DNA of 64,000 nt, from contig JAGQTU010000010.1 in the NCBI GenBank assembly GCA_020438865.1, forward strand, positions 1 to 64,000, given 5' to 3'. A program made the position numbers and the translations under genes. The DNA comes from Mycobacterium sp. GTDB lineage: Bacteria > Actinomycetota > Actinomycetes > Mycobacteriales > Mycobacteriaceae. Positions within the stretch are counted from its first letter, which is position 1; every line of letters starts with the position of its first letter. Positions 1-64,000 of the stretch are shown piece by piece. The notes beneath the pieces were generated by a model. That model did no database searches, was not told where the DNA came from, and was given only the letters and a program-made list of their open reading frames with translations.

Positions 1-435
1 CTAGCCCGGATAGGACCCGTGCTCGGGCTCGGGCCCGAACTGGAAGCGCCGACCCGAGACTTCCGACGGCGTGATGCGGACGAAGCGCAGCTTCTCGGTG
101 GGCACCCAGGGAAGTAGCTGCGCCCGCTCTGCCTCGTGGATGTCTGCGGATGCGGTGAGCACCCGGGCGGTGCCACGAATGATGACGCTCCAGCCGTCGG
201 CGACGGTGTGGTCGTCGGCCTCGAACAGGACCTTGTCGTTCATGACGGTGCTGAACAACTTGGTGCCCTCGGCGGTCCGGAACAGCACCGTGCCGTCCTG
301 GGTGACGAAGTTCACCGGAAAGAGTTCCAGTTGGTCGCCGACACGCGTCACCAGTCGACCCAGCGAGACGCTCTTCAGCAGATTCCAACTCTCGTCGTCG
401 CTGAGTACCGTGATCGGGGCCTGTTCGTCTGCCAT
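1..435 (-). CDS. Pyridoxamine 5'-phosphate oxidase-family FMN-binding protein
   Basis: The 144-residue product looks like a small split-barrel flavin or F420-binding protein. It has an N-terminal helix followed by the pattern SLGRLVTRVGDQLELFPVNF, then a GTVLFRT strand and a DGWSVIIRGTARVL strand, all typical of PNPOx-like proteins. Members of this group bind FMN or F420 and many have no assigned substrate, so no reaction is proposed. The ATG at 435 is chosen because the protein then begins MADEQAPITVLS just before the conserved fold; the open frame extends further upstream without homology-like sequence. The stop is the first triplet of the window, so the gene is complete. It is divergent from the small secreted-protein gene at 590, and about 150 bp lie between them. 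No operon partner is visible because its downstream side is outside the window. Confidence 0.8.
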   Translation of the reverse strand: MADEQAPITVLSDDESWNLLKSVSLGRLVTRVGDQLELFPVNFVTQDGTVLFRTAEGTKLFSTVMNDKVLFEADDHTVADGWSVIIRGTARVLTASADIHEAERAQLLPWVPTEKLRFVRITPSEVSGRRFQFGPEPEHGSYPG

Positions 436-589
436 GTGCAGAGATTGCCGCGGCAACCACCGGTTCGCAAGGGCCGAACGGCCCTTCCCCGGCCGGGCCG
501 GCGAAGCCCCGCTCACCCCATGTCCACTGCCAGCTACTTCACAGGGAATGTCGGTAATTTCACATCCGAGATACGGAAGGGGTGGACCC

Positions 590-835
590 GTGAACAGAGT
601 TCTCCAGGGAGCGGTCGTCGTGGCAGGCATCGTGCTCGCGGGCGCGTTCGGCGGCACAGCCGTTGCCGCCGCGGGCAGCCCGTCGAGCACCATCAGCGTG
701 CAGGACGGCGACAGCGGCGTGGACGGCGCGGCAGTCGACACCGACGGTACTCAGGGCAGTTACAAGACGGCGATGGATGGCAATGAAAGCGGGCCGATCA
801 TGGTCGCCACCCCGCAGGACAAGGCCTCGCACTAA
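590..835 (+). CDS. Small secreted hypothetical protein with signal peptide
   Basis: This 81-residue protein starts at a GTG preceded by the purine-rich ribosome-binding site GGAAGGGG at 575-582. Residues 1-27 form a clear Sec-type signal peptide: a basic start (MNR), a hydrophobic core (VVVAGIVLAGAFGG) and a small-residue cleavage region (AVAAA|GS). The mature part of about 54 residues is hydrophilic, rich in Gly, Asp and Ser, and has no cysteine, so it is neither a lipoprotein nor disulfide-bonded. I do not recognise the family. A much longer reading frame runs through it from upstream, but the signal peptide and ribosome-binding site fix the real start. It lies in a short gap between an FMN-type protein gene and a SHOCT protein gene with no clear functional link to either. 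Confidence 0.6.
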   Translation: MNRVLQGAVVVAGIVLAGAFGGTAVAAAGSPSSTISVQDGDSGVDGAAVDTDGTQGSYKTAMDGNESGPIMVATPQDKASH

Positions 836-873
836 CCCGCGTGCGGTCTACGCGCCGGCGTTAGGCTCGCTGC

Positions 874-1473
874 GTGTTCGGATTCGGCCGCAGTCTTCGC
901 AAGGTGGGCGTGCGCGCATACGCCGACGTGCTGGCCGTCGAGCAGTCTTCGCTGTCGGTCACCGCGGGCAACCCGAACCTGTTGGGCAACACCGAGATTC
1001 GCTGGAAGCTGCAATTGCGGGTGCTGCCCACTTCTGAGCCGCCCTTCGACGCGACAGTGCACGCCCTGCTCCCCCAGCTGAGCCGGCCGCGCGCCGGCAC
1101 CCGGGTGGCGGTCCGGTACGACCCGAAGGACCACGGCCGCGTCGAACTCGACCAGCAACCGGCGGCCACCGCCGACACCGCCATCGCGGCGATCACGAAC
1201 GCCCGGCCCGACCTGACCGGCGCCCAGGTAATGGGGATGCCGATGACCGACATGATCCGGCAGGCCATCGCCGACCCGGATGCCTTCCGGGAAGAGATGA
1301 TGCAGCGCAGCGCCGAGATGCAGCAGCGGGCGATGAATGCGGTTCAGGCGGCCCAGGCGCAGGCCGCTGATCCTGTGGACCGGCTCGAGCGGTTGGCTGC
1401 ATTGAAGGATCGCGGCCTGATCACCGACGAGGAGTTCGCACAGCAGAAGCGGCGGATCCTCGGCGAGAGCTGA
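874..1473 (+). CDS. SHOCT-domain protein
   Basis: The product is 199 residues and starts at a GTG (MFGFGRSLRKVGVRAYADVL). The C-terminal 30 residues (DRLERLAALKDRGLITDEEF and the following AQQKRRIL) are a textbook SHOCT (short C-terminal) domain. It is a helix-turn-helix-like oligomerisation module found at the end of many bacterial proteins. Residues about 20-95 form a beta-rich region with GTRVAVRYDPKDHGRVELD, which resembles DUF3592-like folds seen in other mycobacterial SHOCT proteins. The middle (100-165) is helical and rich in Ala, Gln and Met. There is no signal peptide or membrane segment, so it is probably cytosolic. The function is unknown. It ends 3 bp before the convergent HD-domain gene. 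Confidence 0.75.
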   Translation: MFGFGRSLRKVGVRAYADVLAVEQSSLSVTAGNPNLLGNTEIRWKLQLRVLPTSEPPFDATVHALLPQLSRPRAGTRVAVRYDPKDHGRVELDQQPAATADTAIAAITNARPDLTGAQVMGMPMTDMIRQAIADPDAFREEMMQRSAEMQQRAMNAVQAAQAQAADPVDRLERLAALKDRGLITDEEFAQQKRRILGES

Positions 1474-1476
1474 GCG

Positions 1477-2100
1477 TCAGTCGGCCAGCGTCGCGAACTC
1501 GGCCCGCAGGTTGTCCCGGGCGGCGGCCTCCCACTCCCGTCTGGCGTAGTCGGTGCGAAACACCCCCGACCCCTCCAACAACGACACCAGGACCTGTTGG
1601 CGACCCTTGCGGAACGTCTCGTCCGGGATGTGGGCGTACTCGGCGCGGATGGCGGCGGTGTTCTGCACGTAGCGCTCCCTGGGCACGGCGAGCGCGGCCA
1701 GATCGGCGTCGGACAGCACCTCGCCGTTGTGGTCACCCGGCGCCGGATTGTGGCCGACGGTCAACCGCACCAGCCGTGCCACCTCGTCGACGAGCTGCGG
1801 CGCCACGCCCAGCCCGGACAGGTCCTGCTCGGCCCGGCGGGCGCTGAGCTCCTCGTCGTCGGGCCGGCCGGCATACACCGAGTCGTGAAACCAGGCGGCC
1901 AGCCGGACCGCGTCGGCGTCGTCCGCGTATCCGGCCAGCTCTTCGACGTGGTCGAGGATGTCGCGCAGGTGTGCGATGGAGTGGTAGCGCCGATGCGGTT
2001 CCGACCAGGAGGCGAGCAGCCGCGCCCCCACCCCGTCCGCATCGGGGTCGGTGCTGTGCCGGGCGAGCAGTGTTGCCCAGGCCTGAACCAGATCCTGCAC
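1477..2100 (-). CDS. HD-superfamily metal-dependent phosphohydrolase-like protein (COG4339-like)
   Basis: The product is about 207 residues from the GTG at 2100. The motifs SEPHRRYHSIAHLRDIL, then LAAWFHDSVY, then a later VGHNP region give the spaced His and His-Asp ligands of an HD-type metal site. The overall sequence matches the predicted HD phosphohydrolase family represented by COG4339. The reaction is undetermined; HD proteins usually hydrolyse phosphate esters. The open frame reaches back to 2286 and would overlap gtrA, so I place the start just before the first helix (VQDLVQAWATLLARH). The GTG at 2115 is an equally possible start. It is divergent from the gtrA-like gene. The DNA between them carries a 35-bp-period tandem repeat. 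Confidence 0.72.
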   Translation of the reverse strand: MQDLVQAWATLLARHSTDPDADGVGARLLASWSEPHRRYHSIAHLRDILDHVEELAGYADDADAVRLAAWFHDSVYAGRPDDEELSARRAEQDLSGLGVAPQLVDEVARLVRLTVGHNPAPGDHNGEVLSDADLAALAVPRERYVQNTAAIRAEYAHIPDETFRKGRQQVLVSLLEGSGVFRTDYARREWEAAARDNLRAEFATLAD

Positions 2101-2131
2101 CCCACCATGGTGCACCCCTGGCGGGCAGGAC

Positions 2132-2200
2132 GGGATCGACACGGCGGGCAGGAGCGAAGCGACCCGGGGATCGACACGGCGGGCAGGAGCCGCGCGACCC
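2132..2200. repeat. Two-copy 35-bp-period tandem repeat in a divergent intergenic region
   Basis: The 34-bp unit gggatcgacacggcgggcag... occurs at 2132-2165 and again at 2167-2200. The two copies differ only at a five-base stretch (gaagc versus cgcgc), and a partial copy (gcgggcagga) starts at 2121. It lies between the HD-protein gene and the gtrA-like gene, so it overlaps both upstream regions. The function is unknown; it may be a mycobacterial interspersed repeat or part of a control region. Confidence 0.8.
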
Positions 2201-2221
2201 GGCATCAGTAAGCTTCCGGCG

Positions 2222-2659
2222 ATGTCCGATACCGGTCCGGTCGCACCGCTGAGCCTCAAGACGCAGGTGGTGCGGTTCGTCGTCACCGGCGGGCTGTCGG
2301 CCGTCGTCGACTTTGGCCTCTACGTGCTGCTGCTGCGCCTCGGGCTGCGCGACGCAGTCATCTTCGGCATCCCCGGGGTCAACGTCGCGAAGACCATCAG
2401 CTTCATCGCCGGCACCACCACCGCCTACCTGATCAATCGCCGCTGGACGTTCCAGGCCGCCGCCAGCAAGGCGCGCTTCATCGCCGTGATCGTGCTCTAC
2501 GCGCTGACCTACGGCGTCCAGGTCGGCATCAACTACCTCTTATATCTGAAGTTCCAGGGCCAGCCCTGGGGCGTGCCGGTCGCCTTCGTGATCGCGCAGG
2601 GCACCGCCACGGTGATCAACTTCATCGTGCAAAGGGCCTGGATCTTCCGGCTGAGGTGA
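2222..2659 (+). CDS. GtrA-family membrane protein, Rv3789-type, of the arabinan locus
   Basis: The 145-residue protein has four predicted membrane segments at about residues 18-42, 50-72, 84-103 and 118-136. It carries the GtrA signature of an N-terminal [20 protein letters not shown] helix followed by a conserved YLINRRWTF turn. The Rv3789 homologue in M. tuberculosis lies directly upstream of dprE1 and has been proposed to assist decaprenyl-phospho-arabinose handling or to act as an anchor for cell-wall glycosyltransferases. The same position here supports the same role. It begins the arabinan gene block, 31 bp ahead of dprE1 and on the same strand. Confidence 0.88.
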
Positions 2660-2690
2660 ACGGGCAGGTCGGCACGGTACCCTCGTCACG

Positions 2691-4064
2691 ATGTCATTCG
2701 CGACGACAAAGCAACGGTTGACCGGCTGGGGACGCACCGCGCCCAGCGTGGCCGAGGTGTTGTCGACCCCGGATCCCGAGGTGATCGTCAAGGCGGTGGC
2801 GCAGGCCGCCGACGGTAAGCACCGCGGCGTGATCGCGCGTGGCCTCGGCCGCTCGTACGGCGACAACGCCCAGAACGGCGGCGGCCTCGTCGTCGACATG
2901 GCCGCCCTGCACCGCATCCACTCGGTGAACGCCGACGACGGCACCGTCGACGTCGACGCCGGGGTGAACCTCGACCAGTTGATGAAGGCGGGGCTGCCGC
3001 TGGGGTTGTGGGTCCCGGTGCTGCCCGGCACCCGACAGGTCACCGTCGGCGGCGCCATCGCCTGCGACATCCACGGCAAGAACCACCACAGCGCCGGCAG
3101 CTTCGGCAACCACGTGCGCTCCATGGACCTGCTCACCGCCGACGGCCAGGTCCGCACCATCACCCCGGACGGCGAATCCGCGGAGCTGTTCTGGGCCACC
3201 GTCGGCGGCAACGGGCTGACCGGGATCATCCTGCGCGCGACGATCGCGATGACCCCGACCGAGACCGCGTACTTCATCGCCGACGGCGACGTCACCGCCG
3301 GCCTCGACGAGACCATCGCCTTCCACAGCGACGGCAGCGAGGCCAACTACACCTACTCCAGCGCCTGGTTCGACGCCATCAGCCCCCCGCCGAAACTCGG
3401 CCGCGCCGCCATCTCCCGCGGCTCGCTGGCCCGGCTGGACCAGCTGCCGGAGAAGCTGCAGCGCAATCCGCTGAAATTCGATGCGCCGCAACTGCTCACG
3501 TTCCCCGACATCTTCCCGAACGGGCTCGCGAACAAGTACACGTTCGGCCCGATCGGCGAACTGTGGTACCGCAAATCGGGCACCTACCGCGGCAAGGTGC
3601 AGAACCTGACGCAGTTCTATCACCCGCTCGACATGTTCGGGGAGTGGAACCGCGCCTACGGCCCGGCCGGCTTCCTGCAGTACCAGTTCGTGGTGCCCAC
3701 CGAGGCGGTCGACGAGTTCAAGGCGATCATCGTCGACATCCAGCGCTCCGGGCATTACTCGTTCCTCAACGTGTTCAAGCTCTTCGGCCCCGGCAACCGG
3801 GCGCCGCTGAGCTTCCCGATCCCCGGCTGGAACGTCTGCGTGGACTTTCCGATCAAGGCCGGCCTCAGCGAGTTCGTCACCGAACTCGACCGGCGGGTGC
3901 TGCAGTTCGGCGGACGGCTCTACACCGCCAAGGACTCCCGCACCACCGCCGACACCTTCCACGCCATGTATCCGCGCATCGACGAGTGGATTGCGGTGCG
4001 CCGCAAGGCCGATCCCGACGCGGTGTTCGCCTCGGACATGGCCCGACGCTTGGAGCTGCTCTAG
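2691..4064 (+). CDS. dprE1: Decaprenylphosphoryl-beta-D-ribose 2'-oxidase DprE1
   Basis: This 457-residue flavoenzyme oxidises the 2'-OH of decaprenyl-phospho-ribose to the keto intermediate. It is the first half of the epimerisation that makes decaprenyl-phospho-arabinose, the arabinose donor of the Emb and Aft enzymes. The N-terminal FAD-binding half has [20 protein letters not shown] at about residues 48-67 and [20 protein letters not shown] at about 118-137. The C-terminal half carries [15 protein letters not shown]. The cysteine in that motif is residue 383 and corresponds to Cys387 of the M. tuberculosis enzyme, the residue alkylated by benzothiazinones. The length is close to the usual 461. 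dprE2 starts on the base after its stop codon, so the two are translationally linked. This is one of the most certain calls in the window. Confidence 0.98.
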
Positions 4065-4847
4065 ATGGTGCTTGACGCCGTAGGGAACCCACAGACCATT
4101 CTGCTGCTCGGCGGTACATCGGAGATCGGGTTGGCGATCTGCGAACGCTATCTGCGCGACGCCCACGCCCGGATCATCCTGGCCGACCTGCCCAACGCGC
4201 CCAAGCGCGAGGCCGCTATCGCCCAACTCGAGGCCGCGGGCGCGAAGTCGGTGGAGTACCTCGACTTCGACGCCCTGGATACCGCGAGCCATCCCGCGGT
4301 CGTCGAAAAGGCCTGGTCCGGTGGGGATGTCGACGTGGCGATCGTGGCGTTCGGCATCCTCGGCGACGCCGAGGAACTGTGGCAGAACCAGGCCAAGGCC
4401 GTGCTGTCCGCCCAGATCAACTACACCGCAGCGGTTTCGGTGGGCGTGCTGATCGGCGAAAGGATGCGAGCCCAGGGCTTCGGGCAGATCATCGCGATGT
4501 CGTCGGCGGCCGGCGAACGGGTGCGTCGCTCCAACTTCGTCTACGGCTCCACCAAGGCCGGCCTGGACGGCTTCTACCTGGGTCTCGGGGAAGCGTTGCG
4601 GGAGTTCGGGGTTCACGTCCTGGTGATCCGGCCCGGTCAGGTGCGCACCACCACCACCCTGGAGCACTGGAAGGCCACCGGCGCCAAGGAGGCGCCGTTC
4701 ACGGTCGACGCCGACGACGTCGCCGAACTCGCGGTGACCTCCGCCGCCAAGGGCAAGGACCTGGTCTGGGCGCCCGGGCAGGTGCGGGTGTTGATGTCGG
4801 TGCTACGGCACATCCCGCGGCCCATCTTCCGCAAGCTGCCGATCTGA
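4065..4847 (+). CDS. dprE2: Decaprenylphosphoryl-2-keto-beta-D-erythro-pentose reductase DprE2
   Basis: The 260-residue short-chain dehydrogenase reduces the keto product of DprE1 to decaprenyl-phospho-arabinose with NAD(P)H. The Rossmann cofactor loop [12 protein letters not shown] lies at about residues 11-22. The catalytic serine is in [10 protein letters not shown], and Tyr160 and Lys164 form the YxxxK motif in VYGSTKAG. The ATG abuts the dprE1 stop with no spacer, and aftA follows after 2 bp. This matches the conserved order dprE1-dprE2-aftA. The C-terminal [10 protein letters not shown] tail is basic and hydrophobic and may help membrane association with the lipid-linked substrate. Confidence 0.97.
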
Positions 4848-4849
4848 GC

Positions 4850-6706
4850 ATGCGTACCGCCCTGGCCACCGTCGGCCAACTGGCCGTGGCGGCCGCGGTG
4901 GCCGCGGGCGTCTCCGTGGTCGCGCTGACGGCCATCGCTCAGGTCGAGTGGCCGGCCTACCCGTCGTCGAACCAATTGCACGCGCTGACCACGGTCGGTC
5001 AGGTCGGCTGCCTGGTCGCGTTGCTCGGCGTCGGCGTGCTGTGGCGCCGCGGCCACGCCTGGGTCGCGCGGATCGGCGCGGCGGCACTGCTGGCAGCGTT
5101 CACCGTGGTCACCCTCGGCATGCCGCTGGGCGCTACGAAGCTGTACCTGTTCGGCATCTCGGTGGACCAGCAGTTCCGCACCGAGTACCTGACCCGGCTC
5201 ACCGACAGCCCCGCCCTGCACGACATGACCTATCTGGGCCTGCCGCCGTTCTACCCGCCCGGCTGGTTCTGGCTCGGCGGGCGTGCGGCCGCGCTCACCG
5301 CCACCCCGGCCTGGGAGATGTTCAAGCCGTGGGCCATCACCTCGATTGCCGTCGCCGTGGTGCTGGCGATGGTGCTGTGGGCGGCGCTGATCCGTTTCGA
5401 ATACGCACTGATCGTCACCACCGCGACCGCCGCGGTCGCCATCGCCTACAGCTCCCCGGAGCCATACAGCGCGATCATCACCGTGCTGATCCCGCCGGTG
5501 CTGGTGCTGGCCTGGTCCGGGCTGCGCGGGGGGACCCGGGCCGGCGGCTGGGCCGCCGTGGTCGGCGTCGGCCTGTTCCTGGGCGTCGCCGCCACCTTCT
5601 ACACCCTGCTGCTGGCCTACACCGCGTTCACGGTCGTGGTGATGGCGCTGCTCGCGGCCATCGCCCGGCGCAGCGTCGAGCCGTTGCTGCGGCTGGCCGT
5701 GATCGCGGTGATCGCCGGTCTGCTCGGCGCGATCACCTGGCTGCCGTTCCTGTTGCGGGCGGCCGGGTCCCCGCTCAGCGACACCGGCAGCGCCCAGCAC
5801 TACCTGCCCGCCGACGGTGCCGTGCTGACGTTCCCGATGCTGCAGTTCTCCCTGCTGGGCGCGCTGTGCATGCTCGGCACGCTCTGGCTGGTGTGGCGGG
5901 CACGAAGTTCCACCCGGGCAGCCGCGTTGGGCATCGGGGTGCTGTCGCTGTACGCGTGGTCGCTGCTGTCGATGCTGACCACGCTGGCCGGCACCACCCT
6001 GCTGTCCTTCCGGCTGCAGCCCACCCTGACCGTATTGCTCTGCGCCGCAGGGGTTTTCGGGTTCATCGAGGTGACGCTGGCGCTGGCGGCCCGATGGAGC
6101 CGGCGGATCGTCCCGGTCGCCGCGGCGATCGGGCTGATCGGCGCGATCGGGTTCAGCCAGGACATCCCCGACGTGCTGCGGCCGGACCTCAACGTCGCCT
6201 ACACCGACACCGACGGCAACGGCCAGCGCGGGGACCGCAGGCCGCCCGGCGCCGAGAAGTACTACCCGGAGATCGACGCCGCCATCCGGCGGGTCACCGG
6301 CCGGCCGCGCAACGAGACCGTCGTGCTCACCGCCGACTACAGCTTCCTGTCCTACTACCCGTACTACGGCTTCCAGGGGTTGACCTCGCACTACGCCAAC
6401 CCGCTAGCCGAGTTCGACAAGCGGGCCGCCGCGATCGAGTCGTGGGGTCGGCTGCAGACGGCCGACGAGTTCACCAAGGCCCTCGACGCACTGCCGTGGC
6501 CGGCGCCGACGGTGTTCCTGATGCGGCGCGGCGGCCCGGCCGGCTCATCGGACACCTACTCGCTGCGGCTGGCCACCGACGTCTACCCCAACCAGCCCAA
6601 CGTGCGCCGCTACACCGTCGAGTTGAACGCCGGCCTGTTCGCCGGGCCGCATTTCACGGTCAAGAACATCGGACCGTTCGTGCTGGCCGTCCGGAACAGT
6701 CGCTGA
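4850..6706 (+). CDS. aftA: Galactan 5-O-arabinofuranosyltransferase AftA
   Basis: AftA adds the first arabinofuranose from decaprenyl-phospho-arabinose onto the galactan chain, priming arabinogalactan. The 618-residue protein has a GT-C architecture, with about a dozen hydrophobic segments from residue 10 to about 440 and a soluble C-terminal domain (about 450-618) facing the periplasm. The first loop contains [20 protein letters not shown], and [18 protein letters not shown] follows in a later periplasmic loop, both typical of AftA. The ATG two bases after the dprE2 stop is chosen because it opens directly into the first membrane helix; the open frame continues upstream through dprE2 in another frame. 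embC follows after 35 bp. Confidence 0.95.
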
Positions 6707-6741
6707 TCGTGCGGCCTGGCGGCCAATTACCATCTAGCTCC

Positions 6742-9700
6742 GTGACCGAGACGCGGGCGAATTACCGAACCGCCCGCCTGGTCGCCGTCGTCGCCGGCCT
6801 GCTGGGCACCGCGCTGGCGGTGCTGACGCCGTTGTTGCCGGTCACCCAGACCACCGCGCAGCTGAGCTGGCCCCAGAACGGCGTCCTGAACAGCGTCACC
6901 GCCCCACTGATCAGCTACGTGGCGACCGACCTCGACATCAGCGTGCCGTGCCGCGCCGCCGCCGGCCTAGACGGTCCGGGCAAGACGGTGCTGCTCTCCA
7001 CCGTCCCCAAGCAGGCGCCCAAGGCGGTCGACCGCGGCCTGCTGATCCAGCGCGCCAACGACGACCTGGTGGTCGTCGTGCGCAACACCCCGGTCGTGGT
7101 CGCGCCGCTGGCCGAGGTGCTCAGCCCGGCCTGCCAGAAGCTGACGTTCGTCGCGCACGCCGACGAGGTGACCGCCGAGTTCGTCGGGCTCACCAGGGGC
7201 GCCGACAGTGACGACCCCGGCGCTGCGCTGAAGGGCAGGCGCGGGGGTTACGACTTCCGGCCGCAGATCGTCGGGGTCTTCACCGACCTGTCCGGCCCAG
7301 CGCCCGACGGCCTGAGCTTCTCGGCGACGATCGACACCCGCTACAGCAGCGCACCGACGGTGCTGAAGATGGTGGCGATGGTCTTGGGAGTGCTGCTGAC
7401 CGTCGTCGCACTGGGTGCCCTGCACGTCCTGGACACCGCCGACGGCATGCGGCACCGCCGGTTCCTGCCCGGCAGGTGGTGGTCGCTGACCGGCCTGGAC
7501 GCCCTGGTGCTCGCCGTGCTGGTGTGGTGGCACTTCGTCGGCGCCAACACCTCCGACGACGGCTACATCCTGACCATGGCGCGGGTGTCCGAACACGCCG
7601 GCTACATGGCCAACTACTACCGCTGGTTCGGTACCCCGGAAGCGCCGTTCGGTTGGTACTACGACCTGCTGGCGCTGTGGGCGCACGTCACCACCGCGAG
7701 CGTGTGGATGCGGCTGCCGACGCTGATCATGGCGCTGGCCTGCTGGTGGATCATCAGCCGCGAGGTCATCCCGCGCCTGGGCAACGCCGTCAAGACCAGC
7801 CGCGCCGCCGCCTGGACCGCCGCGGGCATGTTCCTGTCGTTCTGGCTGCCGCTGAACAACGGCCTCCGTCCCGAGCCGATCATTGCGATCGGCATCCTGC
7901 TGACCTGGTGCTCGGTGGAGCGCGGGGTGGCCACCAGTCGGCTGCTGCCGGTGGCGTTCGCCTGCATCATCGGCGCCCTGACCCTGTTCTCCGGTCCCAC
8001 CGGCATCGCCTCGATCGGCGCGCTGCTGGTGGCCATCGGGCCGCTGCGCACCATCCTGCACCGCCGCTCCCGGCAGTTCGGGCTGCTGCCGTTGCTGGCC
8101 CCGATCATGGCCGCGGCCACCGTCACGACCATCCTGATCTTCCGGGACCAGACCCTGATCGGTGAGGTCCAGGCCAACATGCTCAAGTCGGCCGTCGGGC
8201 CCAGCCTGAGCTGGTTCGACGAGCACATCCGCTACGAGCGGCTGTTCATGGCCAGCCCGGACGGCTCGATCGCACGGCGGTTCGCGGTGCTGGCCCTGCT
8301 GGTGGCGCTGGCCGTCTCGGTGGCGATGATGCTGCGCCGCGGCCACATCCCCGGCACCGCGGGCGGTCCCAGCCGCCGGATCATCGGCATCACGATCATC
8401 TCGTTCCTGGCGATGATGTTCACCCCGACCAAGTGGACACACCACTTCGGGGTGTTCGCCGGCCTGGCCGGCTCGCTGGGTGCGCTGGCGGCCGTCGCCG
8501 TCACCGCGCACGTGCTGCGGTCCAGACGCAACCGCGCGGTGTTCGCCGCCCTGGTGCTGTTCGTCACCGCGCTGTCGTTCGCCAGCGTCAACGGCTGGTG
8601 GTACGTGTCCAACTTCGGCGTCCCGTGGTCGAACCAGTTCCCGGAGTGGCACTTCGGGTTCACCACGATGCTGCTGGGACTCACGGTCGTGGCCCTGTTC
8701 GTGGCGGCCTGGTTCCACTTCTCCGGCCGCGCCGAGAACCGGCCGGTCCGGTCCCGGTGGTGGTCGAAGGCCGTCGGCTCGCCGCTGGCCGTCGTGGCCT
8801 GGCTGCTGGTGTTCTTCGAGGTGCTGTCGCTGACCCTGGCGATGATCGACCAGTACCCGGCGTGGTCGGTGGGCCGGTCCAACCTGCAGGCGCTCACCGG
8901 CAAGACCTGCGGGCTGGCCGACGACGTGATGGTCGAGCAGGACCCCAACGCCGGGCTGCTCACCCCGATCGGCGTATCGGTGGGCGATGCGCTGGGCTCG
9001 GCGACCGCGGAGGGTTTCACCCCGAACGGCATCCCGTCGGACGTCTCGGCCGACCCGGTGATGGACCGCACCGGCGGCAACTTCGCCGACACCGACGGCG
9101 TGGTCACCTCCAGCGAGGCCGGCACCGAGGGCGGCACCACCGCCGCCGCCGGAATCAACGGCTCCCGCGCCCGGCTGCCCTACGGGCTGGATCCGGCCCG
9201 CAATCCGGTGCTGGGCAGTTGGCGCTCCGGCGTGCAGCAGCCCGCGATACTCCGCTCGGCGTGGTACCGGCTGCCGAACGGCTGGGCCACCGACCGCAAG
9301 GCCGCACCGCTGCTGGTGGTCTCCGCCGCGGGCCGCTTCGACCAGGGCGAGGTGCAGATCCAGTGGGCCACCGACCAGCAGGCCGCCGAGGGCAAGCCGG
9401 GTGGGGCGCTCGGCTTCGGCGATGTCGGCGCGGCACCGGCGTGGCGCAACCTGCGGGCACCCCTGGCCGCGATCCCGGCCGACGCCACCCAGATCCGGCT
9501 GATCGCCAAGGACGACGACCTCGCGCCCCAGCACTGGATCGCCGTCACCCCGCCGCGCATCCCGCAGCTGCGCTCGCTGCAGCAGGTGGTCGGGTCGCAG
9601 GACCCGGTGCTGCTGGACTGGCTGGTCGGCCTGGCCTTCCCGTGCCAGCGGCCGTTCGGCCACCAGAACGGTGTCATCGAACCGCCCAAGTGGCGCATCC

Positions 9701-9951
9701 TGCCCGACCGGTTCGGCGCCGAGGCCAACTCGCCGGTGATGGACAACATCGGGGGCGGGCCACTGGGCATCAGCGAGCTGCTCTACCGCGCCAGCACCGT
9801 GCCGACCTATCTCGAGGGCGACTGGTTCCGCGACTGGGGCGCCCTGCAGCGGCTCAACCCGTTCTATCCGAACGCCCAGCCGGCCCGGCTGGACCTCGGG
9901 ACAGCCACCCGCAGCGGGCTGTGGAGTCCAGCGCCGCTGCGGCCGACCTAG
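6742..9951 (+). CDS. embC: Arabinosyltransferase EmbC
   Basis: EmbC polymerises the arabinan of lipoarabinomannan, using decaprenyl-phospho-arabinose in the periplasm. The 1069-residue GT53 protein has an N-terminal membrane helix, a periplasmic jelly-roll-like domain (about 40-210), multiple membrane helices (about 215-690) and a large C-terminal carbohydrate-binding region. The catalytic Asp pair is Asp272-Asp273 in [20 protein letters not shown], followed by the substrate-loop pattern [20 protein letters not shown]. The GTG at 6742 gives an N-terminus ([19 protein letters not shown]) that fits the family; the open frame extends back through aftA and is not coding there. EmbC rather than EmbA or EmbB is assigned from its first place in the C-A-B order and from sequence. 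The family length is about 1090. Confidence 0.96.
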
Positions 9952-10030
9952 GCGCCGAGATCGGGTCGGCCGCGTCCGGCGCCGCATGGCATCCGCATCG
10001 CCTCAGCGCCGTCGCCTAACATCGAGGCTC

Positions 10031-13000
10031 GTGTCCAGCGACAGCGCCGAGCCGACCAGGATCGCCCGGCTCGTCGCCGTCGTCGCGGGCATCGTCGGGG
10101 TCGCGCTGTGCGTGCTGGTGCCGTTGCTGCCGGTCAAACAGACCACCGCGACCATCCTCTGGCCGCAGGCCCCCCTAGCCGACGGTCCGGCGGCGACATC
10201 CGGCTCCCGGGCCGACGGTCTGGTCAGCGACGTCACCGCCCCGCTGGTCTCCGGCGCACCGCTTGCGCTGGACGTGTCCATCCCCTGCGCCGCGATCGCG
10301 ACGCTGCCCGCCGCCGGCGGCCTGGTGTTCTCCACGATCCCGCCGGCCGGGATCGACGCCAGCCGCAACGGCCTGTTCGTCCGGGCCAACGCCGACACCG
10401 TCGTCGTAGCGTTCCGGGACACGGTCGCGGCCGTCGCGCCGCGCCCGGCCATCAACGCCGGCGGCTGCAGCGCGCTGCACCTGTGGGGCGGACCCGGCGG
10501 TTCCGGCGCCGACTTCATCGGCATCCCCGGGGCGACGGGCACGCTGGCGCCGGAGAAGAAGCCGCAGGTGGCCGGGATCTTCACCGATCTCAAGGTGCCG
10601 CCGCAGCCGGGTCTGTCGGCCCGGGTCGACATCGACACCCGCTTCATCACCGCCCCGACCACCCTCAAGCTGGCCGCGATCACATTGGGACTGGCCTGCG
10701 TGCTGGCGTCGCTGATCGCGCTGGCGGTCCTGGACCGCGCCCACGGCCGCCGGCTGCCCGGGCTGTGGCGACGCTGGCTGCGCGCGCGCCCGGCCACCTG
10801 GCTGGTCGACGCCGGGGTGATCGGCACCCTGCTGCTGTGGCACGTCGTCGGCGCCATCTCCTCCGACGACGGCTACAACCTGACGATCGCGCGGGTGTCG
10901 GCCGAGGCCGGCTACACCGCGAACTACTTCCGCTTCTTCGGCGCCACCGAGGCGCCGTTCGACTGGTACCAATCGGTGCTGGCGCACCTGGCCGCGATCA
11001 GCACCGCCGGGGTCTGGATGCGGTTGCCCGCCACCGCCGCCGGCATCGCCACCTGGCTGATCCTGAGCCGCTGCGCGCTGCCCCGGCTGGGCCGCAAGCT
11101 CGCGCTCAACCGGGTGGCCGGGTGGACCGCGGGGGCGGTGTTCCTGGCCGCCTGGCTGCCGTTCAACAACGGCCTTCGGCCCGAACCGCTGATCGCGTTC
11201 GGGGCGCTGGCGGCCTGGATGCTGGTGGAGAACGCGATCGCCACCCGGCGACTGCTGCCCGCGGCGCTGGCGATCATCGTCGCGGTGTTCAGCGTGACGC
11301 TGGCGCCGCAGGGCCTGATCGCGCTGGCACCGATCCTGGTGGGCGGGCGCGCCATCGCGCGCATTGTCGCGACCCGGCGCGCCAGCGACGGACTGCTGGC
11401 CCCGCTGGCCGCCCTGGCCGCCGCGCTGTCGGTGATCTTCGTGGTCGTCTTCCGCGACCAGACGCTGGCGACCGTCGCCGAGTCCGCCCGGATCAAATAC
11501 GTGGTCGGCCCGACCATCGCCTGGTACCAGGACTTCCTGCGGTACTACTTCCTCACCGTCGAAGACAACGTGGAGAGCTCGCTGACCCGGCGCTTCGCGG
11601 TGCTGATCATGCTGCTCTGCCTGTTCGGGATGATCGCGGTGCTGCTGCGCCGCGGCGGCGTGCCCGGGCTGGTCAACGGCCCGGTGTGGCGGCTGATCGG
11701 GAGCACCGCGGTCGGGCTGCTGTTGCTGACGTTCACCCCGACCAAGTGGGCGGTGCAGTTCGGCGCGTTCGCCGGGCTGGCCGGCGCGCTGGGCGGGGTG
11801 GCGGCGTTCGCGTTCGCACGGGTGGGCCTGCACAGCCGACGCAACCTCGCGCTGTGGGTGACCGCGCTGCTGTTCGTGCTGGCCTGGGCGACCTCCGGCA
11901 TCAACGGCTGGTTCTACGTCGGCAACTACGGAGTGCCGTGGTTCGACCGGCAACCCGTGCTGGCGCACCAGCCGGTCACGTCGATGTTCCTCGCGCTGGC
12001 CGTGGTGACGGGCCTGCTGGCCGGCTGGCTGCACTTCCGGATGGACTACACCGGGCGCACCGAGGTGAAGAACACCCGCCGTAACCGGGTGCTGGCCTCG
12101 ACCCCGCTGCTGGTGGTCGCGCTGATCATGGTGCTGCTGGAGGTCGGCTCGATGACCAAGGCCTTCGCGCAGCGCTACCCGGTGTACACCACCGCCAAGG
12201 CCAACTTGTCGGCCTTGAGCTCCGGGCTGTCCCGCAACAGCTGCGCGATGGCCGACGACGTCCTGGTCGAGGCCGACACCAACGCCGGTATGCTGCAACC
12301 GGTTCCGGGCCAGAAGTGGGGCCAGTACGGTCCGCTCGGCGGGGAGAACCCAATCGGCTTCACCCCCAACGGAATCAGCGACACCCTGGAGCCGGCCGAA
12401 CCGTTCGTCGCCAATCCGGGCACGGTCAACTCCGACGGCTCGCCCAACAAGCCCAACGTCGGCATCGCCTACGCGGCGGGCACCGGCGGCGGCTACGGCC
12501 CCGAGGGGGTGAACGGGTCGAGGGTCTTCCTGCCGTTCGGCCTGGACCCGAAGACCACCCCGGTGATGGGCAGCTACAACGAGAACACCGTTGCGGCCAA
12601 GGCGACCTCGGCGTGGTACGAGCTGCCGCCGCGCAGTCCGGAGCGGCCGCTGGTCACCGTCGCCGCCGCCGGGGCGATCTGGTTCTACGACGAGGAGGGC
12701 CAGTTCAACTACGGCCAGTCCCTCAAACTGCAGTGGGGAGTGCACCGGCCGGACGGCAGCTTCCAGGCGCTGGGCTCGGTGCAACCCATCGACGTCATCG
12801 CCCAGAAGGCTTGGCGCAACCTGCGATTCCCGATGGCATGGGCACCGCCGGAGGCCAACGTGGCCCGCATCGTCGCCGACGACCCGAACCTGAGCACCGA
12901 CCAGTGGTTCGGCTTCACCCCGCCGCGGGTACCGGTGCTGCAGACCGCCCAGCAATTCCTCGGCTCGCAGACCCCGATCCTGATGGACATCGCCACCGCG

Positions 13001-13333
13001 GCGAACTTCCCGTGCCAGCGGCCGTTCGCGGAACATCTCGGCGTGGCGGAGGTCCCGGAGTACCGGATCCTGCCGAATCTCAAGCAGGTGGTGGTGTCGT
13101 CGAACATGTGGCAGTCCGCCCGCGCGGGCGGCCCGTTCCTGTTCATCCAGGCACTGCTGACCACCGCGACCATCCCGACCTATCTGCGCAACGACTGGTA
13201 CCGGGACTGGGGCGCGCTGGAACGCTACATCCGACTGGTGCCCGCGAGTGAGGCGCCGAACGCCGTCGTCGACCAGGGCTCCAAGACCGTATTCGGATGG
13301 GGCCGCACCGGACCGATCAGGGCCTTGCCGTGA
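10031..13333 (+). CDS. embA: Arabinosyltransferase EmbA
   Basis: EmbA is the partner of EmbB in the complex that forms the branched hexa-arabinoside ends of arabinogalactan. The product is 1100 residues from the GTG at 10031. It begins with a short polar leader and the helix [20 protein letters not shown], followed by the family pattern [17 protein letters not shown]. The catalytic region reads [20 protein letters not shown] (Asp279-Asp280). The C-terminal half contains the carbohydrate-binding modules and the conserved ending [13 protein letters not shown]. An upstream in-frame ATG at 9986 would add 15 residues without family resemblance, so I prefer the GTG. The 79-bp gap after embC is the largest in the block and could hold an internal promoter, though none is obvious. 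embB starts 10 bp downstream. Confidence 0.96.
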
Positions 13334-13343
13334 TAGGGGGGCC

Positions 13344-16300
13344 ATGACACAGACTCTCGAGGCCAACGCCCGCGACGCGGCCCGCGACGTCGCGATCACC
13401 CGCCGGCTGGCCACCGTCGCCGGGCTGATCGGCTTCGTGCTGTCGGTGCTGACCCCGCTGCTGCCGGTGGTGCAGACGACCGCCACGCTGAACTGGCCGC
13501 AGGACGGCAGGCTCGGCAACATCACCGCGCCGCTGATCTCCGAGGCGCCGGTATCGCTGACCGCGACGGTGCCGTGCGAGGTGATCCGGTCCATGCCGCC
13601 GCAGGGTGGCCTGGTGCTGGGGCTGGCACCGGTGAAGGGCAAGCAGGCCAGCCTGAATTCGCTGTTCATCAACGTCACCGGCAAGCGGGTGGACATCACC
13701 GACCGCAACGTGGTGATCGCCAGCGTGCCGCGGGCGCGGGTGGTGGGCAGCGGAGGTGTCCCCGGATGCCAGCGGATCGAGATCACTTCCACGACCGCCG
13801 GTACGTTCGCGACGTTCGTCGGATTGACCGATCCGTCGACCGGCAAGGGGCAGCGGGGCGGCTTCCCCGATCCCAATCTGCGGCCGGCCATCGTCGGGGT
13901 GTTCACCGACCTGACCGGCCCGGCCCCGCCCGGGCTGACGTTCTCGGCGACCATCGACACCCGGTTCTCCACCAAGCCAACGGCTTTGAAGCTGGCCGCG
14001 ATGCTGCTGGCGATCGCGGCGACCGCGGTGGCACTGGCGGCGCTGTGGCGGCTGGACCGGCTCGACGGCAGGCGCATGCACAGCTGGATCCCGCAGCGCT
14101 GGCGCACCTTCACCGCGGTCGACGTCACGGTGGTGAGCACCTTCGTCATCTGGCATGTCATCGGCGCCAACTCCTCCGACGACGGCTACATCCTGCAGAT
14201 GGCCCGGGTGGCCGACCACGCCGGCTACATGTCTAACTACTTCCGCTGGTTCGGCAGCCCCGAGGACCCGTTCGGCTGGTTCTACAACGTGCTCGCCCTG
14301 ATGACCCACGTCAGCGACGCCAGCATCTGGATGCGGCTGCCGGATCTGTTGTGCGCGTTGGTGTGCTGGCTGCTACTGAGCCGGGAGGTGCTGCCCCGGC
14401 TGGGGCCCGCGGTGGTGGCCAGCAGGCCCGCGCTGTGGGCGACCGGCCTGGTGCTACTGGCCGCCTGGATGCCATTCAACAACGGGCTGCGGCCGGAGGG
14501 CCAGATCGCCACCGGTGCGCTGATCACCTACGTGCTCATCGAGCGGGCGATCATGTCCGGCCGGTTGACCCCGTTCGCGTTCGCGATCGTCAGCGCGGCC
14601 TTCACCCTCGGTATTCAGCCCACCGGCCTGATCGCGGTGGCCGCCCTGATCGCCGGTGGCCGGCCCATCCTGCGAATCCTGGTGCGCCGCCGGGCGATTG
14701 TCGGCACCTGGCCGTTGGTCGCACCGCTGCTGGCCGCGAGCACCGTCATCCTGACCGTGGTGTTCGCCGATCAGACCCTGGCAACGGTGTTGGAGGCGAC
14801 CAGGATTCGCACCGACATCGGCCCGAGCCAGGCCTGGTACACCGAGAACCTGCGGTACTACTACCTGATCCTGCCGACCGTGGACGGCTCGCTGTCGCGC
14901 CGGTTCGGGTTCCTGATCACCGCGCTGTCGCTGTTCATCTCGATGTTCATCATGCTGCGCCGCAAGCGGGTTCCCGGCGTGGCCCGCGGACCGGCCTGGC
15001 GGTTGATGGGCGTCATCTTCGCCACCATGTTCTTCCTGATGTTCACCCCCACCAAGTGGGTGCACCACTTCGGGTTGTTCGCCGCGGTGGGGGCGGCGAT
15101 GGCCGCGCTGGCCACCGTGCTGGCCTCCCCCGCGGTGCTGCGCTGGTCGCGTAACCGGATGACGGTGGTGACCGCGGTGCTTTTCCTGCTCGCGCTGTGC
15201 TTCGCGACGACGAACGGCTGGTGGTACGTCTCGAGCTACGGCGTGCCGTTCAACAACGCGATGCCGCGCATCGGTGGAATCACCGTCAGCACAATCTTCT
15301 TCGCGCTGTTCGCGGTGTCGGCGCTGTACACGGTGTGGCTGCACTTGCGCTCCCGCAGCCACGGGGAGGGCCGGATCGCGCGGGCGATCACCGCGGCGCC
15401 CATCCCGCTGGCGGCCGGCTTCATGGTGCTGGTGTTCATGGCGTCGATGGCGGCCGGCGTGGTGCGCCAGTACCCGACCTACTCCAACGCGTGGGCCAAC
15501 CTGCGGGCGTTCTCCGGTGGCTGCGGGCTGGCCGACGACGTGCTGGTCGAACCGGACACCAACGCCGGGTTCCTGAGCCCGCTGCCCGGCGACTACGGAC
15601 CGCTCGGCCCCTTGGGCGGGACGAAGCCGGTCGGTTTCACGCCCAACGGATTGCCGGAACACATTGTGGCCGAGGCGATCCGGATGACCAATCCGCAGCC
15701 GGGCACCGACTACGACTGGGACCAGCCGATCAAGCTGAGCACTCCCGGCGTCAACGGCTCCACGGTGCCGCTGCCGTACGGCCTGGACCCGGCCCGGGTT
15801 CCGGTGGCGGGCAGCTACGTCACCGGCCCGCAGCAGGAGAGCCTGCTGACCTCGGCCTGGTACCAGCTGCCGCGGCCCGACGACGGCCACCCGCTGGTGG
15901 TCGTCACCGCGGCGGGCACCATCGCCGGCGACAGCGTGCTGAACGCGCACACCGACGGCCAGCTGGTCGAGCTGGAGTACGGCCGGCCCGGACCGGCCGG
16001 CGCGCCCGTGCCCGCCGGCCGGGTCCAGCCCTACGACATCGGCCCGGCCCCGTCCTGGCGCAACCTGCGCTACGACCGGTCCCGGATCCCGGCCGACGCC
16101 AGCGCGGTGCGGATCGTGGCCGCCGACCGGTCGCTGGGCCTGGGCGACTGGATCGCCGTAACCCCGCCGCGGGTGCCGGAGTTGCGTTCGGTTCAGGAGT
16201 ACGTCGGCTCCACCCAGCCGGTGCTGATGGACTGGGCGGTGGGCCTGGCCTTCCCGTGCCAGCAGCCGATGCTGCACGCCAACGGGGTCACCGAGGTGCC

Positions 16301-16568
16301 GAAGTTCCGGATCACCCCGGACTACACCGCCAAGAAGCAGGACACCGACACCTGGGAGGACGGCCGCAACGGCGGCCTCCTCGGGATCACCGACCTGCTG
16401 CTGCGCCAGCGCGTGATGGCGACCTACCTGTCGCACGACTGGGGCCGGGACTGGGGCTCGCTACGCAGGTTCGACACCATCGTGGACGCCGACGTCGCCC
16501 GGATCGACCTGGGCACCGCCACCCGCAGCGGACTGTGGAAGCCGGGCCGAATCCGGATCAAGGCGTAA
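13344..16568 (+). CDS. embB: Arabinosyltransferase EmbB, ethambutol target
   Basis: This 1074-residue GT53 enzyme works with EmbA on arabinogalactan side chains and is the main target of ethambutol. The ATG at 13344 has a strong ribosome-binding site (AGGGGGG just upstream). The catalytic Asp pair is Asp279-Asp280 in NSSDDGYILQMARVADHAGY. Seven residues after Asp279 comes Met286, the counterpart of M. tuberculosis Met306. The local reading I-L-Q-M lacks the Q-M replacement reported at the first two positions in naturally ethambutol-resistant species such as M. abscessus, which suggests an ethambutol-sensitive target. The C-terminus ends in HDWGRDWGSLRRF and a short basic tail. It is the last gene of the arabinan block; an imperfect hairpin in the next 73 bp might serve as terminator. 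Confidence 0.97.
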   Translation: MTQTLEANARDAARDVAITRRLATVAGLIGFVLSVLTPLLPVVQTTATLNWPQDGRLGNITAPLISEAPVSLTATVPCEVIRSMPPQGGLVLGLAPVKGKQASLNSLFINVTGKRVDITDRNVVIASVPRARVVGSGGVPGCQRIEITSTTAGTFATFVGLTDPSTGKGQRGGFPDPNLRPAIVGVFTDLTGPAPPGLTFSATIDTRFSTKPTALKLAAMLLAIAATAVALAALWRLDRLDGRRMHSWIPQRWRTFTAVDVTVVSTFVIWHVIGANSSDDGYILQMARVADHAGYMSNYFRWFGSPEDPFGWFYNVLALMTHVSDASIWMRLPDLLCALVCWLLLSREVLPRLGPAVVASRPALWATGLVLLAAWMPFNNGLRPEGQIATGALITYVLIERAIMSGRLTPFAFAIVSAAFTLGIQPTGLIAVAALIAGGRPILRILVRRRAIVGTWPLVAPLLAASTVILTVVFADQTLATVLEATRIRTDIGPSQAWYTENLRYYYLILPTVDGSLSRRFGFLITALSLFISMFIMLRRKRVPGVARGPAWRLMGVIFATMFFLMFTPTKWVHHFGLFAAVGAAMAALATVLASPAVLRWSRNRMTVVTAVLFLLALCFATTNGWWYVSSYGVPFNNAMPRIGGITVSTIFFALFAVSALYTVWLHLRSRSHGEGRIARAITAAPIPLAAGFMVLVFMASMAAGVVRQYPTYSNAWANLRAFSGGCGLADDVLVEPDTNAGFLSPLPGDYGPLGPLGGTKPVGFTPNGLPEHIVAEAIRMTNPQPGTDYDWDQPIKLSTPGVNGSTVPLPYGLDPARVPVAGSYVTGPQQESLLTSAWYQLPRPDDGHPLVVVTAAGTIAGDSVLNAHTDGQLVELEYGRPGPAGAPVPAGRVQPYDIGPAPSWRNLRYDRSRIPADASAVRIVAADRSLGLGDWIAVTPPRVPELRSVQEYVGSTQPVLMDWAVGLAFPCQQPMLHANGVTEVPKFRITPDYTAKKQDTDTWEDGRNGGLLGITDLLLRQRVMATYLSHDWGRDWGSLRRFDTIVDADVARIDLGTATRSGLWKPGRIRIKA

Positions 16569-16641
16569 ATCGTCGGTTCGGCCCAGGCCTAATCGCCAGA
16601 TTGGCGGCGATCTTGACCGCGGGACGGAACAATCACCCGTC

Positions 16642-18144
16642 ATGACGACCGAAGACGCGGCCATCGTCGATCCGCTCATGCACGGCCTGCGCGCCAAAGG
16701 CCTGAAGAAGGGGTCGGTGTCGCTGGTCGGCGCGGTGGCGATCGGCCTGGCCGCCACCGCACCGGCCTACTCGCTGACCGGTGCGCTGGGGCACGGCGCG
16801 GCCGAGTCCGGCTACCAGCTGCCGATCGTGTTCATCATCGCCGTCATCCCAATGTACTTCGTGGCGCTGGCATACAAGCACCTCACCGACGCCGCCCCGG
16901 ACGCCGGCACCGTGTTCACCTGGGGCTCCAAGGCGATCGGCCCGCACATCGGCTGGATCGGCGGCTACGCGCTGATGCTGTCCAGCATCCTGGCCGGGGT
17001 CGGGGCGGCGGGCATCCTGACCAACGCGGCCGCGGTGTGGGCCGGCATGGACACCTCACCGGTGTGGTTCGACGTGATCGTGGCCTCGGCGTTCATCCTG
17101 CTGACCACCTGGCTGGTCGCCAAGGGCGCCGAGGAATCCTCCCGCACGACGCTGACCCTGACGATCATCCAGTACGGTGGGCTGGCGCTGTTCGCCGTCA
17201 TCATGCTCATCGCGGTGTTCCGCGGACAGCAGAGCCCGACCGCGGAGTCGTTCTCCTGGGAGTGGTTCAACCCGTTCGCCATCCACGATTTCAGTAGCCT
17301 GCTGGGCGGCTTCCTGGTGGCCATCTTCATCTTCTGGGGGTTCGACGCCTCCCTGGCCATGTCGGAGGAGACCACGGGAACCCCGGCCCAGGCCGGCCGC
17401 AGTGGCGTGACGGCGATCCTGATCACCGTGGTCACCTACGTGGTGTTCAGCGTGGCCGCCCTGGCGTTCGCCGGCGTCGACGCGACCAGCCCGACCAGCC
17501 TGACCAACCCCGACAACATCGACGACGTCTTCACCACGCTGGCCGGCGAGACCATCGGCACCCGCGGGGCGCTGATCGCCGCGCTGGTGGTCGGGATTTC
17601 GGCGTTCTCCGCGACGATGTCGACGGTGATGCCGACCGCCCGCGGGCTGCTGTCGATGGCCACCTACAAGGCGCTGCCGGACCGGTTCGGCCACGTCAAC
17701 GAGGCGAGTTCGACGCCGAAGTTCGCCACCTGGGTGATCGGCCTGACCAGCCTGGCGATCTACTGCGTGCTGGATGTGATCAGCGACAGCGTGGTGGAGG
17801 ACTCGGTCTACAGCGTGGGGATCGCGATCATGACCTACTACTCGGTGGTGGCGATCTCCTCGGTGGTCTACTTTCGGCGCACCGCGTTTCGGTCGTGGCG
17901 CACGGCGATGGGGCAGGTGATCCTGCCCGCGATCGGCGCGCTGATCCTGATCCCGGTGGGCATCCTGGAGGCCTACCAGATGGCCGATCCCGAAACCGGT
18001 TCCGGCGCATCGCTTCTCGGCGTCGGCACCGCATTCGTCGTCGGGGTGTTCGGCCTCGCCCTCGGCGTCGTCCTGATGATCGTGTGGAACCTCAAGGCCC
18101 CGGCCTTCTTCCGCGGCCAGACCCTGCCCAGGGAGCGGACCTAA
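16642..18144 (+). CDS. APC-superfamily amino-acid permease
   Basis: The 500-residue membrane protein has about twelve hydrophobic segments. The first contains SLVGAVAIGLAATAPAYSLT, the conserved first helix of amino acid-polyamine-organocation transporters in which the unwound Gly-rich stretch binds the substrate amine and carboxylate. Later helices keep FWGFDASLAMSEETTGTPAQ, the typical APC helix-6/loop with a glutamate pair. It probably imports amino acids or small amines by proton symport, but substrate identity cannot be read from the sequence. It lies 73 bp after embB on the same strand, although a functional link is not expected. Its stop codon overlaps the stop of the convergent kinase gene (taa at 18142, cta at 18141), so the two mRNAs must be complementary at their 3' ends. 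Confidence 0.87.
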   Translation: MTTEDAAIVDPLMHGLRAKGLKKGSVSLVGAVAIGLAATAPAYSLTGALGHGAAESGYQLPIVFIIAVIPMYFVALAYKHLTDAAPDAGTVFTWGSKAIGPHIGWIGGYALMLSSILAGVGAAGILTNAAAVWAGMDTSPVWFDVIVASAFILLTTWLVAKGAEESSRTTLTLTIIQYGGLALFAVIMLIAVFRGQQSPTAESFSWEWFNPFAIHDFSSLLGGFLVAIFIFWGFDASLAMSEETTGTPAQAGRSGVTAILITVVTYVVFSVAALAFAGVDATSPTSLTNPDNIDDVFTTLAGETIGTRGALIAALVVGISAFSATMSTVMPTARGLLSMATYKALPDRFGHVNEASSTPKFATWVIGLTSLAIYCVLDVISDSVVEDSVYSVGIAIMTYYSVVAISSVVYFRRTAFRSWRTAMGQVILPAIGALILIPVGILEAYQMADPETGSGASLLGVGTAFVVGVFGLALGVVLMIVWNLKAPAFFRGQTLPRERT

Positions 18145-19394
18145 CCTGCGCCGGACTGCGGATCGGCGCGCAGCTGCTCCGGCTGCAGCGACCACACCGT
18201 GGCGTCCGACGTCGCGTCGGCGTGCGCGCAGTAGGCGGGTGCGCCCGCCTCGCTGACCGCGGCCGCGCCCAGCACCGCGCAGTTGGCGCCGATCACCACG
18301 ATCGGCAGGTCCATCCGGCCGGCGACGGCCGGTGGCGGCGGCGGGGCCGACGGCGGTGATCCGGTGGTGGCGGTGTTGTGCACGTCACGGTGGCCGAACA
18401 GCAGGCTCAGGCCCGCGGCGGCGCCGGCCAGGATCACCAGCGCGCCCAGGATCGCCGGCACCAGCAACCGGCGGCGGGAGGTCCCTGACTCCGGTTTCGC
18501 ATGGCGCCCAACGGGTTTGGCCGCCCGGTCGGCCCGGTCCGGCGGTGGCTCGCCCGTCACCAGACCGCGGCGCAGGTCGCGGGCGAAGTCGGCGCACCGC
18601 GCGTAGCGGTCGTCGGCCTCCTTGGCCAGCGCCTTGGCGAACACCGGGCCGAGGCCGACCAGTTCGGGGCGCTTTGCGCCGATCGCGGGTGGCTCGGAGG
18701 ACAGGTGCTGGCTGATCACGATCGCCGGGTTGGTGTGCTGGAACGGCGGCATCCCGGTGAGCAGGTGGTAGGCGGTGGCGGCCAGCGCGTACTGGTCTGC
18801 ATGCCCGTCGATGCTCTCGCCCTTGAGTTGTTCGGGCGCGGCGTAGGCGACCGTGCCGACCGTCATGTTGGTTCCGGTCAGCGCGCTGGCCTGCCCGATC
18901 CAGCGCGCGATGCCGAAGTCGGCGAGCATGACCCGCGGGTCACCGGACTCGGGCCGGCCGAGCAGGATGTTGGCGGGTTTGATGTCCCGATGCAGCAGGC
19001 CCTTGCCGTGGGCGTAGTCCAGCGCCTCGGCGATCGCGGTGATGATGCGCACCACCTCGTCCGGTGGCATCCCGTACGGGTAGCGCTCGGCGAGCAGCCG
19101 GGAGGCGTCGGTGCCCTCGACATACTCCATTGCGATCCACAGCTTGTCGTCGAACTCGCCACGGTCGTAGATCGTGACGATGTGCGGATGGGTCAGCGTG
19201 GAGACCATGTCCGCCTCGAGGTTGAACCGCTGCCGGTACTCCTCGTCCTTGCTGACCGCCGCGCCGAGGACCTTCAGTGCGTCGTAGCGGGGCAGCCGGG
19301 GGTGCTGGACGAGATAGACCTCGCCCATCCCGCCGGCCCCGAGGGTCCGCAGGATGGTGTAACCAGCAACGACCTGGCCGTCCGCTAACGGCAT
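18141..19394 (-). CDS. Transmembrane Ser/Thr protein kinase (PknB-like, STPK family)
   Basis: This 417-residue Hanks-type kinase has all catalytic elements. They are the glycine loop GAGGMGEVYLV at about 19-29, the ATP-anchoring Lys41 in ALKVLGA, HRDIKPAN with catalytic Asp137, DFG at 159-161 and APE at 186-188. A Pro- and Arg-rich juxtamembrane linker leads to one membrane helix at about 310-333. The extracellular tail of about 85 residues holds a Pro-rich spacer and a small domain with two cysteines (GANCAVLG and APAYCAHAD) that could form a disulfide. The tail is too short for PASTA repeats, so this is not PknB itself. It is the last gene of a minus-strand unit, 9 bp after the RDD-protein gene, suggesting that the membrane protein and the kinase act together. 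The substrates are unknown. Confidence 0.93.
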   Translation of the reverse strand: MPLADGQVVAGYTILRTLGAGGMGEVYLVQHPRLPRYDALKVLGAAVSKDEEYRQRFNLEADMVSTLTHPHIVTIYDRGEFDDKLWIAMEYVEGTDASRLLAERYPYGMPPDEVVRIITAIAEALDYAHGKGLLHRDIKPANILLGRPESGDPRVMLADFGIARWIGQASALTGTNMTVGTVAYAAPEQLKGESIDGHADQYALAATAYHLLTGMPPFQHTNPAIVISQHLSSEPPAIGAKRPELVGLGPVFAKALAKEADDRYARCADFARDLRRGLVTGEPPPDRADRAAKPVGRHAKPESGTSRRRLLVPAILGALVILAGAAAGLSLLFGHRDVHNTATTGSPPSAPPPPPAVAGRMDLPIVVIGANCAVLGAAAVSEAGAPAYCAHADATSDATVWSLQPEQLRADPQSGAG

Positions 19395-19403
19395 TGGGGC
19401 ATC

Positions 19404-19826
19404 CTACTGAGTCGGCCGATCATAGAGCACCCTGCTGCCGAGCGCGATGTCCTGGACCGACCGGCGCTGACGGTCGACCGCCACCCACAGCAACCCGATC
19501 GGGAACAGCACGCAGGCCGCCGCCCGCAGGGTGGCCACCGGCAGCCGGAGCTGCTCGGCCCGCCTGCCGACGACGCGCACCCCGAGCAGGACCGCCCCCA
19601 CCGTGCGGCCGGACAGCGTCCAGCACAGGGTCAGGTAGAGCACGGACACCGCGAACGTCACCGCGGTGGAGAAGACCAGGTTCGGGGCCGGGAACCGGAA
19701 GGCCGTCGGGTTGACGATCAGGGTGGCCAGCACCAGCCCCAGGTAGAGCAGGCCCATCGTCAGGAGCACCACCAGCATGTCGACCAGCGCGGCCAGGCCC
19801 CGCGAGACGATGCCGGCGTTGGTCAC
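19404..19826 (-). CDS. RDD-family membrane protein
   Basis: The 140-residue protein starts at a GTG that overlaps the stop of the upstream gene by GTGA. The N-terminus GIVSRGLAALVDMLVVLLTM contains the Arg and Asp of the RDD signature in the first helix. Three or four hydrophobic segments follow at about residues 12-40, 54-75 and 95-118, with SGRTVGAVLLGVRVV between helices, also typical. RDD proteins are small membrane proteins; some are reported to affect Na+/H+ exchange, but most are uncharacterised. The ending QDIALGSRVLYDRPTQ is the usual conserved RDD tail. It sits between a repeat-containing hypothetical and a membrane kinase in one apparent operon. A much longer frame that continues upstream is not real because the overlapping gene at 19823-20239 occupies that DNA. 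Confidence 0.82.
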   Translation of the reverse strand: MTNAGIVSRGLAALVDMLVVLLTMGLLYLGLVLATLIVNPTAFRFPAPNLVFSTAVTFAVSVLYLTLCWTLSGRTVGAVLLGVRVVGRRAEQLRLPVATLRAAACVLFPIGLLWVAVDRQRRSVQDIALGSRVLYDRPTQ

Positions 19827-20239
19827 TCGGGGCCCTGCGGGTTGCGGCCCAGCACCCGGTCCACGAAACCGGAGACGACGTCGTCGGCGCGGGCCGTCTG
19901 GGTGCGCACATCGGTGATCACCTCGGCGGTGACGGTGCCGGTTGACTCCCGGATGATCGCCGGGAGGTCCACCCCGTCGATGATCTGGTTGGCCAGGCCG
20001 ATCAGATCGATGCGCGCGATGATCGCGTCGATGTCGACGTCGGCGACGATGGCGTCGATGTCGACGTCGGCGATGATCGCCTCGATGTCCACCCGTTCCC
20101 GCACCAGCGCCGTCAGGTCGATCCGGTCGAGGACCAGCTCGGTGATCCTGGCGACCACGGCAACGGTGGCCCTGGTCGCTTCCACACGGCCGGCCCGCAG
20201 TGGGCCGCCGATCAGCGGCAGGCGTTCCCAGAACACCAC
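19823..20239 (-). CDS. Hypothetical protein with tandem 9-residue Asp/Ile repeats
   Basis: The 138-residue protein starts at a GTG (20239) followed by a second GTG. Residues about 48-90 contain tandem nonapeptide-like repeats, read as IADVDIDAI and close variants, which also appear in the DNA as 27-bp tandem copies. Flanking stretches keep the same spacing of alternating acidic and aliphatic residues (DRIDLTALVRERVDIEAI and ARIDLIGLANQIIDGVDLP). This suggests a solenoid or long amphipathic surface rather than a compact enzyme. There is no signal peptide or membrane helix. I do not recognise a function. It overlaps the RDD gene by 4 nt and so is probably co-translated with it, and with the kinase beyond. 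It may act as a cytosolic partner or kinase substrate, but that is only inference. Confidence 0.75.
   Translation of the reverse strand: MVFWERLPLIGGPLRAGRVEATRATVAVVARITELVLDRIDLTALVRERVDIEAIIADVDIDAIVADVDIDAIIARIDLIGLANQIIDGVDLPAIIRESTGTVTAEVITDVRTQTARADDVVSGFVDRVLGRNPQGPE
20021..20074. repeat. 27-bp tandem repeat inside a coding region
   Basis: Two 27-bp copies of gatsgcgtcgatgtcgacgt plus cggcgay lie at 20021-20047 and 20048-20074, and a degenerate third begins at 20075. They encode the nonapeptide repeat of the hypothetical protein at 19823-20239. Because the period is a multiple of three, copy-number change would not break the frame. Confidence 0.85.
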
Positions 20240-20247
20240 GGCATCTT

Positions 20248-20325
20248 AGTCGCGGAGCGACGGTGGCATCGAAAGTCGCGGAGCGACGGTGGCATCGAAA
20301 GTCGCGGAGCGACGGTGGCATCGAA
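20248..20325. repeat. Three perfect 26-bp tandem repeats, each with a hairpin
   Basis: The 26-bp unit beginning agtcgcggagcgacggtggc occurs three times without mismatch (20248-20273, 20274-20299, 20300-20325). Each unit contains GTCGC-GGA-GCGAC, a 5-bp perfect inverted repeat with a 3-base loop, so the array would form three small hairpins in RNA. It fills almost the whole gap between the end of the SCO6745-like gene and the GTG of the next minus-strand gene. It could act in termination or as an upstream control site. The spacing is too short and there are no spacers, so it is not CRISPR. Confidence 0.9.
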
Positions 20326-20327
20326 AG

Positions 20328-21095
20328 TCAGCTGCCGACCGGCGGGGGCGCGCTCGCTTTCAGGGATGCCAGCGCCGCGGTGCTGAGCCGGGCGAGCTCC
20401 TCGGTCTCGGCCGGGCTCAGCGCGGCCGAGAACAGCTGCGCCATCCGCCGGTTGGTCGTGTCCTCGACTTCGCCGTAGAGAACCTTCTTGTCGGCGGCGT
20501 CGACATAGGGCGGCTGCCAGCCCATGAACGCGGCATAGTCCGTGCCATGATTGAGGATGTGCGCCTCGACCGGGGTGATCCCGGAGATGGTGAGGGCGTT
20601 GAAGTGCACCGCGGCCCGCAACTCACGCAGGACGAACATCACCTGCAGCGCGCGCGCCGGCGCATCGTCCGCCAGCGGCATGGCCCGCCAGCCCGCGTAG
20701 AGCGGCAGACCGGGTTCGGGTGCATCGGCGATGACCTTCTCCCCCAGTTCGGCGATGCGGTCTACTCCCTCGGCGCCGGCCAGGTGCCGGCGGCCGAATT
20801 CGGCCACCTGATCCCAGTACTGCCGGGCACTCTCCGCTGCGTTGTGCACGCCGACACCGGTCTCCCAGCAGGTCTTGACGAGATTCGGCTCGAAGACGGC
20901 GAACACCGCGTTGACGGTGGTGGCGCTGGCCTCGCCCAGAACGCCGCCGCGGCCGGCGAAGTACGCGGAGAACGGGTCGGGATACCCGACCGCCAGGCTC
21001 TTCTCGAAGGTCTCGGGGTTCAGCATGAAGACGCTGACCGCCTCGCCCGCGGCTGCCCCGAATTCGCGGACCGCGTCGGTCTCGACCTTGCTCAT
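20328..21095 (-). CDS. SCO6745-family (SalK-like) hypothetical protein
   Basis: The 255-residue protein resembles an actinobacterial family named after Streptomyces SCO6745, sometimes labelled SalK-like. It is mostly helical, with conserved stretches AYFAGRGGVLGEASATTVNA and AILHNHG-like AHILNHGTDYAAFMGW. The early FAGRGGVLG motif and the repeated AxFxxFxP patterns are what I base the family call on. There is no membrane segment or signal peptide. The reaction is not known to me. The start is well supported: ATG at 21095 with AAGGAGA about 6 bases upstream. It is bordered by two different tandem-repeat arrays, one after the gene (20248-20325) and one before it (21111-21155), and may be transcribed on its own. 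Confidence 0.65.
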   Translation of the reverse strand: MSKVETDAVREFGAAAGEAVSVFMLNPETFEKSLAVGYPDPFSAYFAGRGGVLGEASATTVNAVFAVFEPNLVKTCWETGVGVHNAAESARQYWDQVAEFGRRHLAGAEGVDRIAELGEKVIADAPEPGLPLYAGWRAMPLADDAPARALQVMFVLRELRAAVHFNALTISGITPVEAHILNHGTDYAAFMGWQPPYVDAADKKVLYGEVEDTTNRRMAQLFSAALSPAETEELARLSTAALASLKASAPPPVGS

Positions 21096-21110
21096 GGTTG
21101 ATCTCCTTAT

Positions 21111-21155
21111 GTCATGTCTCGAGCCGTCATGTCTCGAGCCGTCATGTCTCGAGGG
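21111..21155. repeat. Three 15-bp tandem repeats upstream of the SCO6745-like gene
   Basis: The unit gtcatgtctcgagcc appears at 21111-21125 and 21126-21140, and with its last two bases changed to gg at 21141-21155. Each unit holds the palindrome CTCGAG. The array starts 16 bp upstream of the ATG at 21095, just beyond the ribosome-binding site. It therefore lies in the 5' leader or promoter of that gene and is a plausible multi-copy protein-binding site. Confidence 0.85.
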
Positions 21156-21214
21156 TGGGCCCTGTGCACACGATTCGCCCGGAATTCGTGCAAAAGGCCC
21201 ACACTCCAGACCAC

Positions 21215-23470
21215 CTAACCGGCACCGGCGGGTGTGACGGTCACCGGGATGCCATTGAGCGCCCCGTTGCCGGACGGCTCGTCGACAAACGTTGGCGGGG
21301 ACAGGATGTTGGTGTTCACCCCGGGCGAGCCGTTGGCCACCGACAGCCGGGTGCCGGGCAGCCCGTGGCCCCAGCCGTGCGGCATGGACACCACACCGGT
21401 CTTGATGTCGTCGGTGAGTTCGACGGGAACCACGATGCGGCCCGACGAGGATCGCACCGCCACGGTGTCACCGGTCGCCACCCCGCGGCGGGTGGCGTCG
21501 TCGGGATGCATGAGCAGCGTGCAGCGGTCCCGGCCCTTCATCAGCGCCGGGACGTTGTGGAACCACGAGTTGTTCGACCGCAGGTGCCGCCTGCTGACCA
21601 GGACCAGCTCGTCGGGCTCGCGGTCCAGGCGGCGGGCCAGCCGGGGTAGGTCGTCGAGCAGGTACGGCGGCGCCAGCCGGATCTTGTGGTCGGCGGTGCC
21701 GAGGATGTCCGGAACCTGGGGCACCATCGGGCCGAAGTTGATGCCATCCGGCTGCGCCTTGAGTTTGGCCAGCGTGAGCCCGTCGGGGTTCTCGCCGTAG
21801 CGGTCGCCGAACGGCCCGGTGCGCAGGGTCAGGTCCAGGATCCGTTCCGGTCCGCCGCTTTGGTAGTGGCCGCGAATCGTCGCGCCGTCGAGGCCCTGGG
21901 TGAAACACAGGTAGTCGAAGAACCCGTCGTCGATCGCGCCGACGTCGACGTCCTGCGCCGGGGTGCCCGCGCACAGCCCGGTGAGCCGGATCAGGATCTC
22001 CCACTCCTGCGGCCGGTCCGGATCGGGTGCGAAGACCGGCGCCGAGTAGTTGGCGATGCTGTTGATCGCGAACATCAGGATCAGGTCGTCGTGGTGCGGC
22101 TGCTCCAGCGGGGACAGGCCGGGCAGGATGACGTCGGCGTGCCGCGTGGTCTCGTTGAGCCACAGGTCCACCGAGATCATCGCGTCGAGCTCGGGCAGCA
22201 CCTCGTCGAGGCGATGGCCGGCCGGCGTGGACAGCACCGGGTTGCCCGCGACCGTGATGAGCGCCCTGATCTGCCCCTCGCCCGGGGTCTCGATCTCCTC
22301 GGCGAGACAGGACACCGGCACCTGGCCGAGGACCTCCTTGGCGCCGCGCACCCGGGTGCGCCAGCGGCCGAACTCGGCGAGCCCGCCCTCCAGGCCCGGC
22401 TGCGGCTGGGCGGTGACGGTCCAGGCCGCGGGCCGGGGGAACATCGCGCCGCCCGGGGCGTCGAAGTGCCCGGTGAGGATGTTGACGACGTCGACCAGCC
22501 AGCTGGCCAGGCTGCCGAACTCCTGGTTGCACAGCCCGATCCGGCCGTACACGACGGCCCGTTCGGTGCCCGCCAGTTGCCGGGCGAGTTGTTTGATGCG
22601 GTCAGCCGCGATACCCGTCACCGGGGCGACCCGCTCCGGGGACCAGTCCCGGGCGGCGTCACGCAATGCGTCCACACCGTCGACGTGTGCCGCCAGCGGG
22701 CCCAGGGTTGCCAGGTCCTCGTCGAACAGGGTGTGCACCACGGCCAGCAGCAGCGCCGCGTCGGTGCCCGGGGTGATGGGCAGCCATTCGTCGGCCTTGG
22801 CGGCGGTCGCGGTGCGCACCGGGTCGACGACGACGACCCGGTCGATGCGCTCGATGATGCCCATCACGTCCGGTGCGGCCAACAGCGAACCCTGCGAGGC
22901 CGCCGGGTTGGCACCCATGATCACGAGAAAGTCGGTGCGCTCGATGTCGGGCACCGGGAAACCCCACCAGTTGCCGTACATCAGGTGCGATGACAGGTTT
23001 TTCGGCCACTGGTCGACCGTGCCGGGCGAGTAGCTGACCGGGATGCCGGACATCCCGAGTAGCACCCCGGTGTAGCGGCCCAGCGAGAACGAGTGGGCCA
23101 GTGGGTTGCCGGTGTAGCAGGTGACGGCGCCGATGCCGTGCTCGGCGATCACGGGGGCCAGCAGTTCGGTGCACCGCCGGAACGCGGTGTCCCAGTCCAC
23201 CTCCCGCCACCGGCCGTCGACCTTGATCATCGGCGCGCGAATGCGGTCCGGGTCGTCGTGGATGGCGCCCAGCGACACCCCCTTGGGGCACAGATGCCCG
23301 CGGCTCCAGACGTCGTCGGGATTGCCGCGGATCCCGGCCACCCGGCCGTCGGCGACCTCGATCTGCAGCCCGCACATCGCTTCGCACAGCGGGCAGGTGT
23401 AGCGATGCCGGCCATCGTGGCCGGGAGCGGGACCGGGGGTGGCGGACGTCTCGGTACGCGAAGCGGTCAC
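21215..23470 (-). CDS. Molybdopterin (bis-MGD) oxidoreductase, DMSO-reductase superfamily
   Basis: The 751-residue protein has an N-terminal [4Fe-4S] site, Cys26-x2-Cys29-x3-Cys33-x27-Cys61, followed by the molybdopterin oxidoreductase domain. It also has a C-terminal dinucleotide-binding domain (about 630-751) with DDATRRGVATGDTVAVRSSS. It has no twin-arginine signal peptide, so it is probably cytosolic, and it resembles the formate-dehydrogenase/assimilatory-type family, although the substrate cannot be assigned. The GTG at 23470 is chosen because it gives a short polar leader before the RHRYTCPLCEAMC cluster; an in-frame start at 23527 would add 19 residues. No partner subunits or Fe-S or flavin proteins are adjacent. 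It is divergent from mas across about 207 bp, and I see no link with lipid synthesis. Confidence 0.88.
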   Translation of the reverse strand: MTASRTETSATPGPAPGHDGRHRYTCPLCEAMCGLQIEVADGRVAGIRGNPDDVWSRGHLCPKGVSLGAIHDDPDRIRAPMIKVDGRWREVDWDTAFRRCTELLAPVIAEHGIGAVTCYTGNPLAHSFSLGRYTGVLLGMSGIPVSYSPGTVDQWPKNLSSHLMYGNWWGFPVPDIERTDFLVIMGANPAASQGSLLAAPDVMGIIERIDRVVVVDPVRTATAAKADEWLPITPGTDAALLLAVVHTLFDEDLATLGPLAAHVDGVDALRDAARDWSPERVAPVTGIAADRIKQLARQLAGTERAVVYGRIGLCNQEFGSLASWLVDVVNILTGHFDAPGGAMFPRPAAWTVTAQPQPGLEGGLAEFGRWRTRVRGAKEVLGQVPVSCLAEEIETPGEGQIRALITVAGNPVLSTPAGHRLDEVLPELDAMISVDLWLNETTRHADVILPGLSPLEQPHHDDLILMFAINSIANYSAPVFAPDPDRPQEWEILIRLTGLCAGTPAQDVDVGAIDDGFFDYLCFTQGLDGATIRGHYQSGGPERILDLTLRTGPFGDRYGENPDGLTLAKLKAQPDGINFGPMVPQVPDILGTADHKIRLAPPYLLDDLPRLARRLDREPDELVLVSRRHLRSNNSWFHNVPALMKGRDRCTLLMHPDDATRRGVATGDTVAVRSSSGRIVVPVELTDDIKTGVVSMPHGWGHGLPGTRLSVANGSPGVNTNILSPPTFVDEPSGNGALNGIPVTVTPAGAG

Positions 23471-23593
23471 CTCGCCACGGTAAGTCGGCGGCGCCGCGGC
23501 ACACCAGGGTTTCGTCAAAAGTGACATCCGGCGGCCGGATACCGCAGGTCGCGCAAACCCGCGGAAGGGGCCCCGTACCTGGCAGAAGGCGCC

Positions 23594-23616
23594 CTGACGC
23601 GCGCGTCAGCTAAGCT
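23594..23616 (+). promoter_or_regulatory. Perfect 16-bp palindrome and candidate -10 element ahead of mas
   Basis: CTGACGCGCGCGTCAG (23594-23609) is a perfect 16-bp palindrome. It is followed at once by TAAGCT (23611-23616), which fits the mycobacterial TANNNT -10 pattern. The implied transcript start is near 23623, about 55 bases before the mas GTG. A palindrome directly against a -10 element is the usual place for a repressor operator (for example TetR-type). No clear -35 is visible. The assignment is by position and symmetry only. Confidence 0.5.
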
Positions 23617-23677
23617 GGCGCCATCCGTGCGGGGGCTGCCCGATTGCCCCACACTCAGCAGTTCGAAGGATTCGTCT

Positions 23678-26600
23678 GTGACTGAACCGATGGTCACGCC
23701 GGTCGCGGTGATCGGAATGGCCTGCCGGCTGCCCGGCGGCATCAACTCGCCCGACCAGTTGTGGGAGGCGCTGCTGCGGGGCGACGACCTGGTCACCGAG
23801 ATCCCGGCCGACCGCTGGGACGCCGACGAGTACTACGACCCCGAGCGCGGCGTGCCCGGCCGGACGGTGTCGCGGTGGGGCGCGTTCATCGACGATCCCG
23901 GCGCCTTCGACGCCTCGTTCTTCGGCTTCGACGACAAGCGGGCCACCGCCATCGACCCGCAGCACCGGCTGCTGATGGAGACCTCGTGGGAGGCCATCGA
24001 GCAGGCCGGCATCGACCCGACCACGCTGGCGGGCACCCGCGCCGGGGTGTACTTCGGGATCTCCCACGACGACCACACCTCGCTGGCACTGGACGCCGGG
24101 GTGTACGGCTACACCGAGACGTCGGCCTGTATGGCCTCCGGGCGGGTGGCCTACCTGCTCGATGTGCGCGGTCCGGCGATGACCACCGACACCGCCTGCT
24201 CGTCTGGTCTGCTGGCCGTGCACATGGCGGCCCGCAGCCTGGCCACCGGGGAGAGCGACCTCGCGCTCGCCGGCGGCTGCGAGGTGATGCGCGAACCGCG
24301 CAAGAACATCTGGGCGTCCGCGCAGGGCATGCTCTCCCCCACCGGACGCTGCAAGCCGTTCGACGAGGCGGCGGACGGCTTCGTGCGTTCCGAGGGGTGC
24401 GCGGTGGTGCTGCTCAAGCGGCTGCCCGATGCGCTGCGCGACGGTGACCGGGTGCTCGCGGTAGTGCGCGGAACCGCCGCCAACTCCGATGGCCGGACCC
24501 GCAACATCGCCACGCCGTCGGTGCAGGCGCAGGTGGCGGCCTGCCGGGCGGCACTGGAGGTCGCCGGCGTGGACCCCGACACGGTCGGCGCCGTGGAAGC
24601 GCACGGCACCGGCACCCCGGTCGGTGATCCGATCGAGTTCACCAGTCTGGCAACGACATACGGTGCCAACGGCACGGTGCTGCTGGGATCGGCGAAATCC
24701 AACTTCGGCCACGCCGAGGCCGCGGCGGGCGCGCTGGGCTTCGTCAAGGCCGTCCTCGAGGTGCGGCACGGGGTCGTTCCGCCGATGGTGCACTTCCACC
24801 GGATGCCCGAGGCGCTTGCCCAGATCGCGACCGGGCTCGTTGTGCCGCAGGAGGTCACACCGTGGCCGCCGGGACACGGCGACGTGCGCCGCATCGCGGT
24901 GTCGTCCTACGGCATCTCCGGAACCAACGTGCATGCGATCGTCGAGCAGGCGCCCGCAACCCAGCCGACGCAGGCCGAGGGGGAGGGAGCACCCGGACCG
25001 AAGCTGTTCGCGCTGTCCTCGACATCCCCAGAAGGCCTCCGCGACACGGCCGGGCGCCTGGCGGAATGGATTGAGCAGCAACATGTTTCACTCGACGACC
25101 TAGGCTACACGCTGGCCCGCCGGCGGGCGCACCGGCCGGTGCGAACCGCCGTGATCGCCGACGGTGTCGCGGAACTGACCCGCGGGCTGCGGGCGGTCGC
25201 CGACGGCGACACCCCGTACCGGCCGGCGGTCGGGCAGGACGACCGCGGGCCGGTCTGGGTGTTCTCCGGGCAGGGCTCGCAGTGGGCCGCGATGGGAGCC
25301 GAACTGCTGCTTCGCGAACCGGAGTTCGCCGCCGAGATCGCCCGGATCGAACCGTTGATCGCCGACGAAGCCGGGTTCTCGGTCACCGAGGCGCTGACCG
25401 CGCCGGAGGTGGTGACCGGGATCGACCGGGTACAGCCGGCCCTGTTCGCGATGCAGGTCGCGCTGGCCGCCGCGATGCGCGCACACGGGGTGCGGCCCGG
25501 CGCGGTGATCGGCCACTCGATGGGCGAGGTGGCGGCCGCGGTGGTGGCCGGTGCGCTGTCGCTGGCGGACGGGGTGCGCGTCATTTGCCGCCGGTCGCGA
25601 CTGCTGGCCCGCATCGCCGGGGCGGGCGCGATGGCGTCGGTGGAGTTGCCGGTCGCCACCGTCCGCGAGCAACTCTCCGCCCGCGGGGTGGCCGACGTCG
25701 TGGTGTCCGTGGTGACCTCACCGGCCTCGACGGTGGTCGGCGGCGACACCGGGACGGTCCGTGATCTGGTGGCCGGCTGGGAGCGCCGCGGCGTGATGGC
25801 CCGCGAGGTGGCCGTCGATGTGGCCTCGCACTCCCCGCAGGTCGATCCGATCCTCGGCGAACTGGCCGACTCACTCGCCGGGCTGACCCCGGCCGCTCCC
25901 GCGGTGCCGTTCTATTCGGCCACCCGCGAGGATCCGCGCGCCGTGCCGGACTGCGGAGCCGTGTACTGGGTGGACAACCTGCGCCAGATGGTGCGGTTCT
26001 CCGCCGCGGTGACGGCCGCCCTGGAGGACGGCTACCGGGTGTTCGCCGAGTTGTCGCCGCATCCACTGCTGGCCCGCGCCGTCGAGCAGACCGGTCAGGC
26101 GCTCGACACCCCGGTGCAGACGGTGGCCGCCGTGCGGCGCGAACAGCCGATGCCGGACGGGCTGCTGGCCTTCCTGTCCGACCTGCACGCCGCGGGCGCC
26201 GCGGTGGACTTCTCGGTGCTGTATCCGGGTGGGCGTCTGGTGGATGTGCCGCTACCGACCTGGACACATCATCGGCTGTTGCTGGAGCGCACCGCAGGAA
26301 ACCGGGACACCGACGGCGGCCGGACCGTGGTGGTCCACCCACTGCTCGGCGAGCACGTGCGGTTGCCCGAGCAACCCGAGCGGCACGCCTGGGCCGGCGA
26401 TGTCGGCACCGCGGCGCTGCCGTGGCTCGGCGACCATCAGGTGCACGGCGTCGCGGCGATGCCGGGGGCCGGCTTCTGCGAGATGGCGCTGGCCGCCGCG
26501 CGCACCGTGCTCGGTAGGGCCGCCGAGGTCCGCGACATCCGCTTCGAGGAGATGCTGCTGCTCGACGAACGCACCGCGCTGACCGCCACGGCCGAGGTGC

Positions 26601-29600
26601 AGGCGCCCGGTCTGGCCGATTTCGAGGTGGATACCGACGACGGCGGCGAGCGCACCCGCCGGGCCGTCGCCGTGCTGCGCACCACCGCCGACTCCGACGC
26701 GGACGCGCCGCACCGGGATGTGGCCGCCCTCTTCGCGTCGCACCCCACCCGGGTCGACGGGGCCGAACTGCGCGGATGGTTCGAGAAGCGGGAAGTGAGC
26801 TTTGGCCCGGCGTTCGCGGGGCTGGCCGCCGTGTACACCGGTGACGAATCGACGCCCTCCGTGTTGGCCGAGGTCCGACTGCCCGGCCCGGTCCGCTCCC
26901 AGCAGGGTGCCTACGTGGTGCACCCCGCGCTGCTCGACGCCTGCTTCCAGTCCGTCGCCGCGCACCCTGTCGTGCGCGCCGCCGGCGACCAGATTCTGCT
27001 CCCGCTGAGCGTCGGCCTGCTGCGCGCGCACCGGCCCGCCCGCGATGCGCACTACTGCTACACCGAGGTACGGGCCGGCGAGTCCGGTGAGTTCGAAGCC
27101 GACCTCGACGTGCTCGATGAGGCGGGCGCGGTGCTGATGACCGTGCGCGGGCTGCGGGTCGGCAGCGGGGTGGCGACCGGCAGCGACCGCGACCGGCTCC
27201 TGGGCGAACGGCTGCTCACCGTCGACTGGGAGCAGCGCGACCTGTCCGACGACGACGCCGCCGAGGCCAGGACCTGGCTGCTGATCACCACCTCCGGCGA
27301 GGCCGAGGACGCCCTGGCCACCGGGCTGGTCAAGGTGCTGAATTCCGCTGGCGCCGAATGCAAGACGCTGAACTGGGCGCAGAGTGCCGATCATCCGGCC
27401 GCGGCCGAGCAGCTCGGCGGGTTACTGCGGGCCGGGGTCAACGGTGTCGTCGTCCTCACCCCGCCGCCGCTCGGCGAGCCGGACGATCAGGGTCTGCTGC
27501 GCGGCCGGGAACAGGTACGGCACCTGGTGCGGATCACCCGCGAACTGCCCGACTTTGCCGGTGATCCGCCGCGGCTGTACGTGGTGACCCGCGGCGCGCA
27601 GAGCGTGCTGCCCGGCGACCGGGCCAACCTGGATCAGGCCGGCCTGCGCGGCCTGCTGCGGGTGATCGGCGCCGAACATCCGCAGCTGGGCACCACCCAT
27701 ATCGACGTCGACGACCTCGGCGACCCCGAACAGCTGGCCGCCGAACTGCTCGCCGACTCGGGCGAGGACGAGACCGCGTGGCGCGGCGGCAGGCGCTACG
27801 CGGCGCGGCTGCGGCTGAGCCCACTGCGCCCCGAGGAGCGCCGCACCGCCGTCGTCGAACACGGCCGCTCCGACAACGGCAAATACGCCATGCGGTTGCA
27901 GATCCGCGCGCCCGGCGACCTGCAGACGCTGGAACTCGCGGCGGTCAACCGCACCCCGCCCGGACCCGAGCAGATCGAGGTCGCGGTGCGCGCCTCGAGC
28001 GTCAACTTCGCCGACGTCCTGGTCGCGATGGGCCGCTTCCCCAGCGTCGAGGGCGGCCAGCCCGAACTGGGGATGGACTTCGCCGGCGTGGTGACCGCGG
28101 TCGGGCCGGACGTCACCGCGCATCGGGTCGGCGACCACGTCGGCGGCTTCTCCCGCGGCGGCTGCTGGGGCACGTTCATCACCGTCGCCGCCAACCTGGC
28201 CGTCACCCTGCCACCCGGCATGACCGCCGAGCAGGCCGCCGCGTTGTCGAGCACCTACGGCACCGCGTGGTACGGCCTGCACGACCTGGCCGGCATCGGC
28301 CCCGGCGACAAGGTGCTGATCCACTCGGCCACCGGCGGTGTCGGGCAGGCGGCGATCGCGATCGCCCGCCGCGCGGGGGCGCAGATCTTCGCCACCGCGG
28401 GCAGTGAAGCCCGGCGCGAGTTGCTGCGTGAGATGGGCATCGAGCGCGTATACGACTCGCGCAGCACCGAATTCGCCGAACTGATCCGTCGGGACACCGA
28501 CGGCTACGGCGTCGACATCGTGCTGAACTCGCTCACCGGGGCCGCCCAGCGGGCCGGCTTGGAACTGTTGGCGGTCGGCGGGCGGTTCGTCGAGATCGGC
28601 AAGCTCGACGTCTACACCAACGCGCGGCTGGGGCTGTACCCGTTCCGTCGCAACCTCACCTTCTACTACGTGGACCTGGCGCTGATGTGCCAGACCCACC
28701 CGGACCGGCTGAGCGAACTGTTGGCGACGGTGTACCGGCTCGTCGCCGAAGGCGAACTGCCCCCCGCGCAGAGCACCGCGTACCCGATCGCCGAGGCCGC
28801 CACCGCGATTCGGGTGATGAGCGCCGCACAGCACACCGGCAAGCTGATCCTCGCGATGCCCGACAGCGGCAGCAGCAGCGTGGTGGTGCCGCCGGAGCAG
28901 GCCCGGGTGTTCCGCGGTGACGGCGCCTACATCATCACCGGCGGTCTCGGCGGTCTGGGTCTGTTCCTGGCCGGCGGCATGGCGCTGGCCGGCTGCGGCC
29001 GCATCGTGCTCACCGGACGCTCCCAGCCGAACGCCAGGGCGGAGAAGGCCATCGCCCGGATCCGGGCCACCGGGGCCGACATCGCGGTGGAGTGCGGCAA
29101 CATCGCCGAGCCGGAGACCGCGGCCCGGCTGGTGGCCACCGCCACCGCCACCGGGCTGCCGGTGCGCGGTGTGCTGCACGCCGCGGCCGTGGTCGAGGAC
29201 GCCACCCTGACCAACATCACCGACGAGTTGATCGACCGGGACTGGTCACCCAAGGCGCACGGCGCCTGGCATCTGCACCGGGCGACGACCGAACAGCCGC
29301 TGGACTGGTTCTGCTCGTTCTCCTCGGCGGCGGCGCTGCTCGGTTCGCCCGGCCAGGGCGCCTACGCGGCCGCCAACAGCTGGCTGGACGCCTTCACGCT
29401 GTGGCGGCACCGCCAGGGCCTGGCCGCCTCGGCCATCGCCTGGGGCGCCTGGGAGGAGATCGGCCGCGCCGCATCGCTGACCGACACCGGCCGCACCACG
29501 ATGATCACCCCCGAACAGGGGGCTTATGCCTTCCAGAGGCTGCTGCGCTATGACCGGGTGTACTCCGGTTACCTGCCGATTGCCGGGGCGCAGTGGCTGG

Positions 29601-29953
29601 CACCGTTGATCGCGCGCAGCCCGTTCGCCGAGGCGCTGCGGGCCGTCGGCGGGCAGGGCGCAGACGAGACGGCCTCGGTGCGCGCCGAGTTGCGGTCGCT
29701 GCCCCCGGACGAGTGGCCGGTTCGGCTGGGGCGGCTGATCACCGAGCAGGTCGGCGTCATCCTGCGTCGCTCGGTGGACCCCGACCGACCGTTCGCCGAG
29801 CACGGCCTGGACTCGCTGGGCAACCTCGAACTGCGCACCCGCATCGAGACCGAGACCGGAATCCGGTTGACGCCCAAGGCCATCGCGGCGCACAACACCG
29901 CACGCGCTCTGGCCAGGCACCTGTCCGAGGCGCTGTCAGCCGAGTCCGGCTGA
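23678..29953 (+). CDS. mas: Mycocerosic acid synthase (iterative type I PKS)
   Basis: Mas elongates fatty acyl chains several times with methylmalonyl-CoA to give multimethyl-branched mycocerosic acids. The 2091-residue protein has KS (about 8-430, active Cys174 in DTACSSG, and [12 protein letters not shown]), then AT (528-830, Ser614 in GHSMGE, and [12 protein letters not shown]). DH follows (885-1050, [10 protein letters not shown]), then ER (1415-1720, [15 protein letters not shown]), KR (1745-1930, [11 protein letters not shown] and GAYAAANSW) and ACP (2010-2085, Ser2046 in GLDSLG). The order and length match M. tuberculosis Mas (about 2111). The start is GTG 23678, preceded by GAAGGA. 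Its stop lies 11 bp from the stop of papA5 on the other strand, the same convergence as in M. tuberculosis. No fadD28-like gene follows or precedes it here, so its starter acyl-AMP ligase must be elsewhere or be shared with FadD26. A Pks5-type Mas-like enzyme is the alternative, but the context favours Mas. Confidence 0.93.
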
Positions 29954-29964
29954 GCGCTCCGGAG

Positions 29965-31251
29965 TCACTCCGCCAGCCAGTCGTCCTCGTCGGCGGCCTC
30001 GGCCTCGGCCTCGGTCTCGACCGAGCGCAGCAGCGACTGCACCTGCCGTAGCGGCCTTTCCGGCTCCGGTGAGTGGGACAGGTGCTCGATCTGCAGGCGG
30101 CCCTTGAGGATCGAGGTGGTGTACAGGTCCACCCCGGCGGCCGAGGCGGTGTGGAACTCGGTCCGCATCCCGTCCAGGGTCAGAGCGGGGGGCGTGCGGA
30201 TCTCGGGAACCACACCGCCCTCGGTGACCATGACCACATCGGGCAACCCGGGCGGCGTTCCGCCGTACTGCAGGTTGAAGTGCAGCAGCGACTGCTGGAT
30301 CACGCCCTCGGACAGATCGTTTCGGAACGTCTCGATGATGTCGGTGGCCAGCTCGATGATCCCGGTGCCCGGTCTGATGTGGGCGAGGTAGCCTGCGATG
30401 CCGAGCGGGTTGGTGCTCTCGGTCGCGTCCACCGGCGGCGTCAGCAGCAGCCGAAGGTCGACGGGGTACAGGTATGGGACCGGAATGTCGGGGGCGTCCC
30501 GCAGTTCCCACTCGGCCAGCAGGATGGCGGCCCCGATGACCGCGCTCAGGCTGAGCTTCGCCTCCCGGCAGAAGGTCACCAGGGCCGTGGTCTCCGACTC
30601 GGTGAGCAGGCACTGCGCGGACGGAACGAGTTCGGGCAGCGCCGGATTGCCGCCCGCGCTATTGCGATCCGAGGGCGTCAGGTCGTAGGCGTACATCACG
30701 GACAGGAACCGTTCGAGTCCCGACCGGGGGCCCTTGTGAATCCCGCGCTCCTCCAGCAGGGCCTCAAGCGGCCGCGGTGCCGGCCGGGCCGCCACCGGCT
30801 CGATGCGGCCGGTGGTCACCAGATCGGTGTACCAGGAGAACAATTCGGACAGCAGCCCGAACTGATGCTGCCCGTCAACCATGCAGTGGTGCGAGTACAG
30901 CGTGAGCTCGGAGTGCTCGTCGTCGACGAAGTGCAGCCGCAGGTTCACCAGCGCCACGGCCTGGTTGAGCCGCATCCTGGCGGTCGGCGCCGCGGGGCGG
31001 CCCGGGCCGCCGGTGACCCAGAGCCCCGGATGCTGGTAGTCGTCGGCGACGATCTGGTGCAGACCGTCCGGTCCGCGGTCGAGGTGCCCGGCAAGCACCG
31101 GATGGGCCTGCAACAGCGCTTCGAACGCCGCCGACATCGCGTCGATGTCGACCGGCCCGCTCAGCAGTACGGTGGCCCCGAAGTAGGTCTGACTCTGGGC
31201 GAACATCTCCTCGCTGCGCGCGAGCTTACGGATCACGGCGGCCGGAAACAT
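29965..31251 (-). CDS. papA5: Phthiocerol/phthiodiolone dimycocerosyl transferase PapA5
   Basis: PapA5 takes mycocerosyl chains directly from the ACP of Mas and esterifies them to the two hydroxyls of phthiocerol-type diols. The 428-residue protein has the acyltransferase/condensation fold. The catalytic motif HHCMVDG starts at His121, and His122 is the expected catalytic base. Other family stretches are FLSVMYAYDL, PYLYPVDLRLLLTPP and VIQQSLLHFN. The start MFPAAVIRKLARSEEMFAQ matches the family, and its ATG shares one base with the drrC stop (TGATG). The length is near the usual 422. The last 19 residues are unusually acidic (repeated Glu-Ala, then DEDDWLAE). It is the final gene of the long operon and is convergent with mas. 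Confidence 0.96.
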   Translation of the reverse strand: MFPAAVIRKLARSEEMFAQSQTYFGATVLLSGPVDIDAMSAAFEALLQAHPVLAGHLDRGPDGLHQIVADDYQHPGLWVTGGPGRPAAPTARMRLNQAVALVNLRLHFVDDEHSELTLYSHHCMVDGQHQFGLLSELFSWYTDLVTTGRIEPVAARPAPRPLEALLEERGIHKGPRSGLERFLSVMYAYDLTPSDRNSAGGNPALPELVPSAQCLLTESETTALVTFCREAKLSLSAVIGAAILLAEWELRDAPDIPVPYLYPVDLRLLLTPPVDATESTNPLGIAGYLAHIRPGTGIIELATDIIETFRNDLSEGVIQQSLLHFNLQYGGTPPGLPDVVMVTEGGVVPEIRTPPALTLDGMRTEFHTASAAGVDLYTTSILKGRLQIEHLSHSPEPERPLRQVQSLLRSVETEAEAEAADEDDWLAE

Positions 31252-32075
31252 CAGCGCATGCTCGCCTTTCGGTAGCCGACCACCATGGGCGTCAGGCAGA
31301 TCGCGATGATCCCGCCGGCCCACAGCAGGGTCGCGATCAGCGGCCAGCGAACGGGTCCGCCGAGGGAGAGTCCCCGCATCAGCTCGACCGCATAGGTCAT
31401 CGGCTGGTGTTCGACCACCGGCTGAATCCAGTCCGGGTACTGGTCGAGCGGCACGAATCCGGTGCAGAAGAAGATACCGAGCGTGTTGACCAGGGAGATG
31501 GCCTCCACCAGGGTCGTGGTCGCGGAGTAGAACGCGGCCGCGGTGACCAGCGTGGCGAACGCCAGGCCGAACACCACCGGAACCAGCAGCCAGGCCAGCG
31601 CCGCCGGGACACCCTGGTGGAACCGAAAGCCCAACAGCATTCCCGCACCGAGGATCACCAGCGTGGTGACGAAGATCCGCACCGCCTCGGACGCGAACCG
31701 GGCCAACAGCCCCGAGGCCCGGTGCACGGGCAACGACCAGAACCGGGCCAGCAGGCCCTCGGCGCGCTCCCGGACCAGGGCGACCGCGCCGACGGAGGAT
31801 CCGGAGATGGTGGCGACGATGGCCACCATCGGGACGCTGCCGTACAACGCGCTGTGCCCGGTGAGGTTCGAGATCTGTTTGCCCAGAACGGTGTTCACCG
31901 CCCACAGCAGCACGATCGGCACAATCAGGGTCTCGATGATGGTCGGCAGGTTGCGGCCCCACCGGATGAGCAGTCGCTTGGTCAGCACCAGGGTCTGCGG
32001 CAGCAGCACCCGAATCGAGTTCTCCCCGTAGCGAACCGGGCGGGGGGCGACGTCGGTGCGGTCGAGAACCGTCAT
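31251..32075 (-). CDS. drrC: ABC-2 type transporter permease DrrC of the DIM export system
   Basis: The 274-residue protein has six hydrophobic segments in the ABC-2 arrangement (about 42-62, 78-98, 124-150, 158-182, 190-210 and 244-265). It contains RFWSLPVHRASGLLARF in the coupling-helix region and DWIQPVVEHQPMTYAVELMR before the last helix. Both are typical of daunorubicin-resistance-type permeases. With DrrA and DrrB it forms the transporter needed for DIM to reach the cell envelope. The ATG at 32075 overlaps the drrB stop as ATGA; upstream in-frame codons lie inside drrB and are rejected as starts. Confidence 0.92.
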   Translation of the reverse strand: MTVLDRTDVAPRPVRYGENSIRVLLPQTLVLTKRLLIRWGRNLPTIIETLIVPIVLLWAVNTVLGKQISNLTGHSALYGSVPMVAIVATISGSSVGAVALVRERAEGLLARFWSLPVHRASGLLARFASEAVRIFVTTLVILGAGMLLGFRFHQGVPAALAWLLVPVVFGLAFATLVTAAAFYSATTTLVEAISLVNTLGIFFCTGFVPLDQYPDWIQPVVEHQPMTYAVELMRGLSLGGPVRWPLIATLLWAGGIIAICLTPMVVGYRKASMR

Positions 32076-32917
32076 GGCCGCCTCGCGGTGACGACCAGCG
32101 AGGTGGGCACCAGGACCGCCAGCAGGCCGGCGATCCAGGCGAACGTCGGCCACATCAGCTGCCAGGTCGCCGCGCCCGCGCCGGGCGTGGAGTCACCGGC
32201 GAGCGCCCGCAGCGCGATGACGAACTGCGAGATCGGCTGGTTGCGCACGATCGGCTGGATCCAGTCCGGAAACTGTTCGGCGGGTTGCACACCCACCGAC
32301 AGCAGCCCCAGGATCAGCTGCGGTCCCATCAGCAGCGGTGTGGTGGCCTCCGGCTTCTTGGCGGCGATGCCGATCAGGTCGCCGAGCAGCGACAGCGTCA
32401 CGCCGATCAGCAGGACCAGCAGGCAGAACGCCAGGACGAAGGGCAGCGCGCGGTGGAACCGGAATCCGATGACGTAGCCGCAGATCAGTGAGATGACCAG
32501 ACCGATGACGCAGCGGTACACGCTGCCGGTGAGGCGGGCGGCCAGCGGCACCAGCGGTGCGACGGGCATCGAGCCGAAACGGCGGGTGATGCCCTTGGAG
32601 GTGTCGGTCGCCGACCGGAACGCCCCCATGATCGAGGCGAACGAGATGCCCTGCAGCACGATCAGCGGAGTGAGGAACTGCGCGTAGCTGCTCATCGGGT
32701 TGGGGACGGCACTGATGACCCCACCCATGAACTTGTTCAGCGGGACGTAGAAGCCCGCGGTGACGATCACCGACGCGGCGATCGCGGTGACCAGTTCGCC
32801 GTTGCGCAGCATCGGCACGATCGAACGCACCGTGAGCACCCACCACTGCCGCAGCCCGGACGGCTCCGGCCTGGTCGCGGCGACTGCAGCGGCGGGGTCC
32901 GCGGTGGTTGTGGTCAC
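32072..32917 (-). CDS. drrB: ABC-2 type transporter permease DrrB of the DIM export system
   Basis: The 281-residue permease has six membrane segments. Between helices it carries the ABC-2 coupling pattern GITRRFGSMPVAPLVPLAAR, and a second conserved turn, DWIQPIVRNQPISQFVIALR, lies near the C-terminus. The same pair of motifs appears in DrrC, so the two are paralogous halves of a heterodimeric channel. The start is a GTG that overlaps the drrA stop as GTGA. A Pro/Ala-rich N-terminal 20 residues are cytosolic. The role follows from the conserved drrA-drrB-drrC-papA5 order and from sequence similarity. Confidence 0.92.
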   Translation of the reverse strand: MTTTTADPAAAVAATRPEPSGLRQWWVLTVRSIVPMLRNGELVTAIAASVIVTAGFYVPLNKFMGGVISAVPNPMSSYAQFLTPLIVLQGISFASIMGAFRSATDTSKGITRRFGSMPVAPLVPLAARLTGSVYRCVIGLVISLICGYVIGFRFHRALPFVLAFCLLVLLIGVTLSLLGDLIGIAAKKPEATTPLLMGPQLILGLLSVGVQPAEQFPDWIQPIVRNQPISQFVIALRALAGDSTPGAGAATWQLMWPTFAWIAGLLAVLVPTSLVVTARRP

Positions 32918-33867
32918 GACGCCGATTCCGCGGTGAGCGAGAGGAACACGTCGTCCAGCGACGGGCGGCGCAGCGCGATGTCGGCCAGCTCGATCTTGGC
33001 CGCGCCGAGCCGGCCCATCACCTCGATGAGGGTGTTGGCGCCGTCCGGTGCCGGCAGCGCGATCCGGTCGGACTGCGATGTCACCGTCTCCCTGGCCTTC
33101 TCGGGCAGCAGCGTGCCGAGCACCTCGACCATGGCTGGCAGGTCGCGGACATCCCGCGGCACGATCTCGCAGTAGCTGCCGCCGGTGCGCTCCTTGAGTT
33201 CGTCGGCGGTGCCCTCGGCGATGATCGTCCCGTGGTTGATGACGATGATCCGGTCGCTCAGCGCGTCAGCTTCCTCGAGGTACTGCGTGGTCAGCAGGGT
33301 GGCGATGCCCGCGGTCTTGAACCGGCTGACCAGGTCCCAAATGCCTTGGCGGCTACGGGGATCGAGGCCGGTGGTCGGTTCGTCGAGGAACACCACCTCG
33401 GGGCGGACCACCAGGCCGCAGCCGATGTCGATGCGGCGGCGCATGCCCCCGGAGTAGGTGCCGACCCGGCGGTCGGCGGCGTCGGCGAGGTCGAACTCCG
33501 CGATCAGTTCGGTGGCGCGCGCGCGGGCGGCCGACTTGCTCAGCCCCTGCAGGCGGCCGAACATCACCAGGTTCTCGTGCCCGGTGAGCATGTCGTCGAC
33601 GGCGACCTGCTGACCGGTGAGCATGATCGACCGGCGGACACCGGCCGGGTCGGCCACCACATCGTGCCCGGCCACCAGGGCGCGACCCCGGTCCGGGCGG
33701 GTCAGCGTCGACAGGATGTCCACCGTGGTGGTCTTGCCCGCGCCGTTCGGCCCGAGCAGGCCGATCACCTCCCCGCGGCCGACCTCGAAGCTGATACCGC
33801 GCAGTGCCTGAACCGCACCGAACGACTTGCCCAGTCCGTCGACGACGACGCTCTTGTCGTAGCTCAC
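32914..33867 (-). CDS. drrA: ABC transporter ATP-binding protein DrrA
   Basis: The 317-residue ATPase energises the DrrBC permease. It has Walker A GPNGAGKTT at about residues 39-47, the ABC signature YSGGMRRR, Walker B VVFLDEPTTGLDP and a switch histidine replaced by Gln in LLTTQYLEE. Gln at that position is common in DrrA-type exporters. The C-terminal 80 residues form the extra domain found in the drug-resistance subfamily and end RRPSLDDVFLSLTAESAS. The GTG at 33867 overlaps the ppsE stop by GTGA; an open frame further upstream lies inside ppsE. The chromosomal position and sequence match M. tuberculosis DrrA. Confidence 0.95.
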   Translation of the reverse strand: MSYDKSVVVDGLGKSFGAVQALRGISFEVGRGEVIGLLGPNGAGKTTTVDILSTLTRPDRGRALVAGHDVVADPAGVRRSIMLTGQQVAVDDMLTGHENLVMFGRLQGLSKSAARARATELIAEFDLADAADRRVGTYSGGMRRRIDIGCGLVVRPEVVFLDEPTTGLDPRSRQGIWDLVSRFKTAGIATLLTTQYLEEADALSDRIIVINHGTIIAEGTADELKERTGGSYCEIVPRDVRDLPAMVEVLGTLLPEKARETVTSQSDRIALPAPDGANTLIEVMGRLGAAKIELADIALRRPSLDDVFLSLTAESAS

Positions 33868-36800
33868 GACAGATCCACCAGGGCGAAGCTGTCCAGGTCG
33901 TCCTCGACCGGGGCGGCGTTGGCCGTCAACTCGGCCAGCGCGGCCGGGAACCGGGCCATCAGCGCCGCCACCGTGCCGCGGTCCATCCGGCGGGTGTCGG
34001 ACCACCAATCCAGATGCAGCACGCCGCCATCCCGGTACGCCCGGAGTTCCAGCGCGTGCCCGAAGGCGGGCAGCGTGTCGCGGGCCGGGGCCGCGGGATC
34101 CATGTCGAACTGCACCGGTCCGTCCAGCTTGGGCAGCGGCGGAATCGTGCCGAGGTAGGAGAAGAACACCTCCGGGTTCGGCTGGGTGGCGAGCCTGCGG
34201 GCGGTCGGCGCGTAGACGTATTTCAGCAGTCCGTACCCGATCCCGTAGTGCGGCACCGCCGCGAGCGCGTCGTGGACCCCGGACAGCGCCTCCGCCGCGT
34301 CCTGCCCGGTCGCATTGCAGCGCAACGCAATCGGGTAGATAGTGGTGAACCAGCCCACCGTGCGGTGCAGATCGACGTCAGGTTTGAGCACCAGCCTGCC
34401 GTGGCCGGCCAGGTCCACGGTGGCCACCCCGTCGCCGCGGGTGTGGGCGAGGGTGCGGCCCAGCGCCGCGAGCAGGATCTCGTCGGCGGGCAACCGCAAC
34501 GTGCGCTGCGCCTCGTCCAGTTCGGCCGTCGCCTCGGCGGTCAACGTCGACGGTAGCCGGAGCAGGTCGCCGGCAGACGGTGGTTCGGTCACGTCGTGAT
34601 CGGCCACCCGCACCGTCCCGGCACCGGCGGTGTCGAGCCAGAGCTCCCGGGTGTCCAGCACCGCGGGGTGGGTGGCCAGCGCGGCGCACCGCTGCGACCA
34701 CTCCCGCCAGCTGGTGCCCACCGGCTGCAACTCGATGTCCTGGCCGGCCGACCGCTGCGTGAAGGCGGTGAAGATGTCGGTCATCAGGATCTCCCGGGAG
34801 GCATTGTCACCGGCCAGGTGGTGCACCGTCAGCACCAGGTGGCCCGGAGCTCCCTCGGCGCCGCGAACATACGTTGCGGCCAGCGGCGCGGCGAAGGTGT
34901 CCTCGGCGGTTCTCATCTCCCCGGCGATCGCCTCGATCGCCTCGCGCTCCGCGGCACTGCCCGCCGCCACATCCGCAGGCAGCGACCGGGTGGTCAGGGC
35001 GGTGAACTCGGCGGGCTCGGCGATCTCCTGTTCCCAGGTGCCCGCCCGCTCGACGATCCGCAGCCGCAGCGCCTCGTGCTGGTCGGTCACGGCGGTCAGC
35101 ACCGCTCGGACGTCCTCCTCGGTCAGCTGCGCGCCGAGCCGAAGGACCAACGGGACACACCAGTAACCGCTTTCGCGCAGGCCGTTCTCCAGGAAACCGG
35201 TGATGTTGGGCGGCACCGGCGGGTGCTCGGCGTCCGCCACCGGGCCGCCCCCGGCGCCGGCCAGGCCGACGCCCGCGTAGCGGGCGGCGAGGGCGGCGGT
35301 CAGCGCGGCGATGCTCTGGTTCTCGAACAGGTCCTGGGGCTCCAGCTCCAGGCCCTCCTTGGCCATGTTGGTCGCGATGCCGATGGCGTTCACCGAATCA
35401 CCGCCGAGTTCGAAGAAGTTGGCATTGCGGTCGATGCTTTCGATGCCCAGCGCCTGCGACCAGATCCGGTGCAGGACCGCCTCGATCTGCTGCTCCCGGG
35501 TGGCGGGGGCGGCCGCGGCCGCCTCCTCCGCAGGGACGGCGGTGCCCGCGCCGGCATCGACGCCGGTGTCGGCCAGGCCGGTTCCGCGGCGGGGCTGCAC
35601 CCAATGCATCTGGCGGGCAAAGGGATAGCCGGGCAGCGAGATCCGCCGAGCGTCGGCGCCTCGCAGCAGCGACCAGTCCGGCTCGATACCGGCCGACCAC
35701 AGCTGACCGAGGCCGAGCAGGAACGCGTCGCGGTCGTCGCGGTCCTGAAGCTGATGGCGCATCAGGCGCACGGCGCGGTGTTCGTCGGACCACCGCGGCT
35801 GCCGCACCGCCGAGGCGGTCAGCGCGGCGCCGGGGCCGACCTCCACCAGCACCCGGTTGCGCTCGGCGAGCACGGTGTCGAGTTCGTCGGAGAACCGGAC
35901 GGTGGCCCTGATCTGCCGCGCCCACCGGGCCGGGTCGGTGGCCTCCTCGTCGGACATCCAGGTGCCGGTGGTGTTCGACAGCAGCGGGCGCCGCGGCACC
36001 CGCAGCGTGAGCCCGGCCAGCACCTCGGTGAACTCGGCCAGCACGGGATCCATCGAGCTGGAATGGAATCCGTGCGAGGTGCGCATCCGCCGGGCCGACA
36101 GGCCGGCCTCGGCGAGCCGATCCTCCAGCTCGGTGATCAGGTCGTCGGGGCCGGACACCACGCAGTTGCCCGGGTCGTTGACCGCGGCGAGATCGATTCC
36201 CGCGGTGAGCAGTTCGCCGATCGCCTCCGGACCGGCGGCCACTGCGAGCATGGCACCGCGCGGCGCGGATTGCATGAGTCGCGCGCGCGCCGCGACAGCC
36301 TTGATCGCGGTGGGCAGGTCGAACACCCCGGCACAGGTCGCCGCGACGTACTCGCCGATGCTGTGCCCGGCGAAGGCCGCCGCCCGCACGCCGTAGGACT
36401 CGGTCAGTTCGGCGAGCGCGTATTCGACCGCGAACAGGGCGGGCTGGGCGTGGTCGGTGCGGGCCAGATCGGCGCCCGGGCCGCCGAAAAGCTCGGTGCG
36501 CAGGTCGATCCCGAGCTCGTCACGGAACCCGTCGGCGCAGGTGTCGAACGCAGTCCGGAACACGGGTTCGGACTCGTAGAGCCCGCGGGCCATGCCCGGG
36601 TGCTGCGCACCTTGCCCCGGGAAGAGGAACACCACGCGGGAATCGGAGTCCGGCGGTGTGGACCCGATCGCCTCCGTCACGACGACGTTGTCGTGCTCGG
36701 TTGCGGTCAGCACCGCGGCGGCCTGTTCGGGGTCGGCGGCCACCGCCGCCAGCCGGAATTTCTCCGGCCGCCTGCCCTCCAGCGTGAACGCCACGTCCGC

Positions 36801-38258
36801 CAGGTCGACCTCGTCGGGTCCGGCCAGCTCGGCGGCCAGCTCGGAGCGCAGCCGGGTGAGGCCCTCGGCGGTCTGCGCCGACAGCAGCAGTACCTGCGGA
36901 CCGGTGGGCACCTGGCGGGCCGGGACCGGCGGTGCCTCTTCGACGACGACATGGGCGTTGGTACCGCCGACGCCGAAGGAGCTGACCCCGGCGCGCCGCA
37001 CGGTGTCGGTGTCCCACGGGCGGTACTCGGTCTGTACCACGAACGGGCTCTGATCGAGGTGCAGTTCGGGGTTGGGGCTGGTGAAGTGCAGGGTGCCCGG
37101 GATGGCGCCGTGCTTGAGGCACAAAATGGACTTGATCAGCCCGGCGATACCCGACGCCACCTCGAGGTGACCGATGTTCGACTTGACCGACCCCAGCACG
37201 CAGGGTTTCTGGCGAGCGGATTCGGCGAGGTCGAAAGCCGTTCGCAGCGCGTCGATTTCGATCGGATCACCGAGCGGCGTTCCGGTGCCGTGGGTTTCGA
37301 TGTAGTCGATACTCGACGGGTCGACGTCGGCGACGGCGTGCGCCTCGGCGATCACGTCGGCCTGGGCGGCGGCGTTGGGGGCGGAGAAGCCGATCTTGCG
37401 TGACCCGTCGTTGTTGACCGCCGACCCCCGGATGATGGCGTGGATGCGGTCGCCGTCGTCCAGGGCGGCCTGCAACGGTTTGAGGACCACGATGCCGACA
37501 CCGCTGCCGAAGACGGTGCCGTCGGCGCGCACGTCGAACGGGCGGCAGTGACCGGCCGCCGAGACGATGGATCCCGGTTCGTACCAGTAGCCGACGTCGT
37601 GCGGGATGCGGATCGACACACCGCCGGCCAGGGCCATGTCGCATTCGCCGTTCAGCAGGCTCTGGCAGGCCAGGTGCACCGCCACCAACGAAGACGAGCA
37701 CGCCGTCTGTACGGCGATGCTCGGGCCGCGCAGGTTGAACTCGTAGGACACCCGGGTGGCCAGGAAGTCCTTGTCGTTCTGGAAGGACAGGCCGATCAGG
37801 TCGATGTTGGTGCCCTGCCCCATGATGGTGTCCAGGTTGCGGTGGGTGAGCAGGTTGTAGCCGAGATAGCCGCTGGCCGAACTGGATCCGTACACCCCGA
37901 TCGAGCCGTCGAAGCGGGCCGGGTCGCAGCCGGCGTCCTCCAGCGCGTGCCAGGCGCACTGCAGGAACAGCCGGTGCTGGGGATCGGTCATCCGGGCGGC
38001 CTGCGGGGAGAACCCGAAGAAGTCGGCGTCGAACTCCTCGACACCGCGCAGGAGCGGGGCGCGCCGGACGTAGGCCGGGTTGGCCAGGACCTCGTCGTCG
38101 ATCCCGGCGGCGCGCAGCGTCTCGGGTGTCAACGTGGTGATGGACTCCGCGCCGTTGCGCAGGTTGTCCCAGTATTCGGAGACGGAGTCGGCGCCGGGGA
38201 AGCGGCCGGCCATGCCGACGACCGCGACCGCGTTGGGTGCCGGGGCGGTGCCGTTCAT
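33864..38258 (-). CDS. ppsE: Phthiocerol synthesis type I PKS PpsE (KS-AT-ACP-C)
   Basis: PpsE carries out the last extension of the phthiocerol chain and has no reductive domains, so it leaves a beta-keto product. The 1464 residues comprise KS (about 10-430, active Cys187 in QTACSSS), AT (545-840, Ser633 in GHSIGE), ACP (935-1005, [11 protein letters not shown]) and a C-terminal condensation-like domain (1035-1460). In that domain the HHxxxDG motif reads HHLAGDN. It is thought to take part in chain release with TesA. The AT shows [11 protein letters not shown] and SHGFH, both of the malonyl type, unlike the other modules. The ATG at 38258 overlaps the tesA stop as ATGA and has AGGA eight bases upstream; a GTG at 38264 is the alternative. 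The length is near the family's 1488. Confidence 0.96.
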
Positions 38259-38995
38259 ACGCACTGTCCTCGCTTTCGCCGCTGGACGGCTTCGGAGAAT
38301 CTGCTCTCGATATCTGCCGCCACATCGCTGAGATGGTCGGTGAAGTAGAAGTGCCGGCCGTCGAAGACCCGCATGCCGAACTCGGCGGTGGTGTGCCGCG
38401 CCCAGCCCGACACGGCGTCCACGGGCGCCAGCCGGTCGTCGTCACCGACCGAGGCGTAGACGGGGCAGGACACCGTGGCGTCGGGTTCGCATTTGTAGCC
38501 GGCGATGGCCTCGTAGAACCCGCGCAGCGTCGGCAGCAGCATGTCGACGAACTCCTTGTTCTCCAGCACCTTCGGGTCGGTGCCGCTGAGCTCCACCAGG
38601 TAGTCGACGAGTTGGTTGTCGGACAGGTCGCGGAAGTACTCGGTGCGCATCCGGCTGGGCGCCGCGCTCGATGACACGAACAGCGCCGCGGCCGGGTTGC
38701 CCGCCGCCTCCAGCCTGCGGGCCACCTCGAACGCGACCAGCGCGCCCATGCTGTGGCCGAACAGCGCCACCGGGGCCCCGTCGTCGGGGGCGGCGGAGAT
38801 CATCCGGTAGCTGTTGGCGGCCAGCGAGTCGATGGTCGGTACCGCCGGGGCGGCGCCGGGCTGCATGCCCGGATACTGCACCGCAACACGTTTGACGTCG
38901 GTGGTGAACGACTTGGCGAACGGGACGTAGAAGCTCGCCGTCCCGCCGGCGTGCGGGAAGATGTACAGCCGCGGTGTGCTCGACATTCCGATCAC
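38255..38995 (-). CDS. tesA: Type II thioesterase TesA
   Basis: TesA hydrolyses or edits acyl chains on PpsE and is required for DIM production in M. tuberculosis. The product is about 246 residues with an alpha/beta-hydrolase fold. It has the oxyanion segment LYIFPHAGGTASFY, the conserved KRVAVQYPGM, the nucleophile Ser in LFGHSMGALVAFEVARRL and the catalytic His in RHFYFTDHLSDVAADIE. Each segment closely resembles M. tuberculosis TesA. The GTG at 38995 overlaps the upstream stop as GTGA and has AAGG nearby; the ATG at 38986 is the alternative, giving MSSTPRLYIFPHAGG. In M. tuberculosis tesA lies upstream of fadD26, outside the pps run, whereas here it is between ppsD and ppsE, next to its likely partner PpsE. 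Confidence 0.93.
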   Translation of the reverse strand: MIGMSSTPRLYIFPHAGGTASFYVPFAKSFTTDVKRVAVQYPGMQPGAAPAVPTIDSLAANSYRMISAAPDDGAPVALFGHSMGALVAFEVARRLEAAGNPAAALFVSSSAAPSRMRTEYFRDLSDNQLVDYLVELSGTDPKVLENKEFVDMLLPTLRGFYEAIAGYKCEPDATVSCPVYASVGDDDRLAPVDAVSGWARHTTAEFGMRVFDGRHFYFTDHLSDVAADIESRFSEAVQRRKRGQCV

Positions 38996-39855
38996 CGCAC
39001 CTTGGCCGGGGTGTTGTCCAGGCTGCCGAACACCTTGCCCGCGACCCGGAAGGTGAGGCGCACGACCGCGTCGACCACCCGGTCGGGCAGCACGCGGCGG
39101 GCGTAGATGACCGGTTTGGCGCCCAGGCCGACCGCGTAGCGGGTGCGCGGCCGCCGGGCGGTGACCGCCTTGGCGATCGCCTTGGCGACCACGTCCGGCG
39201 ACGAGGCGAAGCGGCCGCCGGAGAGCACCTTCTCGACGGTGGCGGCCTGGACCGCGTAGGCCCCCATCGTCGAGTTGGCGACCAGGTTGCCGGCGGCGAC
39301 GCCGTGCCATTCGGTGTCGATGGCCCCGGGTTCGACGACGACGACGTGGATGCCGAACGGCGCGACCTCCAACCGCAGGGTGTCACTGAGACCCTCGATC
39401 GCGAATTTGGTTGCGTGATACCAGCTGCCGAGCGGCACGTGCACCCGGCCGCCGATCGAGGAGATGTTGATGATGTAGCCGCTGCGCTGCGCACGCATGT
39501 GCGGCAGCACCAACTGGGTGAGCCGCGCCGGCCCGAACAGGTTCACGTCGACCTGGCGGCGGGCGTCGGCCATCGTGACGTCCTCGAACGCGCCCATCGC
39601 GCCGTAGCCCGCGTTGTTCACCAGCACGTCGATCCGCCCGCACTCGGCGACGACCCGATCCACCAGCGCGGTCAGCGCGGCCTCGTCGGTGACATCCACC
39701 CGCACCGGCCGGACCCCGGCATCGGCGAGCGGCGCCATCAGTTCCAGCCGGCGCGCGGCGGCGTACACGGTGTAGCCCATGGCGTTCAGGCGGCGGGCGG
39801 TCGCGGCGCCGATGCCCGAGGACGCGCCGGTGACGATGGCGATCTTGCCGGTCAT
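38992..39855 (-). CDS. Short-chain dehydrogenase/reductase inserted in the pps operon
   Basis: The 287-residue classical SDR has the cofactor motif TGASSGIG at 9-16, NNAGYGAMG at about 80-88 and a catalytic triad Ser133, Tyr146 and Lys150 (WYHATKFAIEG). Arg35-Arg36 after strand 2 suggests NADPH preference. The C-terminal 60 residues are basic and rich in Arg and Val (FRVAGKVFGSLDNTPAKVR), as in SDRs acting on lipid substrates. No equivalent lies in the M. tuberculosis pps run. There the phthiodiolone keto group is reduced by the F420-dependent Rv2951c, so this enzyme is a reasonable candidate for that step or for another carbonyl reduction on the phthiocerol chain. It is translationally coupled on both sides (ATGA with the previous gene, GTGA with tesA). 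Confidence 0.88.
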   Translation of the reverse strand: MTGKIAIVTGASSGIGAATARRLNAMGYTVYAAARRLELMAPLADAGVRPVRVDVTDEAALTALVDRVVAECGRIDVLVNNAGYGAMGAFEDVTMADARRQVDVNLFGPARLTQLVLPHMRAQRSGYIINISSIGGRVHVPLGSWYHATKFAIEGLSDTLRLEVAPFGIHVVVVEPGAIDTEWHGVAAGNLVANSTMGAYAVQAATVEKVLSGGRFASSPDVVAKAIAKAVTARRPRTRYAVGLGAKPVIYARRVLPDRVVDAVVRLTFRVAGKVFGSLDNTPAKVR

Positions 39856-40436
39856 GACGCGCTCTCCATGGGTGGGTCCAGGGGGAAGTCGAGCGGGACG
39901 TCGAGGATGGAGATCACGGTGGCCAGCGAGTCGTATTGCGCTGCGAGCATGCAGAATTCGATCAGCTGCCGCCGGGACAGGTAGGCGGCCAGGGTGTCCC
40001 AGGTGGCGGTGCTGACGGCCCGGGCGGTGACGAACTCGTCGGTGGCCCGCAGCAGCGCCTGCTGGCGGGCCGAGAGTCCGTCGGTGTCCGGCCAGGCGAA
40101 GATCTTGGCCTGCAGGTCGGCGTGGACCCGGTAGCGCTCGGCGATGCGCCGGTGCTGCTGCAACTCGTATTCGCAGTTGCGCAGGTGCGCCACTCGCAGG
40201 ATCACCAGCTCGGTTTCGGGCCGCGGCAGCTTGCCCCAATACAGCACGGCGCCGTAGAGGTACCAGAACCGGAAGAGCCGCTTGTGCTGTCCGAGTGCGG
40301 TGAACAGGTGCATCCGGGGCGCCTTGATCACCCGGGCGGCGAGCTTGGTGAATATCCAGTTGATCAGGCCGAGTTCGCGCAGGCTCGCGCCGGGGATGCG
40401 CCCTTCGTCGAGGGTTCGGCCGGGTTCGATGGTCAT
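39852..40436 (-). CDS. Carboxymuconolactone decarboxylase-family (AhpD-like) protein in the pps operon
   Basis: The 194-residue helical protein carries the CMD/AhpD-fold signature ETELVILRVAHLRNCEYELQ, with Glu76, Cys88 and His95 in the pattern C-x6-H. Only one cysteine is present in the motif, so the CxxC of true AhpD peroxidases is missing and a peroxidase or disulfide role is unlikely. Family members include gamma-carboxymuconolactone decarboxylase. This makes it tempting to propose removal of the terminal carboxyl from the beta-keto acid released from PpsE, a step required in phthiocerol assembly, but nothing in the sequence proves it. A membrane- or lipid-binding role is the alternative; the N-terminal half has LINWIFTKLAARVIK and RFWYLYGAVLYW. 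It overlaps ppsD and the SDR gene by ATGA on both sides. Confidence 0.83.
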   Translation of the reverse strand: MTIEPGRTLDEGRIPGASLRELGLINWIFTKLAARVIKAPRMHLFTALGQHKRLFRFWYLYGAVLYWGKLPRPETELVILRVAHLRNCEYELQQHRRIAERYRVHADLQAKIFAWPDTDGLSARQQALLRATDEFVTARAVSTATWDTLAAYLSRRQLIEFCMLAAQYDSLATVISILDVPLDFPLDPPMESAS

Positions 40437-43400
40437 ACCCGTTGTCCTCTCCGGCGCGCGGCGGCCTGCTGGCGCGCGGCGGCGCGTTGTTGCGCGCGGT
40501 CGCGGACGCCGTCGGCGCGTGGGTTGTCCGCGTCGGCGATGCCGAGCTGGCCGATCAGGTCGGTGGTGACGTCCCGCAGGGACGCGCCCTGCAGCAGCAT
40601 CGCCACCGGCGGCTCGACGCCGAAGTCGGCGCGCGCGGTGTTGCGGATCCGCACCGCCATCAGAGAATCCATGCCCAGTTCGAGCAGCGGGCGGCTGGGG
40701 TCGAGCACCGACGGGTCGTGATAGCCCATCACCGCGGCGATCCGCGCGCACAGCCGGTCGGTGACGATGCGGTGCGCCTCGCCGGCCTCGAGTTCGCGCA
40801 GCGCGTCGGGTCCGGCCCAGTCGCCGGCGTCGTCGGCCATGTCCAGTTCCTCGACCACCCGGGTGAAGTAACCGAGCTGGCGGATCTCCGGGAACGCGAC
40901 CAGGGCCCGGTCGGCCCGCAGTCGCGCCACACCGGTGATGGCGCGGTCGGTGGCCAGCAACGCCTCGAGCGCCTCGAGTCCCTCTGCGGGGGTGATCGGG
41001 TCGAGCACGCTGGCGGTAAGCGCCTGCGCCACACCGACTTCCGACCACGGACCCCAGTTGATCCCGGTGGCGGGCAGGCCGGCGGCGTGGCGGCAGCGGA
41101 TCAGCGCATCCAGCCAGGCGCTGGCGCACGCATAGGCCAGCTGTCCGGGCGAACCCAACAGGGAAGCGGCCGAGGAGAATCCGACCCACCAGTCCAGCTG
41201 CAGCTCAGCGGTGGCCTGGTGCAGTCGCAGCGCGCCGGTGGCCTTCGGCGCCCACACCCGGTGCAGGCTCTCCTTGGTCATGGCGACCAACAGGTTGTCG
41301 TCGATGGCCGCCGCGCCGTGTACCACCCCGCGCAGGTCGAGTCCGCTCTGCCGGGCGGCGGCGACCAGCCGCTCGGCCACACCGGGTTCGGCGAGATCGC
41401 CCGCCACGATCTCGATCTCGGCCCGGCCGGCCAGTTCGGCTACGGTCTTCTGCTGGTCCTCGGACGGTTCGCGACGGCCGTTGAGCACCACCCGGCCCGC
41501 CCCGTTGTCGACCAGCCAGCGCGCGACGACCAGGCCCAGACCGCCCAGGCCGCCGGTGACGATGTAGGCGGCCCCGGTGCGTACGACCGGCTGCTCGCCG
41601 GGCGCGGGCAGCTGTGCCCGGGACAGCCGTTGGACGTGGCGCCGGCCCGATCGCCAGGCGATGACGTCGTCGGAGTCGGTGCACTGCAGTTCGGTGGCCA
41701 GTTCGGTCAGCGCCTGCTCGCCGCGGTCCAGGTCGACCAGGGTGGCCCGCAGGTCGGGGTGCTCGTAGGCCAGCACCCGGATCAGGCCGGTGAGCGCACC
41801 GGCGGCCGGATCGCCGGCCTCGTCCCCCACCCCGTCACCCGCCTGGTCACCGGCGACCACCAGCCCGCCGCGGGTGACGAGCCACAGCCGGGGTGCGCGA
41901 CCGTGCCAGCCGCCGAGGACGGCCCGTACCGTCGAGGCGATCGACCACACCGCGTCCCTGGACTGTCCGACGCAGGCCTCGAGGTCGGTCGAGCCCGCCC
42001 CGACGAAGACGACCACTCCGGCCGGCGGGCGTTCGGCGTCGGCACAGGTGTCGGCGAACGCCGCCCGCACCGCGGCCTCGTCGGTGACGTCGGCGGTGAC
42101 GACCCGCCGCTGCGGAGTGCGCCACGACCCGGCGAACCCGTCGGCCGCGGCGCGGGCGTCGGGATGGTCGGCCAGCAGCAGCCAGCTGCCCGGGGTGGTC
42201 TCGGCGGCGGGCTGCGCGGGGCTCTGCACCCATGCGGTGTCGAAGATCTTCTGCTCCAGCGGCAACGGGAAGGCCCGCCGCTCGACCCGGCGCACGTAGA
42301 TTCCGGTGATCTCGGCGGTGGGGGTGCCCGCCTCGTCGGTGAGCACGACGTTGCCCAGCTTGCCCGCACCGCCCTCGTCGAGATCCTTGACCTCGGCGTG
42401 GCACCGGGCGCGGCGGCCGACGTCGCCGAAGATGCGGATCTCCTCGAACGACACCGGTAGGTAGCTCACCTCGGCGGCCTCGGCGACCGTGCGCTCGGGC
42501 ATCGCCGCGGCCATGGTCTGCAGCGCGGCGTCCAGCATCACCGGGTGGATGTGGAAGCCGGCATGCCGCACCGCCTCGTCGGGCAGGCTGATCTCGGTGT
42601 CCGCCGAGCCGTCCGCCTGCCGGAGCACCCGGACCAGCGCCGCGAACGCGGGGCCGTGGTGCTGGCCGGTCTGGCGCAGGGTGGCGTAGAAGTCGGACGG
42701 CGACACCTCGGTGCCGGTGCCCGCCGTGCGTGGCGGTGGGGGTTGATCGCCCTGGCGCTCTTGGACTTTGGCGACCGCATGCCGGGTCCAGGCTTCGGTC
42801 GCCGAGCGGGAGAAGATCTCCACCCGCGCCGAGCCGTCGGCGCTGCGGGACAGCTGGGTGGTGATCGGTGTGTGGGCGTCCAGCGGCAGCATCTGCTCGA
42901 CCTCGACGCCGGCCACCGACACTTTCGCGGCGGGCAGGCCGAACGCCTCGCCGCCCGCGGCCAGCGCGATCTCGGCGAACCCGGCGGCGGGCAGGATGGC
43001 CTGGCCGCCTACCCGGTGGTCGGCCAGCCACGGGCAGACGTCGGTGCCGACGTCGCCCTGCCAGACGTGGTCCCGCCCGGACGGCAGTTCGATGTACGCA
43101 CCCAGCAGCGGATGGGTGGCGGTCAGTTCGACCACGGCCGAACGGTCGGCGACCCAGAAGTCGCGATGCCGCCACGGCGTGGGCGGCAGATCCGGCAGTT
43201 GGGCGCCCGCCACCGCGGGCGGCAGGACACCAACCGCGGCGAGCTGGCTGTGGAAGAACAGGGTTTCGTCGCCGTCCCGGTTCATCGTCGAGGCGATCAG
43301 CACATCGTCGCGGGTGTCGGCGATGGCGTGGGTGAGCAGCGGGTGCGGGCTCACCTCGACGAAGGCGGCTCCACGTGCGGCGGCTGCGGCCTCGGTGACG

Positions 43401-45807
43401 GCCTCGGTGAAGCGGACCGGGTTGCGCAGGTTGGCCACCCAGTGCTCGGCGTCGAATCGCGATGCGGGACCGGCCTCGTCGACGGTGGTGATCAGCGGGA
43501 TGCTCGGGGTCGTCGGCGCCAGCCCGGCCAGGGCGGTGCGCAGTTCGGGCAGGATCGGGTCGATGATCGGGTGGTGCGAGGCGACGTCGACCTCGACCCG
43601 GCGGGCCAGCCGGTTCTGGGCGGCCACCTGGGCCACCAGTAGGTCGACCTGGTCGGGCGGTCCGGCGATCACGGTCTGGCGCGGGGAGGCATGTACGGCG
43701 ACGGTGACCTCGGGATGGTCGGCGATCAGCGCCTCGGCGGCCTGGGCATCGAGCTCGACCAGGGCCATCGCGCCCTGCCCGGACAGCCGGGCCATCAGCC
43801 GGGACCGGGTGGCGATCACCTGCAGGCCCTCGGCGACGCTCAGGGCCCCGGCCACCACGGCCGCGGTGACCTCGCCCATCGAATGACCGATCACCGCAAC
43901 GGGTTCCACGCCGTAGGAGCGCCACAATGCGGTCAACGCGAGCTGCATGCCGACCAGCACCGGCTGGATACGGTCGATGCCGACCACCGGCTGCCCGCCG
44001 GCCAGCACCTCGCGCAGCGAGAATCCGGCCTGCGCAACGAAATCCGGCTCGATCTCGGCGACGGCGGCGGCGAAGGCGGGCTCCTCGTCCAGCAGCTGCC
44101 TGCCCATCCCCGCCCACTGCGAGCCCTGCCCGGAGTAGACGAACACCGCGCCCGAACCGCGCGGCCGGTCGTGTGGGGCGACCTGGCCGGAGGCGATGGC
44201 CCGCAGACCCGTGACGGCCTCGGCGTGATCGCGCGCGCAGACGACGGCGAGTTTGGGGTGCCGGGCGCGATGGTGGTTCAGGGCGTCGGCGATGTCCGCC
44301 AATTGCGCTGCGGCGCCCGCATTCTCCAGCCAGTCGGCCAGCGCACCGGCCCAGGCGGCCACCCGTTCCGGGGTCTTGCCGGACACCGTCAGGATGTGCA
44401 CGCCCGGTACCGCGGTGCGGCCGGCCCCGGTGGGGGCCTGTTCGAGGATCACGTGCGCGTTGGTGCCGCCGAGGCCGAAGGATGACACCGCGGCGCGGCG
44501 CGGACCCGAGCCGGCCGGATACGGCATGGTCTCGGTCGGCACGAAGAACCGGGTCGGGGTCGGGTCGATGGCCTGGTTCCACCGGGTGAAGTGCAGGTTG
44601 CGCGGGACGGTGCCGTGGCGCAGCACCAGGACGGCCTTGATGAAACCGGCGACCCCGGCGGCGGCCTCCAGGTGGCCGAGGTTGGTCTTCACCGATCCCA
44701 GCGCACAGGGTGCCCCGCCGCGGCCGTAGGTGCTTGCCAGGGACTCGAATTCGATCGGGTCGCCCAGCACGGTGCCGGTGCCGTGGGCCTCGATGTAGTT
44801 CACCGTCTCCGGCGCGACCCCGCCGATCCGCAGCGCGTCGGTGATCACGTCGCGCTGGGCCAGCACGTTCGGAGCGGTCAGCCCGTTCGACCGGCCGTCC
44901 TGATTGACCGCCGAGCCCCGCACCACCGCGAGCACCCGGTCGCCGTCGCGCACCGCGTCGGCGAGCCGCTTGAGCACCACCACACCGCAGCCCTCGCCGC
45001 GGACGAAACCGTCGGCGGCGGCGTCGAATGTCTTGCACCGGCCCTGCGGGGACAGCGCCGACCACTTGGACAGCGCGATCCCGGTGAACGGCGACAGGCT
45101 CAGCTGCACCCCGCCGGCCAGCGCGAGGTCGCTCTCCCGCAGCCGCAGGCTCTGGCAGGCCAGGTGGATCGACACCAGCGAGGACGAGCACGCGGTGTCC
45201 ACCGCGACCGCCGGACCGCGCAGCCCGAGCAGGTAGGCGATCCGGCCCACCGCGGTGCTGTGCGGGTTGCCGGTGCTCACGTAGGCGTCGATCTCGGCCC
45301 GGCGTTCGATGTTGACGATGGTGTAGTCCCACGACGACATGCCCATCAGCACGCCGGTCCTGGTGCCGCTCAGCTCCTCCGGCGCGATGCCCGCGTGTTC
45401 GAGAGCCTCCCAAGCCACTTCGAGCAGCATCCGCTGCTGGGGGTCCATCGCCTCGGCCTCGCGCGGGGTGATGCCGAAGAAGTCGGCGTCGAAGCCCTCG
45501 ACATCGGAGACGAATCCGCCCCACTTCGTGGTCATTCGGCCCGGCGCCTGCGGATCCGGGTCGTAGAACGCATCGGCGTCCCAGCGGTCCCCGGGCACCT
45601 CGCTGATCGCGTCGACGCCGTCGAGCAGCAGCCGCCACAGGCTCTGCGGACCGTCGACCTCGCCGGGGAACCGGCAGCCGATGCCGACGACGGCGATCGG
45701 TTCGGCCACCGAGTCGACCGGAAACACGGTTCCGGCTCGAATCAGCTCCTTGGCCAGCACCTCTCGCGCTTGCGGCGACATCTGGGCGGCACGGTCGGCG
45801 AGGCTCG

Positions 45808-45811
<4 letters not shown>
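40433..45811 (-). CDS. ppsD: Phthiocerol synthesis type I PKS PpsD (KS-AT-DH-KR-ACP)
   Basis: PpsD extends the chain with a methylmalonyl unit in the known pathway. The 1792-residue protein has KS (about 38-455, active Cys208 in DTACSSS), AT (555-850, Ser644 in GHSMGE, and VASHHPIIDPIL) and DH (900-1075, HRVGGQAILP). KR (about 1415-1600, [15 protein letters not shown], active Tyr in QLAYACASAW) and ACP (about 1690-1760, GMDSLM) follow. There is no enoylreductase, so full reduction would need a trans-acting ER, as Rv2953 does in M. tuberculosis; none is visible in this window. The first residues (MTSLADRAAQMSP) and the C-terminal Arg/Ala-rich tail (RDRAQQRAAARQQAAARRR) match the M. tuberculosis protein as I recall it, although that one is about 1827 residues. 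The GTG at 45811 overlaps the ppsC stop. Confidence 0.96.
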
Positions 45812-52295
<6,484 letters not shown>

Positions 52296-52299
<4 letters not shown>

Positions 52300-55200
52300 T
52301 TCGACGAACCAAGCCTCTCGGCGAGTTCTTGCAGCAGTTGGTCTTCGGTGAGTTCTGCGTAGGAATCCGCGGCGACCGGGCCGGCTCCGGATTCGAGGGG
52401 GCCCAGTTCCGGCAGTACCGTCACGAGGTGGTCGGTGAGGGCCTCCACCGTCGGGTAGTCGAACACCGTTGCGGGAGTGAGCGGTTCGCCGAGGCTGGCG
52501 CTGAGGTTACGGGCCAGTGTGACGGTCATCAGCGAATCCATCCCGAGCTGGAAGAAGCCGGCCGCCGGGTCGAGGACTTCCGAGTCGGGCAGTCCCATCA
52601 CCGCCGACGCCAGCGCCCCCACGTGGTCGGCCAGCAGGTCGCGGCGCCGTTCGGGGGCGCTGTTTCGCAACGCCTTTCGGAACTCGCTCTCCGGCAGGGC
52701 GCGGATCGCGTCGTCGGCGTCGGCCAGCACGTCGTCGAGGATGCGCAGCGCGCCGCGGGTCCGGTACGCCGCGGCCAGCACCGGCCAGTCGGCGTCGACG
52801 ACGCTGGACTGCACCGGCGCGTCGGGGCCGAGCACCAGCGACAGCGCCCCGATGGCCACCTCGTCGGCCATCGGCGCCATGCCGGTCTCCGAGGTCACCT
52901 GCCGGGTGTCGGCCTGCAGGTCGGCCAGCGACTTCCACACCCCCCAGTTCACCGCGGTGCCGGGCAGGCCGAGGTTGCGGCGGGCGGCGGCGAAGGCGTC
53001 CAGGAAGGTGCTCGTCGCCGTGTAGTGCGCCAGCCAACGGGAGCCGAGCAGACCCGAGATCGACGAGAACAGCAGGAAGTGCCGGACATCGGTGCGCAGC
53101 GAGAGGGTGTGCAGGTTGTCCAGCGCGTCCAGTTTGGGGCGGAACATGGTGTCGACGTCGTCGTCGGTCATGTCGGCCAGGGTCACCGGTCCCCCGGCGA
53201 AGGCGACCAGATAGATGCCTTCCAGGGCCGGCAGTTCGGCGCCGAAGCGGTCGAACAGCGCCGCCATGGCGGTGTGGTCGGTGGCGTCGGCGGCGACGGT
53301 GACCAGCCGGGTACCGGTCGCCGAGAGCCGCTGGGTCAGTTCGCTCAGCCGGTCGCCGGGGTTGCGCGACACCGCGACGATCGTGCCCGCCCCCATGTCG
53401 GCGAGCTGCTGGATCAGCTGGGGGCCGATGTGGCCGGTCGCCCCGATGACCAGCTGGCTGGCGTCGGCGTCGAGCGTGGCCGGCCCCGCCGTCGGGATCC
53501 ACCGCTGCAGCCGGGGCACGTGGCGGACACCGGCGCGGTAGACGACCTGATCCTCGCCGTCCCCGGCGGCGGCCTCGGCGCGCAGGTGGCGGGCGGCCAG
53601 CACGGCGGGCACCGCTTCGTCGACGTCGACGAGGCCGCCCCAGATCTCCGGATGCTCCAGGGCGATGGTGCGGCCCAGCCCCCACAGCACCGCGTGCGTC
53701 GGGTTGGCCCGATCGGCATCGGCGACGGGCTGGGCGTTGCGGGTCAGGAAGAACAGCCGCGGCGGTGACGGCATCGCGATCAGTTGCCGGGCAAGGTCTT
53801 TGGCCTCATTGAACAGCGCATAGGCGGCGCTGAGATCACCGGCGGTGGCGGTCGGCGCGAAGAGCACGGTGTCGGCGTCGGTGAGCGCCGCTGCACCGAG
53901 TTCGCTCGCGAGATCGGGGTCACCGAGCACCAGCCAGCGACCGGACTCGGCGGCGGGCTGCGCCAGTGGGCGGGCGGGCCAGCTCGGCCGGTACAGCCAG
54001 TCCGCGGGGACCGGGAGGCTGCCGCCGGGCAACTGCTTTGGCGGCCTTTGCGCGCTTTGCAGCTGGGTCGCGGCGCCCGCGGGTGGGCTGTCGATCCAGT
54101 ACCGGATGTGCTGCCACGGCGTGGTGGGGAGGTCGGCCTGCGGGCCGGCCGGGTGTTCGGTGTCCGGTGGCGCCGCGGTGTGGGTGGCGTTGAGTGCGGT
54201 GTGGAAGGCGACGGTGTCGTTGGTGTCGCGTTCGAGGGTTCCGAAGACGTGGTGGTGGGCGGCCGGATCGCCGGGCGCGCCGAGGGTGTCGGCGATGGCC
54301 CGTATCAGCACGGGGTGCGGGCTGATCTCGACGAAGGTGGTGTGGGAGGCGCCCGCGTTGGCGATGGCCTGGGCGAAGCGCACCGGGTTGCGCATGTTGG
54401 CCACCCAGTGCTCGGCGCCGAACAGTGCTGCGGGGTCGGCGTTCTCGACGGTGGTGATGACGGGGATACGCGGGGTGTTGGATCGCAGGTCGGCGAGTTC
54501 GGTGCGCAGTTGCCCGACAATGGGATCCATCATCGCGGTGTGCGAGGCCACCTCCATGTTCACCCGCCGCGCGAACACATTGCGCTCACCCGCGGCGGCC
54601 AACACCGCCTCCACCGCATCGGTCGGACCCGCCACCACCGTCTGACGCGGCGAGGAATACACACTCACCGACACCCCCGGATACCCCGCGATCAACGCCT
54701 CGGCCTCATCAGCGGGAAGCTCCACCAACCCCACCGCACCCTTATCGGCCAACCCCGCCATCAACCGCGCCCGGGTCGCGATCACCCGCAGCCCCTCCGC
54801 CGGGGTCAACGCCCCGGCCACCACCGCCGCGCTCACCTCCCCCATCGAATGACCGATCACCGCATCGGGCTGCACCCCATAGGACCGCCACAACGCCGTC
54901 AACGCCAACTGCACCCCGGCGATCACCGACTGAACCCGAACCGAACCCTCCACCGGCCGGCCCTCGGCCAGCACGTCATGCAACGAGAACCCCACCTCGG
55001 CGACGAACACCGGCTCCAACTCATCGACCGCCGCCGCGAACGCCGGCTCATCGGCCAACAACTGCCGACCCATCCCCGCCCACTGCGAACCCTGACCCGA
55101 ATAGACGAACACCGTCCCGGACCCACACGCCCCGGAATGCGGCCCCACCACACCCACACCGGAGCGACCCGCCGCCAAAGCCCGCAACCCCGCCACGGCC

Positions 55201-56785
55201 TGGTCGCGGTCGGCCCCGCAGACCGTGGCGAACACCGGGTGCCGGGTGCGATGGTGGTTGACGGTGTGGGCGATATCCGCAAGCGGCACAAGGACTCCCG
55301 CGCCGTCCATCCAGTCGGCCAGCGTGGCGGCCATCGCGGCCACTCGCTCGGCGGTCTGCCCGGACACCACCAGCGTGCTGACCGCGGGCGTCCCGGTTGA
55401 GCCGGTCAACTCGATGGCGGGCCCCTGCTCGATGATCACGTGGGCGTTGGTGCCGCCGAACCCGAAGGACGACACCGCAGCCCGGCGCGGGTCGTCGGAG
55501 GCCGGCCAGGACACCGGTTCGGTGGGAACGAAGAACCGGGTGGGGGCGGCGTCGATGGCGGGGTTCCATCGGGAGAAGTTCAGGCTGGGCGGGATCCGGC
55601 CGTGCTGCACGGCCAGGGCGGCCTTGATGAAGCCGGCGATACCGGCCGCGCCCTCCAGGTGCCCGAAGTTGGTCTTGGCCGAGCCGAGCGCGCACGGGTG
55701 GGCGCCGCGCCCGTAGGTGTCGGCGAGCGCCTCGAACTCGATCGGGTCGCCGAGATTGGTTGCGGTGCCGTGGGCTTCGATGAAGTCGACGGTGTCGGCG
55801 GGGATGTCACCGGAGCGCAGCGCGTCGACGATCACGTCCCGCTGAGCCAGGGCGTTGGGGGCGGTCACCCCGTTGGACCGGCCGTCGGAGTTGATCGCCG
55901 AGCCGCGGATCACGGCGAGCACCCGGTCAGCGTCGCGCACCGCGTCGACCAGTCGCTTGAGCACCACCACCCCGCAGCCCTCGCCGCGCACGAACCCGTC
56001 GGCGTCGGCGTCGAAGGTCCGGCACTTGCCCTGCTGGGACATCAGACCCCAGGCCGACAGGGCGATCTGGCTCTCCGGGCGCAACAGCACGTTGGTCCCC
56101 CCGGCCAGCGCGAGGTCGCTCTCCCGCGATCGCAGGCTCTGGCAGGCCAGGTGGATCGCCACCAGCGACGACGAACAGGCGGTGTCGACCGCGACGGCGG
56201 GCCCGCGCAGGCCGAGCAGGTAGGACACCCGGCCCGCGGTGACCGCGTGCGCGTTACCGGTTGCGGTGTAGGCGCTGACCGACTCCGGGGTCTGCGCCGA
56301 CATCGCCTGGTACTCGTTGTAGTAGACGCCCACCAGCACACCGGTGCGGGTGCCGGCCAGCGACTCCGGCCGAATGCCCGCGTGTTCCAGCGCTTCCCAG
56401 GTGACCTCCAGCAGCAGCCGCTGCTGGGGATCCATCGCCTCGGCCTCGCGCGGGGTGATGCCGAAGAAGTCGGCGTCGAACCCGGCCACGTCGGGCAGGA
56501 AGCCGCCCCACTTCGTGGTCATCCGGCCCGGGACCAGCGGGTCGGGGTCGTAGAAGGCCTCGACGTCCCAGCGGTCGGCGGGGACCTCGGTGATGCCGTC
56601 GCGGCCCTCCATCAGCAGCTGCCAGTAGCTGTCCGGGCCGTCGACACCGCCGGGGAATCGGCAGCCGATTCCGACCACCGCCACCGGTTCGGCTCCGGAC
56701 AGCCGGGCCGCCTTGGCGAACTGATCGGACAGCGCGGTGCGCTGCTCACCGGTCATCGCCGAGACCCGGTCGAACACCGCCTTGG

Positions 56786-56789
<4 letters not shown>
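52296..56789 (-). CDS. ppsB: Phthiocerol synthesis type I PKS PpsB (KS-AT-KR-ACP)
   Basis: PpsB adds the second extender and reduces the keto group to the hydroxyl that later becomes one arm of the 1,3-diol. The 1497 residues contain KS (about 32-455, active Cys205 in [19 protein letters not shown]) and AT (553-860, Ser648 in GHSMGE). KR (about 1105-1300) has [14 protein letters not shown] and [13 protein letters not shown], and ACP (1395-1465) has Ser1419 in GMDSLM. A C-terminal docking helix, [17 protein letters not shown], should pair with the N-terminal helix of PpsC. KR has Ser where YxxxN is usual, as I recall in M. tuberculosis PpsB too. Most of the AT coding DNA (54486-55196) is identical to that of ppsA. 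The start GTG overlaps the ppsA stop. Confidence 0.96.
54486..55196. repeat. 711-bp exact duplication in the ppsB AT domain (copy 1)
   Basis: This block is identical base for base to 58985-59695 in ppsA; the offset is 4499 bp throughout. Identity breaks sharply at both ends, with one mismatch at 55197 before about 14 further matching bases. It encodes about 237 residues covering most of the AT domain, from [15 protein letters not shown] to [15 protein letters not shown]. On the coding strand Leu is mostly TTG (about 15 against about 4 CTG) and Asp mostly GAT (7 against 1 GAC), unlike the CTG/GAC-rich flanks. Confidence 0.97.
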
Positions 56790-61497
<4,708 letters not shown>

Positions 61498-61501
<4 letters not shown>

Positions 61502-63237
61502 CCCGCGATGTCCATGTCCAGCCGCTGGAAGACGCCCTCGCGATACAGCTCGGCGCACGACGAACGACGGATCTTGCCGCTGGTGGTGATCGGAATCGAA
61601 CCCGGCTCCACCAGCACGAGGTCATTGACGCGCAGGTTGTGCCACTTCCACACGGCGTTGGCGACCTCGTGCTTGACCGAGTCCAGTTGCGGGTTGCGCT
61701 TGACCTCGACTATCGCGACCAGGTTCTCCGACGCCTCGTCCTCGACGGCGATGGCGGCGACCCGCCCGCCGGTGATCTCGCGGATCGTGGCCTCGATGTC
61801 CTCCGGGTAGTGATTGCGCCCGTCGACGATCAACAGGTCCTTGAGCCGGCCCATGATGAACAACTCGCCGCCGGACAGCGCGCCCAGGTCCCCGGTGCGC
61901 AGCCACGGCCCGGCGGGGGTGCCCTCGGCGGGCTGGTTGATCCGCGCGCGGAACACCCGGGTGGTCTGTTCGGGCTTGTGCCAGTAGCCCAGCGCGACGT
62001 TGTCGCCGCGGGTCCAGATCTCGCCGATGGTCCCCTCGGGCTGCTCCAGACCGGTCTCCGGGTCGACGATGCGGACCGGGTAGGCGTTCGGCGGGCCGTA
62101 GCTGACCAGTTCGGTGCCGCCCTCCTGATCCGACTCGCAACGCCGGGCCACCCCGGCGGCCAGGTGCTGCAGGTCGAAGCGCGCGGTGCGGACGGTGTCC
62201 GAGATGGGCGGCGACGCGACGTACAGCGTGGCCTCGGCCAGCCCGTACGAGGGGCGGATGACCTTCTCGGAGAGGCCGAACTTCGCGAACCGGTCGATGA
62301 ACCGCCGCACGGTGCCGTGGTGTACGCGCTCGGCGCCGCTCAGGATGCCGTGCACGCGGGACAGGTCGAGGCCCTCCATGTCGGCATCGGTGGTCCGGCG
62401 GGCGGCCAGCTCGAAGGCGAAGTTCGGTGCGCCGGAGAAGCACAGCGGGTGCTGTGCCATCAGCTGCATCCAGCTGGCCGGCTTGGCCAGGAACGCCAGC
62501 GGGCTGGCCAGCGCCCCGTCACAGCCGGTGACCAGCGGTGAGCAGACGCCCATGATCAGGCCCAGGTCGTGGAAGAACGGCAGCCAGGACACCACCGAGG
62601 TCTCCTCGGGCACGGTGCCGCCGTAGTGGATGAAGTAGTCGCGGACCACCTGCTCGACGTTGTTGATCACGTTCTGGTGCGAGACGATGACGCCGGCCGG
62701 GGTGCGGGTGGAACCGGAGGTGTACTGCAGATACGCCGGACCGGGGCGGGAGTTGTCGGTGGTGTCGAGCTCCCGGGTGGCGTCGACGTCGACCAGGTCG
62801 ACCTCGACCACGGTCGGGGACGGGCGGCCGCCGTGCGGGTTGGCGTACTTGTTGATGTCGGCCACCGCCGCGGAGGTGGTCAGCAGCACCGTCGGGGCGC
62901 TGTCCTCCAGCGCGGACTCGGCGCGCTGGTCGTGCACGCCGAACATCGGCACCGACAGCGGCACCGCGATCAGGCCGGCCTGCATGGCGCCGTAGAAGGC
63001 CACGATGTAGTCCAGGCTCTGTGGGGCCACGATCGCGGCGCGATCGCCGGGGGCGGCGAATCGCCGCAGTTCCTCGGCCAGGGCCAGCACCCGCCGGTAC
63101 AGCTGCGACCAGGTCAGACTCTCCGGATGTCCGGTCCCGAGGATGGCGCCGTCCATGAACGTGAAGGCGGTCGCGTCACCCTGGCTGGCGGCCCGCTCGC
63201 GCAGCAATGCCGGAAGCGAGATCTCGGTGTGGGGCAT
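61498..63237 (-). CDS. fadD26: Long-chain fatty-acyl-AMP ligase FadD26 (FAAL)
   Basis: FadD26 converts a long-chain fatty acid to acyl-AMP and passes it to the first ACP of PpsA, starting phthiocerol synthesis. The 579-residue protein has the adenylation motifs YTSGSTRTPAG (about 170-180), SWLPFFHDLGLIMG, SYGLAEATLY, GYWHKPEQT, WLRTGDLGAL and a C-terminal KIRRSSC with the adenylation lysine. RTPAGVIVSHQNVI and the following insertion are characteristic of FAALs rather than acyl-CoA ligases. The order fadD26-ppsA and close similarity to M. tuberculosis FadD26 (583) secure the name. The ATG at 63237 has GAAGAGG about eight bases upstream. It is the first gene of the 13-gene operon. Confidence 0.96.
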
Positions 63238-63553
63238 GGAAATGACCTCTTCGCGTTTCTTCGATATGTGGCTCGAGCCAGGCCGGAACGTCGGGCGCAG
63301 GTCCGGGACTATCCGGGCGTGCCAAGCTCCGCGACGGGTTCGGCAATGCGCAACCGCCGACCGCGTTTTCCCCAGACCCCTCGGCTCGGGACCGGAGCAA
63401 ATTTATCAGGCACGTCAGGAACTATACGTGTAGCGGGCCCTCGGATACCACTTTCCGGTCGCTGCTCGACGGTTGTCAACTTCCTCTACCAGCCCCGCGC
63501 CCGGTCGCTTGATGTGCAAAAGTGGCCGATGAAGTGGGCGAATGCTGCCATTG

Positions 63554-63589
63554 TGCGATATCAAACCGAACGAACAATTTGTTATCGCA
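63554..63589. promoter_or_regulatory. Inverted repeat with 12-bp arms, candidate operator
   Basis: The arms TGCGATATCAAA (63554-63565) and TTTGTTATCGCA (63578-63589) match at 11 of 12 positions as an inverted repeat, separated by 12 bp. The site lies in the A+T-rich part of the region, about 320 bp upstream of the fadD26 start. Its symmetry and low G+C suggest a binding site for a dimeric regulator. No regulator gene is adjacent in the window. Confidence 0.5.
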
Positions 63590-63599
63590 TCGACCCGAA

Positions 63600-63637
63600 G
63601 ATTTGCTGAGCAAATCCTCGCCCGGGCTGGGCTCAGC
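63600..63637 (-). terminator. Overlapping alternative hairpins after the peroxiredoxin-like gene
   Basis: GATTTGC-TGA-GCAAATC (63600-63616) is a perfect 7-bp-stem palindrome. It overlaps a second inverted repeat, GCTGAGC (63605-63611) with GCTCAGC (63631-63637). The two stems share bases and exclude each other. They lie 45-80 bases past the stop of the minus-strand gene at 63682, the expected place for a terminator, but no U-tract follows, so this is tentative. Confidence 0.35.
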
Positions 63638-63681
63638 AACCGATCCGACCGACCGTCCGGGCGGTCGGCCGGCCGCCGCGG

Positions 63682-64000
63682 CTAACCCCGCACAGGCCGG
63701 TTTCGGTTGATCCGCAACAGTTCGTCCACCGACCACTGATCGTCGGCATGGGCCCCGTAGTGCACCGCCGCCAGCGTCCCGTCCGGGTCGATCAGGAAAT
63801 CGGCGGGCAGCCCGAGATGGGTGGTGTCGTCGGACTCGCCCACCCCGGCCCAGCGCGGATCGGTGTGATGGGCCAGCCACTGCCCGCCGCCACGGACGGC
63901 GCCGGGCCAGGACCGTGGATCGAGCAGCGAGCGCACCCCGGTCTCCACCCCGAACCGCCCGTAGTGCTGCCGCCGCGGATCGGCCACCACCGCGAACGGC
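63682..64000 (-). CDS. Peroxiredoxin-like (AhpC/TSA, thioredoxin-fold) protein, 5' end outside window
   Basis: Only the C-terminal 105 residues are present, and the frame runs open through the right edge of the window. The sequence PFAVVADPRRQHYGRFGVE followed by GLPADFLIDPDGTLAAVHYG is the second half of a thioredoxin-fold AhpC/TSA-type protein: a strand, the cis-Pro-like PADFLIDPDG turn and the last strand. The catalytic cysteine region would be in the missing N-terminal part, so peroxidase activity cannot be judged. A GTG at 63990 could be read as a start but would cut the fold in half. It is transcribed toward the fadD26 operon on the same strand, separated by 444 bp and a possible terminator. 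Confidence 0.7.
   Translation of the reverse strand, partial: PFAVVADPRRQHYGRFGVETGVRSLLDPRSWPGAVRGGGQWLAHHTDPRWAGVGESDDTTHLGLPADFLIDPDGTLAAVHYGAHADDQWSVDELLRINRNRPVRG

What the first reader, a model, noticed from the sequence alone, without database searches (positions are those of the whole stretch)
38992..40436. CMD-fold protein and SDR embedded between ppsD and ppsE: candidate missing finishing enzymes of the diol
In the known pathway the beta-keto product of PpsE loses its carboxyl and the resulting ketone is reduced by the F420-dependent Rv2951c. The decarboxylation catalyst is, to my knowledge, unassigned. Here a carboxymuconolactone-decarboxylase-family protein (Cys88-x6-His95, no CxxC) and a classical SDR (Ser133, Tyr146, Lys150) are translationally coupled to ppsD, tesA and ppsE. 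They could be a decarboxylase and an NADPH ketoreductase acting on the released chain, an alternative to the F420 route. This pair is the strongest candidate for undescribed biochemistry in the window.
Basis: partly seen in the sequence, partly recalled or inferred. Interest (0 to 1): 0.82.

Follow-up and report, generated by a model that had tools for sequence, protein, structure and literature searches.

The report
Finishing enzymes inside mycobacterial wax locus
An environmental mycobacterium carries two extra enzyme genes inside its surface-wax (PDIM-type) assembly operon, and several relatives carry similar genes in or beside theirs in other arrangements, which points to an undescribed way of finishing the wax alcohol although neither reaction has been shown.

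Summary
In detail: on the minus strand ppsD-CMD-SDR-tesA-ppsE form one coupled operon. None of 46 other pps junctions examined has this insertion. The CMD protein is a paralogue of a near-universal mycobacterial gene beside a ramB-like regulator (homologues in 347 of 401 genomes), and this genome keeps that core copy too. Copies of the gene recur in pps clusters: the 18 best matches of a cluster-CMD profile in 386 genus genomes include 13 not used to build it, 12 of them beside mas, papA5 or a cluster SDR. A close relative holds, between the same flanks, a shorter cluster with its own CMD and an SDR of another subfamily. Pathway membership is thus well supported; the chemistry is not. The fold is AhpD-like, CxxC is replaced by (C/S)xxE, Cys88 varies, and no PcaC model matched. 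Best reading: a finishing set (TesA release, CMD acting on the beta-keto acid, NADPH ketone reduction by the SDR). No Rv2951c-type gene above 36% identity was found in this 91%-complete genome, but its anticorrelation with CMD is only suggestive.

The parts
39852..40436 (-). CMD-superfamily protein, 194 aa, E76/R86/Y90/E91/H95 conserved, (C/S)xxE in place of CxxC
38992..39855 (-). Classical SDR, 287 aa, TGASSGIG, NNAG, Ser133-Tyr146-Lys150, AARR at 33-36 (NADPH preference inferred)
   Evidence: NCBIfam PRK06182 391.6 bits, cut-off 305
38255..38986 (-). tesA, type II thioesterase, GHSMG at 77-81
   Evidence: best solved relative 6fvj 'Probable thioesterase TesA' 3.1e-63
33864..38258 (-). ppsE (KS-AT-ACP-condensation domain)
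40433..45814 (-). ppsD (KS-AT-DH-KR-ACP)
45808..52299 (-). ppsC (KS-AT-DH-ER-KR-ACP)
52296..56789 (-). ppsB (KS-AT-KR-ACP)
56786..61504 (-). ppsA (KS-AT-KR with two PP-binding stretches)
   Evidence: start taken at the overlap with fadD26
61498..63237 (-). fadD26-type acyl-AMP ligase
   Evidence: AMP-binding 2.6e-60
31251..33870 (-). drrA, drrB, drrC transporter genes
29965..31254 (-). papA5-type acyltransferase
   Evidence: PapA_C 3.7e-51; below the cut-off of the NCBIfam PapA5 models
23624..29953 (+). mas-type iterative PKS (KS-AT-DH-ER-KR-ACP)
   Evidence: best matches 61-72% in related clusters
21215..23527 (-). Molybdopterin oxidoreductase that flanks the cluster; in G635, G498 and G621 the cluster CMD lies directly beside its orthologue

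Best explanation
CMD and SDR are finishing enzymes of a PDIM-type wax in environmental mycobacteria, made together with TesA and PpsE. Inferred order: TesA hydrolyses the beta-keto chain off PpsE; CMD acts on the released beta-keto acid, most likely by acid-base decarboxylation with E76/E91/H95 or by otherwise steering it; the SDR reduces the resulting ketone with NADPH, in place of the F420-dependent phthiodiolone ketoreductase. Shown: operon coupling, recurrence of CMD copies and SDRs in pps clusters, no detectable Rv2951c-type gene in this incomplete genome. Inferred: every chemical step. My odds: pathway membership 0.85, SDR as ketoreductase 0.5, CMD as decarboxylase 0.3.
For: Start/stop overlaps across ppsD-CMD-SDR and tesA-ppsE. 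The CMD is an extra copy: the genome keeps a core copy on C326 beside RamB and Lpd genes. A profile of 5 cluster CMDs (A2) was scanned over 386 genus genomes. Of the 18 best matches 5 are its own rows; of the other 13, 12 lie within 10 kb of mas, papA5 or SDR_A, and the 13th (G621) lies at a contig end beside genes that flank the cluster elsewhere; seven of the next eight matches were fetched and all seven are core copies beside RamB. 17 of the 18 form a clade (98/91) and the window copy joins core copies (98/88), which suggests a second recruitment. SDR_A lies on the CMD contig in 11 of the 18, in 4 directly upstream on the same strand. Relative G635 carries a different cluster with CMD and SDR_A between flanks 92-96% identical in DNA. 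None of the 39 LLM-family matches lies on contig C11 and the best Rv2951c-type match in the genome is 36%.
Against: No activity evidence. Sequence and fold are nearer to AhpD/peroxidase-related proteins than to a known decarboxylase. Beta-keto acids lose CO2 without an enzyme (recalled), so a decarboxylase is not required. The profile contained the window copy and shows no clear score gap between cluster and core CMDs (298 against 292 bits), so it is the neighbourhoods that separate them. CMD occurs in genomes where no SDR_A was found (G498, G675, G621, G716) and SDR_A occurs without linked CMD (G346, G405). The window SDR's nearest relatives (57-68%) are not in a pps cluster within 3.3 to 20 kb. 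A single origin of all cluster CMDs is not rejected (AU p 0.17). The genome is a 91%-complete bin, so a missing gene is weak evidence.
Confidence: 0.5

Rival explanations
1. The CMD is not an enzyme of the released chain but an AhpD-derived accessory protein (scaffold, redox or acyl-CoA-related helper) brought in from the ramB neighbourhood; only the SDR, or neither, does chemistry on the diol.
For: AhpD-like fold and sequence; ancestral location beside a short-chain acyl-CoA regulator (ScfRs domain); CMD in 4 genomes where no SDR_A was found.
Against: E76, R86, Y90, E91, Q93 and H95 are invariant in all 60 other rows of the alignment, which suggests retained chemistry; CxxC is lost, so not a dithiol peroxidase.
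Confidence: 0.3
2. CMD and SDR act on chains still bound to PpsD or PpsE (a trans-acting reductase and partner), or on the finished diester, as described for the F420 ketoreductase, rather than on the free acid.
For: Position between ppsD and ppsE; PMC12802322 (passages) describes ketone reduction after PapA5 acylation in M. tuberculosis.
Against: tesA lies in the same block, which suggests work on a released chain; in relatives the CMD and SDR_A genes sit beside papA5 and mas, not beside the PKS junction.
Confidence: 0.3
3. Chance insertion or assembly artefact in a metagenome bin.
For: None of 46 other junctions shows this order; the genome has 366 contigs and 4.2% contamination.
Against: Exact ATGA overlaps at three junctions, intact frames, GC in the range 0.67-0.73, and recurrence of cluster CMDs elsewhere.
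Confidence: 0.04

Closest known systems
PDIM/DIM locus of M. tuberculosis (tesA, fadD26, ppsA-E, drrABC, papA5, mas, Rv2951c; gene order recalled, in part from passages of PMC13098245)
   Same: ppsA-E domain order, fadD26, drrABC, papA5, mas and tesA are all present
   Different: tesA lies between SDR and ppsE; CMD and SDR added; no Rv2951c-type orthologue found (best 36%)
Short pps clusters of relatives, e.g. G635, G428, G680
   Same: Same chromosomal site (accD4-pks13-fadD32 on one side where seen; molyb, HTH67 or emb genes on the other) and a CMD
   Different: One PKS gene between fadD26 and ppsE, tesA beside fadD26, SDR_A of another subfamily, CMD after mas
Core CMD beside a RamB/ScfR-type regulator gene (label Rv0464c recalled)
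   Same: Same protein family, about 51-64% identity, same polar core
   Different: Genomic place and partners; function of the core copy unknown to me
AhpD, and Bmp8 debrominase (PDB 6ohi, 6ohj; entry titles only)
   Different: The second Cys of CxxC is E91 here; no dithiol mechanism expected

Membership tests
CMD superfamily (PF02627) | Profile score over the curated cut-off | tested here: met
   43.7 bits, cut-off 23
CMD superfamily (PF02627) | All-helical AhpD/CMD fold | tested here: met
AhpD dithiol peroxidase | CxxC active-site pair | tested here: not met
   C88-x-x-E91; E91 invariant, C88 often Ser
Peroxidase-related TIGR01926 | Score over cut-off | tested here: not met
   29.6 bits, cut-off 81.8
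4-carboxymuconolactone decarboxylase (PcaC) | Match to a PcaC model in NCBIfam | tested here: not met
   Only TIGR01926 and TIGR00778 at E up to 0.01
4-carboxymuconolactone decarboxylase (PcaC) | Decarboxylase activity | not testable with these tools
   Needs purified protein
Classical SDR | TGxxxGxG, NNAG and Ser-Tyr-Lys | tested here: met
   Positions 9, 80 and 133/146/150; PRK06182 over cut-off
F420-dependent phthiodiolone ketoreductase (Rv2951c) | Orthologue in the genome | tested here: inconclusive
   Best match 36% (C110), against 58% or more in 12 of 37 pps genomes, the query's own included; bin 91% complete; the reference was picked by its place near a fadD gene, not by comparison with the Rv2951c sequence
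DIM-type locus | ppsA-E domain order plus fadD26, tesA, drrABC, papA5, mas | tested here: met
DIM-type locus | Lipid product | not testable with these tools
   Needs lipid mass spectrometry

The most novel reading that the evidence does not exclude
Environmental mycobacteria have an F420-independent finishing route for PDIM-type waxes in which an AhpD-fold protein, taken into pps clusters at least twice from a core gene, is a dedicated beta-keto-acid decarboxylase paired with interchangeable SDR ketoreductases. In short two-module clusters, where only one hydroxyl would come from a KR, the SDR would supply the second hydroxyl that PapA5 needs.
Probability: 0.22. Interest if true: 0.85.

Novelty: new variant of a known kind. 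Interest (0 to 1): 0.63.

Why it matters
The decarboxylation after PpsE has no assigned catalyst known to me, and the ketone reduction is described as F420-dependent (PMC8498797 and PMC12802322, passages). A naturally recurring CMD and SDR in pps clusters gives named genes and a cultured carrier (M. komossense, L035) on which both steps can be tested. It also shows PDIM-type clusters in many environmental genomes, apparently exchanged as cassettes.

Tried and rejected
SDR_B (beside CMD in M. komossense and G462) was first taken as a cluster SDR, then rejected: it also borders the cluster in G346 and M. tusciae, where no CMD is linked, and it goes with an fgd1-type gene (NCBIfam F420_G6P_DH) at that insertion site, so it looks like a flanking gene. 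The idea that Cys88 is catalytic was rejected. A strict rule 'CMD/SDR replaces Rv2951c' was not adopted: of the 37 pps genomes, 5 have a linked CMD and 8 have the LLM gene on the ppsE contig within 40 kb, with no overlap, but a chance non-overlap is not unlikely (about 0.14, worked by hand for the 27 of the window's genus or reached through named loci); G215 has an unlinked 65% LLM; and 19 showed none of the three in the stretches examined. Linkage of CMD and SDR_A was judged only within the stretches fetched; for the ten genomes of other genera the place of their CMD copy was not looked up. Adjacency of the window-type SDR to a different PF02627 protein in L122 was left as an observation. One origin or two for the cluster CMDs is unresolved. 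My working labels mmpL_a and mmpL_b and in the notes were wrong: Pfam shows Emb-type arabinosyltransferases. Literature: searches listed no paper linking a CMD protein to PDIM biosynthesis; the one paper with both words is a proteomics study (passages). PMC7261415 and PMC1238737 (searched for terms) did not help. The library lacks most subscription journals.

Limits: the match list is capped, but it is sorted and its first 26 rows were enough for the choice made. G512 and G628 have the CMD beside a fadD26-like/ppsA-like pair on a different contig from their papA5-SDR_A-mas. No junction was visible in L061, L116, L196, L197, L198, L212 and L224 (for G567 and G511 it was seen in L220 and L225), and G675 gave no ppsE match. 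Nine of 50 CMD rows (duplicates or cut genes: L001, L012, L042, L043, L085, L104, L108, L117, L120) were dropped before the trees.

Full report
The observation. CMD (40436-39852) and SDR (39855-38992) lie on the minus strand between ppsD and tesA-ppsE, with ATGA overlaps at ppsD/CMD, CMD/SDR and tesA/ppsE and 5 bp between SDR and tesA. Pfam and NCBIfam confirm both families, the thioesterase, PpsE, DrrABC and PapA5. PpsA to PpsD have the usual domain order. In the relatives where that side was seen, tesA lies beside fadD26 or ahead of the first PKS gene; here the only tesA match in the window plus the 14 kb beyond it is the one at 38986-38255.

Is the arrangement shared? A search with the PpsE C-terminus found 31 of 401 GTDB-family genomes with a strong match (E 1.9e-68 or better), own genome included and 10 of them in two other genera. 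I fetched the 30 other loci. With later loci, the junction upstream of ppsE is visible in 46 of the 53 loci given to the recount; in all 46 the gap between the preceding PKS gene and ppsE is 183 bp or less, so no gene of the kind fits there. The exact arrangement is therefore known only from this window.

What the CMD is. A named-genome scan gave 40 loci. In 36 the CMD lies within 3 kb of a RamB-like ScfR regulator gene; L042, cut at its contig start, has the lpd side; L035, L038 and L040 have neither. In 347 of 401 family genomes there is a homologue at E 1e-20 or better. Of the 52 genomes of the window's genus in that set only G000 (own) and G215 have two, and both extra copies are in a pps region. 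The own genome's core copy (C326, L086) lies beside RamB and Lpd genes. The pps copy is thus an extra paralogue.

Cluster-type CMDs recur. A profile of five cluster copies (A2, window included) was scanned over 386 genus genomes. The 18 best matches have E 3.4e-89 or better. Five are the profile's own rows. Of the other 13, 12 lie within 10 kb of mas, papA5 or SDR_A. G621 lies at a contig end beside molyb-HTH67-STPK-emb genes, which flank the cluster elsewhere. Scores alone do not separate the groups (298 against 292 bits), but seven of the next eight matches were fetched and all seven are beside RamB. In the tree of 61 rows the 17 non-window cluster CMDs are one clade (98/91), with two core copies as its sister. 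The window copy groups with core copies of five other genomes (98/88), which would mean a second, separate recruitment. Holding all 18 together is not rejected (AU p 0.17), so one origin remains possible.

The SDRs. The window SDR is a PRK06182-type protein. Matches at E 1e-55 or better are in 21 of 396 genus genomes, own included. In the stretches fetched around the 20 others (3.3 to 20 kb) no pps cluster was seen, though G285's copy (43%) lies about 12 kb from its ppsE, and G635, G756, G429 and G564 have a ppsE elsewhere. Other pps clusters carry SDR_A, a different subfamily (30-34% to the window SDR), after papA5 and a WS/DGAT gene. SDR_A lies on the CMD contig in 11 of the 18 genomes, and directly upstream of the CMD on the same strand in G567, G511, G582 and G743. 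No close SDR_A was found in G498, G621, G675 and G716 (best 45-48%, three of them incomplete genomes), and SDR_A occurs without linked CMD in G346 and G405. The own genome has a 63% SDR_A relative elsewhere, beside relA- and secF-type genes.

Cassette exchange. The contig beyond the window (L087) holds accD4-type, pks13, fadD32 and culp6 genes. On the other side of the cluster come molyb, HTH67, STPK, Emb-type arabinosyltransferases and dprE2-dprE1. G635 has the same flanks (96.1% over 1510 bp, 91.6% over 297 bp up to window 63704, 94.6% over 1296 bp from window 23430). Between them lies a short cluster whose matches to the window are only 68-76% identical, with tesA first, one KS-AT-KR-ACP gene between fadD26 and ppsE, SDR_A after papA5 and CMD after mas. 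So two near relatives hold different clusters at one site, each with a CMD and an SDR.

The F420 route. I took as reference an LLM protein found by its place near a fadD gene in clusters of M. tuberculosis-like order (L171, L174, L102; 73-86% to each other); no NCBIfam model was over its cut-off for it. Matches of 58% or more occur in 12 of 37 pps genomes, 8 of them on the ppsE contig within 40 kb; the window genome's best is 36%, and none of its 39 PF00296 matches is on C11. This fits a different ketoreductase here but does not prove it.

Known or new. The papers of which I saw passages describe F420-dependent reduction of phthiodiolone (PMC12802322 and PMC8498797); the second lists it for a few, mainly pathogenic, species. 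PMC5366915 (passages) surveys DIM genes in nontuberculous species by reference to M. tuberculosis genes. None of the searches showed a link of CMD proteins to this pathway. I file this as a new variant of the DIM-type locus.

Noticed in passing
window 23430-63704 with L216 and L193: Whole pps clusters seem to be exchanged between near relatives at one chromosomal site between emb/dprE and accD4-pks13-fadD32 genes.
   Followed up: partly
L052-L061: ppsD-ppsE-drrABC-papA5 sets occur in nine genomes of two other genera of the GTDB family, and in part (from ppsE on, contig start) in a tenth.
   Followed up: no
L193:838-2238, and WS_DGAT matches: A WS/DGAT acyltransferase gene lies between papA5 and SDR_A in most short clusters and is absent from the window cluster.
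   Followed up: no
L122:9663-11244: A window-type SDR (59%) lies 86 bp from a different PF02627 protein of 220 aa.
   Followed up: no
L062-L065, L069: In five genomes no drrABC match lies between ppsE and papA5, and a second ppsD-like gene precedes ppsD.
   Followed up: no
L190:4887-6560, L140:13284-14957: A 557-aa protein with an SDR_A-like part (about 50%) lies near the pps locus of G312 and G285.
   Followed up: no
window 2691-16568: DprE1, DprE2 and three Emb-type arabinosyltransferase frames lie on the plus strand at the left of the window; the 1667-aa frame 4948-9951 carries about 630 further residues ahead of its Emb domains.
   Followed up: partly
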